Below, in pieces: positions 1 through 64,000 of a stretch of 64,000 nucleotides of DNA. The notes beneath the pieces were generated by a model that was not told the origin of the DNA, searched no databases, and saw only the letters and a list, made by a program, of their open reading frames with translations. Source of the stretch: Siphonodentalium dalli. Taxonomy: Eukaryota; Mollusca; Scaphopoda; Gadilida; Siphonodentaliidae. Location: contig CP136064.1 in assembly GCA_032622095.1 (NCBI GenBank), forward strand, positions 131,055,605 to 131,119,604, read 5' to 3'. How positions within the stretch are numbered: position 1 is the stretch's first letter; each line of letters opens with the position of its first letter. Both the position numbers and the translations under genes were made by a program.

Positions 1-338
1 ATTTAAACGACAACACATGAGTGGGGTATGATCTCAGCTTTAATGTAACATTATAAGCTTGTCCTGCAGATAGCCCATACGCATGGAAAACCAATTAAGC
101 AGAGCCTTCGCTCTGACGAGAAGCCGAAGCAGAGAACGCTGAAGAAATACTGCTGTACAGCGCAGGCATGAGCATGGCCCGACGAGCTAAGGTACGATTC
201 GGAGCCGGCGCCCAAGAATTGCTATGAGGCGCCCTAAGCAATAAGCACACACGGCCAACAGGGAGAAGCCCAACGAGTGCGACGCAGGAATGGCAGTAGA
301 GACCACTGGACAGCCCAACTCCCTATGGCTAAGCACCG
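1..338. repeat. Direct repeat, outer copy (B2-like)
   Basis: Starting ATTTAAACGACAACACATGA, this stretch recurs almost unchanged at 870-1146 and continues at 2083-2143. The two copies diverge right after the shared end AAGCACCG. The offset is 869 bp up to the insertion point. It fits the terminal repeat of the Ngaro element. Confidence 0.8.
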
Positions 339-869
339 TGGTATGGGCGGGTAACACCACAGTTACCCCTGCAGGACGCACCAAAGCTGGATCAATGGCA
401 CTGATGACACAGCACCTGAAAGGGAAAGCAAACAGCAGCAACGAGATGCAAACACACAGGGCCCTAGGCCCAAAACAAAACAGGCATCACAGAACAATGA
501 ATATGGCGTGCCACTTCGGGACGCCGAACAAAGCGGGGCATGGAGCTCCAAGGGGGGAGGGAGGGAGCGCGATGCGTATAATTCAAGAGTGACTTGCTTT
601 TCCAGTTACCGGAAGGAGGCAGCATTCCGGGCGGATGTAAAATGCGGACTTTAAGTTCGGCCGATACGGAACGGATCGTACCGAAAAACCGGAATGTCTG
701 CCGGATGACAGGATCAAAGAACCACATAAATCACCCCGAACCTTATCGGCCCTGGGTGCATTATGTGATCACTCAGATCCAAGAGACACTACCCCCACCA
801 GTGACAGCCCTGCCACTACTGCATTGATTGTTTATGCACTACAGAGAAAACACTCTTATCACATGGAAT
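339..869. other. Unique spacer between the direct repeats (A2-like)
   Basis: No credible coding frame is seen here. In a Ngaro split-direct-repeat layout this would be the A2 segment, but no second copy (A1) was found near 6700-7300, so the role is inferred from position only. Confidence 0.4.
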
Positions 870-2143
870 ATTTAAACGACAACACATGAGTGGGGTATGA
901 TCTCAGCTTTAATGTAACATTATAAGCTTGTCCTGCAGATAGCCCATACGCATGGAAAACCAATTAAGCAGAGCCTTCGTTCTGACGAGAAGCCGAAGCA
1001 GAGAACGCTGAAGAAATACTGCTGTACAGCGCAGGCATGAGCATGGCCCGACGAGCTAAGGTACGATTCAGAGCCGGCGCCCAAGAATTGCTATGAGGCG
1101 CCCTAAGCAATAAGCTCACACGGCCAACAGGGAGAAGCCCAACGAGCAGTCCTTCGAATTTGGAAAACGTAGGTGCGCGATATATCGCTCGGAGCTTTTG
1201 GAATTTGCGCGCGCATTTTTTGCGGGAGCACAATTCAAATTAACATGGATGAAATGATTACTGAATAAAGACAAACACAATTATAATGATACACACGTGT
1301 AATTCCAAGTGTGTGCCTTTGGCAACTTAAAGTGAAAACAGAAATAAAAACATATGTTTATATTGTAGTACAATATCTAGTCCACAATAATCCGATTATC
1401 TGGCAATCCAGGTGAATCTAATAACGGTAATGAGTCCACTTCCGCGTCTGAGAGCGCATGCTCACCAGACTCGCAGTCGCTTAAAAATTCAAACTCGGAA
1501 GTGGAATCGTTACCGCAATCAGATTCACCGGAATCCGACGAATCAACCGGGGCTCTCTTTAGTTTTGATAGAGTCGGTATTTGAGGAGGCTCCAATGTCC
1601 ATTCTTCGCTTTCTCTGAGTCGATAGATACTGGCTTCGAAGTATAGCTTCGAAGTATAGTTAAACTTAAAACCTAATCTATGGCAATAATATTAAAATGA
1701 ATCGGCGAATCCCGCATGCCGAAACATCAAACGAGGCTGCCAAAGAATTGACACTTTTTTGCGGGAACTCGCACGTGCAGCAGTTGTGACGAGGTGTGCC
1801 CCAATCATTGAGTGAGAAAGACGCCGGCGGCCGCTTTGATCTTTGTTATTATGTTCGTAATCAACGTCATCGCTACTGAGAAAGATACACAGTGAATAGT
1901 CTTGTCGGCGTTTAACCATTGATGTGCTGTTTGTTAAAATCTCGTTCACTGGCTGCAAATTCCGACGCGCGCATTTAAATTTTTTGGCGTGCGCATTTAA
2001 TAACTCGCTGGTTTTTAGATCCGCGTGCGCCAAGGCGCGCAAGCGCAATTGCGCGCCTCAAAATCGAAGGACTGCCAACGAGTGCGACGCAATAATGGCA
2101 GTAGAGACCACTGGACAGCCCAACTCCCTATGGCTAAGCACCG
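870..2143. repeat. Direct repeat, inner copy (B1-like), interrupted by a transposon
   Basis: This is the second copy of 1-338. It is split at 1146/2083 by a 928-bp insertion. Flanking 8-bp copies of CCAACGAG (1139-1146 and 2075-2082) show a clean target duplication; the uninterrupted site is at 270-277. Confidence 0.85.
1147..2074. mobile_element. Non-autonomous 8-bp-TSD DNA transposon (hAT-like)
   Basis: The element starts CAGTCCTTCGAATTTG and ends with the inverted form of CAGTCCTTCGATTTTG, about 16 bp of terminal inverted repeat. It is flanked by an 8-bp duplication, CCAACGAG. An 8-bp TSD with CAG termini points to hAT, though P-type elements also make 8-bp duplications. Internal - strand ORFs at 1692-2048 (118 codons) and 1377-1595 (72 codons, very acidic and Ser/Asp/Glu-rich) resemble nothing I recognise, and no transposase catalytic domain is visible, so I regard it as non-autonomous. 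The empty site is preserved at 270-277, which makes the boundaries certain. Confidence 0.8.
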
Positions 2144-2368
2144 GCCTGGAATATTACACTCAGGCTACAGTTCGAGAGCACTCTCGAATAAGCATAAGAT
2201 GACTGCGCAGTCATAAACATACTAAGCTACTATTGATAAGCCACCCATCAAAGTTACCAGACAGGTTATAACGCTATGGCGACACTACCACTATCTGCAG
2301 GACCGCCATAGAGGGCGCAGCACTCCCCCAAACCAGGAGCTCCATGCCCAATTACATCAATGAAACAG
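2144..2368. other. 3' non-coding part of the Ngaro element
   Basis: Short stretch between the hydrolase ORF and the inner direct repeat. No ORF, tandem repeat or clear regulatory motif is seen. Confidence 0.4.
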
Positions 2369-3004
2369 TTAAACCACCCGGAAAACCATAGTGTCAGATG
2401 CCAGGAAGGTATCCAGGGCGCCCTGGAGACTATTCAGATAGATATCGTTGCCGACGGGGGAGAGATGGATCCCATCTGAACGAAACATGCCCTTATCAGA
2501 AGCGCAAATGTTTGGGTGCTTGATGCCACGACCCCCGTGATGTAAGACGAAGCCCAATATGCGTTGGTTAAAGTCCCGGCGCTGGCGAGCACCAATACTC
2601 TGGCGATGGGCGTTGTGCCAATAGCGGCGCGGGAATACTTGTGACCAAATAAGGGTGCAGGCAGGCAATGTTTTTTGCACATATGAAAGTTCCCGCTTAA
2701 CATTGGCACGCAAGTCACGGTACCCACCGGCTGTGATGTCGTTTGAGCCAAGCTGGATGATGATGTGGGCAGGATGCCGAGACTGCGGACAAGCGGCGAG
2801 CTCCTGGTCGAACGTGGCGTGGAAATCGCCCCAGAGCATCCCACGAGTGCCGATCCATCGAACAGAAGCGCCGCGGCTGGACAGCTGGAGATGTTGGCCA
2901 ACAGGACGCCGCACAGCACGCTGGTGAGCCCAGTAGACGTGGGACGAACCCAAGACCCAGATAATGGCTACTGAAACGAGACTGAGTGGATGTATCGACG
3001 ACAA
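2369..3004 (-). CDS. Ngaro ORF3: SGNH/GDSL-type hydrolase
   Basis: A 211-residue open frame with the SGNH blocks in order. Block I is LGSSHVYWA near residue 18 (the second Ser is the likely nucleophile). Block III is LGSND near residue 96 (catalytic Asn). Block V is DGIHLSPVG near residue 177, supplying the Asp/His pair. An SGNH hydrolase downstream of the recombinase is a known mark of Ngaro elements; its role in the retrotransposition cycle is not established. The frame overlaps the end of the recombinase by 37 nt. Unlike the other element genes this one carries no visible break. The start is the first Met of the frame, inside the recombinase end; a downstream start is possible. Confidence 0.75.
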   Translation of the reverse strand: MSSIHPLSLVSVAIIWVLGSSHVYWAHQRAVRRPVGQHLQLSSRGASVRWIGTRGMLWGDFHATFDQELAACPQSRHPAHIIIQLGSNDITAGGYRDLRANVKRELSYVQKTLPACTLIWSQVFPRRYWHNAHRQSIGARQRRDFNQRILGFVLHHGGRGIKHPNICASDKGMFRSDGIHLSPVGNDIYLNSLQGALDTFLASDTMVFRVV

Positions 3005-3869
3005 ACATCAGACCGCCAACGACCCCGGTGTTGGATGGCATGGTAAGGGGTGCCCAGATCCGCCAGATAGGTAGCACCACCCGAACGAAATGAATGTGGC
3101 GTGATATATTGTCGAGAGCCGGACGTACGCAAAGCCTGACGGAGCACGGCCCGAAACTGGGCGACTGTGAGCGGGGTCTGAGCCTGGTGAGAAAGGAACA
3201 GTCCCGACCGGGAGCCGCGAATTGCAAGAAATGTGGTGGCCGAGCGCAGCGGGCAGATATGTGGATCAGTCGGCAGGCACGGAATGCGAGTATGAGCGGG
3301 AGGACCACATTGGTTCGTTTTAGAATGCCGGAGCCAAACGTCAATGGCGGAGCCGCTCAACGAGACATCGCGAAGAAATATAGCATGTCCAAAGTCGGCC
3401 TTGGACACAGCGGCCAGTTCCCCCACGCGGAACAGTCCAAAAAAGGCCATTGTAAAGGCAGACGTAAACAAAGCAACCTCATGGGGCGAGGAAGCACGCG
3501 GAGCAAGGTGCGCAGCAAAGGTATTGTCACTGGAGCAGGACGAGAGGATGAAGGCGTCAAGCGACGGACCCCGGTCAATAGTTGGCGAATGAGGTAAGTC
3601 GAGGTGGGATCGCGCATACCCCGGAGTCGATGCTGCCGACCGATGGCAGCCAGGTAGGTGGAAATGATTGAAGCAGAATGCTGGGAGCGATGAAGCCCCG
3701 CGATAAACCCGACGATAGCGTGTTCCGGGAGCGGCCAGGAAACGGCCAATCGATGCTGGTGTGCGAAATCGAGATAAGTCTGTATGGCGGTGCGATACGT
3801 GCGGTGAGTTTTTGGCGCCCGGGAGGAAGTCAAAAGCAGCGTTACATGTCGACGCAGGTCCACAGGCAC
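2968..3869 (-). pseudogene. Tyrosine recombinase (integrase) of the Ngaro element, frameshifted
   Basis: Two overlapping - strand frames make one recombinase. The N-terminal core-binding half is read from 3869 to about 3490 (SAM-like helices, RTYRTAIQTYLDF near its start). The catalytic half is read in another frame from about 3490 to 2968. The catalytic half keeps the first Arg (GLFRVGELA), the H-x-x-R box (HSFRSGG) and the GRW...RRYIH segment with the nucleophilic Tyr. The family integrates circular cDNA by site-specific-type recombination and so leaves no target duplication. The frame change between 3471 and about 3500 would stop translation of the catalytic half, so the gene is broken although all catalytic residues persist. 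Confidence 0.85.
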
Positions 3870-5639
3870 CTGGGAAATGGTGTTGGCGTTCGGGCGGCGG
3901 ACGGCGCCAGTCGACGGAAACGTTTCATCTGGAAACGAGAGAGGCTGTCAGCGAGAGCATTATCACGAGACGCGATCCATGAAGCACGCAAGGAGATGTT
4001 GTGAGACAGGAGCAGCAGGACCAGCTGGCGCGACAGGGCCATGAGCGGCTTGCATTTGGAAGTTTGGTCGTTGATGGCGCGGACCACGGTAATGTTATCA
4101 CAGTGTAAATGGAGGCGATGATTCCGGAGGCGACGCCCCCAGACGCTGATGGCCACTAAGACGGGGAAAATCTCGAGGACACCCATATTGCGGGTCAGGC
4201 CCAAAGCATGCCAAGGAAGGGGCCACTTGCCAAAAGCCCAAAGGCCGTTGAAATAATCGCCAAAGCCGCCGGACTGACCACCACAAGCGTCCGTGTGGAA
4301 ATTGATGTCGGTATCATGGAGCCTGGTCGCAGAAGGGAAAAGGTAGATCCCATTGAATGACGTGAAGAACTGTAACCACGTGGCCAGATCGGCACGCATG
4401 CCAGAATTAATTCGGATTTTGTGATGCGGCTTAGAAAATCCCTGCAGGGCATCAATCAGGCGACGACAAAATGGGCGGCCCGGACGAACCGCCTTGCACG
4501 CAAATTGTAATGAGCCAATGAGCGACTGTAGTTCACGGACCGAGATTTTACGGCAGCGCAAAGCCATAGAGATTTTGGACTGAATAGCTGTGAGCTTCTC
4601 AGCAGGGAGACGCACCGCGTTAGCCAACGTATCGAGTTCGAGACCAAGGTAGCAGAGCTTCGAGGTGGGCGAGACCGTTTTGTCATGAGCAATAGGTACG
4701 CCAAGATCAGAGCAAACGCGATGAAACATGTCAAGACTGTCTGAGGCCTGGGACGTGGCTGGCGGACCACAGAACAGGAAGTCATTGCAGTAGTGCAAGA
4801 TGTGTGGGTTGCCGGACCGCTGCTTAACAACCCATTCCAAAAATGTTGAAAATTTTTCAAAAGTTGCGCACGACACGCTGCAGCGGAAAGGTAAGCATTT
4901 GTCGAAATAATACATGTCGTCCAGTTTAAAACCAAGTTGATCGAAATCGCCCGGGTAGATGCAAAGATTACGATATGCAGCCTCTAAATCCCCGCGCGCG
5001 AGCAATGTCTCGGCCCCAAGGGACTGGATGGTGGCAACAGCAGCGTCAACTGGTATATGTGACAGTAGTGAATTCGCGCGGAATATGATCATTGAGCGAC
5101 TGGCCTGCCGGATAGGAGAGGTGATGGATGAGACGGAATGAGTCAGGTTCATGTTTAGGCACCAGTCCAAGCGGCGACACGCGGAGCGTTGGAATTGGAC
5201 GAGCGCAGAAAGGACCAGCAATGCGACCAAGGCGAACTTCCTTAAGGATCTTTTCCCGGACGACCTTGGGACGGTCACAAGCAGACTTGAGGTTCGGAGC
5301 GTCAGTTGGCATACGCGGGCCAGTATAATGGAGTGGAAAACCATGAGTAAAACCGAACCGGAGTTCCCGCGCGACTTGGTGGCGAGGGTACTTCCCAAGC
5401 CACCAACACAAATAGTCAAGATTAACGGCGGAAGGGGCGAGCTGGTAGACGCTGCTGGCGACCGCCGCGGGCTGAGCGGCGAAAGTCTTGTCCATGGGCA
5501 GCGGTTGCGGCATGAGGCTCTGAGCAGATGAGTCGAAAACGACAGTTTGGCCAGGAGCAGCGGCCGGCGTTGAATTCAAAACAGACGCGACTGGGACGGC
5601 CCGGACGCGTGGGAAAATTGTCCGCACGCCCGGAGGCAC
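3842..5639 (-). pseudogene. Reverse transcriptase-RNase H of the Ngaro element, frameshifted
   Basis: The N-terminal RT part (KILKEVRLGRIAGPF, then LGLVPK and FRLIHHLSYP) is read in the frame 5639-5046. From about 5050 the similarity jumps to another frame that runs to 3842, through LLARGDLEAAYRN (motif A) and the RNase H domain (HTDACGG, GVLEIFPVLVA, LHCDN, ASRDNALADSLSR). RNase H Asp/Glu residues look intact. At the RT active site the residues are Y-C-N-D where DIRS-type enzymes have Y-x-D-D, so a catalytic Asp is replaced by Asn. The frameshift near 5050 and this substitution both indicate a dead enzyme. The end overlaps the recombinase start by 28 nt. Confidence 0.85.
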
Positions 5640-6708
5640 GAACCGGAGGCGGAGTCGGCTGCGGAGGTTGCCGAACCTGGGGCGTCATGACCAGCAGCCA
5701 AATGTTAGGGTCGATGGTCTCCCAAGGAGTAGCTGTATTCCCATCCCACTTCAACCGAAATTGGGTATCGTACACCCGCCAGGCAGATCCCCCACATTTA
5801 GCAGCCGCCCAACGAATTGTGCGCAGGTAACGCAAAAGGGGCTGGGCCGACTATTCAGGGTGAACGTCGAGGTACACCGAAACGAAAGTGAGAAAAGCAT
5901 CGGTCCACGAGTCAACAGACGTTATTGGAGCAGCATGCCCGCTTGGCGCAACGCGGATTCGCCCGGAAGCAGAGACAACCAACTGATGGGGGTCAACTGT
6001 ATGAATAGAGGTGGCGGGTTCCTGCAGCTGATCCAAATTGATAAAATCGCCCCGGAAAAATTTGTCGCGAATAGATCGGGAAACGTGAGAGCCAAAGCCG
6101 TCTGCCGCCGTAGGAATCGGCAACGGGGGGTCCCAAGGGGAGACGAGCGAGGATGGAAAACTAAATAAGGGATTATCCGGATTAGTTCTGTCTCTTGCCG
6201 GAGCGTTCGGTCGGTGTATCACTGAAGCCACACGGGAATCCTCGCGGCGGCGGAGAGAAGTGGAGGTGTCGTCAGAACTGCTTCGTCGACGGGTCGACAA
6301 AGGAGACGCTGATGGTGACCTGGATTCATAGCGCGGAAACTTGGGGCGCGGAGAACCATCCTGTCGGCGACTAGCCTGGCGACGAGACTGACGACTGGGC
6401 TGACGAACAGGATCGCGGCCACGAGAATGGGAAACCGGTCCAGAGCCACGAGCAGGCCTGCCACGCGAATGCTGTCCACGGCCGCGCACCCGTGAATCAG
6501 CCACTGATGACACACTGGCCGAAACCCGAGAAGAAGGCCTAACACGGTCACTGGAAGCAGGACCAGCACGAGACGAGCTGGCAGATGCATCCTGTCGACT
6601 GCTACGAGACGAACGGTCGCGGGCCCGACCGCGAGATCCCGTACGAACCATATGAGAATTATTTGATTGCCACCGAACGACAAACAGGGAAACACGTGCG
6701 CGACCCAC
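5422..6708 (-). pseudogene. Gag-like ORF1 of the Ngaro element, with in-frame stop
   Basis: The first 285 codons (6708-5851) start with a long Arg/Ser/Pro-rich basic region, then a more conserved segment ending in FLTFVSVYLDVHPE. A TAG at 5851-5853 interrupts the frame. The same frame then continues to 5422 with RYLRTIRWAAAKCGG and a CCCH-like finger (C-x7-C-x4-C, then further Cys and His). This is the usual nucleic-acid-binding organisation of DIRS-order gag proteins. The single nonsense codon separates the basic domain from the finger. The end of the frame overlaps the start of RT in another frame, as is common in these elements. Confidence 0.75.
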
Positions 6709-8540
6709 GAAAATAGTTTTCTCGGCATTTCTCTTACCATAATAATATAAAATAAGTGAGGAAAAAAAAATATATGAGTGGGGGGGGGGGGAAATACCCA
6801 GGGCGGGGGGGGGGGGGGGGGGGAGATAAACTGTTACACCGGCACATGTGTGGAAATTAAGATTGACAGAGAGGGCTACGTACTTTCACTACGTGTATAC
6901 ATTGGGGCCCCTACATATTATCCTTTACAAATATTTTTTCTCACTTCATTATCATTTCTAGCACCCGGCGAGCGTTACCATGCGAATTTAACTCACGCCG
7001 AAGAAAAAGAAATCACTTTTGCATAATTTTTGTCTTGCACATTATTACTTTTTATTGTGTGCAGACCTATCTCGGAACATGAATTGAGTCATATCATATC
7101 AAAACATTACATTGTTTCCCTCATTTGTAATAGTATTGTTTTAGTTTTTTATTTAATGCCCAAACGATTTTGGCAATTATATAGCATCATTGGCTTTCAC
7201 TTGCTCTAGCTCATGAGCCACCACAGCCCTCAGTGTTTGTAAGAGTTAGCGAAAGTAACTAGGAGGTAATTACGTAGGCGTGGTTAAATAGTTGCATAGC
7301 AGGGCCATAATTGTTTCCCGCCATAGTAATTCTTAAAATGACTTCTTCTCCAGAACCATAAGACCAACTGGGTTCATATTTGGTGTGGATGTTCCCTTGG
7401 TAACTCACATTCAGATTTATTTGAATGAGGTCACCAGGTCAAATAGGTCTGAAGCCAGGACCATAACTCTTTCCCGCCATTGTAATTCTTAAAAAACTTC
7501 TTCTGGTTTAAACAATATTTATTCGTCCCAAAATAAAATATATAATTAATGAGAATGACACATGTATACATGTAGAGAGACTTGAGGGAGAAGAGGATTT
7601 GACAACAAGCATTAGATGCTTATATAGTCATCTCAGAAAAAAATAGCAACCACCAGCGTGCCACAGGCGCTCGTGGTGGTTTGTACCTAAGGCGCAGGTG
7701 AATAAAGTCATATATTTTTTCTATATCCAATTGCAATAACCAAGTGCAATAACTCACTGACACCATGGTCGCCATCTAATAACGTGTTTGTTGTCATCGC
7801 TATTTGCCAAGATAAAAACAAATGTTGCTTATTAACGTGAGGCGATAACTGTTGAATATATATAGTATTCAAAACCTTTATGATGTGAAGCCAGGTTGTT
7901 ATCAGACAGGAGGCAGTTTATGACACATTGCGTAACTGACATGCCATTGAGTTAAGTACTTTTGTACATCCAATTTTGCAACAATGTAGTTATTTTATCT
8001 TACAGACTGCCTAATCAACAAATAATTACATAACCAGTGTATAGATTAAGCATTTTGATGATAAGTGTTTTATATCCAATATTCATTGCGCTCACTGCTA
8101 ACAACTCTCTTCAAAGCATATGTAAACAAAAAAACTTTGTCGGCACTATCGACCTATTCAGCATTTTTAAATTAGCTTTCCGTCTCCATTTGGGGTAAAT
8201 AAAAGTTTGGCCAAATGAAATTTTTATCGGCCAATTTCGAAAAAAATTGGCCATTGGGCAATTTGACCATCAACAGCGCGAACACTGGTCAAGTCCGCTT
8301 TGCCTTTGTGTGGGACATTTATTAAATCCAGGTATGAAAGCATGCCAAATAGAACGAATTTGATATTAAAAGTAGATTCTATTTAATAAATGTGTTGAGC
8401 TAATGAAGCTGCTTCATCTTGGGGTACTGTAACATGTGATTTGGAGTTTCAAACGAGCCATATCTGTTTTTTAGAAGGAAATATTTTCACATTTATACTT
8501 GTGTAAGTTGGACTGACCTTTCTGTTTTCTTCATTTCCAG
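6709..8540. other. Non-coding DNA with G-run and degenerate short repeats
   Basis: G-runs at 6779-6791 and about 6801-6823 (the latter some 20 G long) mark the edge of the Ngaro copy. A motif including ccataa(c/t)t(c/g)tttcccgccat is repeated at about 7305 and 7458, roughly 153 bp apart, as a low-identity tandem repeat. No ORF with recognisable content is seen. The upstream exons of the phosphatase gene were looked for here and not found. Confidence 0.5.
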
Positions 8541-8619
8541 GTTTCTCATTATTGCCTGTGATGGCTTGTGGAAAAGTTTCACAATGCAAGAAAGTATCAA
8601 TATCATCAATAAATCACTT
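8541..8619 (+). CDS. ILKAP: Internal exon of a PP2C-family phosphatase (ILKAP-like)
   Basis: A 79-nt exon between an acceptor (polypyrimidine then TTTCCAG, ending 8540) and a donor (GTGAGT from 8620). It reads FLIIACDGLWKSFTMQESI and onward, matching the segment of PP2C phosphatases that contains the metal-binding Asp of the ACDGLW/ACDGLF motif. The wording is closest to integrin-linked-kinase-associated phosphatase. PP2C enzymes are Mg/Mn-dependent Ser/Thr phosphatases; ILKAP acts on kinase signalling in cytoplasm and nucleus. The exon starts in phase 2 and ends in phase 0, which fits the exon at 14265. Upstream exons are not visible and probably lie outside the window or beyond the inserted elements. 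Confidence 0.8.
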
Positions 8620-11050
8620 GTGAGTATTACATAATGCCCAATGCTACACTGCTTGAATAAAACACATGTATTTAGCAGAATTGCCACAACTAAATAATGT
8701 AGATCCTGACATAATTCATATTGGTTCCTGCAATGATATAGATGATGGAAGATGAATCTTTAGCAGTGTAACTGTGAATTATATACAGGAAAAACAAACA
8801 GACATAATTATTATAGACACAGGACTAGTCCATCAAAATCTGACTCAATCTTGGCTTGATTTTGTGATAGGCCAAAGAAATTAGTTATAAGGATTTTTCT
8901 TTTTCGAGAGAATTTAGAAAGTCTACAGGCTGCCATCATGCGAGATGTGACATCATACTTGTGATCGCACTGGTATAAGAGTGACACTTTTCAACTTCGC
9001 AGCCAGGCTAAACTGATTTGTAATTGAAGTTTTAGAAATAATACATTTAAACCTTTGGTTGTTTGGTACGTATATATACATATGAAGTCATATAAATATA
9101 AATATACGTATCGGGGAATGTTTTGTGTCTAACGTGGAAGTATAACATTGTCTGCTGTCTGTGCCAGCGAGACATGAATTTTGTATAAATTGTGGGTCAA
9201 AGCAGTGGAATGATAACAATTTACTCGAAACAATGTGAATAGGTGGACAATGTCGATAGCGATAACGCATTCTGGAGTCCAAAATATGCAGGCACCTGAA
9301 ACAGACAAAATTTGATGTTTCCGATTTCCATGCACATCATTGGGATATGTTACAGTGTTGGCAAGTTTATATTGTTATGTTCGTAAATTGGGTCATGGAT
9401 AAAATTCTTCATTATAACAAAGTTCTTACTCGGAGGAAGAAATACTTATGTGAGCCAATGCTACTATACTTGCAAGACATGCATGGAGGCTCTGTTTGTA
9501 AAAATGATACTGACACTGGATGTTTGAATTTGAATACAATTATGGAAGTTTAAACATATGCCTGTGTAATATCACTTATTTATATATTATGTTTCCATAA
9601 TAAGGAGTCAAACTTCACATATAATTAAAGCATGTAGACAATAAAGGTCACAACAATATTACAGCTGGAAAATACTATTGGTTCATTTTGTCATACTATA
9701 GACACAACAAAGCCAAAATCGTTCTTTACTTTATCTGGAATTTATGATAAAAATGTTGATAATAATAATATAGACAAATATGGTTGCCATGGTAACAATG
9801 ATGCATCCCCATCTATACCAAGGGTTGGCAAATACAAATGTGTCTGAATTGATGCTTGTTCATCAAGCCAGGTTATATCTCTTGGTAAAAATATATGTAG
9901 CTTTTTACTTGCTGAAAATCTTATATCAATTGTCTGTAGTTGATAACAACCTGGGTTTGTTGCTATGGTAATGGTAGCGGTGAAATACTCTATATTAATC
10001 CAAGTCTCAAGGGGTATTTACCTAGGGAATATATATAAGTTTGAAAGGGTTAAACAATATGGCCAGTTACCTTCTCAGGGCATTAGAAAGGATAAAACTC
10101 AACAATAATCTAATTTCTTTGATCTAATGCCGCCAATGTCCAATTTTGGCCTACCAGTACGAACCTAGGTCTATAATATATATACATCATGATTGTTCTG
10201 AGTAAGGGATCTTGTCAAAATGCAAATGGAAATTCCACCGGAGAATGGAGATTGCTCTCTGCTTAAAAACTCTACTCTCCAGTTAAGTAAAGGAAATAGC
10301 GTAAACAAACGCGGTAGCCTTTTTGCTATGTTCACATAGTTATTGTGAAGTGTTCATAAATTCAAGCTCCACTGACTAATTCATGGTAGCTAGGAACAAC
10401 ATAATTTTTCTCCCACCCAGCGGGGCTTTTATTCACTTCAAGTACCAATTAATTTATACTTTAAAAAAAAAAATTCCGAGCTTGCTCCATCAGATTCAAA
10501 ATGTCTTGGAACTGTACAGAAGATTTCCAGGGTCTTAGGTGGAACAAATTATGAAATAAATAAAGCAAAATTTCAGGAAAATTTGTGAAAAATAAAGTTT
10601 CCTTAAGTTTGGAAATTGCCGACCGGATTATTGCATACACCAACCAAGTATTCACTGTGTGTTTTGATTTATTCTGTAGAAGTGTGATATGGGTGATTTT
10701 ACAAGAGTCATAATGATAATCTAATTAAGCATCACTCCTACCACTGGTAAACACATTAATACAAACTTCCCCATTATGTTTTTAGGCTTGTTACATTATC
10801 GCAAAAAAATCTGAATCCAGCCCAATGCTTTTCCACAACATATCATACAGTTCTCCAGGTGCTATCATGGTGTTGATTCGTTAACAATTTTCCCAATGAA
10901 GTTACCCAATGCATTGATTGTGGTAGAGACTATTTCAAGTCTTAATAGTCAAGATAATACTTATATTACTAGTGTTTATTGCCATTTACTATATTAATAT
11001 GGTTATATTTGATCTATCGCAATTACAATTTTGTCAAAAAGCTTAATTAA

Positions 11051-11309
11051 CCCTTTCATGAGGGAGCTGCGCTGATGCAGCATTAAGGATCCACTGGCAG
11101 TTCATTATCTTATATATACGAGTCTTCCACATGGAGCCTCGCATATATAAGAGAATACACTGGCTTACAAGGTCAATGTAAATATTGCTTGGGCTAATCT
11201 ATTCTCTTAGATATGCGAGGCTCCCTATGGGAGAGTGGCATATATAAGATAATTAATGCATTGGCATGGGGTTTTCGCAAATTTCAGGAAGCTCCAGTCA
11301 TGGAAGGTG
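11051..11309. mobile_element. piggyBac-like MITE, copy 1
   Basis: It is preceded by TTAA and starts CCCTTTCATGA; its right end is the inverse, TCATGGAAGG, giving a TTAA-CCC type terminus as in piggyBac elements. The inside contains inverted pieces with ATATATAAGA and GAGGCTCC. A related copy lies at 29302-29528. There is no coding capacity. Confidence 0.6.
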
Positions 11310-11410
11310 TAATTGATATCCATGCCTCATATTTAGAGTTCTTTCCCTTTGCCCATTGGGATTTACCGCAGTGTCTGCTACGGCTGCTTAGAACCGCCAC
11401 ACCACTTTTA

Positions 11411-11588
11411 TTTATTATCTTGATTAATCAACTTACTATCTTGATTAATCAACTTACTATCTTGATTAATCAACTTTATAGCTATCTTGATTAATCAACA
11501 TATTGTCTTTGATTAATCAACTTATCTATCTTGATTAATCTACTTATTATCTTGATTAATCAACTTAGCTATCTTGATTAATTATCTT
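11411..11588. repeat. Minisatellite, unit about 20-24 bp
   Basis: About eight tandem copies of a CTTGATTAATCAACTTA-type unit. TTGATTAATCAA inside the unit is itself palindromic, so the array can fold into many short hairpins. Confidence 0.85.
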
Positions 11589-12399
11589 AGTGACCACAAA
11601 TCACTATGATCATTCTATGAAACAAGATTTCATATCTTCTTGTTGCATAATGTATAGGTGACAGGCGGGCATTCGTACTTGTGATATCACACATAATTTA
11701 CAGTATACCGTGTCCATGAACTTTTTATCACTTCACTTTTTCTATAAAAAATCATGCGACTTCCAGCGGTGGTTGCACGGAATCAGCAATGGAGATAAAC
11801 TGTAGTCGCCTTACTACTGAAAGGACCTAGCTGTCTAACGGATTCATTGAGTGATACTATTCCAAAGTTAGGAAAACTCAAAATCAAGATATATTTTCCT
11901 TTATGTTTTGTTCTCATGATATGGATATTAATAAGATTATATTGACTGGTGTCCACAGTATGTACTCAAAACGCAAGTCTCTCATCATATAACTGAGTAA
12001 TACACAATGGGATCCTTCATAACTATAATTTGTGATATCCAGTAGTATCATGGCTAAAGGAGTTGTCTCACAAGCACAAAGGTTATTTTCTACATTTTGC
12101 AGTAGAGTAAGTTTACACCTCTCAAACTTGATATTATTAACACTGACAATGCCAATCCTATGTTTTCTCATGCATGCACATGCTCTACTTCCATTATATA
12201 GATGAACAACAAGATTTAATAACAAAATTATCGATAAAACTTATTGAAATCCTTACATTATCAATCTGAGGAGAATATTTTTAGTGAACTACGTATACAG
12301 GAAGTAGAAACTCCTCAATTAACTTATTCCTGATATGATTAATACAATTTATTCATCTATATCTATATTTGCGAATGTCTGTCTGTGTTCTATAGAAAT

Positions 12400-13400
12400 T
12401 AATGGGGGACCATCTTGATTGCACAGTGGTAACTTTTTTTAAGGAAGATAATGGTGCAGGTTAGAATTTTCTAAAGTGACGCTGTTGTCAGGGGCAGAAA
12501 AGGGGGAGGGGCATCAAAATATTTTGTTCAAGATTTCCACCAACCTTATACATAATCATCTCCATGACACAAGGACTCTTAATGGTGTGGTTTGAATATG
12601 ACTAAAGTGGCGCCGTTCGAGTAAAAGATGCACGAATGGGCAGAGAGGCACCAAATTGATATCAATATTTTATCCACTAAATTGATGCACATTCTTCTAC
12701 ATTATACAATTATTCTAATCGTGTGATTTAAAGATGCCAAATTGGTGCCGTTTGGATTAGAGATAGGGGCACTAAATTTTATAAGAATTTGTTTAGTCGG
12801 CGATTACCACCAAACTTATACATAATCATATCCATGATATCAGGAGTCTAATGGTGTCAAAAGTGGCGTCATTAGAGTCAGGAGAACATTAAATGGAAGA
12901 AGGGGCACCAAAATTGATAAAAAATATTTCTAGTGCCAATTTCCACCAACATTTTTCTCCATGGATACGAGGAATCTAATTGTGTCAAATTGGTGCGTTT
13001 GAGTGAGAGATGGGGTGGAGGAATCAATTTTATAAGAATTTGTTTAGTCGCCCATTGACACCAAAGTTATACATTATCATCTGCATGATATCATGAATCT
13101 AATTGTATGGTCTAAAGATGTCAAAAGTAGGGCCGTTTGAGTCAGGGGTGCCCGGAAGGGGAGGGACACCAACATAGATAACACATATTTTTAGCACCGA
13201 TTTCCACCAAAGTGATACATATTCTTCTCCGAGATACAAGGAATCTAATCATGTGGTTTAAATATGCCACATTGGTGCCATTTGGGTGAGAGATTGAGAC
13301 ACGACATACTGATCATAATTTGTTTTATTCTCGAATGATACGAGGAATCAAATCATGTAGGTTACAGATGCCACATTTGGTGCCTATATTTGTGAATTTC
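12400..13400. repeat. Degenerate tandem array, unit roughly 130-170 bp
   Basis: Diverged copies of a unit with the phrases ACCAAACTTATACATAATC, ATGATA(C)...GAATCTAAT, GGTTTAAAGATGCCA and a GGTGCCGTTTGAGT-like block recur at least six times. Copies differ by substitutions and indels, so this is an old array. Short ORFs inside are not credible. Confidence 0.65.
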
Positions 13401-13639
13401 TATCTGAATGTCTGTCCGCCTATCTGTCTGTTTTCTATATAACTTCACATGAATCATCTTCATGTTTCGTCATCAAAGGTATATATTTCCTTTTTTCAGC
13501 ACAAACACATATCTTTAATTATTTTTTATTTAGTGCAATTTTGTTCACAAAATGTTTGTTATATTTGGTGATAATCCGTTTGTTGGATTTATACCATTAA
13601 ATATTTGAATTAATATATATAATTGAGTAGGATTCATCT

Positions 13640-13800
13640 GTTTGTATGCAATTTTCTCCCAGACCCCTGGACCGATTTCAACCAAATTTGGTGTGGTGCC
13701 TCGGGTACAAGGGTAAATGTTATATTGAGCAAGGAGTTCAATCTAAATAAAAATAAAAAACCTTTTTTTTAATTTTTAATCAAAATGTTTAAAAGATCAA
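13640..13800. repeat. Dispersed repeat fragment
   Basis: It contains CCCTGGACCGATTTCAACC followed by a block with TTGAGCAAGGAGTTCAATCT and a T-run. The second block recurs at about 19795-19870, next to another T-run. It appears to be a short dispersed element without coding capacity. Confidence 0.5.
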
Positions 13801-14264
13801 AATGTCTGCAAAGCGCACAAAGGAGACTGTTTTAGCTATTTATAGCATAAGGGCTTGCGCAGATAAATTAATCAAACTATTTCTTCAGACACATTGTCTC
13901 CTAGCGACTGTAAGCTCCTCCAACTAGTGATATCGTTTAGATTCAGATCAACTTTAAATGAAGCAGCTAGTAAGCAAAGTATTTCCGAACAAAATGTTGA
14001 CCTCAGAACAATTCAAGAACAAGTATGTACTTCATGTACATGCATTGCTATGAAAATGAACTTCCAATTATACTCAAAACGTCAAAACAATGAAACGACT
14101 GACTAAAGACTGCTGAATATTGATACGAAAAGATTGTATCAGACATTAGCAATGGTATTCACCGATTTGATAATGTTCTAACTGGGAATGCCAGTTTCAA
14201 ATTGAATTGAAAGTTGTAGAGCTGACTGCAGAGAAACATAGTTTAACTGACACTTCTGTTTCAG

Positions 14265-14411
14265 GATACTTCTTTGCTCCCAGATACAAGTTCTTCAAAA
14301 GACAGTCAGTATGAATCAGCATGTCAGCATCTTGTCAAGGAAGCCGTGCTCAGGCTCAGTGGGGACAATGTTACGGTGCTCGTGATATCAATCCATAAAC
14401 CAGACTCATGA
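14265..14411 (+). CDS. ILKAP: Last coding exon of the PP2C-family phosphatase (ILKAP-like)
   Basis: The acceptor CTGTTTCAG ends at 14264. The exon opens in phase 0, exactly matching the phase-0 end of the exon at 8619, and closes with TGA at 14409-14411. It encodes 48 residues including ACQHLVKEAVLRLSGDNVTV and then LVIS. This is the C-terminal PP2C signature, where the Asp of S-x-DNVTV helps bind metal. The Arg-Gly-Ser usual before the Asp-Asn is LSG here. The short tail after the last beta strand ends HKPDS. Together with 8541-8619 this is clear evidence for a host gene on the + strand whose 5' part is out of view. Confidence 0.85.
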   Translation, partial: DTSLLPDTSSSKDSQYESACQHLVKEAVLRLSGDNVTVLVISIHKPDS

Positions 14412-14970
14412 ATAGAATGGTCGTTAGGCAGTTAGACCCAGAAGAAATTGGCAAAGAAGCCATTTTGGTCTCAAAATGTGTACAAAATCTTCTTTGGGAA
14501 AAATTCTCAGTTCAATATGACGTCCAATGGCAGTTGTTATCGGAAAATGCTGAATTAATGCCAAATTTGTAAAACATTGAAATATATATTAACAATGCTT
14601 AGTCGTCAACCATATCTGCAGAATATCTTCCAAAATGGCTGCCAAAATGGGATGGAATTTACATTTTTGCAAAATTGAATAGCTTGAATTATGTGAGGAA
14701 GAATTCTTTCTAATGTATCTCACAAGAGAGCAAGCGAAAGCACGGTCTCATACAACAGTTAAATCTAGACTTTTGCGTGTGATATATGTGTAATTAAACT
14801 GTTACATGGAATTTAATAGGGATGTATTAATTCTGTGACCTTTTCTAGAACAGAAATATATATGCTTAGAGCAGTCTCATGAATGTGACCGATCATCATT
14901 TATTTTGATATCTACAATATCAAACCTTTCATAGTTCACTGCTATAGAAAGGATGATAGATATCCATAAA
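14412..14970. other. 3' flank of the phosphatase gene
   Basis: Probable 3' UTR and intergenic DNA. I see no clear polyadenylation signal close to the stop and no ORF or repeat. Confidence 0.4.
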
Positions 14971-16139
14971 GTGCTAGTCAGGGTTGGCTGATTTAAATTA
15001 AGCGATTTAAATCATTGATTTAAATAAAAAAAAATTGAAATGATGGCAAAGAGTCAGGAACTGCAATATTTAACAAGGTGTTTGTAAACTATAACATGAG
15101 GATGATTAAACAACATCCAAAATTGGATGATAGATATGAAATTGTACAGTAATTGTCAACCCTATAGAAACTACAGGCATGCTGCATGGTACGTACTTCT
15201 CCAGCAACGGCCTGTTTAGCTTAACATTGTTAGTGTTATTTGTAACTACACTAAGATTCAGCACTCATCATTACACTGTTGAATTTCCTTTCCTTTTCAG
15301 ATTGCTGTACATGTAAATGCTAACCGAGTAACTCTACCATATACTCTGCCATCTAAACTACTCTACTTATCTAATGTCTATATTCAATACATGGTGTGAT
15401 TATGTCTTCAAGTCACCGAAGAGCAAACGTGATTGATAATATATTCAGTTTTCACCTAAAATTTACTAAATTTATTAGTAAATGTTTAAGCAGAGGTCTA
15501 CCTATCCAGATATCACAACATTGGAACTCACATGGACCTACGTGTATGCATAAAGTACATGGTCGCTATATCTGTACTGCCATCATATTTGTGTTTGATA
15601 GGTATACACAAAATAATAAATAATATTATAATAGAATTCTGATTAATCCAGCCTTGGATATAATAAGCAACAGCTTTTAAAACCTTCAATTATCAAAGAC
15701 ATTGCACAAATACATATTTTTATAACAGTTAGAATTTTTTTTTTTTTAAATCTATTTAAATAAAAAAAATCTGATTTAAATCAAATTAATCAATTTTTTT
15801 GACTTATGAACTCTTTTTGGATGGGAAATGGATATATCAGTTTCCCAAAACATTACATACAGAACGGGAAATGGATATATCTGTTTCCTACTTCATGCAA
15901 TTGTTATCTGTGAATGATTCTTTTATAATTAAATGTTTTTGCGCAGATTAACATGTTGTCAATATAGGCCGATCACTCAGTGAGTGGTCCAGGATGATGT
16001 AACCTATTTTTGGCACCACTTGGGGGTCGCATGCCGTGATTCGTGACGTCATTGTTCCAAAATTGCGGCACCCAGTAAGCCGCAGACACGTAGAAATTTT
16101 TTCGGTTGTCCTCACTCTTATTGCTGAACATTCTATCGT

Positions 16140-16325
16140 ATAGACTTGATTACCCAGAACTTGGACACTATTTGACCACATGCACTCAATGGGAAGTAAC
16201 TATAAATTGACCAATCACACAAATCCAGCCATAGTATGTGCTTAATTAATTTAGAGTTACTTCCCATTGAGTGCATGTGGCCAAATTGCACCAAATGTCC
16301 TCAAATATCTGGGTAATCAAACAAA
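16140..16325. repeat. Fold-back inverted repeat inside the hAT-like element
   Basis: About 70-bp arms around a ~50-bp centre. The inner 26 bp of each arm (CCACATGCACTCAATGGGAA and onward at about 16175-16200, and its complement at about 16255-16280) is perfectly complementary; the outer part, including TTGATTACCCAGA, is less so. This is compatible with a small palindromic MITE nested in the larger element. Confidence 0.7.
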
Positions 16326-16657
16326 ATGGCACTTGAATGACACATTTGCTTTGTTTTTACTAGTATTGTGTTTAGCCTTGTAGTTGGGTCAAACTGCATG
16401 TCAGTTCTTTGCTTTGTTTAGCATTTTACAGTGCCATGGGCATTGGTTGTCAACCACCAAATTCAAAGTACCAGTACATGCATGCCAGACTACATGCCTC
16501 TAATCAACTTTTATGTGCCAGGACAATAGATATATTAAAGTGCCAATTGTGCGCTGGCGACTTGCTAGGTCGGTTCCTGGCAGCTGGATCTTGACCCCTT
16601 CAGCAAAAGGAATCAGAAGGGAGAGCAATTTAAGTATATTATATATATTATATATAA

Positions 16658-17290
16658 CTTTGGAAATTACATTTGATTTAAAATGTCGCAAACATCATGT
16701 CATATAGGGAAATTACAGCCCCCAAATGCAAATTTTCCCAAGAATCGATTGCCATGACAACCGGTCGCAATTTGGTGGTACATGTATCTGCCCAAAATTT
16801 TTGTAAGATTTATAGACTACGGATGATCACCCATACAGTATGAATTGTCACGCCAAGAATTCTGCCATGACAAATAGTCTGACCCAATATTAAATAAACG
16901 CATAAATTGCTATACAATGATATAAAAGTAAGCATTTGATGTTAGGTGGCCATTTTAAGTGGCACCCTCTGTTGGTGATTTTCGAGCAAAGCTAGTTCCA
17001 GATGTTGGCAAAATATTCCTGGATCATTTACCTTTGGAAATCATTTATATTTGATTCAAAATGTCGCAAACATAGCGAAATTACAACACCCAAACACACA
17101 ATTTTCTGAAAATCGGTTGCCATAGCAACCAGTCACAATTTGGTGATATCTTCACAAATATTTATGAACTACGGATAATTACCCATATAGTATGAGTTGT
17201 CACGCAGAGAATTCTGCCATGACATATGGTCTGACCCAACATTAAATAAATGCATAAATTGCTATAAAATTATATAAAAGTAAGCATTTC
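16658..17290. repeat. Tandem duplication, unit about 375 bp
   Basis: 16658-16940 and 17032-17290 share a long series of phrases in the same order: AAAATGTCGCAAACAT, ATTGCCATGACAACC/GTTGCCATAGCAACC, GAATTCTGCCATGACA, GTCTGACCCAA and AAAAGTAAGCATTT. Identity looks moderate, so the duplication is old. Confidence 0.7.
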
Positions 17291-17535
17291 TGCAAACAAT
17301 CTCGTCTGAGTAATGTTTTCCCAAAAGAATCACTTAATTCCCAAATGAGTTAAAAAAAAAAAAAAAATTAAATCACCAACCCTGGTACTAGGTAAAATCT
17401 GTAGATCCTATTGTCCATGTCTCAAAATACATGTAGTGATCAAAATTAGTTGCATCCAATAAAGTGATGAAACATGAATATGGTGGTATACTATGAACCC
17501 AATTTATCAAAACACATAGCAGTACCATAGACTAT

Positions 17536-18409
17536 CAGGGACCAGCCGAGAGGGCGACGTGGGCGACTTCTTCGCCCTAGCGCCGTCCGCTTCGCCTTAT
17601 TTTTGCAGTCGGGCGAAGTTCAAGTCGCCCTAAAAATTCCAAAGTTGACTGACGAAATTCGGCGAAATGCCCCAAATAATTTACAACTGTCAACTGTGAT
17701 TGCACACAATACTCCACTATCAGGGTGTATCATGGTGTTATAAAACAATTAACACCTGTAATGCTCCAATCTGGAAGCATGTTGACAACGGAGTCTGATT
17801 ACTGGCAGCTGTGAAAACATCGTCGGGCCTCAAGTGTTAATCTGGTTGTTGTTATTTATAGATTACCGTGATTACCACACCTTACAATAAAGATTACAAC
17901 TCACACCTCTCACAATGTGTCAATTCATCACTCCCTCTATGGAGTTTGGTTAAAGAAATTTTAAAACAAATTCATTTGTGAAGCATATTAAAATTTCAAA
18001 CGGGATTACTAACAGAGCGCAGTAAAAGTGTTCATGATTTCGTTTCGTTTCTGTTTGATAAATATTGTTGGCATTTTTAACAACCCGAAAAATATGAAAT
18101 AAAATCCTGTCATTCTCCCACAATTACGATAATAAAATGCTGCTATCCTCTCACAATTATGTTTGGGTATTATTAATAGTTATTAGGGTCATGAAGTGAA
18201 CATAATGACTCCATATTTCAACCATTGTTTCATAAGTTTAATTGACATATTTCATCTCTCCTATTTTCGTTATATAGCGACTCCTGTCGTAGTACTGATC
18301 AATTTAAATTTTGTAGACTCACTTCGCCCTATAGAACGGCCACTTCGCCTGATTTTTATAGTAGGGCGAAGTCATTTCGCCCTGAAAATCTGGTCTAGGC
18401 TGGTCCCTG
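17536..18409. mobile_element. hAT-like non-autonomous element, 874 bp
   Basis: Termini CAGGGACCAGCC and its inverse GGCTGGTCCCTG, flanked by a perfect 8-bp duplication TAGACTAT (17528-17535 and 18410-18417). Both subterminal regions carry repeated GGGCGAA / TTCGCCCT words in opposite orientation, likely transposase-binding sites. There is no coding capacity. Confidence 0.85.
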
Positions 18410-18417
18410 TAGACTAT

Positions 18418-19150
18418 ATATTCAATAAATTCTAAATTTGACCAAAATTGCCTACACACTTTGTGGCAGAGACTTTGTTTATACCTGGAAATAATATTTA
18501 GTTAAATTCACCAAGGTCACATATACTCGAAAGGTACTATGTTTTCTACAACCATGTTTATCCCTTCTCCCGAATGTTACACATATCTGCTGCACACAAA
18601 AGCATAAATAGCAACATTGAGTGAATGGTTAATGCTGAGATAACAAGTTCATGGTGGTATTGGTAAGATATTTTCTAAGAACAAGATACTGAAAACAAAT
18701 ATTGTGCATTGCTTGGTATCAAGTGCCGACTGAAGTAATTTGAAAAAAATTGTCTTCTAAGAAACCTGTTTGGTAGCAGCACGAAAATTATTCTTACAAA
18801 AATGTACAATGTACCGTCTCTTTGATCTGGTGAGATGCGGTGCTAATCTATTGAATAGATGAGTGTTTATTACAGTATAATAAGTATTGCGACATGTGTG
18901 CATCATTTATTATCATGGAAAATTCCGGAAATGTAACTAGTATTCACACTGCAAAGGTATGCACTTCAGTTTCTGCACTAGATTCAATAGTTAATCATCA
19001 TGCCGAATGAAACTACCTTGCACTGTGTGGCAAAACATTACTTTGTGTGTTGTTGCATGCCAAAAATTATTATATTTGGCCCGACTGTTGGATGTATTCT
19101 AAGCAGAAAACCCGAACTATTAAAGATGTAAAACATTGGGTTTGACTCAC
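18418..19150. other. Intergenic or intronic DNA
   Basis: No ORF with recognisable content, tandem repeat or element end is seen. It would form part of the first intron if the exon at 19151-19327 is real. Confidence 0.4.
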
Positions 19151-19327
19151 ATTGCAATGACCAATAAATCCTTCAGATGGATCTATTTTAATGATCCATG
19201 TACCTTTAGAGATATTTAACAACCAGACTTGTATATCACCAATACGTAGTTTCACTCCTTGGTGGCTATACAATATGTTGGTTTCATCGCAGCATGGCTT
19301 GGAATTTGTGGCCATTTTGACAGCCAT
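19151..19327 (-). CDS. Probable first coding exon of an unidentified host gene
   Basis: On the - strand an ATG in good context (a second in-frame ATG with AAAATGG lies at 19315) opens 59 codons including GVKLRIGDIQVWLLNISKG and KIDPSEGFIGHCN. The frame meets a strong donor GTGAGT at 19150-19145. Upstream (19330-19420) on the same strand there are ATTGG/CCAAT-type boxes, typical of a housekeeping promoter. I do not recognise the protein. The next exon would lie left of 19145 and was not found. The smooth protein composition, donor and promoter elements make chance less likely but do not prove a gene. Confidence 0.4.
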
Positions 19328-19917
19328 TCACCAACGCTGTGATAACGCAACAATAGACCTTTCCACAGCTGTCAATCAAATCAATATTAGCAGATATTTT
19401 AGACCAATCAGCGACTGAGTTGGTCATTTGTTTCATTACAAATTCTAATGCCATCTTTGTTCACTCTAATTTGAATATGCATACATTCAGTGTTAAATTG
19501 GCTATATTCTAACACCTTTGTTTTTGTCATATCATATTGTACAGAAATTTCTATTTGTGCCATGATGTTGGTAATTTATCCACGGTTATAACACTGTTTT
19601 TCTATTTGTATGAAACTTGTCATAATTTTCATAAAACTATATTTTTTTATATATATATATATAGCAGATATGGTGCAGTGGCATGATATATATACATCTC
19701 TGAAACATGCCGAGAGTTGCTCTTTGAACATGTCTGGGACTATAAAACACACAAGGCGCCTATTTTTAGAAGCAAATTTAATTTTCGCACTGTCTCAAAA
19801 CCTTTTTTTTTAATTAAAATATTTAAATTTCAAATGTTAAATTGAGCAAGGAGTTCAATCTGAACACATTCAAAAATGATATTAAAAAAAAAAATGAAAT
19901 TAATTTTTTTCCCTTTT
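19328..19917. other. Upstream region of the candidate exon and AT-rich DNA
   Basis: 19330-19430 holds the CCAAT-type boxes mentioned for the candidate exon. A short TA tract lies near 19650, and 19795-19870 repeats the dispersed block at 13720-13790. Nothing else is seen. Confidence 0.4.
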
Positions 19918-20600
19918 TTAGCTCAACTTTACTTTGTAAAGTCTGAGCTATTGTTGTGGGTTGGCATATGTCGTCCAATGCGTGCATGCGTCCATCAGTG
20001 CATCCATCAACAATTTCCTTTGGTTCACCCTACAGACTGCATCCCTCATCCGATCATCACCAAACTTCATATGGATCTTCGGGGTGACCTCCAGATGGGA
20101 GCCATCAATTTTTTCCAAAATTTGTTAAAAAACATGGCCACCGGCAGCCATCATGTATTTTACTCTTTGCATGACGAAATCATTTGGCACACCCAACAGG
20201 CCACATCACTCATCCGATCATCACCAAACTTCATTAGGTTCTTTGGGGTGACCTCCAGATGGGAGCCAAAGATATTTTCCAAATTTTGTTCAGCGGTCCC
20301 TCATCCAAACTTCATATGGTTCTTTGGTGTGACCTCTAGATGGAAGCTGCCAATTCTTCTGAAATTTGCTAAAAAACACGGGCACATGGAGCCATCTTTG
20401 ATTTCACATTTGAATCCAAAGGCATACCCTGCAGCCCCACATTCAGTGGAGAAATGTTATAAATGAAATTTACACAATCCGTTTACTGAAACTTTTTGAC
20501 TTTCCTTCTTTATCATTATATTGACTGCACAGCATAAAAATATTAACACTTCCCCAAGTTGAACTGCAGTGTCAATGACACTTTCATTTCTGATCATGAT
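19918..20600. repeat. Dispersed repeat with AGCTCAACTT end, copy 1
   Basis: It opens with a small palindrome (AGCTCAACTTTAC ... GTAAAGTCTGAGCT) and a GTCCAT-rich stretch. Diverged relatives of the ~163-bp satellite unit follow (CACCAAACTTCAT, GACCTCCAGATGGGAGCC, AACATGGCCACCGGCAGCCAT). Near 20555 it has the closing block AAGTTGAACTGCAGTGTCAA. The long ORF that runs through it is repeat sequence, not a gene. Confidence 0.65.
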
Positions 20601-21139
20601 GAAATAACAAAAAAATATGATTGATGACCAGAGGTCAAAAGGTCACACAGCAGCGCTGAAAACACAAATATAATAGGTTGGGAGCTCATAGGGTACCCCT
20701 GCACCTTTGGTATGGAGATTCTTTGTGTGACTGGGATTCAAATTTGTTCAAATGGGGTAAACTAAAAAAAATTGAAATAAAATTAAGATTTAACTCATTG
20801 CTCAATTAATTTTTGTTTTAAACATGTTAAAAATATTAACATGACTATAACATCTGCAGAGTTATGAATTCTTTAATAAAATCATTGAGACCCATTAAAC
20901 TTTCCCTTTCCATCACCCCCTCCCCCATTGACCAGATTCCCACCCCCCCCCCCCCCCCAAACCCACTGCTCACACCAGAAGGAGCAGTCAATGATAATAG
21001 ATTTGGTCAGCTAGATTTAATTGTACACATGTCATCAAGTGAGATTTTGTATTATTTGTCAGACTGGAGTATGAAATATAAACAATCACATAGCTCTGAT
21101 GTGTGTTATCGTTAAAATCTAATTGAATAAAATGTGCTG

Positions 21140-22140
21140 CTCAAATATTCAATTCAATCCATTGGCGCGGGCTACAGGTCGTACTATTCATCTGATCATC
21201 ATGAAATTTGTCATGGATGTTAATATTGACATGTAGATGGGAACGAGTGATTTTGGGGTCGTTCGGCCAAAAAACATGGCCGCCAGCAGCCATCATGGTT
21301 TTTACTCTTTGCATGACTAAATCCTTTGGCGCGGGCTACAGGTTGTAGCTTTGGTCGGAACTTCATGAAATTTGTCAGGGATGTTAACAATGACATGTAG
21401 ATGGGAACGAGTCATTTTGGTGTCGTTCGGCCGAAAAACATGGCCGTCAGCAGCCATCTTGGATTTTACTCTTTACATGACTAAATCCTTTGGCGCGGGC
21501 TACAGGTCGTACCTTTTGTCTGATGTTTATGAAATTTATCATGAATGTTGCCATTGACATGTAGATGGGAACGAGTCATTTTGGGGTTATTCGGCAACAA
21601 AAACATGGCTGCTGGCAGCCATCTTGGATTTCAAAATTCAATCCATTGGCGCTGGCTACAGGTCATCATGACATTTGTCATGGATGTTAATATTGACATG
21701 TAGATGGGAACGAGTGATTTTGGGGTCGTTCGGCCAAAAAACATGGCCGCCAGCAGCCATCTTGGATTTTACTCTTTGCATGACTAAATCCTTTGGCGCG
21801 GGCTACAGGTCGTAGCTTTGGCCGGAACTTCATGAAATTTGTCATGGATGTTAACAATGACATGTAGATGGGAACGAGTCATTTTGGGGTCGTTCGGCCA
21901 AAAAACATGGCCGCCAGCAGCCATCTTGGATTTTACTCTTTGCATGACTAAATCCTTTGTCGCGGGCTACAGGTCGTAGCTTTGGTCAGATCTTCATGAA
22001 ATTTGTCATGGATGTTAACAATGACATGTAGATGTGAACGAGTCCTTTGGGGTCAATCGGCCAAATAACATGGCCGCCAGCAGCCATCTTGGATTTTACT
22101 CTTTGCATGACTAAATCCTTTGGCACAGGTCAGACATTGC
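21140..22140. repeat. ~163-bp satellite, first array
   Basis: The marker ACATGTAGATGGGAACGA recurs about every 163-164 bp (21231, 21395, 21559, 21699, 21862 and 22025, with one unit near 140 bp). Each unit also carries GGGCTACAGGTCGTA and AAAACATGGCCGCCAGCAGC. The array closes near 22190 with the AAGTTGAGCTACAGTGTC block. Confidence 0.9.
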
Positions 22141-22348
22141 AATTAGCACCTTTCCTTTCCTATATACTGTCAACGATTAAATTATTCCCCTACCTAAGTT
22201 GAGCTACAGTGTCATTGACACTTTCATATTTGGTATGGAATCAAATTTATTCAAATTGGGTCACCGGGCCACTAATTGTCAGAGGTTTAGAATTTTGAAC
22301 ATTTAACCATTTTGATTTTTTTTTTTAAATAACCAGTATGCATTTTTA

Positions 22349-25300
22349 GCTCAACTTTACTTTGTAAAGTTTGAGCCATTGCCATGGCTTTGTCGTCCGT
22401 CGTCCGTGTGTGCGTGTGTACGTAAGGCGTCAACAATGCAGTCTACAGGTCGTATGGTCCGATCATTATGAAATTTGTCATAGCTGTTGACATCAACATT
22501 TAGACCAGAATGATTAATTTTGGGGTCATTCGGTAAAAAAACATGGCCACCAGTGGCAATCTTGCATTTCAAAATTCAATCCATTAGCACGGGCTACAGG
22601 GCGTAATGTTTGTCTGATCGTCATGAAATTAGTCATGGATGTTAATATTGACATGTAGATGGGAACGAGTAATTTTGGGGTCATTCGGCCCAAAAACATG
22701 GCCGCCAGCAGCCATCTTGGATTTTACTCTTTGTATGACTAAATTCTTTAGCACGGGCTACAGGTCGTACTTTTAGTCTGATCATCATAAAATTTGACTA
22801 GAATGTTAATAATGACATGTAGATGGGAACGAGTCATTTTGGGGTCATTCGGCCAAAAAACATGGCCACCAGCAGGCATCTTTGATTTCACTCTTTGTAT
22901 GACTAAATCCTTTAGCACGGGCTACAGGTCGTACCTTTAGTCCGATCATCATAAAATTTGTCATGAATGTTGATAATAACATGTAGATGGGAACGAGTCA
23001 TTTTGGGGTCGTTCGGTCAAAAAACATGGACGCCAGCAGGCATCTTTGATTTTACTCTTTGTATGACTAAATCCTTTAGCACGGGCTACAGGTCGTACCA
23101 TTAGTCTGATCATCATAAAATTTGTCATGGCTGTTGAAATTGGAATGTAGATGGGAACGAGTCATTTTGGGGTCATTCGGACAAAAAACAATGGCCGTCA
23201 GTGGCCATCTTGGATTTCAAAATTCAATCCATTAGCACGGGCCACAGGTCGTACTGTTCGTCTGATCATCATGAAATTTGTCATGGATGTTAATATTGAC
23301 ATGTAGATGGGAACGAGTAATTTTGGGGTCATTCGGCCAAAAAACATGGCCGCCAGCAGCCATCTTGGATTTTACTCTTTGTATGACTAAATCCTTTAGC
23401 GCGGGCTACAGGTCCTACTTTTAGTCTGATCATCATAAAATTTGTCAAGAATGTTAATAATGACATGTAGATGGGAACGAGTCATTTTGGGGTCGTTCGG
23501 TCAAAAAACATGGTCGCCAGCAGGCATCTTTGATTTTACTCTTTGTATGACTAAATCCTTTAGCACGGGCTACAGGTCGTACCATTAGTCCGATCATCAT
23601 AAAATTTGTCATGGCTGTTGAAATTGGAATGTAGATGGGAACGAGTCATTTTGGGGTCATTCGGACAAAAAACAGTGGCCATCTTGGATTTCAAAATTCA
23701 ATCCATTAGCACGGGTCACAGGTAGTACTGTTCGTCTGATCATCATGAAATTTGTCATGGATGTTAATTTTGACATGTAGATGGGAACGAGTAATTTTGG
23801 GGTCATTCGGCCAAAAAACATGGCGGCCAGCAGCCATCTTGGATTTTACTCTTTGAATGACTAAATTCTTTAGCACGGGCTACAGGTCGTACCTTTAGTC
23901 TGAACATCATCAAATTTGTCATGGATGTTAATATTGACATGTAGATAGGAACGAGTAATTTTGGGGTCATTCGGCTAAAAAACATGGCCGCCAGCAGCCA
24001 TCTTGGATTTTACTCTTTGTATGACTAAATCCTTTAGCACGGGCTACAGGTCCTACTTTTAGTCTGATCATCATAAAATTTGTCAAGAATGTTAATAATG
24101 ACATGTAGATGGGAACGAGTCATTTTGGGGTCATTCGGCCAAAAAACATGGCCGCCAGCAGCCATCTTGGATTTTACTCTTTGTATGACTAAATCCTTTA
24201 GCACGGGCTACAGGCCGTACCTTTAGTCTGATCATCATAAAATTTGTCATGGCTGTTGAAATTGGAATGTAGATGGGAACGAGTCATTTTGGGGTCATTT
24301 GGACAAAAAACATGGCCGCCAGTGGCCATCTTTGATTTCAAAATTTAATCCATTAGCACGGGCCACAGGTCGTACTGTTCGTCTGATCATTATAAAATTT
24401 GTCATGGATGTTAACAATGACATGTAGATGGGAACGAGTAATTTTGGGGTCATTTGGCCAAAATACATGGCCGCCAGCAGCCATCTTGGATTTTACTCTT
24501 TGTATGACTAAATTCTTTAGCATGGGCTACAGGTCGTACGTTTAGTCTGATCGTCATAAAATTTGTCATGGATGTTAACGATGACATGTAGATGGGAACA
24601 ACTCATTTTGGGGTGATTCGGCCAAAAAACATGGTCGCCAGCAGCCATCTTGGATTTTACTCTTTGTATGACTAAATCCTTTAGCACGGGCTACATCAGG
24701 TTGTACCTTTAGTCTGATCATCATAAAATTTGTCATGGCTGTTGAAATTGGAATGTAAATGGGAACGAGTCATTTTGGGGTCATTCGGACAAAAAACATG
24801 GCCGCCAGTGGCCATCTTGGATTTCAAAATTTAATCCATTAGCATGGGCCACAGGTCGTACTGTTCGTCTGATCATTATAAAATTTGTCATGGATGTTAA
24901 CAATGACATGTAGATGGGAACGAGTAATTTTGGGGTCATTTGGCCAAAATACATGGCCGCCAGCAGCCATCTTGGATTTTACTCTTTGTATGACTAAATT
25001 CTTTAGCATGGGCTACAGGTCGTACGTTAAGTCTGATCGTCATAAAATGTGTCATGGATGTTAACGATGACATGTAGATGGGAACGACTCATTTTGGGGT
25101 CCTTCGGCCGAAAACATGGCCGCCAGCAGCCATCTTGGATTTTACTCTTTGTATGACTAAATTCTTTAGCACAGGCTACATGTCGTACCTTTAGTCTGAT
25201 CATCATAAAATTTGTCGTGAATGTTAATAATGACATGTAGATGGGATACAATTATTTTGGGGTCATTCGGCCGAAAACATGGCCGCCAGCATCCATCTTG

Positions 25301-25437
25301 GATTTTACTTTTCTCTTCATGTCTATAAACTAGTATTAGACATTCAACTTTCCACATTCCTAATCGCTCCATTGACTGTAATACATTAAATTATTCCCTT
25401 TCCAAGTTGAGCTACAGTGTCATTGACACTTTCATTT
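22349..25437. repeat. ~163-bp satellite, main array with AGCTCAACTT/AAGTTGAGCT ends
   Basis: The left edge is the palindromic AGCTCAACTTTACTTTGTAA block; the right edge is AAGTTGAGCTACAGTGTCAT. Between them are about 17 units of roughly 160 bp. Two diverged unit types (one with GTTGAAATTGGAATGTAGAT, one with CACAGGTCGTACTGTTCG) recur in step every 3 or 4 units. The inverted terminal words suggest a transposable repeat whose core has amplified. Confidence 0.9.
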
Positions 25438-25499
25438 TCCAAATTTAATTATTGAATGTTTTTCTTTAATCTATATCCTTGCTCTTCCTATGTCCCTGT

Positions 25500-25640
25500 T
25501 TAGAGCTGCTTGTTTTAAGTGATTTTGACAAGTACTGACTATGGTAATTTCAGAGTCCCAGTCTTTGAAGTCAGGTGGGAGACTCCACAGTCATTGACTG
25601 TCTTGTTAATATACTTACATGCTATTTTGTAATACTGGCA
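25500..25640. repeat. Short dispersed repeat, copy 1
   Basis: The sequence TTTTGACAAGTACTGACT, then CAGAGTCCCAGTCT and TTGACTGTCTTGTT, is matched at about 30210-30310 by a diverged copy in the same orientation. No coding capacity. Confidence 0.5.
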
Positions 25641-25726
25641 AAAACTAATATAAACCACAAGTGTTTTATTAGACCAAGGTTTCATTCAACATCTAGGTCT
25701 ATATGGACTCCCATGGAATAAATTAT

Positions 25727-26345
25727 TAGCTCAACTTTACTTGTAAAGTTTTAGCTATTGCCATGGCTTGGAATCCGTCGTGTGGAGAAGTCCATCAACA
25801 ATTTCCATTAGAATGGGATACAAGTCGTACCTTTGGTTGGATCGTTATGAAATTTGTCATGGCTGTTGACATTGACATGTAGATGGGAACGAGTACTTTT
25901 GGGGCCATTCAGCAGAAAAACATGGCCACCAGCAGCCATCTTTGATTTCAAATTTCAATTCATTAGCACGGGCTACAGGCCGGAGTATTTGTCTGATCAT
26001 CATGGAATTTGTCGTGGATGTTAATATTGACATGTAGATGGGAACGACTCATTTTGGGGTCATTCGACTATAAAACATGGCCGCCAGCAGCCATCTTGGA
26101 TTTTACTCTTTGCATGACTAAATCCTTTGGAACGGGCTAGAGGTCGTACCTTTGGCTGAGTCATCATGAAGTTTGTCATGGATATTAACATTTGACGTGT
26201 AGATGGGAACGAGTCATTTTGTGGTCTGACATTCAGCAAAAAAAAAACATAACCACCAGCTGTCTTCTTCGATTTCAAAATTAAATTCATCATTCATCAC
26301 AAAAATTTAACTTCTTCACAAGTTGTCATGGACACTTTCATTGCA
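25727..26345. repeat. Dispersed repeat with AGCTCAACTT end, further copy
   Basis: It opens ATTAGCTCAACTTTACTTGT and closes with ACAAGTTGTCATGGACACTT. Three to four diverged ~163-bp units lie inside. Confidence 0.75.
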
Positions 26346-26552
26346 AATGGGAGGAATCGCTCCAATGAAATTACTTGCGCATCGAAGGATGCGTTGCTTG
26401 ATGAATCAATAGCTTCCTGCAAAATCAATTAATACTCACTTGTCCACGCATGGAGTGTTTGACCGTAGTCTCATAAAGATATCAAATAAATTTTGCGGCA
26501 GCCTTGTTGGATGCGATCTTGTCTGGTGTCTATATGGCCACTTTTTATTTTA

Positions 26553-27190
26553 GCTCAACTGTCAAACACGTGCCACGAGCTTTTACCTTGGCTAGGAAGA
26601 GTTATGCTGTATGTATAATCCCTCAGAAAACAAGTACCGTCATACATAACAGACATGTTTATCCTGAAATCGTGTGACAGAGTTACCCGTTCAAGTGCGT
26701 GTGGTCTAGACCTAACCAACATCAGGAAACCAGACGGACATTATGGTGAAAAATGCTTCCAAGAGACATCTATCCAGATTTGGAATGGACTAGCTACCGT
26801 TAAAGATTAGACGTTCAAAAACAACCTCCGAATTTAAGAAAAAACTGAAAACCCATCTTTTCAAAAAATGTTTCAATTTATAGATCGTTATTTTTGGAAA
26901 TCTTATTGCAGTTGTTATTTCAATACACACCGTTGTTAAAGTTATAATTTATTCTTTTATCTTAATTTTTTTTTATAAATCAAACATTTTAATTTTTTAC
27001 TGAAATTTCAATTTTCTTTAGTTTTAATTTTACAGTAATTTTCGTTACATCTTTACCAAATTGTATTTAATAGTAGTAGGCCTATTGTTTGTATTTTTAT
27101 AGTTTTATGTGTTTTTATTGTATTCACTTGTAAAGCGCATTGGAACATTATGTAGAATGCGTTTCTTAAATGTAAATAATAATAATAATA
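26553..27190 (+). mobile_element. 5'-truncated LINE remnant (L2/CR1-like 3' end)
   Basis: Conceptual translation gives the typical C-terminal end of a LINE ORF2: a CDRVTRSSACGLDL-like patch, then FQETSIQIWNGLATVKD where WN-x-LP is usual. In-frame stops follow. The 3' end has TGTAAAGCGCATT, then AATGCG and a short (TAA)n tail at about 27177-27190, as in L2/CR1 LINEs. Only the last few hundred bases of such an element are present. Confidence 0.65.
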
Positions 27191-27236
27191 TGTAAAAGTT
27201 TGTAAAGCGAAATTAAGCCATTTCAGACCAGGGTTT

Positions 27237-27360
27237 TTTAGCTCACCAGAGACGAAATCTCCGGTGGAGCTATAAAGTCATCACTCCTTGTCCATCCGTC
27301 CATCCATCTGGCTGTCCGTCCATCAAGAATCTTCTTCTTCTCCATACTCTCCCATCTCTG
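27237..27360. repeat. Short repeat with AGCTCACC/GGAGCT palindrome
   Basis: TTTTAGCTCACCAGAGACGA faces TCTCCGGTGGAGCTAT, followed by a GTCCATC-rich stretch. The design (a palindromic AGCTCA head plus CCGTCC/CCATCC words) parallels the heads at 19918, 22349 and 30538. Confidence 0.5.
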
Positions 27361-27900
27361 TCCCTCCCACTCGACACTATAGCCAGATCCCTGCCCTGCA
27401 CATTAAATGCCGTATTCTGACTACAGCTGTAGTCTACAGGCCATTTGGCATTCCACTGTGTAGATATCACAACACACTGGCTTCACTATGTACAACTGAC
27501 ACTCTGCAGAACATTATACACTAACAAGAAAACCATAGTCAGAAATGGTAGCGCCCTCGATAATCATATTATTAGCCATATATAAAATATAACAACTTTA
27601 ATGGGGTGATTGTGAAAGTTCTGTTGATTATATGTGATATTTTTTTCTAATTTCATTTGAAATAATGTAGCGCATGAAATAGCATGCAGAATAATAATTG
27701 GGCAAAAATTTGCGATCTTCGTAACATGGTTCAAGTACGAGCACGTTTCTAATCACATGTAGTATCCAACTACGCAAATACCGAGTATGTTTTAATCACA
27801 TTTAGTCCACCACCTCCTGCGACAGGGTCAGATATACTTGCCAATATACACCCTAGGAGGGCGTAATGCTGATCTAAGAATGGCCTCAGGTAATGCAGTC
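27360..27900. other. Unannotated DNA
   Basis: No convincing ORF, repeat or element boundary is seen. Confidence 0.3.
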
Positions 27901-28395
27901 CTGATATGACCTCTCATAAGGATTAATTAAAATACATGTATGGTTCCATAAGGGTGAATTAAAATATGGTCACACCCAGAGAGGGTTAATTGAAATGTGG
28001 TCTGATGAGGGTAAATTAAAATATGGTCACATCACGGTTAATACAAAATATGGTCCCATGATGGTTAATTAAAATTGTACCTTGATTGTTAATTAAAATA
28101 TCGTCCCATGGGGGTTAATAAAAATATGGACCCATAGGTGTTAATTGAAATATGGTCCCATTAAGGTCAATTAAAATATGGCAACGTGACTTAATTAAAG
28201 AATAAATATATGGTCCCATTATGAGGGTTAATTGAAATAAAAAATATGGTGTCATCAGTGTTGATTAAACTACGGTCCCACTGGGGTGAAATACAATATA
28301 GTCCCATGAGGGTCAATTAAAATATGGTCCAATGAGGTCTAATTGTAATATGCCCCCTCCCCCATGAGGATCAATTAAAACATGGTCACAGGAAT
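27900..28395. repeat. Minisatellite, unit about 28-35 bp
   Basis: Some 14-16 diverged copies of a GGTTAATTAAAATATGGTCC-type unit with variable spacers such as CATGAG or CATTA. Confidence 0.85.
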
Positions 28396-29301
28396 TGGGT
28401 GGGTAATTTCTGAACATTCTTCAATTCATATAGCATTCTGATATATCCTCGGTACACAAATAAAAATGATGTTTAGAATTAGGCCACAACCAATGTGAAG
28501 GGTTAGTGTTGGAACTTTTCTCAATAACATTTCTATCCATAGCTCCGGTATATTCCGCATACAAAGAAATGAAAAGTCAATATTTACAAACAGCATGAAG
28601 GAGTAACGTGGGAATTGGTCAATAATGACCATCCCAATTCATTTTGAATATAACATTCCGATATTTGTCGCGTATAACTAAATGAAAATTTTCACTAAAC
28701 GATATTAAATAACATGCTAAACACCTCGTAGCCTAGTAGGATTCATGTTCCAATTAAATTTCTTATACAATCATCAAATCCCCGTGCAATAAAATAGTAG
28801 ATAGCATTCCGATTTATGTTACGTGAAAATAAACGAAAAGATGTTCAAATAACAATGCAACAAAGCAGGTTAAAGAACAATAGAAACACATAACGCGTAG
28901 CACGCTAATGGTTAACACGCGAATTCCCACTAGAATTAATCGCCTTGCACTTCTTGGCATGCAATAACAAACCATGGGTCAATCAAGCATTTCTCTCGAG
29001 ATGTCCGCTGCATGAAATAATAATGTAAATGACAATAAACGAAATTGAAATTCCCAACTACACATTTTACAGGACTCGGCCTCGGGGTAGCACTACAAAT
29101 TTTAATGCGTCCCAAAAATCCCAATTTCTATAAATAAAACCCCCAGCGTCCATACATTACCAGGAGACAGCAGCTTATAATACACGCGGGTCACTAGCAG
29201 ATAGTGGGTTGGAACCTTCCGATGAATGCAGTTTAATCCAATTTTTTACTGCTGTCTGAAACAAATACAGTTTGGCAGTTTATTATTAGTATTGGTATTA
29301 T
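28396..29301. other. Unannotated AT-rich DNA
   Basis: Only short ORFs without recognisable domains. No repeats clear enough to define. Confidence 0.3.
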
Positions 29302-29528
29302 CCCATTCATGTCAGGGGGTGCAGCATTAAGATCCTGTGCCAGTGCATTCTTTTATATATGCGAGTCTCCCATAGGGAGTCTCTCATATACGAGAATACA
29401 CTGGCTTTCAAGGTCAAGGAAATAATGTTAGGCCAATATATTCTCTTATATATGTGAGGCTTCCTGTATATATAAGAGCATGCATTGACACAGGGTTTTC
29501 GCAAAATTTCGCTCCAGTCATGGAAGGG
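29302..29528. mobile_element. piggyBac-like MITE, copy 2
   Basis: It starts CCCATTCATG after TTAT (29298-29301) and ends CATGGAAGGG before TTAA (29529-29532). It shares with the copy at 11051-11309 the blocks TGCAGCATTAAG, GAATACACTGGCTT, AAGGTCAA and GGGTTTTCGCAAA. The TTAA-CCC terminus fits piggyBac-type mobility, with one mutated target copy. Confidence 0.65.
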
Positions 29529-29532
29529 TTAA

Positions 29533-30537
29533 CCCATATTTTTTTGTTTTATTTGCAAAGTCTTGATTTATATGTTTATGTTTACTCACAACAGTGGGAC
29601 ACAGACGTTTTGTCTTCAATTGAACATGGGGTGGGGGTTTTATTGCCTGTTGAGTTGGTTGTCAGACACCCAAATAAATCAAACATGTCCTATTCTCGCA
29701 GGGATGTGAACACAGGTGCAGATTTGTTCAATGAGATGTAATTTTTTTTTCCAAAACCAATTACACAAACTAAATTGAATATCAAATAATAGACCATTGA
29801 TCAAGAGAAGGGGGCTCGTAGTTTTGATATTTACCCAATACTTATTTTTTTATAACAAGATATCATGGGGTGGGTCCAGCTTCTCGTGAGGAAATAATTG
29901 CACTTAAAAAACACTTGCTGGATAAATTTATTTAAACTTGCACGATTGGTGTGGTTATTTAAAACCTTTCATACCCTTTGTCTGTTTTAAATTTGAGATG
30001 AGCTACCTGTAGAATCAGTTCACGATAACATACACTTTTCAGATTAAAAAAAAATCTTCTGATGTATAGTATTGTAATACAATTTTGTCTTCCAACACAT
30101 GTACACATGTGGTGCACATGAAGTCAACATCTGAATTAAGAATGTGTATGTATGTCAATGTAATCACTTCATTTTCAAAGCTGAGTGTATAGTTCTAACT
30201 AATTATTTTGAAGTAAATTTGACAAGTGCCGAGTCTTGTAGTCTTCAGAGTTTCAGTCTCTACAGTCTGGTGAGCTACCCACAGCCGTTGACTGTCTCGT
30301 TTGTTTCCAGACAAGTTCGATGCAGACGATCTTACGATGTTAGTGTGATAAATTCTTTCATAATTTGACCATAAAATGCTTTAGAAGTAAGAAATCTAAG
30401 TATTAATTGTTCATATTGATCGCATAACCATATGGCTATTATATTTCTGTGTCAAAGGGTTCCGTTGCCCGACGGTGCCTTGAAATGTATGTTAATATTC
30501 ACACATGCAACAAAATAATCTCCAATTTTTAGAATTT
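29533..30537. other. Unannotated DNA with one short dispersed repeat
   Basis: About 30210-30310 is a diverged copy of the repeat at 25500-25640. Otherwise nothing is seen. Confidence 0.35.
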
Positions 30538-30726
30538 TTAGCTCAACTTCAAGTTTGAACTTCCGTCGTACGTCCGTCCATCCAACAATTTCCATTAGTC
30601 ACACCTCTCATCCAATCTTCACCAAACGTCATATGGATCTTCGGGATGACCTTTAGATGGGAGTCATAGGTTTTTGAATTTCGTTAACAAAAACATCTTA
30701 GATTTCAAATTTGAATACATCGGCAC
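30538..30726. repeat. Dispersed repeat head, truncated
   Basis: TTTAGCTCAACTTCAAGTTTG, then a GTCCGTCCATCC stretch and CACCAAACGTCATATGGATC, match the beginning of the repeat at 19918. It stops after about 190 bp at the segmental duplication. Confidence 0.6.
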
Positions 30727-32484
30727 ACCCCGAGTCGTTATTTGGTTGGGAGAATCTGGATTCAGAATCCTAAACCGATTACGGGGCGGGGCTAAATCGA
30801 GATTACACGGATTCTAGGTCAGATTTTGAAATCCACTTGGTCTCCGATACCATGTTTAATGATCTCCCAGCGTCAAACATGGCTCATGTATTTGACACAA
30901 GTATCATTTGTATCTTATATTTATAAAGTTCATGTTTGTTGTGAAAGTCATGCCTTTCTTCTATGTATATATACATGGCACATAATTAGCTGCCAATCCG
31001 AATTAATCGCATATGTGTTTATTGACGAGGGCAAGCATTTCTAACAGCTCTAGGTCTCCTGATATGTATATATGTTCAACTTGTTTTGGTAGTCATGTTG
31101 CTTTGCCATTACTAATTATCTATTTTTCAGTGTAATAACATATGGGAGAGGGGGGTACCCTTAAGTGAGTCAGCACTTGTCCTCCAATCACATTGTCTGT
31201 ATAAACAATTGTATGTGTTATATATCATATGCTATCTAAATTTGACAAATAAATATGTTTAAACTAAACTTTGGTACATTTTCAGCAGTTGGAAATTTCA
31301 TGCATGACACAACATTAGTTGGACATTAATTTTACACCATATATAGGTTGGAATTTTTCCCATTGTTTGATTTTTTCAACCAGTAAAAGTTGGTAATTTT
31401 CCAATCTTAGGGTATGTCAGGTTGTATATTTCCAAAGGGGTGCAAATGGAATTCTGCGAACCTGTGAGTTTGATGTTTGGTTCAAGGGGGGGGGGGGTGT
31501 AGTTGGTCGGAAATTTGATGGAGCACTCCCATTGGAAACCTCTAGCCACGTCACTAGAACGTGTAAGTGTGGGTACTTAATCAAAACATTGACTGACATT
31601 TCATACCTGGCACAACATTAGTTGGAAATTTCACACCAACAATAGGTTGAAAATGTTCTTGTAGTTTGATTTTCAAACAATTTATTGGGGGGAATTAATT
31701 GTTTTTGGACCAATATTTGCATATTTTCCTATTTTTTGTCCAAATTTTTTATTGAAATGGCCATCAGTTGGAAATCTTCCAACCGTAGGGGTGACAGGTT
31801 TGAAATTTCCAACTCTAGGAAGGCTTGAGGCAGTCTAGATGCTAGGGTTTTGCGATTTTCTTGTTCCAATTTCAAAAGTTTCACACACCGGGCCCGGTGT
31901 GTCATTGTCCCTCCCCCGTGGCCAATACAAAACTGCTAATTAGTTTAAGAAAATAATATTTTACTACATTTGGTCAAATTTCTGGACTGAAATGGTCATC
32001 AGTTGGAGAATTTTCCAACCGGAGGGGGAGTATGAGGTTTGAAATTTCCAACACTAGGAAAGCTTCAGTTGGGGCCAGTCTTGATGCTAGGATTTTGCTA
32101 TTTTCTTGTTTAGTTTTCAGAATTTTCTCACACTGGGTCGAACAACCATGGTCGGCCCGGTGTGTCCTGGTCTCTTGCCCGCATCCGTGTGCATCTTTCT
32201 GGAGTTAGACCACTAGATGTTAGGATTCATGCAATTTTCAGGTTAAAATATCTGAATGTTGTCATACCGGGGTATATAGGACCATGGTTTATGAATATAT
32301 AGGATATTAGGCTTTGAGAACTGAGGTGCAGGGGGGGGGGGGGGGGGGGGGGGGTTGCAAATGGAATTATGCAAAACTTGTGTTTGGTCTGATTCTGTTT
32401 CAAGGAGGGGGGTGCAGTTGGAATTTCCCAAGGTGGACACCCCCCCCCCCCCCCCAACGGAGACCCTCTAGCCACGTCCCTGAT
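30727..32484. repeat. Segmental duplication, copy A
   Basis: Shared in order with 32561-36238: GGATTCAGAATCCTAAACCG, CAGCGTCAAACATGGCTCAT, GTGAGTCAGCACTTGTCCTC, TTAAACTAAACTTTGGTACA, AATTTTCCAACC blocks, CGAACAACCATGGTC, and G-runs followed by TGCAAATGGAATTATGC. No gene is recognised in it; polyG tracts are prominent (for example about 32331-32354). Confidence 0.85.
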
Positions 32485-33575
32485 TGGGAGATGCCGTTCA
32501 CACGCGATAACAAGACCACAACATATTTTCCAACTATTGTACAGCACGTTGGCCAAAAATGCCGAGTCGTTATTTGGTGGGAGAATCTGGATTCAGAATC
32601 CTAAACCGACTACGGGGTGGGGCTAAATCGAGATTACGCGGATTCTAGGTCAGAGTTTGAAATCAACGTGGTCTCCGATACTACATTTAATGTTCTCCCA
32701 GCGTCAAACATGGCTCATGTATTTGACACAAGTATCATTTGTATCTCATATTTATAATGTTCATGTTTGTTGTGAAAGTCATGCTTTTCTTCTATGTGTA
32801 TATACATGGCACTAAATTAGCTGCCAATCCGACTTAATCGCATCTTTTTTCAAGTTAAAGTGTGTTTATTGATGAGTGCAGGCATTTCTAACAGCTCTAG
32901 ATCTCCTGAATCAAATTCCGAAGACGTTGTGGAGAAAACACGAAACTTGTCAGTTGTACAGTAACGTGGCGACAGGGGTTGGTTGGGGTGTATCGAACCC
33001 CCCCCCCCCCCCACCCCGAACTTTGGTATCTTAGCTGTTGTCATTCGTACGTGAGGCAAATCAGGATTCTTTTGACTAACTATTCCAAATACTGATATGT
33101 ACAAGTCAACAAACGCAACAAACAAATCCGATTTTAAACAAATACATATACAAACTTATGACTAACTCGGGGGAGGGGGTGATCGGTGATCTGTATATAT
33201 GTTCAACTTGTTTTGGGAGTCATGTTGCTTTGCCATTATTAATTATTTATTTTTCAGTGTAATAACATATGGGAGAGGGGGTACCGGGTACCCTCAAGTG
33301 AGTCAGCACTTGTCCTCCAACCCATTGTCTGTATAAACAAATGTATGTGTTATATATCATGTGTTATCTAAATTTGACAAATAAATATGTTTAAACTAAA
33401 CTTTGGTACATTTCAAGCAGTTGGAAATTTCATGCCTGACACAACATTAGTTGGACATTAATTTGACACGGTACCATATATAGGTTGGAATTGTTCTCAT
33501 TGTTTTATTTTTCAACCAGTAAAAGTTTGTAATTTTCCAATCTTAGGGTGTGTCAGGTTGGATATTTCCAAGGGG

Positions 33576-35611
33576 TAGGGTTCTCTATTCCGAAGGTTCA
33601 TTATTCCGAAGGTTCGCTATTCCGAAGGTTCATTATTCCAAAGGTTCATTATTCCGAAGGTTACGCTATTCCGAAGGTTCGCTATTCTGAAGGTTTTCTA
33701 TTCTGGGCGTATTTAACCAGAAATTAATGAAAATTTGGACCCCCACCACAAAAAACACACGAGGAATGAAAAATACTATTACGCTAGTATTCACATATAG
33801 TACATATATACACCAACTTCTAATTCCCAAATTGTTCCAGATGTCCGTTATTAATAGCAAGAAGACAGTATCAGTTTATCGGTTATTATGGAAAGTTGAA
33901 AACACGATGACTGAAATAAACTACATGTAAGAGATAGAGTTTTTCCGAACTGGCTATCTGTATTTGAAAGAAACATCAACATTAAAGGCCCACTTAATAT
34001 TCGAACACACAGATCACATATATCACATACTAGAAGGTGACCCGACTTCGTCCGGGCTTTGACCTTGAATTGTCCATTTTGAAGGTCAAGGTCTAGTGGG
34101 GTCACGATTTGACCAGTCCAAAACACTGCCCGGACAAAAGTACCCGACAAACGTGCCCGTCGAAATCCATCCGGTTTTACCCGATTTGACCTTGAATTGA
34201 TCATTTTGAAGGTCAAGGTCAGATCGGGATCACTATTTGACCCGTCCAAAACACTCAGTGGACAAAAGTAACCCTATGTATAAAATTTCGTCGAAATCCC
34301 ATCAAAATTGGCGATTTGACATTGAATTGACCCGATTTCAAGGTCACGTCGCACGGGCAAATGAATATGCTTATGAGACTCCCCATACGAAAGTACCCCC
34401 ACATACCAAGTTTCATCGAAATCCCGTGATATTCGGGCGTTTGACCTTGAAATGACCCGATGTCAAGGTCAATTTCACGTCGCACGGGCAAATTAATAGG
34501 TTTATGCCACTCCCCGGCCGAAGGTACCCCCACATACCAAGTTTCATCGAAATCCCGTGATATTCGGGCGTTTGACCTTGAAATTACCCGATGTCAAGGT
34601 CACGTCGCACGGACAAATTAATATGCCTATGCCACCCCCCGGCCGAAAGTATCCCCACATACCAAGTTTCATCGAAATCGGTTGGACCGTTTTCGAGTTC
34701 ATCGCAAACACACACACACACACCCTCACACACACACCACACACAGACACACACACAGACAGATCTTCCAAAATATATAATAGATATGCCAGTATATATA
34801 CCATTGGAAATAGGAAGCTCTCTAACACTGTATTATCAGCTTATCCGGTGTAATAAACTGTGAACATGTTGTTTTTGTTGAGTTAACGACGTGTTTTTGT
34901 GCTTAAGGTTCATCTGGTTTTGTTGCGCAAAGTGTATTATTTTCAATGGAGGGGAATATCTCTATATTATAAAGATAGTGTTATTCCCCTTCAATTGAAA
35001 ATACATTAGGTTGGATTGTGTTGCATTCTAGGAGCCATAACGGGGGGATCTTTTTTATGATTTAAGCTGTTTTCTATTTCTCTATGGACATCTTCTGATA
35101 CAGACGTTTCAAATGGTGATGAACTATAGTGTTTTAATCATATTTTATGGCACAGATTGTTATTAAAACCTGATATCAAGGCACTATAAAAAAAATAGTC
35201 GGTGACTCGAAAATTAGCCTTTAGCTGGCGTATTCTTGCCTCTAAGATAATTGAGATATAACGTCATACGTGATGACATTAAATCGTATGGAAACATAGC
35301 AATTGTGTGGGCTGCCTGACGTGAATATGTTTTGGTAAATAACGTCATACATAATAACATTTAATCTCAAGGAAACCCGCGAAGAAAAAAGTCGGTCACA
35401 TTTATTGTTTGAATGTTTTAAGTTATTTCCTTCAGAAAAAGAGTCTTCGTGATAAAGAACCCTCTCAATACTTTAGAATATAGAATTAACCTTTAAAATA
35501 ACAAAAATCTTCGGAATAGCGAACCTTCGGAATAGAGAACCTTCGGAATAGCGAACCTTCGGAATAGTGAACCTTCGGAATAGCGAACCTTCGGAATAGA
35601 GACCTGTTCCC
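33576..35611. mobile_element. Fold-back element with minisatellite inverted termini
   Basis: Both ends are made of tandem copies of a 16-bp unit (TATTCCGAAGGTTCGC): about eight at the left (33585-33710) and six or seven at the right (35505-35605) in inverted orientation. ATTTCCAAGGGG occurs on both sides (33564-33575 and 35612-35623), and copy A of the segmental duplication shows the uninterrupted site near 31425. So this is an insertion with a 12-bp duplication. The interior carries a GACCTTGA-rich tandem repeat and no transposase. Confidence 0.8.
34030..34790. repeat. Tandem repeat, unit about 125-130 bp, ending in (CA)n
   Basis: About five units with TTTGACCTTGAAATGACCCG, TCAAGGTCACGTCGCACGG and CCAAGTTTCATCGAAATC. 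The last unit runs into CACACACA and CAGACAGA microsatellite at about 34708-34764. ORFs across it are repeat-derived. Confidence 0.8.
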
Positions 35612-36238
35612 ATTTCCAAGGGGTGCAAATGGAATTATGCGAACCTGTGAGTTTGATGTTTGGTTCAAAGGGGGGGGGGGTGCAGTTGGCCGAAAATTTG
35701 ATGTAGCACATGGCCAATACAAAACTGCTAATTAGTTTAGCAAAACAATATTTTACTACATTTGGTCAAACTTGTAGACATAAATGGTCATCAGTTGAAG
35801 AATTTTCCAACCTGAGGGGGAGCATGAGGTTTGAAATTTCCAACACTAGGAAAGCTTCAGTTGAGGCCAGTCTATTGCGATTTTCTTGTATAGTTTTCAA
35901 AATTTTCTCACACCGGGCCGAACAACCATGGTCAGCCCGGTGTTTCCTGGTCTGTTGTCGGTAGCTGTGTGCATTTGTCTGGAATTAGACCACTAGTTTT
36001 TTTTTTGGGCAATTTTCAGGTTAAATATCTTAATGTTCTCATACTGGGAACATAGAAGCATGGCTTATGAATATATCGAAAATTAGGCCTGAGCATGAGG
36101 TACAAGGGGGGGGGGGTGCAAATGGAATTATGCAAAAAGTTGTGTTGGTGTGGTTCCGACTCAAGGGGGGGGGGGTGCAGTTGGAATTTCCCAAGGTGGA
36201 TACCACCCCCCAACGGAGACCCTCTAGCCACATCCCTG

Positions 36239-36881
36239 GGCCCTGCCCTTGCAAGTTAAACTTTTTGTGGGGTCCTGTTGATATATATATATATATATTA
36301 TAATTATATTGAATACGAAATAAATCTCATTGAATCTTGAAATCAAGTTCGCCATCAACCGAAGTGCTCCCCCAGCGTTACTACCAATAACATTATTATT
36401 TGGCTAATATCAGTAATATTCTCCCCGTTTACACTCGATAACACAAACTTGTCTCCACATTTAAAATTCTTTGATATAGATCGTTTATATTCTGCAATAA
36501 TTTGTACACAAATTAAGGGACGGATTCTTATGTTTTATTGTGTTTTTAAACTTCGAGGTGGGAAAATCTCGGTTTGTTTACATTATGAATGTTTTGATTC
36601 CGATTACGGAATCAGAATCTGAATCCAGATTACGATTACGGTCTGTTCGTTACTTATTCTGGTCTGTCTTTTACCGAACCAATTTTGTGAGTGGAATCTT
36701 AATTATTCGTCAAAATGTCACCCTAAAATGCCGTTTATTCCGTGGAAATTGGACGATAACTTTTTTTTTCGAATGTCCAATAAGGAGTAATTAATTGATG
36801 TCACGACACCTCCTATTAATTAGACATGCATATTGTCAGTATACGAATCGTCTTGCTCACACATTAGAAAGAAAAGAACCA

Positions 36882-36890
<9 letters not shown>
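36239..36890. other. Left flank of the PLE array
   Basis: A TA tract near 36280-36298, a stretch echoing the GATTACGGAATCAGAATC words of the segmental duplication (about 36596-36640), and otherwise unremarkable DNA. It ends in ten A residues followed by (TA)11 at 36891-36912. Confidence 0.4.
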
Positions 36891-36912
<22 letters not shown>

Positions 36913-36914
36913 GC

Positions 36915-38906
36915 TTAGTCAAAACCGACATCACAAATTTACCAAAATTTCACAACGAGGATAACCTCACTAAAGTTGAAAGAACTGCACTAAAAACTCT
37001 TCGCAGCAATAAAAACATTGTAATCAAACCTTGTGACAAAGGCAGCTCGCTCGTCATCATGTCTAAAGAAAATTACATTCTAGAAGCGACGCGCCAATTA
37101 AGCAACACTAAATATTACAAACCATTGGATGGGCCAATTTGGAAATCCAATGTTTTAAGATTCAATCTCATTCTCAAAAGCTTGCTGGACCAGGACGTTT
37201 TAAAGAAAAAACATGTTCAGTATCTAATTGCAAAACCTGAATCCAATAATAGGACATTTTATTTGCTACCTAAAATACACAAACCTTTGAGCTGTTGGAC
37301 TAATCCATACACACCACCCGGTCGCCCCATCATCAGCGACGTGGCTTCGGAGTCGTACCACATTTCGGAGTTTATTGATTTCTATTTGAAACCAATTGCT
37401 ACCCGCCATCCGAGCTATCTAAAAGACACGGAGGACTTCCTCATTAAATTGTCGAAAATTGAAGTTCCATCTTCTGCTTACCTAATTAGTCTCGACGTGG
37501 AATCTATGTATACAAATATTGGAATCGATGCCGGATTAAAGTCAATTAAGAATGCATTTGATTTCCACCATGATCCTCATAGACCTGGAGATGAACTACT
37601 TCAATTATTAGAACTTTCTCTTAAAGGGAATGACTTTGAATTTAATGGACGATATTATTTACAGGTCTCCGGCTGCAGTATGGGCAAGAAGTTTAGTCCT
37701 AATTTTGCCTCAATTTTTGTTGCAGAGTGGGAGAAAGGCGCCCTGGCCAAATCTGATAAACAACCATTAGCCTATTATAGATTCTTGGACGACATATTTA
37801 TCATTTGGACTCATGGTCTGGATGAGTTTAGGGTGTTCTTGGACATCTTGAACAGTCATGACGAATCAATCAAACTCAAAGAATCAATATCGCAAACCAG
37901 CATTGATTTCCTTGATTTAACAATATTTAAGGGCCCACAATTTACATCATGCAACATTTTAGATACAAAACTTTTTACGAAACCAACGGATTCTCACCAG
38001 CTACTTCATCGTAAATCTTTCCATCCGCCAAAACTTTTCAATGGATTGATTAAATCTCAAATCATTCGATATCACCGGAACTGCACGAACAGAAGCGACC
38101 TAAATCAAGCTTGTTCAGTGCTTTTCCAGGCTTTACGACCGCGCGGCTACTCTAGTAGATTACTGCGCCAAGTAAAGTCCGAAACTCTCAGAGAATTGAA
38201 CTCGTCACGCCATGACCCAACATCGACTGAACCAACAAGGATACGGCACAACCGGCCGGTGTTGGGTAATGGTTCAGCCTCATTTTGTCACAAAAAACGA
38301 TGTTACATCAATACAATAGGATATATCAATACTAGTAACACTTTCACCAGCGAACAAACACGCATATCGTATCAAATGCATAGCGAACTTAATTGTGATT
38401 CTAAAAATGTAATTTACTTAATCACATGCAAAAGATGCCGTATACAATATGTTGGACAAACAAAAACCTCTCTCAAAGTTAGAATGTCTAATCATCTTTC
38501 CAGTGTTCGCAAAAAACTCGACATGCAAATTTCCGATCATTTCAACTCATCTAATCATGACATTAAATCCCATTTCAGCTTTCAGCCAATAGAACAGACA
38601 CCAATTCTAGCCGACGAAGACCAAACCGATTCAATACGCCTAGAACGCGAAAATCATTGGATGGGCGTACTTAAAACATATCTTCCGTTCGGACTTAACA
38701 TTGACTACAAAGGTGTTTCTCGAAATTTCTTGTGCTTTCCTCTGATCTACAATCGTAGAAATGTTGAAATCGCAAACATTTTCAGAAAAAACTTTGCATT
38801 ATTAAACACTAAATTGACCGAGCCTCTCGACAAACGGGTTATTATTGCCCACAAGAAAAATCCCAGTTTGAGAGATATGCTCGTTCGATCTAGACTCAGA
38901 CCTTGA
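36915..38906 (+). pseudogene. Truncated PLE reverse transcriptase-GIY-YIG ORF (copy 1)
   Basis: This is the same frame as in the full copies from VKTDITNLPKFHNEDN onward, without breaks. It keeps RT motif A (LDVESMYTNI), motif B (SMGKKFSPNFAS), motif C (YRFLDDIF) and the C-terminal GIY-YIG nuclease. About 125 N-terminal residues and all of ORF1 are missing. The open frame extends about 40 codons upstream into host TA tract, but that is not element protein. One visible difference from copy 2 is His for Tyr near the C-terminus (38851). Without the element promoter it is unlikely to be expressed as a functional unit. Confidence 0.85.
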
Positions 38907-39236
38907 TTAACACGCAGTTCAATTAGCTTTTAGCTTATGTCAACACCATTATCCTTAGTTTGTGCTCAACACAATATTTTATGTCAATTTCCGACACAAC
39001 CCAAACAAATTTAGCTAGTTCCATCTTTGAATGGCAACAATGCTCAACAAATTATTCAATGTCAATTTCCGACACAACCTAACAAAATTGATGTCAATTT
39101 CTGACACAACCTAACAAAATTTATGTCAATTTCCGACACAACCTAACAAAATTTAGCTAGTTCCATAGAAATAATTACATAAGAAATCGGATTCCGACCT
39201 GTGCCCGCGCTCTCCACACTTTCAAAATATATATAT
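36915..39236 (+). mobile_element. Penelope-like element, copy 1 (5'-truncated)
   Basis: This copy begins inside the RT frame at a point corresponding to 41533 of copy 2 and runs to the element 3' end, directly joined to copy 2. The left junction is (TA)11 followed by GCTTAGTC, where GC(T) may be microhomology with the host tract. A truncated copy placed upstream of full copies is the usual tandem arrangement of PLEs, in which the shared region acts as a pseudo-LTR. Confidence 0.9.
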
Positions 39237-39503
39237 CGCCTGTGCCAGGGATATCTTTTATTTCTATTTACTTAACACATATGTATTACTGTCTAATTGC
39301 GTACTGTCACTAGGATTTGGATTAGGGGCTTCCGGAAGCCATTACACAACCCATTAAGAACGCGCGATCTTAAATAAACACGGGCGTCGTGACGGCGCCA
39401 AACATTTTGTATGCATTGTTTCACTGTTTGTTTTAAACAGGAACATAGCTGTTGACACGTCTCTCGAAACCCTGGAGCACAATGGGAGCTTATCTCACAC
39501 GGG

Positions 39504-39511
39504 TATATAAG
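39504..39511 (+). promoter_or_regulatory. TATA box of PLE copy 2
   Basis: TATATAAG preceded by GGG, about 40 nt upstream of the hammerhead stem. A start site about 30 nt downstream would fall near 39534, just before the ribozyme motif. The same box is at 44123-44130 in copy 3. Copy 2's box also lies directly downstream of copy 1. Confidence 0.55.
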
Positions 39512-39544
39512 ATCCATGGAAAAACCTCAACATTCGAACCTAGC

Positions 39545-39586
39545 TTGCTTCCTGAAGAAGGTAATTCTACCGAAACATTGAGGCAA
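39545..39586 (+). ncRNA. Minimal hammerhead ribozyme motif, PLE copy 2
   Basis: Stem I is TTGCTTC (39545-39551) with GAGGCAA (39580-39586), seven pairs including one G-U. Core CTGAAGA (39552-39558) fits CUGANGA. Stem II is GGTA-ATTC-TACC (39560-39571), with A39559 unpaired against the canonical design. GAAA is at 39572-39575, then C-A-T and T39579 as H17, so cleavage would fall after 39579. Stem III is only two pairs, as in the dimer-acting hammerheads known in PLEs. In this copy A39577 breaks the ACGT palindrome that copy 3 retains. Confidence 0.65.
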
Positions 39587-39704
39587 CTTGACAGTGCGCT
39601 CCTAAGTACTTTTTTATTTTATATCTTCGCGTTCCGTTCTTTGTGTATTATATGTTACTAATCATTACCTTTATTCACAGCCAAAATTCAAGTCCTGGAT
39701 CAAA

Positions 39705-41162
39705 ATGACTCAACCAAAACAACATAAACGTGGAAAAACTAACCGCCCAGAGCGGCAAAAAGACCAGGCTTATTTAGACCATTCAAATCTAGTAAAGTTG
39801 CTATACAAAATTCTACAACTTTGGCACCATATTAATTTTTTACAGGACCGTTTGGAGAAGAAGGTCCTTCCGAAAGGCTTTTCGGCCATCGTTGAGTCAG
39901 GGCGAAAGAAGACATTCCGACCAGTGCTCCCCTGTGAGGATGTCTTCAATTCGCTTAAAGCGGACGCTTTTCAGTGGGGTTTAAACTCCATGAAAACTTT
40001 GGTAAATTATTATCGGAAAACGGAATCAGAAATTGAAGTCAAGGTTCTTTCGGCTCTTTCTTCTAAAACCCTTGACTTCGACCGAGCACGTGACACGGCA
40101 TTAAAATGGGGACTGAAGAATTTTGGCACCAAATTAACCAATGAGACAAAATCAAAGTTCTTGAGCATCTGTGGTAATCTTCAGTCCTCGATAGGTACAC
40201 GAGTTGGCGTCCAAACTCATACAAACAAACGTGGTCGGTCACCCTCCCCTCCCCCACTAATCGCTCGCCAGCTTCAATTTCAGGATAGTCCAGGCAGGGA
40301 TCAGACAACGTCGTCGTCTGTGAGATCCACACCAAAACGCGTCAAAGCCACACCACAGCCACAGAGACCTGCACCAAAACCACGGACGTCACGCATATCC
40401 ACTCCACCAAATACATCACTTCAAAATTCACCAGCCAAGAAAACAACACCACCAAAGCACATCTCTTCCAGCCCTCCTTCGCCTGTTGGTTCCATTGCTT
40501 CGATGACATCGCCAGCGATTTCAACATCATCACCATCGTATGCCGAGGTATTATCAACATCACCTAAGGTATCCAAATTTTATAAATTTCGTCAACCTGG
40601 CCCTAAGAAGGATTGGTCCTTCCCTAAACAGATAAAAAACCCTGTTGTTATTTTAGGCTCTTCTAATGTGTCCCGGATCGATGTCGATCCTCCCAAAAAT
40701 GTTTGTATTGCTTCTTACCCAGGTGGCAATTTAGGTCATTTCTGCAACATGGCCCACAAACTGAAATCGAAGCCAGAAAAGACACCTCGACACGTCATCA
40801 TCAACATTGGCATCAACAACCGAGAGGACTGGAAGACAGACAACGACAAAGGCAAAACAGCAGGCACCACAGCTAAAAGCAGGGTAACTAACATGGTTAG
40901 TAATTTCCGAAAAGTTTTTCCTAATGCGACACTTCATTTTCAGGAAATAAATATCTCATTCAGTTTAGATTCTAGGGACCAGGATGTTCTGCGTGCCATT
41001 AACAGCCAAGCTCGTCAGACACAGAACCTCAAGGTCATACAGGCAATACCCCCCCGCGACTTTCACGTTCACGTGGAGAATGACAACATCCACTGGACAT
41101 CACAGACGGCGGCGAAAATCTACCAAGGCTGGACCAACATCTTTAAAGGTCATTTAAACTAA
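39705..41162 (+). CDS. PLE ORF1: helical/basic protein with SGNH-hydrolase-like domain (copy 2)
   Basis: 485 residues. Residues about 1-30 are basic; 25-150 are helix-rich (LVKLLYKILQLWHHINFLQD); 155-295 are a Pro/Ser/Thr/Lys-rich linker; about 305-485 form an SGNH-like domain. Block I is VILGSSNVSRI (Ser nucleophile), a Gly-rich block II is YPGGNLG, block III is INIGINN (Asn), and block V is NDNIHWTS (Asp and His). SGNH domains occur in ORF1 of CR1/L2 LINEs and in Ngaro; I do not know of one as a standard part of endonuclease-bearing PLEs. The start is the first ATG after a possible acceptor (TTCACAG at 39680). The stop overlaps a -1 slippery site leading into the RT frame. Confidence 0.85.
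   Translation: MTQPKQHKRGKTNRPERQKDQAYLDHSNLVKLLYKILQLWHHINFLQDRLEKKVLPKGFSAIVESGRKKTFRPVLPCEDVFNSLKADAFQWGLNSMKTLVNYYRKTESEIEVKVLSALSSKTLDFDRARDTALKWGLKNFGTKLTNETKSKFLSICGNLQSSIGTRVGVQTHTNKRGRSPSPPPLIARQLQFQDSPGRDQTTSSSVRSTPKRVKATPQPQRPAPKPRTSRISTPPNTSLQNSPAKKTTPPKHISSSPPSPVGSIASMTSPAISTSSPSYAEVLSTSPKVSKFYKFRQPGPKKDWSFPKQIKNPVVILGSSNVSRIDVDPPKNVCIASYPGGNLGHFCNMAHKLKSKPEKTPRHVIINIGINNREDWKTDNDKGKTAGTTAKSRVTNMVSNFRKVFPNATLHFQEINISFSLDSRDQDVLRAINSQARQTQNLKVIQAIPPRDFHVHVENDNIHWTSQTAAKIYQGWTNIFKGHLN
41153..41159 (+). promoter_or_regulatory. Putative -1 ribosomal frameshift site (T TTA AAC), copy 2
   Basis: In ORF1 frame the codons are CAT TTA AAC TAA. The heptamer T-TTA-AAC is one of the most efficient eukaryotic -1 slippery sequences. 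After a -1 slip decoding resumes at 41159 and the frame is open without a stop to 43525. Possible downstream structures are a 3-bp GGC-ATCA-GCC hairpin (41174-41183) and a 5-bp hairpin (41200-41213); a strong pseudoknot is not obvious by eye. Confidence 0.6.
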
Positions 41163-43525
41163 TTCCTCAGAAGGGCATCAGCCATGCGGAAAGAGTCGGT
41201 CTCGGCACCGAGATAGTCAATCTTGTACCCGACCTTTCCCTGAGCGCTGGTGAGAAATCAATACTTAGGTATGGTCTAACCTTTGTTCCTACCCCACCCG
41301 ATCTCAAAGAAACACCACATGTTGTTGAGACGGAGGATGGAACATTGGTTTTACCAGACTCTATGTATGCCATGGAAATGAACGGCGGTCCAGCAAGCAT
41401 GCAATTTAGGGAAGTAACAGCTATGGCTGATTTCTTTCGCAATTCGACAGGTTTAAAAGATCAATTTAAAGAACCTTCGATATGGACCCCCTCTGATCGC
41501 CAGATTGACCACTCCATTCCCGAGGTCGCTGGCTTAGTCAAAACCGACATCACAAATTTACCAAAATTTCACAACGAGGATAACCTCACTAAAGTTGAAA
41601 GAACTGCACTAAAAACTCTTCGCAGCAATAAAAACATTGTAATCAAACCTTGTGACAAAGGCAGCTCGCTCGTCATCATGTCTAAAGAAAATTACATTCT
41701 AGAAGCGACGCGCCAATTAAGCAACACTAAATATTACAAACCATTGGATGGGCCAATTTGGAAATCCAATGTTTTAAGATTCAATCTCATTCTCAAAAGC
41801 TTGCTGGACCAGGACGTTTTAAAGAAAAAACATGTTCAGTATCTAATTGCAAAACCTGAATCCAATAATAGGACATTTTATTTGCTACCTAAAATACACA
41901 AACCTTTGAGCTGTTGGACTAATCCATACACACCACCCGGTCGCCCCATCATCAGCGACGTGGCTTCGGAGTCGTACCACATTTCGGAGTTTATTGATTT
42001 CTATTTGAAACCAATTGCTACCCGCCATCCGAGCTATCTAAAAGACACGGAGGACTTCCTCATTAAATTGTCGAAAATTGAAGTTCCATCTTCTGCTTAC
42101 CTAATTAGTCTCGACGTGGAATCTATGTATACAAATATTGGAATCGATGCCGGATTAAAGTCAATTAAGAATGCATTTGATTTCCACCATGATCCTCATA
42201 GACCTGGAGATGAACTACTTCAATTATTAGAACTTTCTCTTAAAGGGAATGACTTTGAATTTAATGGACGATATTATTTACAGGTCTCCGGCTGCAGTAT
42301 GGGCAAGAAGTTTAGTCCTAATTTTGCCTCAATTTTTGTTGCAGAGTGGGAGAAAGGCGCCCTGGCCAAATCTGATAAACAACCATTAGCCTATTATAGA
42401 TTCTTGGACGACATATTTATCATTTGGACTCATGGTCTGGATGAGTTTAGGGTGTTCTTGGACATCTTGAACAGTCATGACGAATCAATCAAACTCAAAG
42501 AATCAATATCGCAAACCAGCATTGATTTCCTTGATTTAACAATATTTAAGGGCCCACAATTTACATCATGCAACATTTTAGATACAAAACTTTTTACGAA
42601 ACCAACGGATTCTCACCAGCTACTTCATCGTAAATCTTTCCATCCGCCAAAACTTTTCAATGGATTGATTAAATCTCAAATCATTCGATATCACCGGAAC
42701 TGCACGAACAGAAGCGACCTAAATCAAGCTTGTTCAGTGCTTTTCCAGGCTTTACGACCGCGCGGCTACTCTAGTAGATTACTGCGCCAAGTAAAGTCCG
42801 AAACTCTCAGAGAATTGAACTCGTCACGCCATGACCCAACATCGACTGAACCAACAAGGATACGGCACAACCGGCCGGTGTTGGGTAATGGTTCAGCCTC
42901 ATTTTGTCACAAAAAACGATGTTACATCAATACAATAGGATATATCAATACTAGTAACACTTTCACCAGCGAACAAACACGCATATCGTATCAAATGCAT
43001 AGCGAACTTAATTGTGATTCTAAAAATGTAATTTACTTAATCACATGCAAAAGATGCCGTATACAATATGTTGGACAAACAAAAACCTCTCTCAAAGTTA
43101 GAATGTCTAATCATCTTTCCAGTGTTCGCAAAAAACTCGACATGCAAATTTCCGATCATTTCAACTCATCTAATCATGACATTAAATCCCATTTCAGCTT
43201 TCAGCCAATAGAACAGACACCAATTCTAGCCGACGAAGACCAAACCGATTCAATACGCCTAGAACGCGAAAATCATTGGATGGGCGTACTTAAAACATAT
43301 CTTCCGTTCGGACTTAACATTGACTACAAAGGTGTTTCTCGAAATTTCTTGTGCTTTCCTCTGATCTACAATCGTAGAAATGTTGAAATCGCAAACATTT
43401 TCAGAAAAAACTTTGCATTATTAAACACTAAATTGACCGAGCCTCTCGACAAACGGGTTATTATTGCCTACAAGAAAAATCCCAGTTTGAGAGATATGCT
43501 CGTTCGATCTAGACTCAGACCTTGA
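41159..43525 (+). CDS. PLE reverse transcriptase with C-terminal GIY-YIG endonuclease (copy 2)
   Basis: Counting from the frameshift point the frame has 788 codons; a Met-initiated product could start only later. Near the N-terminus is SAGEKSILRYGLTFVPTPPD, the usual opening of PLE polymerases. RT follows: VIKPCDKGSS, FYLLPKIHKP, GRPIISD, motif A LDVESMYTNI, motif B CSMGKKFSPNFAS, motif C YYRFLDDIFIIW, all with catalytic residues. Then come a Cys-containing linker and the GIY-YIG nuclease (VIYLI, CKRC, QYVGQT, R-x2-NHLSS, RENHWMGV). PLE enzymes are telomerase-related RTs that prime at a nick made by the nuclease. No break is visible, so this copy may be active. Confidence 0.9.
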   Translation, partial: LIPQKGISHAERVGLGTEIVNLVPDLSLSAGEKSILRYGLTFVPTPPDLKETPHVVETEDGTLVLPDSMYAMEMNGGPASMQFREVTAMADFFRNSTGLKDQFKEPSIWTPSDRQIDHSIPEVAGLVKTDITNLPKFHNEDNLTKVERTALKTLRSNKNIVIKPCDKGSSLVIMSKENYILEATRQLSNTKYYKPLDGPIWKSNVLRFNLILKSLLDQDVLKKKHVQYLIAKPESNNRTFYLLPKIHKPLSCWTNPYTPPGRPIISDVASESYHISEFIDFYLKPIATRHPSYLKDTEDFLIKLSKIEVPSSAYLISLDVESMYTNIGIDAGLKSIKNAFDFHHDPHRPGDELLQLLELSLKGNDFEFNGRYYLQVSGCSMGKKFSPNFASIFVAEWEKGALAKSDKQPLAYYRFLDDIFIIWTHGLDEFRVFLDILNSHDESIKLKESISQTSIDFLDLTIFKGPQFTSCNILDTKLFTKPTDSHQLLHRKSFHPPKLFNGLIKSQIIRYHRNCTNRSDLNQACSVLFQALRPRGYSSRLLRQVKSETLRELNSSRHDPTSTEPTRIRHNRPVLGNGSASFCHKKRCYINTIGYINTSNTFTSEQTRISYQMHSELNCDSKNVIYLITCKRCRIQYVGQTKTSLKVRMSNHLSSVRKKLDMQISDHFNSSNHDIKSHFSFQPIEQTPILADEDQTDSIRLERENHWMGVLKTYLPFGLNIDYKGVSRNFLCFPLIYNRRNVEIANIFRKNFALLNTKLTEPLDKRVIIAYKKNPSLRDMLVRSRLRP

Positions 43526-43599
43526 TTAACACGCAGTTCAATTAGCTTTTAGCTTATGTCAACACCATTATCCTTAGTTTGTGCTCAACACAATATTTT

Positions 43600-43772
43600 A
43601 TGTCAATTTCCGACACAACCCAAACAAATTTAGCTAGTTCCATCTTTGAATGGCAACAATGCTCAACAAATTATTCAATGTCAATTTCCGACACAACCTA
43701 ACAAAATTGATGTCAATTTCTGACACAACCTAACAAAATTTATGTCAATTTCCGACACAACCTAACAAAATT
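43600..43772 (+). repeat. 32-bp 3' UTR repeat of the PLE (also 38981-39153 and 48219-48391)
   Basis: Four copies of ATGTCAATTTCCGACACAAC, three of them in a regular 32-bp register (followed by CTAACAAAATT). Located between the RT stop and the 3' junction in all three PLE copies. Possibly a 3' RNA structure recognised by the RT; this is inference. Confidence 0.7.
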
Positions 43773-44122
43773 TAGCTAGTTCCATAGAAATAATTACATA
43801 AGAAATCGGATTCCGACCTGTGCCCGCGCTCTCCACACTTTCAAAATATATATATCGCCTGTGCCAGGGATATCTTTTATTTCTATTTACTTAACACATA
43901 TGTATTACTGTCTAATTGCGTACTGTCACTAGGATTTGGATTAGGGGCTTCCGGAAGCCATTACACAACCCATTAAGAACGCGCGATCTTAAATAAACAC
44001 GGGCGTCGTGACGGCGCCAAACATTTTGTATGCATTGTTTCACTGTTTGTTTTAAACAGGAACATAGCTGTTGACACGTCTCTCGAAACCCTGGAGCACA
44101 ATGGGAGCTTATCTCACACGGG

Positions 44123-44130
44123 TATATAAG
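44123..44130 (+). promoter_or_regulatory. TATA box of PLE copy 3
   Basis: TATATAAG at the same place as in copy 2. In the tandem array it sits about 600 bp downstream of the copy 2 RT stop, so each full copy has its own promoter. Confidence 0.55.
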
Positions 44131-44163
44131 ATCCATGGAAAAACCTCAACATTCGAACCTAGC

Positions 44164-44205
44164 TTGCTTCCTGAAGAAGGTAATTCTACCGAAACGTTGA
44201 GGCAA
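44164..44205 (+). ncRNA. Minimal hammerhead ribozyme motif, PLE copy 3
   Basis: Same fold as at 39545. Here the segment after the core reads GAAACGTT, giving the self-complementary ACGT stem III expected of dimeric minimal hammerheads. The predicted cleavage point is after 44198. Cleavage here and at 39579 in one transcript would release an exact 4619-nt unit RNA. Confidence 0.7.
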
Positions 44206-44323
44206 CTTGACAGTGCGCTCCTAAGTACTTTTTTATTTTATATCTTCGCGTTCCGTTCTTTGTGTATTATATGTTACTAATCATTACCTTTATTCACAGC
44301 CAAAATTCAAGTCCTGGATCAAA

Positions 44324-45781
44324 ATGACTCAACCAAAACAACATAAACGTGGAAAAACTAACCGCCCAGAGCGGCAAAAAGACCAGGCTTATTTAGACCA
44401 TTCAAATCTAGTAAAGTTGCTATACAAAATTCTACAACTTTGGCACCATATTAATTTTTTACAGGACCGTTTGGAGAAGAAGGTCCTTCCGAAAGGCTTT
44501 TCGGCCATCGTTGAGTCAGGGCGAAAGAAGACATTCCGACCAGTGCTCCCCTGTGAGGATGTCTTCAATTCGCTTAAAGCGGACGCTTTTCAGTGGGGTT
44601 TAAACTCCATGAAAACTTTGGTAAATTATTATCGGAAAACGGAATCAGAAATTGAAGTCAAGGTTCTTTCGGCTCTTTCTTCTAAAACCCTTGACTTCGA
44701 CCGAGCACGTGACACGGCATTAAAATGGAGACTGAAGAATTTTGGCACCAAATTAACCAATGAGACAAAATCAAAGTTCTTGAGCATCTGTGGTAATCTT
44801 CAGTCCTCGATAGGTACACGAGTTGGCGTCCAAACTCATACAAACAAACGTGGTCGGTCACCCTCCCCTCCCCCACTAATCGCTCGCCAGCTTCAATTTC
44901 AGGATAGTCCAGGCAGGGATCAGACAACGTCGTCGTCTGTGAGATCCACACCAAAACGCGTCAAAGCCACACCACAGCCACAGAGACCTGCACCAAAACC
45001 ACGGACGTCACGCATATCCACTCCACCAAATACATCACTTCAAAATTCACCAGCCAAGAAAACAACACCACCAAAGCACATCTCTTCCAGCCCTCCTTCG
45101 CCTGTTGGTTCCATTGCTTCGATGACATCGCCAGCGATTTCAACATCATCACCATCGTATGCCGAGGTATTATCAACATCACCTAAGGTATCCAAATTTT
45201 ATAAATTTCGTCAACCTGGCCCTAAGAAGGATTGGTCCTTCCCTAAACAGATAAAAAACCCTGTTGTTATTTTAGGCTCTTCTAATGTGTCCCGGATCGA
45301 TGTCGATCCTCCCAAAAATGTTTGTATTGCTTCTTACCCAGGTGGCAATTTAGGTCATTTCTGCAACATGGCCCACAAACTGAAATCGAAGCCAGAAAAG
45401 ACACCTCGACACGTCATCATCAACATTGGCATCAACAACCGAGAGGACTGGAAGACAGACAACGACAAAGGCAAAACAGCAGGCACCACAGCTAAAAGCA
45501 GGGTAACTAACATGGTTAGTAATTTCCGAAAAGTTTTTCCTAATGCGACACTTCATTTTCAGGAAATAAATATCTCATTCAGTTTAGATTCTAGGGACCA
45601 GGATGTTCTGCGTGCCATTAACAGCCAAGCTCGTCAGACACAGAACCTCAAGGTCATACAGGCAATACCCCCCCGCGACTTTCACGTTCACGTGGAGAAT
45701 GACAACATCCACTGGACATCACAGACGGCGGCGAAAATCTACCAAGGCTGGACCAACATCTTTAAAGGTCATTTAAACTAA
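44324..45781 (+). CDS. PLE ORF1 with SGNH-hydrolase-like domain (copy 3)
   Basis: Identical in layout to ORF1 of copy 2, with the SGNH residues (GSSN, GINN, DNIH) conserved. The one amino-acid change I see is Arg for Gly at codon 135 (G-to-A at 44728), in the helical N-terminal region. Its 3' end again carries T TTA AAC immediately before TAA (45772-45781). Confidence 0.85.
   Translation: MTQPKQHKRGKTNRPERQKDQAYLDHSNLVKLLYKILQLWHHINFLQDRLEKKVLPKGFSAIVESGRKKTFRPVLPCEDVFNSLKADAFQWGLNSMKTLVNYYRKTESEIEVKVLSALSSKTLDFDRARDTALKWRLKNFGTKLTNETKSKFLSICGNLQSSIGTRVGVQTHTNKRGRSPSPPPLIARQLQFQDSPGRDQTTSSSVRSTPKRVKATPQPQRPAPKPRTSRISTPPNTSLQNSPAKKTTPPKHISSSPPSPVGSIASMTSPAISTSSPSYAEVLSTSPKVSKFYKFRQPGPKKDWSFPKQIKNPVVILGSSNVSRIDVDPPKNVCIASYPGGNLGHFCNMAHKLKSKPEKTPRHVIINIGINNREDWKTDNDKGKTAGTTAKSRVTNMVSNFRKVFPNATLHFQEINISFSLDSRDQDVLRAINSQARQTQNLKVIQAIPPRDFHVHVENDNIHWTSQTAAKIYQGWTNIFKGHLN
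45772..45778 (+). promoter_or_regulatory. Putative -1 ribosomal frameshift site, copy 3
   Basis: Same T TTA AAC TAA arrangement as 41153-41162. The -1 frame is open from 45778 to 48144. Confidence 0.6.
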
Positions 45782-48144
45782 TTCCTCAGAAGGGCATCAG
45801 CCATGCGGAAAGAGTCGGTCTCGGCACCGAGATAGTCAATCTTGTACCCGACCTTTCCCTGAGCGCTGGTGAGAAATCAATACTTAGGTATGGTCTAACC
45901 TTTGTTCCTACCCCACCCGATCTCAAAGAAACACCACATGTTGTTGAGACGGAGGATGGAACATTGGTTTTACCAGACTCTATGTATGCCATGGAAATGA
46001 ACGGCGGTCCAGCAAGCATGCAATTTAGGGAAGTAACAGCTATGGCTGATTTCTTTCGCAATTCGACAGGTTTAAAAGATCAATTTAAAGAACCTTCGAT
46101 ATGGACCCCCTCTGATCGCCAGATTGACCACTCCATTCCCGAGGTCGCTGGCTTAGTCAAAACCGACATCACAAATTTACCAAAATTTCACAACGAGGAT
46201 AACCTCACTAAAGTTGAAAGAACTGCACTAAAAACTCTTCGCAGCAATAAAAACATTGTAATCAAACCTTGTGACAAAGGCAGCTCGCTCGTCATCATGT
46301 CTAAAGAAAATTACATTCTAGAAGCGACGCGCCAATTAAGCAACACTAAATATTACAAACCATTGGATGGGCCAATTTGGAAATCCAATGTTTTAAGATT
46401 CAATCTCATTCTCAAAAGCTTGCTGGACCAGGACGTTTTAAAGAAAAAACATGTTCAGTATCTAATTGCAAAACCTGAATCCAATAATAGGACATTTTAT
46501 TTGCTACCTAAAATACACAAACCTTTGAGCTGTTGGACTAATCCATACACACCACCCGGTCGCCCCATCATCAGCGACGTGGCTTCGGAGTCGTACCACA
46601 TTTCGGAGTTTATTGATTTCTATTTGAAACCAATTGCTACCCGCCATCCGAGCTATCTAAAAGACACGGAGGACTTCCTCATTAAATTGTCGAAAATTGA
46701 AGTTCCATCTTCTGCTTACCTAATTAGTCTCGACGTGGAATCTATGTATACAAATATTGGAATCGATGCCGGATTAAAGTCAATTAAGAATGCATTTGAT
46801 TTCCACCATGATCCTCATAGACCTGGAGATGAACTACTTCAATTATTAGAACTTTCTCTTAAAGGGAATGACTTTGAATTTAATGGACGATATTATTTAC
46901 AGGTCTCCGGCTGCAGTATGGGCAAGAAGTTTAGTCCTAATTTTGCCTCAATTTTTGTTGCAGAGTGGGAGAAAGGCGCCCTGGCCAAATCTGATAAACA
47001 ACCATTAGCCTATTATAGATTCTTGGACGACATATTTATCATTTGGACTCATGGTCTGGATGAGTTTAGGGTGTTCTTGGACATCTTGAACAGTCATGAC
47101 GAATCAATCAAACTCAAAGAATCAATATCGCAAACCAGCATTGATTTCCTTGATTTAACAATATTTAAGGGCCCACAATTTACATCATGCAACATTTTAG
47201 ATACAAAACTTTTTACGAAACCAACGGATTCTCACCAGCTACTTCATCGTAAATCTTTCCATCCGCCAAAACTTTTCAATGGATTGATTAAATCTCAAAT
47301 CATTCGATATCACCGGAACTGCACGAACAGAAGCGACCTAAATCAAGCTTGTTCAGTGCTTTTCCAGGCTTTACGACCGCGCGGCTACTCTAGTAGATTA
47401 CTGCGCCAAGTAAAGTCCGAAACTCTCAGAGAATTGAACTCGTCACGCCATGACCCAACATCGACTGAACCAACAAGGATACGGCACAACCGGCCGGTGT
47501 TGGGTAATGGTTCAGCCTCATTTTGTCACAAAAAACGATGTTACATCAATACAATAGGATATATCAATACTAGTAACACTTTCACCAGCGAACAAACACG
47601 CATATCGTATCAAATGCATAGCGAACTTAATTGTGATTCTAAAAATGTAATTTACTTAATCACATGCAAAAGATGCCGTATACAATATGTTGGACAAACA
47701 AAAACCTCTCTCAAAGTTAGAATGTCTAATCATCTTTCCAGTGTTCGCAAAACACTCGACATGCAAATTTCCGATCATTTCAACTCATCTAATCATGACA
47801 TTAAATCCCATTTCAGCTTTCAGCCAATAGAACAGACACCAATTCTAGCCGACGAAGACCAAACCGATTCAATACGCCTAGAACGCGAAAATCATTGGAT
47901 GGGCGTACTTAAAACATATCTTCCGTTCGGACTTAACATTGACTACAAAGGTGTTTCTCGAAATTTCTTGTGCTTTCCTCTGATCTACAATCGTAGAAAT
48001 GTTGAAATCGCAAACATTTTCAGAAAAAACTTTGCATTATTAAACACTAAATTGACCGAGCCTCTCGACAAACGGGTTATTATTGCCTACAAGAAAAATC
48101 CCAGTTTGAGAGATATGCTCGTTCGATCTAGACTCAGACCTTGA
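45778..48144 (+). CDS. PLE reverse transcriptase with GIY-YIG endonuclease (copy 3)
   Basis: 788 codons from the frameshift point, with the same RT motifs and GIY-YIG nuclease as copy 2. A Lys-to-Thr change near the nuclease helix (codon ACA in the RKTLDMQ segment, about 47753) is the only protein difference noticed. All catalytic residues are present and no break is seen, so this copy too may be competent. Confidence 0.9.
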   Translation, partial: LIPQKGISHAERVGLGTEIVNLVPDLSLSAGEKSILRYGLTFVPTPPDLKETPHVVETEDGTLVLPDSMYAMEMNGGPASMQFREVTAMADFFRNSTGLKDQFKEPSIWTPSDRQIDHSIPEVAGLVKTDITNLPKFHNEDNLTKVERTALKTLRSNKNIVIKPCDKGSSLVIMSKENYILEATRQLSNTKYYKPLDGPIWKSNVLRFNLILKSLLDQDVLKKKHVQYLIAKPESNNRTFYLLPKIHKPLSCWTNPYTPPGRPIISDVASESYHISEFIDFYLKPIATRHPSYLKDTEDFLIKLSKIEVPSSAYLISLDVESMYTNIGIDAGLKSIKNAFDFHHDPHRPGDELLQLLELSLKGNDFEFNGRYYLQVSGCSMGKKFSPNFASIFVAEWEKGALAKSDKQPLAYYRFLDDIFIIWTHGLDEFRVFLDILNSHDESIKLKESISQTSIDFLDLTIFKGPQFTSCNILDTKLFTKPTDSHQLLHRKSFHPPKLFNGLIKSQIIRYHRNCTNRSDLNQACSVLFQALRPRGYSSRLLRQVKSETLRELNSSRHDPTSTEPTRIRHNRPVLGNGSASFCHKKRCYINTIGYINTSNTFTSEQTRISYQMHSELNCDSKNVIYLITCKRCRIQYVGQTKTSLKVRMSNHLSSVRKTLDMQISDHFNSSNHDIKSHFSFQPIEQTPILADEDQTDSIRLERENHWMGVLKTYLPFGLNIDYKGVSRNFLCFPLIYNRRNVEIANIFRKNFALLNTKLTEPLDKRVIIAYKKNPSLRDMLVRSRLRP

Positions 48145-48460
48145 TTAACACGCAGTTCAATTAGCTTTTAGCTTATGTCAACACCATTATCCTTAGTTTG
48201 TGCTCAACACAATATTTTATGTCAATTTCCGACACAACCCAAACAAATTTAGCTAGTTCCATCTTTGAATGGCAACAATGCTCAACAAATTATTCAATGT
48301 CAATTTGCGACACAACCTAACAAAATTGATGTCAATTTCTGACACAACCTAACAAAATTTATGTCAATTTCCGACACAACCTAACAAAATTTAGCTAGTT
48401 CCATAGAAATAATTACATAAGAAATCGGATTCCGACCTGTGCCCGCGCTCTCCACACTTT

Positions 48461-48633
<173 letters not shown>

Positions 48634-48659
48634 GGTGTGTGTGTGTGTGTGTTAATTAT

Positions 48660-49265
48660 ATGTTAATTGCGACGAAAACACATCAAACTCACTGCATGCT
48701 CGACTTGATAAGTGTGTACAGTATTCAAACTTAAAATGTTCGTTGTTGCCCTCTGAAACAGTTATGCTTGTTGGCCTGCACTAATGGATGTATTAAAAAC
48801 TTCTAAAGATTGCATGCAGGAACTCGGGCGGCCGGAACGGTTGCAAACTCATTAATATACTAGCGAAATAACTTCTGAAACGTAAATACGTTTGTATTCG
48901 GACATTTCCCCATTACATCAGTATATCAGCTGGATATATAAATACACGCAGGATTGAATTTCGATGGAAACATGCGCAACTTGAAAGGTCTACCGAATGC
49001 CGCGATTTCAATGTATGTGCTTGCTTCCATGTCATCGCTATCGGTACAAGGCATACAGGTAAGTGTGGATACACACTATAGTCTTGTACGTAATTTCTGT
49101 AAATATCGTGTATTTGACGATTTACATGGAACTTTATACAGGCCTTGCAAGTTTTGTCCGCTAACAACCCGATCATGTGTGCTATACAACTGAGCTCATC
49201 TATAATTAAGTTGGAAATTGGAATGAACAGGGTATGGGGCGCCGTTCCTCTATTTATCCCCTATT
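48660..49265. other. Unannotated DNA
   Basis: No recognisable ORF, repeat or element end. Confidence 0.3.
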
Positions 49266-49415
49266 TGCAGATATCTCCTCGTGGCTAAGAGATATCTCCT
49301 CGTGAATTAAAAGATATCTCCTAGCGATTTAGAGATATCTCCCCGCGAATTAAGAGATATCTGCTAGCAATTTAGAGATATCTCTTAATCGACATGATTG
49401 AGGAGATATGTCCTC

Positions 49416-50177
49416 TAGTGTTCGGTATTCGACGGATTTCGGTATTCGAATATTCGGTTCGAATAACGAGCGAATATTCGAATATTTAGATAAATTATAA
49501 AATTATATAGATAACATATTTTGGAACCAATTTATTAGTTAATGAAATAGCATATTTATCCATGCACATGCTATACGCAAACAAGAGAGAGAAAAAAAGT
49601 CTTTTGGCTTAATAGCAAGAGTTTATCTGTTTATGAAGTTCAAGCAGTCAATGTCCCATGCATGGCTTAATGGTTCTTGTTCAAGAAGTGCAGCATTCGG
49701 ACAGTCTGCGGCTTCAACCGGTTGCGTTTTTCAGTAGAGATCAGCCCTGCGGTAGCCTTTTTAGTTTTGGCATCCAACGTGAAGTGAGTCCATATATCTG
49801 ATATCTTCTAATTTGACGCCATATTATACACACAAGACTTTAGTGACAACGCGAAAAAAAAAAACGATGCCTTAGAGGTCCGCTTCCTATATATGACCAC
49901 ATGCAAGCACGGTCTGGTTTACACATAGCCAATAAAATTATTTCGACGTCATGACGCCAATCATATCAGAACGTTACAGTTACGTCATATTAATTCGTGT
50001 ATGGTCAGTGGAAAATAGACTATACATTTAACAGACCCTCAGACTAATAACAAACCAGGAAACAATTACCCGGAGATTATTCTCGAATATCCGAATAGTC
50101 AAATAATTATTCGAATATTCGAATATTTATTTTTACGAGCGAATATTCGAATATTAGAATATTCGGACCGAACACTA
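49416..50177. mobile_element. hAT-like non-autonomous element, 762 bp
   Basis: Ends TAGTGTTCGG and CCGAACACTA, flanked by a perfect 8-bp duplication ATGTCCTC (49408-49415 and 50178-50185). Both subterminal regions are full of CGAATATTCG words, a palindrome repeated many times. It is inserted in the left minisatellite of the fold-back element. No coding capacity. Confidence 0.85.
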
Positions 50178-50554
50178 ATGTCCTCGCGAATTAAGAGATA
50201 TCTCTAAATCTCTAAGAGATATCTTCTCGCGAATTAAGAGATATCTCCAATTCATTAGCAGTTCTCCGAGACCCCAATGTTTGTTTGGGAAATAAAACAA
50301 ACACGACTTACATAGGAAGTCCCCAGAGGGCACAGCGAATTTTATTGTGCTCGAGAAAAGTACAAGTAATTCGTTTTGTTCATCCGACTGCGGATAGTGG
50401 CAACATGCATAATTATACATGTATATAGTCTCTTCCAACACCACTGACCCACTGCATAACTGATGCACATGGCATGTATATATTAACATACAACACCGTT
50501 CAGCAATACTGCTGAAAATAATCGATAGCATCAGGCCACAGGCATACGCCACAC

Positions 50555-51300
50555 ACAGCTATCATAGCGATACCGCTTATACTGGGTGCACACCCTGAAA
50601 TTTCAAGCACATCATCAAGCATGCAAATAAGGGATATTAGATCCTTCCAAGATCCAGACGTATATATGCAGCAATATTCAGCAATACTGATGAATACACA
50701 TCGACAGCTTCAGGCATACGGCACAAACAGCTATCATATATCGATACCGCTTATACTGGGTACACACCCTGCTATTACAAGAACACCAAGCATATGTGGG
50801 ATATTAGATCCTTCCAAGATCCAGACGTCTGCAGCAACATTCAGCAATACTGCTGAAAACACAGACAGCTTCAGGTAAACGCCACAAACAGCTATCATAG
50901 CGATAACGCGCACACTTGGTACACACCCTGCTATTCCAAGCACGCCATCAATCATATATGGGATATTAGATCCTTCCAAGATCCAGAATTAAGCAGCAAC
51001 ATTTAGCAATAATGCTGAAAACACATCGACAGCTTCAGGCATACGCCACAAACAGCTATCATGTCGATAGCTCTATACTGGTAACACACCCTGCAATTTC
51101 AAGCAGCATATATGGGATATTAGATCCTTCCAAGATCCAGACGTATGCAGCAATTTCCAGCAATACTGCTGAAAACACATCGACAGCTTCATGCATGTAT
51201 ACGCCACAAACATATATCATAGCGATACCGCTTTCACCGCGTACACAACCTGCAATTTCAGACACAAGCATATATGGGATATTAGATCATTCCAAGCTCC
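50555..51300. repeat. Tandem repeat, unit about 162 bp, about 4.5 copies
   Basis: GGGATATTAGATCCTTCCAA, CAGCAATACTGCTGAAAACA and GCTATCATAGCGATACCGC recur at about 157-172-bp steps. Open frames through it on both strands are periodic and not genes. Confidence 0.85.
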
Positions 51301-52030
51301 AGACGGCACTGAACGATATCCGAATATGAATAACTATATAACACATCTCGTGAGCACACCAGCTTTGTTGGTCGATACCGACGAAGCAGATTCCAGCTGG
51401 ACAAGAGCACACTCGAACCGAAATTTCCAGATCCAGGCTTAAATTACCAGCATCGTAGCCCGGACACCAATTAAGGCAGAACGCACTCGAATTAATTGAT
51501 CGTGGAAATTCACTGCCTGTATATATATATACAGATATACACTACAGCCAATACTGCAATCGACACTGAAACTAGAAAAGAAAGAAAGAACATTCAATAT
51601 ATATGCATATCTATATATATATATATAGATAAGATACACGGAGACAATGGCTCCATATGAGTGGTCATTGCTTCAAATGCTTGCTTCAGTGAACCTGAAC
51701 AAATTCACATTTCTTATCGAAATAGCAATGTATCGCTCGACATGAATGCACATCATATATAGCCTGCATAGATAATCTGCATGAAAAGATTCTCGCATAG
51801 TATGTCATGCAACACCCGAAGGTTGCCTGACTGACTTAACGTCGTACTGATATATATATATATATTGACAAAATCGCGGTGATGCGTAGAAACCAAATTG
51901 CTTGCAAAAGACTTAGTAATTCCAATACACATATACGTGCAATGAGTTTATGAATATTCAACAAGCTTATATATGCTTAAATAAATAACCGCTCGCTGCG
52001 ACTCTACAGGTGCGAATGACCCTAGTTCAG

Positions 52031-52069
52031 TCAGCACGGATTGACATTACCTCACACAATCCGTGCTGA
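52031..52069. repeat. Perfect 13-bp hairpin
   Basis: TCAGCACGGATTG at 52031-52043 faces CAATCCGTGCTGA at 52057-52069 around a 13-nt loop. It lies among unremarkable sequence. It could be a structured RNA element or a small inverted repeat. Confidence 0.6.
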
Positions 52070-52315
52070 GTACTCTTCTACGCGCACCCGTGCGCTAGAA
52101 GCTAACAGCTTGATTGCCCAATCAATCATTAATCCCTCTGAGAAATCAGTTCCATTCTAATTCGTTACTCAAACGAATAGAACTATATATATCTCTTAAT
52201 TCGCGAGGAGATATCTCTTAGTGGCACGATTTAGAAATATCTCTTAATTCGCGAGGAGATATCTCTTAGTGATTTAGAGATATCTCTTAATTCGCGAGGA
52301 GATATCTCTTAGGAA

Positions 52316-52740
52316 TAAGGGAGCTAAATGTGTTCTAGAGTCGGGGAGCGAGTACACCGCTAAAGGTGAAGGTAACTCATACATGCGACACGTTATTAAA
52401 GGATGACATCGCGTTTATTTGATTTGTACATCATATCTAAATAATTTAAAATGGGGGAATGGATTTTTGTGAGCGGGAAATTTATTTAACTAGCTGCTGT
52501 AGGTCTGGGTTGTTCCAGATCAAATTTGGCTGTGTGATAGCCCTGTCGTACACATGGGGATTTATTTTAAAAAGTAAACACATGACCTATGATTTTTCAT
52601 GCATTTTCGTGATCAACTGGTGTCAATCTAACTAGGTTTACAAACATCACTGGTATGGCCTGCAGGCTTCAATTCAGTGGATTTGGCCGAAACGTTAACA
52701 CTGTCGCCTATGGGAAACCATTTAGTTCAGTGATTCCCTT
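52316..52740. other. Unannotated DNA
   Basis: No recognisable feature. Confidence 0.3.
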
Positions 52741-53318
52741 AGCCACGAGGAGATATCTCTTAGTACCAGGGGGGGGGGGGGTCGAAAAAAAATTCCAGGC
52801 ACGTATGATGGGGTGGGTGGGTGTCTCTTGGGTCCAAAAAGCAGTTTTTTCCATATGCCAAATTTTTTGTCCATTCCTGTTATTCAGTCTTATTTTGATG
52901 TGTTTTGAACAGAAACGGGTCATATATAGTTAATAGTAGTTCTATACTACATATAGAGGTTATCAGAAGTTGGATCAGTTGCACAATGGCCAACAATAAC
53001 CCAAATTCAACTTGACAGAACTAGAAACTGCGTTATTGGAAAAATAAAATTTAATCAGGATTCCATCTACTGATACAACAAAATAAGAATAACTATGCAG
53101 AACTCAGCTGAAAATAAGTAATAGAATGAAAGCACACTTGACCATGAAGTGAAATTGGGCTATCCATCCATATTATTCCCAATTATTACGAAGCCTATTT
53201 CTTCAGGCAGTGGCTACCAGCCTGCCATTACACGCTATAACATGTTTCCTCAGTTCTGGTTTCTGAGATGCCCCAAGAAGAGTAGCGCGGGTATATCATG
53301 GTTATGTTTGGTATTACT

Positions 53319-53409
53319 ACTGTTCATCCCAGTTCATCCCAGTTTGAAGAATAATGCTAATACCGTATTAGCATTATTCTTCAAACTGGGATGAACTGGG
53401 ATGAACAGT
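53319..53409. repeat. 91-bp perfect palindrome
   Basis: Arms of 45 bp are perfectly complementary around a single centre base (53364). Each arm contains a short tandem TTCATCCCAG. Such palindromes are prone to cruciform extrusion and are quickly lost, so it is likely young. Confidence 0.9.
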
Positions 53410-53449
53410 TGTATTTCCACATGTTTTGATAAACAATTTGATTCCAGCA

Positions 53450-53636
53450 ATACAGTAATGCCCTAATTAAACGACTCCATAACCACAGCAGAATAGTGGG
53501 TAATTTTTCAGGATTTAGTCAGAAATATGGCTTGTTGTCATTCATCGGAAAGCTCTCCCCTATTTCCGACTAAATCCTGAAAAATTACCTATTATTCTGC
53601 TGTGGTTATGGAGTTGATTAATTAGGGCATTACTGT
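53450..53636. mobile_element. MITE-like inverted repeat, pogo/Tigger-type ends
   Basis: About 72-bp arms around a ~40-bp centre. Left end CAGTAATGCCCTAATTAAAC follows TA; the right end is its inverse, GGGCATTACTG followed by TT. CAGT-starting ends next to TA resemble pogo/Tigger elements, but the right-hand TA is not preserved. Confidence 0.55.
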
Positions 53637-54349
53637 TTTTCACATAGCAAATATCAAAATATCAAATAATCTGAAATTTGTTGTACCGGTACCATGTATT
53701 ATGTAGAATACTCAAGTGTGATTATGTGACTAGATCATGTGACTATATATTATGAAAATGAATGTTAATAAAAACTTTGGCACTCTGCCTATATATCCCT
53801 TGAAATGTGATTATGTTGACACATTTCTTGATTAATGACACTTATATGATAAATTCAAATAGTATCGTTATCTCATTATGCACTGTTCTATTCAAATATT
53901 GTTCAATAAATTATGATAATGCAGGATAATCAGCTATTTGGTTGCTCAATTGATAATTTTCTCAAATTTAGGGGGGGTGGGTGTCCAAAACTGACCGGAA
54001 AAAACTTCCTGAAACGGAAAAAAAAAGGGTGGGTGTCCAAAATTGCCTGGAAAAAAAGGCCGGAAACGGAAGAAATTGGGTGGGTGGGTCCCCCGAGGCC
54101 GGAAAAAAAAAATCATCATACGTGCCTGGAATTTTTTTCCGACCCCCCCCCCCCCCCCCTGTTAGTACTGCTGAATTAAGAGATATCTCCTCGGCCGCTA
54201 AGAGATATCTCCAATTCGGCAGTATTGACAAGAACAGGCTTAAAACGAAGGATCCCTCGCGCAGATTATTAATAAACATACACGTGGCATTTGGGAAAGG
54301 GGAAACATGAAACGAAAGTTAAAGTTTATGTCACATTTTTATCGACAAA

Positions 54350-54535
54350 ATGGCGGGAGTCTCCGAGATGTCCGAGATGGTGTCGGGTGCACTGCATGCA
54401 ATCAGGACTGAAATTAGCGGAGACTCCGAATCCACATCGGCATTGGAGCCTAGCGGCAGCGATAATACTAATAGCAACACAGCATCCGCCTTATATAGGC
54501 GAAATATAAGTATATTCTCTCCAAATCCAAGTGGT
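54350..54535 (+). CDS. Possible first coding exon of a host gene
   Basis: ACAAAATGGCGG gives a strong start context and opens 62 codons rich in Ser, Glu and Asn (VSEMSEMVSGALHAIRTEIS). They run to CCAAGTG followed by GTAAAT, a possible donor at 54536; unspliced translation stops at 54539-54541. No function is recognised. If genuine, its next exons would lie beyond the Polinton-like block. Confidence 0.25.
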
Positions 54536-54567
54536 AAATAAAATATATTATATGCATGTAAGTAGTA

Positions 54568-54745
54568 TTGGCTGTCACTCTGGCCCACCCCCTCGCTCGG
54601 GGTCACTCTGGTCAGATTGACAGCCAGCGAGGGGGTGGGCCAGAAAAAATCCAAATCAAATTCTGCGGGCCACTCTGGCCCACTCTGGCCCATGGGCCAG
54701 AGTGGCCCACAGCGAGGGGGTGGACCAGAGTGTCCCGCCCAGGGT
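54568..54745. repeat. Nested inverted repeats of TCACTCTGGCCCACC type
   Basis: Several direct and inverted copies of CACTCTGGCCCA with AGCGAGGGGGTGG. The same words occur at about 56955-57015, at the outer edge of the opposite inverted repeat arm. Confidence 0.75.
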
Positions 54746-55205
54746 CGGTCCAGAGGTTGTGTTAGATTCCAAAGAGTACGGTGAGCGCTTCGAAGGGTTT
54801 TTTTTTTACAGAAAAGAGCACAATTTACTAATGCTTCGATTTTTTCTCGGATTCTAATGGCAGTGTGGTAAGCAAAGGGCGCCCCCATTCGCTGTACACA
54901 CTGAACTTAGAATAATACCGAGCAAAAATAGATGCATTGGTAAATTGTGCAACTTTACCAGTGCATTTTTAACAAAAGCGAAAATCTTCGAATAAATTCG
55001 AAGACGATAGCGTTGTAAAATGCACTTGTAGAAATTGCCGTTCAGTGAAATGTTATGAGATAATGGTAAAATGGTACAGATAAAATTTTCCCGAGTCAAA
55101 TCGGTGTTTTATTCATAGAAATATGATGCTTTTGACAAAAAAAAGAAACACAGCTGATTTGACGTTCGGGGAAAATTGGTAGAAAAACTCAATGACGTTG
55201 TCAAC
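54670..55205. repeat. Long inverted repeat, left arm
   Basis: About 500 bp matched in inverted orientation by 56478-57003, with high identity and small indels. Shared blocks include TAGATTCCAAAGAGTA, GTGAGCGCTTCGAAG, AATTTACTAATG/CATTAGTAAATT and GCAATTTCTACAAGT in complement. Long terminal repeats of several hundred bp are usual for Polintons. Here the arms are only about 2.3 kb apart end to end. Confidence 0.85.
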
Positions 55206-55230
55206 GAGGCCCGCGCACCCCATATATTTG
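55157..55230 (+). promoter_or_regulatory. Shared upstream module of the 149-residue gene
   Basis: GATTTGACGTTCGGGGAAAA, then TGGTAGAAAAACTCAATGAC, GTTGTC and CCGCGC, then the TATA-like CATATATTTG (55221-55230). Related modules precede the genes at 56436 (- strand) and 57196. The TGACGT words resemble CRE/ATF sites. Confidence 0.6.
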
Positions 55231-55291
55231 ATCCTCGAAGATGTTAACGTTATTACATGCTTAAATTGTAACGTTAGCGTTATTTTGAAAC

Positions 55292-55741
55292 ATGGATCCA
55301 GTAACGGAATTTCTCAAGACTATTGATGTGCAGTACGACCATGTTCCTGCAACAACGCAAATGTCGAATCCACTGTATGCAGGCATTGTGACACCACGGG
55401 TAGAACAGCAACAGGTACCAATGGTGTATCCGCGAACGGATCAACAACCAGTGTATACACCGCCGGTGAAAACACAACAAATGACTCAACCTGTTATATA
55501 CCAAGTTATCAACAGTTCACAATGGGAAGAACAGACAAAATTGTTACGGAATATTTGGCAGGAAATGAAGGATTTGCGAAAGCAAATAACACAAAAACCG
55601 GCTGAATGTACAATCAACTTGAAACCTCACACGATTGACATACCAATTGAGGTACATGATTTCCAGAAAGAACCTACGAAGCGATCAACATTTGGATCAC
55701 TCGGGAAAGATTTAACAGTGATGAAGAAAGAAAAGAAATGA
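55292..55741 (+). CDS. Unknown Polinton-like protein with histone-type 3' end
   Basis: 149 residues, no family recognised. The first 85 are Pro/Gln/Thr/Val-rich and likely disordered; residues about 75-105 (SSQWEEQTKLLRNIWQEMKD) look like an amphipathic helix; the tail is Lys-rich. The start is the first ATG, 62 nt after the TATA-like box. The stop is 20 nt before a histone-type stem-loop and no AATAAA is seen nearby, so the mRNA may end in the stem-loop. It is convergent with the - strand gene at 56008. By context it belongs to the Polinton/adintovirus-like block, perhaps a small structural or accessory protein. Confidence 0.6.
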   Translation: MDPVTEFLKTIDVQYDHVPATTQMSNPLYAGIVTPRVEQQQVPMVYPRTDQQPVYTPPVKTQQMTQPVIYQVINSSQWEEQTKLLRNIWQEMKDLRKQITQKPAECTINLKPHTIDIPIEVHDFQKEPTKRSTFGSLGKDLTVMKKEKK

Positions 55742-55761
55742 TTTTTTATATTATTTTAAAC

Positions 55762-55777
55762 GGCCCTTTTCAGGGCC
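55762..55777 (+). terminator. Histone-mRNA-type 3' stem-loop, gene 1
   Basis: GGCCCT-TTTC-AGGGCC, a perfect 6-bp stem with a four-base loop, preceded by AAAC and followed by AC. This fits the metazoan replication-dependent histone consensus. A purine-rich AAAAGATACGCTCTG follows at 55791-55805 in the place of the histone downstream element. Confidence 0.8.
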
Positions 55778-55978
55778 ACTTAAAATTCACAAAAGATACG
55801 CTCTGTATTATTATGCTATATGATGATCGTATTATAGATATGAAGGGTGGTTGTGGGCTTTTTTTATTGTTAGGGTAGTATTCTTTGATAAATTATGTGA
55901 ACATTCTCTCCAATTTCAGGAAGAATGAACGAATCGTACAGTAGCAATTTCAGAGCGTATCTTTTTAAAAATTTGTGA

Positions 55979-55994
55979 GGCCCTGAAAAGGACC
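55979..55994 (-). terminator. Histone-mRNA-type 3' stem-loop, gene 2
   Basis: On the - strand GGTCCT-TTTC-AGGGCC, a 6-bp stem with one U-G pair and the same TTTC loop, 13 nt after the stop of the - strand gene. AAAAGATACGCTCTG follows at 55965-55951. Confidence 0.75.
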
Positions 55995-56007
55995 GTTTTG
56001 GATGGTT

Positions 56008-56436
56008 TCAAAAGAAACCGCACGATGTGTTTGGGTTTGAATACAGCTGAAAGTGGTTTTGGGAACATCGCAACCAAATGGCACAATTGCACGGCTGGCC
56101 TGTCTGTATCCCCCAGAGCGGCAAGAATTCGTAAACTCTATGCCCTGAGAAGATTATGATAGACCACTGCAGTGATGTAGCTGCAAGTCGCACCATCAAT
56201 CTTGACGTCCCCAGCAATCTGGTATGTCGGAACCACCGTGGTGGCAATACAAAGACCCGGTCTCTGTGGTCAGTCATCAGCATAACGGTGTATCTGTAGA
56301 TATCAAAGAAGTTATCTACAGTACCCGTTTCTGCTAAACTCAAAGCCTTCCATATCATCTGTACTTCATCCCCAAACACACCTCTCACCAGCATCCCATC
56401 CTCCAAATAGCTCCGATACAGATCTCGGTAATCCAT
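56008..56436 (-). CDS. Unknown Polinton-like protein with histone-type 3' end
   Basis: 142 residues beginning MDYRDLYRSYLEDGML, no family recognised. The first ~60 residues look like a folded acidic domain. The second half is rich in Trp, Cys and aromatic residues, and an alternative frame there also has protein-like composition, so a frameshift inside cannot be excluded. The stop lies 13 nt before the stem-loop, a spacing typical of histone genes, which supports this C-terminus. The promoter module sits in the right inverted-repeat arm. It converges on the 149-residue gene. Confidence 0.45.
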   Translation of the reverse strand: MDYRDLYRSYLEDGMLVRGVFGDEVQMIWKALSLAETGTVDNFFDIYRYTVMLMTDHRDRVFVLPPRWFRHTRLLGTSRLMVRLAATSLQWSIIIFSGHRVYEFLPLWGIQTGQPCNCAIWLRCSQNHFQLYSNPNTSCGFF

Positions 56437-56439
56437 TTC

Positions 56440-56535
56440 GGTATGAATGAAGAATGGGGATATCTGTTAATTTTTTATTGAAAACGCGCGGACGTCATGC
56501 GTTTTTCTACCAAATTTTTCCGAACGTCAAATCAA
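56440..56535 (-). promoter_or_regulatory. Shared upstream module of the - strand gene
   Basis: On the - strand: GATTTGACGTTCGGAAAAAT, TTGGTAGAAAAACGCATGAC, GTCCGCGCG, then AATAAAAAATT as a TATA-like box. It has the same order of blocks as at 55157-55230. Confidence 0.6.
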
Positions 56536-57003
56536 TTGTGTTTCTTTTTTTGTCAAAAACATCATATTTCTATGAATAAAACACCGATTTGACTCGGGAA
56601 AATTTTATCTGTACCATTTTACCATTATCTCATAACATTTCACTGAACGGCAATTTCTACAAGTACATTTTACAACGCTATCGTCTTCGAATTTATTCAA
56701 AGACTTTCGCTTTTGTTAAAAAATGCACTGGTAAAGTAGCACAATTTACCAAAGCATCTATTTTTGCTCAGTATTAATCTAAGTTCAGTGTGTACAGCGA
56801 ATGGGAATGCCCTTCGCTTACCACACTGCCATTAGAATCCGAGAAAAAATCTATACATTAGTAAATTGTGCTCTTTTCTGTCAAAAAAACACTTCGAAGC
56901 GCTCACCTTACTCTTTGGAATCTAACACAACCTCTGGACCGATGAATCCGACCTGGGTTGTCACTCTGGCCCACCCCTCGCTGACTGTCACTCTGGCCCA
57001 TGG
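56478..57003. repeat. Long inverted repeat, right arm
   Basis: Inverted partner of 54670-55205. It differs by scattered substitutions and small indels, so the arms are not freshly copied. It includes the promoter module of the - strand gene at its inner edge. Confidence 0.85.
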
Positions 57004-57087
57004 GTCAGAGTAACAGCCCAGGTTATGGGACCTGTCACTGACACACCCCACATCGCTCGAGGTATTCCGAAAAAAAAGAATCACACT

Positions 57088-57165
57088 TGAATTGACGTTC
57101 GGGGATATTTGGTGAAATACGCAATGACGTCGTCAGCGGCGTCCGCGCGTTTCATATAATATGGA
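57088..57165 (+). promoter_or_regulatory. Shared upstream module of the 117-residue gene
   Basis: GAATTGACGTTCGGGGATAT, TTGGTGAAATACGCAATGAC, GTCGTCAGCG, CCGCGCG, then CATATAATATGG. This copy lies outside the inverted repeats, so the module is conserved independently of them. Confidence 0.65.
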
Positions 57166-57195
57166 GCGCAGTGTAGCGTTTTTTTTATCTTCAAA

Positions 57196-57549
57196 ATGTT
57201 CTCTAAACTAAAAGAGAAAATTTTGCTAAAATTCTCTGCCGATGCTCGATTAAAGTATTGGCAGAAGAATGTTAGAGATTCGGAGAGCCATAAGTTAGCC
57301 ATTAGAGCTGGAGTTCAAGAATTCCTGCAAATACGGAGACCTAGTCCTCCCAAGGTGTATGTGGAAACTCCAGAGTGGAAACCCACGTATAAGGAGGGAG
57401 CATTATATCCAGACTTGTCTGAATTTAATCCTCCAAAGCTGCTACCAAGGTGGATTACCACTGAGGCAGCAGAATACATGCAGGATCCATACTGGAGACC
57501 CACATATAACAAGGGGGGATTTTATCCTGATTTGTCTGAATTTTATTGA
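57196..57549 (+). CDS. Unknown Polinton-like protein with internal PTY..YPDLSEF repeat
   Basis: 117 residues. It begins with a basic amphipathic stretch (MFSKLKEKILLKFSADARLK). Two imperfect repeats follow, each with W-(K/R)-PTY, then G and YPDLSEF: one ends near residue 78, the other at the C-terminus. No family is recognised. A TATA-like box lies 34-40 nt upstream of the ATG, and a histone-type stem-loop starts 19 nt after the stop. Its upstream module and 3' end match those of the two genes on its left, which places all three under the same control. Confidence 0.6.
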   Translation: MFSKLKEKILLKFSADARLKYWQKNVRDSESHKLAIRAGVQEFLQIRRPSPPKVYVETPEWKPTYKEGALYPDLSEFNPPKLLPRWITTEAAEYMQDPYWRPTYNKGGFYPDLSEFY

Positions 57550-57568
57550 CTCAGCAAACAATTTAAAC

Positions 57569-57584
57569 GGCCCTTTTCAGGGCC
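57569..57584 (+). terminator. Histone-mRNA-type 3' stem-loop, gene 3
   Basis: GGCCCT-TTTC-AGGGCC with AAAC before and ACCCA after, the full histone consensus including the ACCCA tail. AAAAGATACGCTCTG follows at 57598-57612. Confidence 0.85.
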
Positions 57585-57685
57585 ACCCAAATTTTTCAAA
57601 AGATACGCTCTGAAATTGCTAAAAAAACGTAACAAGTAATTAAATCAATAATATTTTATTCACCAATTTTAACTTTCTTGGAAGA

Positions 57686-58216
57686 TTATCGCGATAAACG
57701 TCTTTTTCTCTTTCTGCTAGGCAAAGTGTTTTGCTTAATTTCAGTATCGTTAGCGCCTTTGGCTACAGCGTTTATCACTTCCATCTGCGAATCCTCCGTG
57801 TTTAGAATAGTGATTTCATCATTTGACACTCTCAGTTTTCACATCCGCGATCTCGTTAATTGACATCGCGGTTGAGTTGCATTGTTCCCCACTTTTAGCT
57901 TTCACATCCGCGATCTCGTTAGTTGATGTCTCAGTTTGATCAATGTCCATTACATCACATGGTGTGAGATAATCGTTGTCTGATGTGTGCGTCCAAGTAG
58001 ACTTCCCAGGAGTATAGATTCACTCACCATCAATGATGATTTTTTCATCTGATCAATCCTTTTTTTCGTAGTGCCATCACATTGAAAAGCCCAATGTGAA
58101 CTCGAATTGCATCTAAAACAGTTACCGTGTGGTGGTATCCACTTTGTATTCTTTAAAACTTCTAATGCAATTTTTCGTAAATGTTGTATGTTGTTACTCT
58201 GCAATCGTGGATCCAT
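57686..58216 (-). pseudogene. Zinc-knuckle protein with basic C-terminus, frameshifted
   Basis: On the - strand the frame 58216-57950 has a CCHC knuckle (C-x2-C-x4-H-x4-C, CFRCNSSSHWAFQC) near residues 33-46. Protein-like sequence then continues in other frames: a twice-repeated NEIADVK segment at about 57830-57940, and a C-terminus ending in SRKRKRRLSR with TAA at 57686. At least two frame changes are needed, so the gene is broken. AATAAA on the - strand lies at about 57657-57652, so this gene has a conventional poly(A) signal rather than a stem-loop. It is divergent from the polymerase across a shared palindromic promoter. Probable nucleic-acid-binding protein; family unknown. Confidence 0.55.
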
Positions 58217-58248
58217 TGTGAGCGTTCGGTGCGTTATTCAGTCGTCAG

Positions 58249-58365
58249 TGAAATGACGACGTGATGAAAAAGCGCGTCGCTTTTATGCTCTGACACGGAC
58301 GATGACTGCGCATGTCCGTGTCAGAGCATAAAAGCGACGCGATTTTTCATCACGTCGTCATTTCA
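58249..58365. promoter_or_regulatory. Palindromic bidirectional promoter
   Basis: 52-bp arms (58249-58300 and 58314-58365) complementary at all but one position around 13 nt. Each arm carries a TATA-like CATAAAAGCG reading outward, about 35 nt from the arm edge. Translation starts follow 3 nt beyond the right arm (58368, polymerase) and 33 nt beyond the left arm (58216, zinc-knuckle gene). So the same promoter sequence drives both directions. Confidence 0.7.
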
Positions 58366-58367
58366 CG

Positions 58368-58754
58368 ATGAAGCGCCTTGTGCCATATTCAGATAGCGAA
58401 AGCGAACGAGATAATAGAAAGAGAGTGCGACTGGATGATGACTGTAAATATTATACTATAAAAAATCTGACTGATAAATACTCGAGGAAATTTAAAACAG
58501 CATCAAAGAAATACAACATTACATTTCAAGAATTTCATCAACCATTTCAAACTGTTCACAGAATTTTCAAAGATCTGGTGAACAGTTTGAAAGATGAGTG
58601 TGATGCAGGACCAAAAGATCAAATGAGAATTTCCATCTTTCATCCAGGGCTAGATCTAGGGATTCACGTCCCGTTCACTGAAGCAAAAGACCTGACGTGT
58701 GAATTATTGCTTGACAACATAGAAAAAGTTGCACAATCGAACAAAAAATTCTAA
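58368..58754 (+). pseudogene. Polinton-type DNA polymerase B, N-terminal part
   Basis: 128 codons starting MKRLVPYSDSESERD. An acidic/basic head is followed by the conserved N-terminal region of Polinton and adintovirus protein-primed polymerases (helical FKTASKKYNITFQEF, then MRISIFHPGLDLGIHVPFTE). A TAA at 58752-58754 cuts the frame; after it the same frame still reads family-like sequence (DGQMTFDITVMHMPTG) before the next frame change by about 58850. These enzymes replicate linear element DNA from a terminal protein. The promoter is the palindrome just upstream. Confidence 0.75.
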
Positions 58755-58776
58755 ATTCATGACGGACAGATGACAT

Positions 58777-59967
58777 TTGATATCACTGTCATGCATATGC
58801 CTACAGGTACGTACCGCAAGACATACCTTACATTATGGAGCATTCGGTGAAAAAAATCAAATGAAAACAGTAAAGAAAAGTATTCTTCTGATTCAGAACG
58901 CAGAAGATAACATGTGTTTTGCGAGGGCTGTCGTTGTTGGTATGTGTAATGCTGACAAAAAAGATACCACTGAATGGAAGCAACAATGGAAACGGATTAC
59001 GAGACCAGCAAGAGCTCCACAACTGGAAGCTGCAAAGTCATTGTTGGATAAAGTGGGGTTATCACACGACACCAGTTGCGGGGCTGAGGAATACAAAATT
59101 ATTCAGGAACAATTATATCCGGAGTATGTTATAAAAATAAATAATCAATTTGCTGACGAAGGCTTTCTTTTTCAACCACCACCAGTTGGGAAAGAAAGTA
59201 AAGTTGTCCATCTATATTTCAATGACAACCACTACGATGTGATCACAACTGTCACAGGATTCCTTGGATGTATTTATTACTGTGAACACTGTGATGTCGG
59301 TTCGAACAACAGAGGTGATCATTTATGTCCATACAAGTGTATGTGTTTCGAGGGTCAGATATGCCCCTTTGAACGATGGATACACTGCATCAAATGTAAG
59401 AGGACTTTTAGAAGTAAACGATGTCTCGACAATCATTTGAAAAAATCACCAAAACAAGACAAAACTATTTGTGATATGATACATAAATGCCAGAAATGCG
59501 GGGTTGATATCGTCACACGAAAGGAGAAAAGACATATCTGTTCGGGAACAAAGAAGTGTAAATACTGTAAGGAAATCGTTCCATCAGACCACAGATGTCA
59601 TATTCAACAGTACGAAAAGAAAGAAATACAGAAAGAAGTAAAGGTACCATTCATATTTTTTGATTTTGAATGTCAACAAGATACTGGTGTTCATATACCC
59701 AATTTTTGTGTTGTACAAACTGCTTGTGAAAATTGTATATGTAAACCCATTGATGAAATATGCAATTCATGTGATTCTGTATTGTCAAATAGAGAATATG
59801 TTTTTAAAGGTGAAAATGTATTGGAAAGATTTAGTAAATGGTTGTTTACACCAACGATCATAAAGGTACAACATGTATTGCTCACAATGCAAGAGGTTAC
59901 GATAGTCAGTTCCTCTTACATTACCTGTTGGAACAATGGAAATTCAAAACCTAATGTTTTATTATGA
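58777..59967 (+). pseudogene. Polinton-type DNA polymerase B, exonuclease part
   Basis: In another frame from about 58820 the family continues with KSILLIQNAEDNMCFARAVV. A Cys/His-rich zinc-binding region follows (many C-x2-C pairs between about 59280 and 59610). The 3'-5' exonuclease motif I is FFDFECQQD at about 59655. The frame loses similarity near 59850; the next motif (HNARGYDSQF, exonuclease II) is in a shifted frame at about 59885-59915, and a second shift lies near 59955. The listed Met start is not a real one; this is an internal segment. The breaks show the polymerase is not functional here. Confidence 0.8.
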
Positions 59968-60512
59968 ATGGTAACAAAATACTGAGTTTACAATGTAATG
60001 GTGTTAGAATAATCGATTCATTGAGTTTCATCCCAATGGCATTATCTAAATTTCCAAAAACATTCCAACTTGAAGAAATGGCTAAAGGTGATTTTCCACA
60101 TTGGGAAAACACACATGACTTTCAGAATTACGTAGGACCATATCTAGACAAAAAATACTATAAGCCTGAAATCATGTCTGAGGAAAATAGGGATTCATTT
60201 CTGAAATGGTACGAAGCTAGGGGTGAGGATATTTTTGATTTCCAATAAGAAATTCAAAAGTATTGTAAATCAGATGTAGACATTTTAAGACGTGGATGTG
60301 GCAAATTCAGACTATGTGTAATGGAAACTGATCAAATAGATCCATTCAGGGAAGCAATAACATTAGCTCAAACCTGTAACCTTGCATGGAGAAAAAATTC
60401 ATTACCAGAGAATTCTCTAGGTATAATTTCAGACGCTGGATATCCACAAGCGCGTAAATTTTCAATGAAGCAATTCGATGGCTACAGTACATTGCTACAA
60501 AACAAAATATAA
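59964..60512 (+). pseudogene. Polinton-type DNA polymerase B, exonuclease-to-polymerase linker part
   Basis: The frame reads NGNKILSLQCNGVRIIDSLS, then DFPHWENTHDF and, across an in-frame TAA at 60246-60248, YCKSDVDIL (exonuclease III, Y-x3-D). It continues to NSLGIISDAGYPQARKFSMK and is closed by TAA at 60510-60512. Beyond it, family-like sequence goes on in a shifted frame (60515-60610). The order of motifs is that of a complete family B polymerase; only the frame integrity is lost. Confidence 0.75.
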
Positions 60513-60609
60513 ACATAAAACATGCTTTAAATGGTGGTGAAGTTAAAATAGGCAGACATTTTGTTGATGGTTATCATGCAGAATCAAACACAGTGTATGA
60601 AATGTATGG

Positions 60610-62196
60610 GTGGTTTTTTTTCATGGCTGTCCTACTTGCTATCCAGATAGAAACCGCCGAAACCCATACAGTAATATAACAATGCATGAATTGTATGAAA
60701 AAACAATAAAAACGGAAACTGAAATCAAAAGTTTGGGATGCAAATTAATATGCATCTGGGAACATGACCTGGACAATAAATGTAAAGAAGACAAAAATTA
60801 AAAACAAACTATGGACCAATTCTATTTGCATCAAGACCCAATTAAACCAAGGGAAGCATTATTTGGTGGCAGGACTAATGCTCTAAAATTATATCATGAA
60901 ATAGAACCAAAATCTAAACAGGAAATAAAATATATTGATATATGCAGTTTGTATCCTAGTGTGAATAAATATAGGGAGTACCCTCTTGGTCATCCTGCAA
61001 TTCTAAGTCAGGAACAAATAGGAGACATCAAATCTTACAAAGGACTCATTAAATGCAAAGTATTACCTCCAAATAAATTGTACATTCCAGTGCTACCGAT
61101 CCACTGTAATTTCTGTAATAACAAAATGATATATACATTGTGTAAAACTTGTGCAGAAAATGAAAGTGGACAGTGTAGTCATAAAACTGAACAGCGTGTT
61201 TTAGTTGGAGTTTGGACGCATGTAGAATTATTCAAAGCAATAGAATTGGGTTACAAAATTCTGGAAGTGTATCAAGTTTGGCATTGGACTGAGTGGTCGG
61301 ACAAAGTATACAGGGATTACATTGATAAATACCTCAAAATTAAACAAGAAGCAAGTGGATATCCAAATTATGTTAAAAGTGAAGAAGATAAAGATAAATA
61401 CATTAAAGATTATTATGAGGTTGAAGGTATAAAACTTGAAGAAAAAAAATTATTAAAAAAACCAGGACTCCGCCAGTGCGCAAAATTAATGATAAATTGC
61501 ATATGGGGAAAAAATGCACAAAATAATATTCTTACTAAAACTGAATATATCTCAGAACCATCCAGATATTTTGAACTACTAACTGATAAAAATATCACCG
61601 TCAAAGCAGTTGAAATATTTGAACAGGATAAATTCATATTATTCAGTTATGAAAATAAAACCGATATTATAGAACCACATCCATCTGCCAATGTAGTTGT
61701 TGCTTCATTTGTCACAGCATATGCACGCTTGGAGTTGTATAAAGTTTTAGAAAAACTCCAAGATAGGGTGTTGTATTTCGACACCGATAGCTGTATGTAT
61801 ATTTTCGATCCAGAAAAAGAAAATATCAAAATTGAAGACAGCTACCTTGGTAAATGGACTGATGAGCATCCAGATGCTAAATTCATGAAATTTGTAGGGT
61901 TAGGACCGAAAAATTATGGATATCAGTACGTGAAAGATGGTGTCATAAAATCTGTATGTAATGTCAAGGGCATCACTCTGGATTATAAAACTAAACAGCA
62001 AATAAATTTTCATTCAATGGTTGAATGTGTTAATGACCGGTCAAATTTTCAACGTGTCATAAACTATCCATGCAGAATTAAACACACAAAGAACCGAGAA
62101 GTAATTAGTGAAGAGCAAACAAAAACATTCCGATCTATGTACAACAAACGACTTGTTGTGGGTGAATACAACACAATTCCTTATGGATGGAATTGA
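60610..62196 (+). pseudogene. Polinton-type DNA polymerase B, palm and C-terminal part
   Basis: HGCPTCYPDRNRRNP and a TAA at 60799-60801 precede the long intact stretch 60811-62196 (461 codons). Motif A is YIDICSLYPSVNKYREYPLG; motif B is RQCAKLMINCIWGKNAQN (Cys where Ser is common); motif C is LYFDTDSCMYI. The C-terminus ends NTIPYGWN. A frame change within the T-run at about 60612-60620 joins it to the preceding part. All polymerase carboxylates are present. The end overlaps the next small ORF by 14 nt, a compact arrangement typical of these elements. Confidence 0.85.
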
Positions 62197-62389
62197 TGTG
62201 TTACCAGCAGAGATGCTTTTGAAAATTTATAATAACTTGATCGAAATGTCAAAAATGGATCAAGAAATCAAACGAGAACTTAAGCAAACTTGGTTTTTGA
62301 GGGAAAGTAAAATTATAGTGCAGACTTTGCTGAACGGACATTTCTCTGAGGGGCAGAGTCGACTGAGATGTTTTATTGGGAGATCATAA
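62183..62389 (+). CDS. Small F-box-like protein
   Basis: 68 residues starting MDGIDVLPAEMLLKIYNNLI inside the end of the polymerase frame. The N-terminal half fits an F-box (LPxE-hhhKIhxxL ... W at residue about 36). F-box proteins link substrates to SCF ubiquitin ligases, and small viral or element-borne F-box proteins are known in other groups. With only one short motif the assignment is tentative. The ATG overlaps the polymerase stop (TATGGATGGAATTGA), suggesting coupled or leaky expression. Confidence 0.45.
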   Translation: MDGIDVLPAEMLLKIYNNLIEMSKMDQEIKRELKQTWFLRESKIIVQTLLNGHFSEGQSRLRCFIGRS

Positions 62390-62407
62390 TTTGAAACTGA
62401 TTTCTTA

Positions 62408-62782
62408 ATGGATATATTGGATCACCTGTTTTCAGATTATTGGATATTTCATGGTGCTCCTAAAAACAAAATAAACGAAATTCGTGAATTAGTTGAAAAT
62501 AATTTTATTCGTTTTGCTGAATATCAAGACAGGATTCTCAATGAAAAAACTTTGAAATTCGAAGAGGTGACGAGAATATATGGATACATTATTCTCCGAG
62601 AACCATGTACAATTTTCACTGCTGAAAAGTTATTTGAAGAAAAAGTGTCTTTGGATTATATTGTAAAAACCACTAGACCTATTTCAGACTTAGATAATGA
62701 ACTCATATGGACATTTGGAATAATCTGGAGTTATGGTGACTCTTCATTAAAAATAAAAAAGTTTGATTCCGAACAATCCTAA
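62408..62782 (+). CDS. Unknown protein in the Polinton-like block
   Basis: 124 residues, MDILDHLFSDYWIFHGAPKN at the start, no family recognised. Mixed alpha/beta composition, no signal peptide or membrane segment. It lies between the polymerase end and the ATPase, in tight spacing, and its end is 10 nt before the ATPase start chosen here. The unbroken frame among broken neighbours may be due to its short length. Confidence 0.5.
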   Translation: MDILDHLFSDYWIFHGAPKNKINEIRELVENNFIRFAEYQDRILNEKTLKFEEVTRIYGYIILREPCTIFTAEKLFEEKVSLDYIVKTTRPISDLDNELIWTFGIIWSYGDSSLKIKKFDSEQS

Positions 62783-62792
62783 TCAATCTTAC

Positions 62793-63443
62793 ATGGACGA
62801 ATCATTGTTGTTCAAACATCCCTGTAACATGTTCATATCGGGGCCAAGTGGTTGTGGTAAAACAGATTTTGTTAAGAAATTAATCGAATATAAAGATGAT
62901 TTGTTCAAACCTGTTACATACAAAGTCTTTTGGTGTTACAAAGAATGGCAAAATACCTATAGTCAGATGCAAGAATTTCACAATATTCAATTTATAAATG
63001 GAATACCGGATGATGACAATGAACTTGTCGATGACACAGACTTACCGCACCTCGTCGTTTTTGATGACATGTTAGGTGATAAAGATGAAGAAAAAATTAT
63101 GTTGTGGTTTACAAGAAAAGGACATCACAGAAATACGTCTGTTATTTACATAACCCAAAACATGTTTCAGAAATCTAAAGCGAGTAGAACTTTGAGTTTG
63201 AATGCACATTACATGGTATTATTTCAAAGCGTGCATGATAAAGGCAAAATAAAAATTCTTGCCTCTCAAATGCAAATACTTCATTTAATGCAAGCATATG
63301 ATGATGGAACTTCAACCAATCATGGTTATTTACTACTCGATTTTCACCCAAAAACGGATAAATCGTTGAGACTTAGAACTGATATTTTCCATCGCTGGCT
63401 CACAAATGACGATCGAGGTGCGGTAATATATTCATCGGTATAA
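62793..63443 (+). CDS. Polinton/adintovirus-type DNA-packaging ATPase (FtsK/HerA-like)
   Basis: 216 residues from ATG 62793; the open frame reaches further left but has no ATG. Walker A is ISGPSGCGKTDFVKKL near residue 16. Walker B is LPHLVVFDDMLGD near residue 85. VIYITQNMFQKS follows as a sensor-like segment. In Polintons and related viruses this ATPase pumps element DNA into the capsid. The frame is complete, unlike the polymerase, and all NTPase residues are present. Its presence next to a protein-primed polymerase is the main reason to call the block Polinton/adintovirus-like. Confidence 0.85.
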   Translation: MDESLLFKHPCNMFISGPSGCGKTDFVKKLIEYKDDLFKPVTYKVFWCYKEWQNTYSQMQEFHNIQFINGIPDDDNELVDDTDLPHLVVFDDMLGDKDEEKIMLWFTRKGHHRNTSVIYITQNMFQKSKASRTLSLNAHYMVLFQSVHDKGKIKILASQMQILHLMQAYDDGTSTNHGYLLLDFHPKTDKSLRLRTDIFHRWLTNDDRGAVIYSSV

Positions 63444-63480
63444 AGATAAGTGTATCAGCATAATATTTCATTTTCCAATC

Positions 63481-63636
63481 ATGGAGTCGCATGAAGCAGT
63501 CTTGAGTGTATTTTCGACTATAGATAAATTAATACTTGATGATCACTTAAAGCTTCCAAAGCAGACACGAACATTCCTGCAAAAACACAAAAAAGAGCTG
63601 AAGAAAATAGCTGACAGTAGAACTCATATCGATTAA
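63481..63636 (+). CDS. Small unknown protein, probably cut by a stop
   Basis: 51 codons starting MESHEAVLSVFSTIDKLILD and basic at the end (QKHKKELKK). After TAA (63634-63636) the same frame goes on for 30 codons with a Gly-rich hydrophobic patch (GGGGFLGGVLI) and a basic end before TAA at 63724. A helical head and a Gly-rich hydrophobic tail are seen in small Polinton-type proteins, so the first stop is probably a mutation. Function unknown. Confidence 0.4.
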   Translation: MESHEAVLSVFSTIDKLILDDHLKLPKQTRTFLQKHKKELKKIADSRTHID

Positions 63637-63739
63637 AAAAAGAAAATACTTTTAAAAACTGGTGGAGGTGGTTTTCTTGGTGGAGTTTTGATCAGAAGTC
63701 TTCTCAGACAAAAAGAAAATAAATAAATTGCACGAGTTA

Positions 63740-64000
63740 GATCAAACAGAGTAAATGCTACTCGAGTAATTCTACAATTGCACAGCGAATTAGTCCAGTT
63801 AGAGTAAATTCTACAATTGCACAGCGAGCTACTCCACCTAGAGTAAATTCTACTGGATTAAATTCTACATTTGCTAGATTTCAACCACTCAACGATAATG
63901 GCCCGCAACCAATTCAATCAGTTCAAGAAGCAGAACATTACCCATTGGTTCAACGATACTCAAAAATTATGAATTTTTCAAACCCATCGAAATTAGCTTT
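63740..64000 (+). pseudogene. Partial Polinton-like ORF running off the window end
   Basis: From about 63755 a frame rich in Asn, Ser, Thr and Arg (repeated RVNSTIAQR) continues to FQPLNDNGPQPIQSVQEAEH and stays open to 64000. Just upstream the repeat unit occurs in another frame, which suggests an indel in the repeated part. No start codon is visible near. It could be the N-terminal part of a structural gene. Partial and uncertain. Confidence 0.35.

Follow-up and report, generated by a model that had tools for sequence, protein, structure and literature searches.

A histone-type 3' cassette stands behind each of three non-histone open reading frames (genes 1, 2 and 3) that adjoin a Polinton/adintovirus-type module, an arrangement that is both real and unusual. 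Animal replication-dependent histone mRNAs carry a 3' stem-loop and are processed by the SLBP/U7 snRNP route. From the anatomy of the cassettes, we consider it probable that genes 1–3 would be processed by the host SLBP and U7 machinery in the same manner, giving mRNAs that are likely free of poly(A) and made mainly in S phase. In what follows, the window is the whole 64-kb stretch of DNA that was analyzed, and the features discussed are collected in Table 1.

Three ORFs carry histone-type 3' cassettes

Read along the sense strand, each cassette consists of the stop codon, AAAC, the hairpin GG(C/T)CCTTTTCAGGGCC, which forms a 6-bp stem with a UUUC loop in all three genes, a 13-nt spacer and the 15-mer AAAAGATACGCTCTG. 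The hairpins, all on the sense strand, match the pattern GGYYYTTTTCARRRCC with zero mismatches and stand 20 nt (gene 1), 13 nt (gene 2) and 19 nt (gene 3) past the stop codons. An earlier note on this DNA had located the same three hairpins, and its coordinates and strands (exact matches throughout) as well as its distances from the stop codons were borne out. The repeat that it described downstream of each hairpin is likewise present in all three cases, but the spacing, given there as 12–15 nt, measures exactly 13 nt in each. The 15-mer has no fourth exact copy in the 64-kb window. AAAGA, closely 3' of the hairpin, agrees with the known histone downstream element. In the cassette of gene 2, the 3' flank of the hairpin is altered (TCAC).

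Table 1. Positions of the cassettes, ORFs, putative signals and repeats in the window
Feature	Position	Strand	Details
Gene 1 upstream region, inverted copy of that of gene 2	54745..55200	+	93.6% over 455 columns
Gene 1, ORF of 149 aa	55292..55741	+	best of six frames by codon usage; no Pfam match above cut-off
Gene 1 hairpin, GGCCCT-TTTC-AGGGCC	55762..55777	+	RF00032 35.8 bits over 55757-55802, cut-off 34
Gene 1 putative histone downstream element, AAAAGATACGCTCTG	55791..55805	+	exact 15-mer, hairpin + 13 nt
Gene 2 AATAAA, possible fallback poly(A) signal	55863..55868	-	82 nt past the 15-mer
Gene 2 putative histone downstream element, AAAAGATACGCTCTG	55951..55965	-	exact 15-mer, hairpin + 13 nt
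Gene 2 hairpin, GGTCCT-TTTC-AGGGCC, one G-U pair	55979..55994	-	RF00032 23.5 bits over 55954-55999, below cut-off
Fourth hairpin of the exact class, outside any cassette	56019-56004	-	from the pattern count
Gene 2, ORF of 142 aa, probably damaged	56008..56436	-	codon score positive over about the first 60 codons only
Gene 2 upstream region, inverted copy of that of gene 1	56490..56942	-	93.6% over 455 columns
Gene 3 promoter-like region	57070..57160	+	TTGACGTTCGG and GCGCG-type motifs, also at genes 1 and 2
Gene 3, ORF of 117 aa with internal repeat	57196..57549	+	no Pfam or PHROGs family
Gene 3 hairpin, GGCCCT-TTTC-AGGGCC	57569..57584	+	RF00032 38.0 bits over 57564-57609, cut-off 34
Gene 3 putative histone downstream element, AAAAGATACGCTCTG	57598..57612	+	exact 15-mer, hairpin + 13 nt
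Gene 3 ATTAAA, possible fallback poly(A) signal	57639..57644	+	26 nt past the 15-mer
Zinc-knuckle ORF, weak zf-CCHC match below cut-off	57950..58216	-	AATAAA at 57660-57655 (-); hairpin absent
Near-perfect palindrome separating PolB from the divergent zinc-knuckle ORF	58248..58366		arms 98% complementary
PolB gene, disrupted by stop codons and changes of frame	58368..62196	+	PF03175; portion before 59964 by eye
A32/FtsK-type packaging ATPase, open ORF	62763..63443	+	PF04665 32.2 bits, cut-off 22.8

We compared the 64 kb with 4227 Rfam families, among them RF00032, the covariance model of the histone 3' UTR stem-loop, whose curated gathering cut-off is 34 bits. RF00032 was found above this cut-off at genes 3 (E 1.5e-7) and 1 (E 1e-6). 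The hairpin of gene 2 stays below it, with E 0.0062 in 10 kb and 0.04 in 64 kb, and no fourth match at E ≤ 0.05 was obtained anywhere in the 64 kb. The earlier note had proposed such a covariance-model search; run on the window, it places two of the three cassettes above the cut-off. By this independent model, the cassettes of genes 1 and 3 are histone-type 3' ends, so that this part of the original claim stands, whereas gene 2 falls short of the cut-off even though its hairpin is a close relative of the other two.

To express the chance expectation, we counted hairpins of an exact class, comprising a 6-bp GG...CC stem with G-U pairs allowed and a loop starting with TTT or TTC. The window contains four, including one outside any cassette, against 0.18 expected (maximum 2 in 100 Markov sequences). 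Looser patterns gave counts that were not significant: three sites with up to two mismatches to the hairpin pattern against 1.52 expected (at least three in 24 of 100 shuffles), and four sites with up to three mismatches to the 15-mer against 1.86 expected (at least four in 12 of 100 shuffles). The cassette hairpins and 15-mers themselves are free of mismatches, and the exact 15-mer, present three times at a single spacing, strengthens the case from the hairpin class.

The three ORFs are unrelated to each other and to histones

Genes 1–3 are mutually unrelated, and searches gave no Pfam match near the cut-off and no PHROGs match for any of them. When the four core histones were compared with the window by tblastn, genes 1–3 showed no histone similarity, and the best weak match (E 0.38) fell in a lysine-rich stretch at 54037-54111. 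Because neither family nor sequence searches yield a histone match, we do not regard them as histone genes, consistent with their earlier description as unrelated, non-histone ORFs. No homologue of genes 1 and 3 was found in the protein database by a shared-word search, and a PDB sequence search with gene 2 gave no match; single-sequence structure models were poor, with mean pLDDT of 54.1 for gene 1 and 55.6 for gene 3.

Since homologues are undetectable, the gene status of genes 1 and 3 rests on ORF length and codon usage. Codon-usage scores, trained on the neighboring PolB and ATPase ORFs, reach 26.6 bits for gene 1 in its listed frame (next frame 12.7), to be read against 300 random 149-codon stretches from 7–32 kb with a mean of -1.6, a standard deviation of 8.8 and a maximum of 30.3. 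The score of gene 3 is weak (6.5, next frame -4.3), and that of gene 2 is -3.1 over the whole ORF. Gene 2 is probably damaged, its codon usage being unsupportive past about 60 codons. Among Markov sequences of the 3.75-kb block, the longest ORF was at least 149 aa in 3.4% and at least 117 aa in 21.8%, and a third-longest ORF of at least 117 aa occurred in none of 500.

The cassette genes adjoin a Polinton/adintovirus-type module

The block runs from gene 1 (forward) through gene 2 (reverse), gene 3 (forward) and a zinc-knuckle ORF (reverse) to PolB, a 124-aa ORF and the packaging ATPase (all forward). PolB matches PF03175 at 7e-29 in 60811-62196 and at 9.8e-5, below the cut-off, in 59964-60248; Pfam gave no match in 58777-59967 and none above the cut-off in 58368-58754. 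For the ATPase, 225 candidates yielded 151 homologues at E up to 0.001, the full-length ones showing up to 71% identity. Among the 120 matches listed is one at 64% identity from a MAG of the lucinid clam symbiont Candidatus Thiodiazotropha taylori, which hints at bivalve host DNA.

With respect to the genes by which Polintons and adintoviruses are recognized, we thus found a viral-type PolB (PF03175) and an A32/FtsK-type ATPase (PF04665). The rve integrase and the double jelly-roll capsid, neither of which is among the scanned ORFs, probably lie beyond the right end of the window at 64000. Judged by these domains, the element is likely virus-derived, with a replication and packaging module of the Polinton/adintovirus type, and the earlier designation of a Polinton-like block is apt, given that PolB and the ATPase adjoin the cassette genes. 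The copy in the window is decayed, and the finding rests on this one copy, in which PolB is broken. As a side observation, the region 5' of the polymerase domain possibly includes an OTU-like portion, a likeness seen by eye in a part (58777-59967) for which Pfam is blank; the N-terminus of adintovirus PolB carries an OTU-like domain according to PMC11071296.

With regard to terminal inverted repeats, genes 1 and 2 are flanked by an inverted repeat (455 columns, 93.6%) formed by their upstream regions, and the element extends to the right past the window. Upstream of each of genes 1–3 stand TTGACGTTCGG, another TGACG/CGTCA, and GCGCG or CGCGC, with a TATA-like site at about -45 for genes 2 and 3; the window as a whole contains 85 occurrences of TGACG/CGTCA. 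From adjacency and these similar motifs, we infer that genes 1–3 and PolB are parts of one element.

In codon usage, the listed frame of the zinc-knuckle ORF is outscored by another frame (9.0 against 10.8, with 4.4 for the third). The AATAAA that the earlier note assigned to this ORF is present, but 289 nt past the stop codon. The palindrome that separates this ORF from PolB contains TGACG, GCGCG and TATA-like motifs and is probably a shared promoter. Matches to miRNA families at 58244-58369 were rejected, as they stem from the palindrome and none attains its family's cut-off.

Searches for relatives and further copies

Single-sequence queries with gene 3 or the ATPase found no relative among the viral contigs of IMG/VR. 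Two ATPase alignments, A1 (39 rows) and A2 (12 rows), each including the ATPase of the window, also found none in IMG/VR or GTDB contigs, and these searches are weak because each alignment was reduced to two short peptide patterns. A PolB motif pattern, which does match the window, gave no relative in IMG/VR; the segment 54570-58370 had no blastn match in plasmids and phages, and the ATPase no tblastn match in phages. The missing copies say little, since the collections cover viral and prokaryote DNA and the number of patterns scanned was small.

Three hairpin-pattern scans of IMG/VR returned 13 loci, which we rejected as chance occurrences, none of the 13 reaching the RF00032 cut-off. All six pairs form in 8 of them; L001/L002, L006/L008 and L012/L013 are, pair by pair, apparent copies of one sequence; and the longest open frames ending at most 80 nt before the hairpin have 82 codons (L010) and 42 codons (L002). 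The ORFs at L001–L003 resemble phage genes by eye.

A predicted histone-type route and its alternatives

In the route that we propose, the host SLBP would bind the hairpins of genes 1 and 3, and that of gene 2 while intact, and the host U7 snRNP would engage AAAAGAUACGCUCUG. The 15-mer would pair with the 5' end of the host U7 RNA, for which we predict the sequence CAGAGCGUAUCUUUU, or UCUUUU at the minimum, and cleavage a few nucleotides 3' of the hairpin would leave an mRNA without poly(A). Since SLBP levels are high in S phase, such processing would link expression to replication, the presumed benefit being expression in step with DNA replication. The proposed function, read from the sequence of one decayed copy, is well supported by the anatomy. 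The broader proposition, to which we give an even chance, is that several non-histone genes of this element are under the host histone 3'-end pathway by means of a 15-nt U7-complementary tag, with replication-coupled and poly(A)-independent expression, and that they would be the first such natural non-histone genes known and this the first such mobile element known. The earlier note had also read the element as using the histone route: RF00032, strand, position and the PolB/ATPase genes partly support that reading, and the possible poly(A) signals of genes 2 and 3 weaken it in part, as do, for gene 2, the sub-threshold hairpin and a codon support that extends over only about the first 60 codons.

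These signals bear on the strongest competing explanation, according to which the genes are dual-ended: transcripts would be cut at the hairpin while cells divide and polyadenylated otherwise, so that expression is broadened beyond S phase. Dual ending is possible because genes 2 and 3 carry a possible downstream signal (Table 1), as in mussel histone genes; the order of hairpin, purine-rich element and AATAAA is described for histone genes of mussel and other invertebrates in PMC2270838. Under our main reading, too, the signals suggest that genes 2 and 3 might yield a polyadenylated form as a fallback when cells are not in S phase. Gene 1, however, has neither AATAAA nor ATTAAA within 300 nt, and these hexamers are common anyway: from 54.5 to 64 kb, the + strand has 28 and the - strand 12. 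We regard a dual ending as a tentative second choice, clearly behind the main reading.

Comparison of the cassettes with each other addresses a further alternative, namely that a host histone 3' (perhaps also 5') flank was captured and copied by recombination among neighbors, leaving a functionless relic. The cassettes are indeed repeated, the upstream regions are partly shared and the element copy is decayed, all of which would fit such an origin. A block of 51 nt is common to genes 1 and 3, and just outside it identity is 5/20 on each side. Within it, the hairpin, its flanks and the 15-mer are identical at 40/40 positions and the spacer differs at 5/11 (P 2e-4, a guide value, because core and spacer were delimited after the alignment had been seen). 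Between genes 2 and 3, 53 of 57 columns are identical; of the four differences, three are in the spacer, none is in the 15-mer, and the one in the stem turns C-G into U-G with the pair retained. Thus, the spacers have diverged and the hairpin and 15-mer have not, save for one pair-preserving change, which argues against a relic, as do the position of the cassettes directly past three different stop codons and the lack of a histone coding remnant in the window, where the best tblastn match is the weak one noted above. Overall, a captured flank appears unlikely. In histone pre-mRNA processing, the distance from hairpin to downstream element is measured and the intervening letters are not read; a constant hairpin and 15-mer with a drifted spacer is the pattern expected if the machinery reads distance rather than spacer letters, and it speaks for the proposed route.

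Alternatively, the palindrome and 15-mer could act at the DNA level as a recombination or replication site, with an accidental likeness to histone ends. Inverted repeats are plentiful in the block (11 pairs of at least 25 nt in 11 kb), and recombination could take place between oppositely oriented cassettes; yet RF00032 matches over its full length at two sites with E ≤ 1e-6, and the cassettes always lie in sense orientation 3' of an ORF, which makes this explanation very improbable. Least credible of all is a cluster that arose by chance at ORFs that do not represent genes. It might be argued from the lack of homologues for genes 1 and 3 and from the negative codon score of gene 2, but it is opposed by the low expected number of hairpins, three exact 15-mers at a fixed spacing and related upstream regions at all three ORFs.

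Relation to known systems and implications

The cassettes resemble those of animal replication-dependent histone genes: the hairpin is of like size, has GG..CC stem ends and a UUUC loop and lies close to the stop codon, and an AAAGA-containing element follows at a fixed downstream spacing. They differ in that the ORFs are non-histone, the downstream element is a constant 15-mer and a PolB/ATPase module adjoins. With Polintons/Mavericks and adintoviruses, the element has in common a PolB of the DNA_pol_B_2 family, an A32/FtsK-type ATPase and possibly, by eye, an OTU-like region, whereas its accessory genes bear histone-type 3' ends.

Among mollusks, the histone genes of mussel and lucinid clam are alike in having a hairpin near the stop codon and a purine-rich element, and those of mussel also in an AATAAA further downstream, but they encode histones and the three ORFs of the window do not (PMC2270838 and PMC6210712). 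In Lucina pectinata, the palindrome is reported from all histone mRNAs and nearby purine-rich elements only from H1_A, H2A_X, H3 and H4 (PMC6210712). Adomaviruses, with their histoid genes, are an animal DNA virus group linked to histones; there, according to PMC11071296, the protein is histone-like, whereas in the window the mRNA end is histone-like and the proteins are not. Judged by titles and the openings of abstracts, our literature searches brought up no description of histone-type 3' ends on Polinton or adintovirus genes; the parts are known individually, and we could not find their combination described.

RF00032 matches beside PolB and ATPase genes offer a search handle for further elements. 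If the proposed route is true, non-histone genes of a mobile element with a full cassette would mean that the histone pathway can be borrowed, and they would provide a natural test of the hairpin's own effect on S-phase timing, stability and translation. They would also suggest how integrating DNA elements may time their genes to replication.

Hairpins and repeats around genes 1–3

At gene 2, one of three short non-histone ORFs (genes 1–3) that are each followed by a histone-type hairpin, the stop codon is overlapped by a further hairpin, GGTTTC-TTTT-GAAACC, and the histone-type hairpin starts 9 nt downstream; the same scan of the window found no counterpart of this overlapping hairpin at genes 1 and 3. 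The regions upstream of genes 1 and 2 contain inverted copies of one sequence, one of which may be a terminal repeat and the other its internal duplicate, and a 13-column stretch adjoining a TGACG motif is absent from the upstream region of gene 2. The internal repeat of gene 3 encodes two units resembling W-x-PTY-x-x-G-x-x-YPDLSEF.

Among the loci from pattern scans of IMG/VR viral contigs, the hairpin of L010 carries the consensus letters of RF00032, the Rfam histone 3' stem-loop model; with its score under the cut-off, we dismissed it as a chance match.

Features in the window and at one IMG/VR locus
Feature	Position	Strand	Basis
Gene 3 internal repeat, 61 nt, 80% identity	within 57196-57549	+	sequence comparison
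Hairpin at gene 2 stop codon	56019-56004	-	hairpin scan (6-bp GG...CC stem, loop starting TTT or TTC)
Inverted copies, 93.6% identity	54745-55200 (upstream of gene 1); 56490-56942 (upstream of gene 2)		alignment
Near-perfect palindrome, 53-nt arms, 98% complementary	58248-58366, between zinc-knuckle ORF and PolB		
485-aa ORF + reverse transcriptase with GIY-YIG domain, two pairs	39705-43525; 44324-48144		near-identical by eye
Partial copy of this pair	36795-38906		
ORF, weak RVT_3 match below cut-off	3842-5419	-	domain search
L010 hairpin GGCTCTTTTAAGAGCC, then ACC	within 3909-3952 of IMG/VR contig	-	pattern scan

Other mobile-element genes and state of the element

The two ORF–reverse transcriptase pairs are spaced 4.6 kb apart, and the reverse transcriptase, of which the first copy was put through the domain search, is Penelope-like. 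The ORF with the RVT_3 match appeared DIRS-like by eye.

The palindrome, which matches Rfam miRNA families on both strands, always below threshold, is probably a symmetrical divergent promoter. Downstream of PolB (58368-62250), the ATPase is an open frame. This copy of the element looks inactive, because the PolB reading frame is interrupted at several places.
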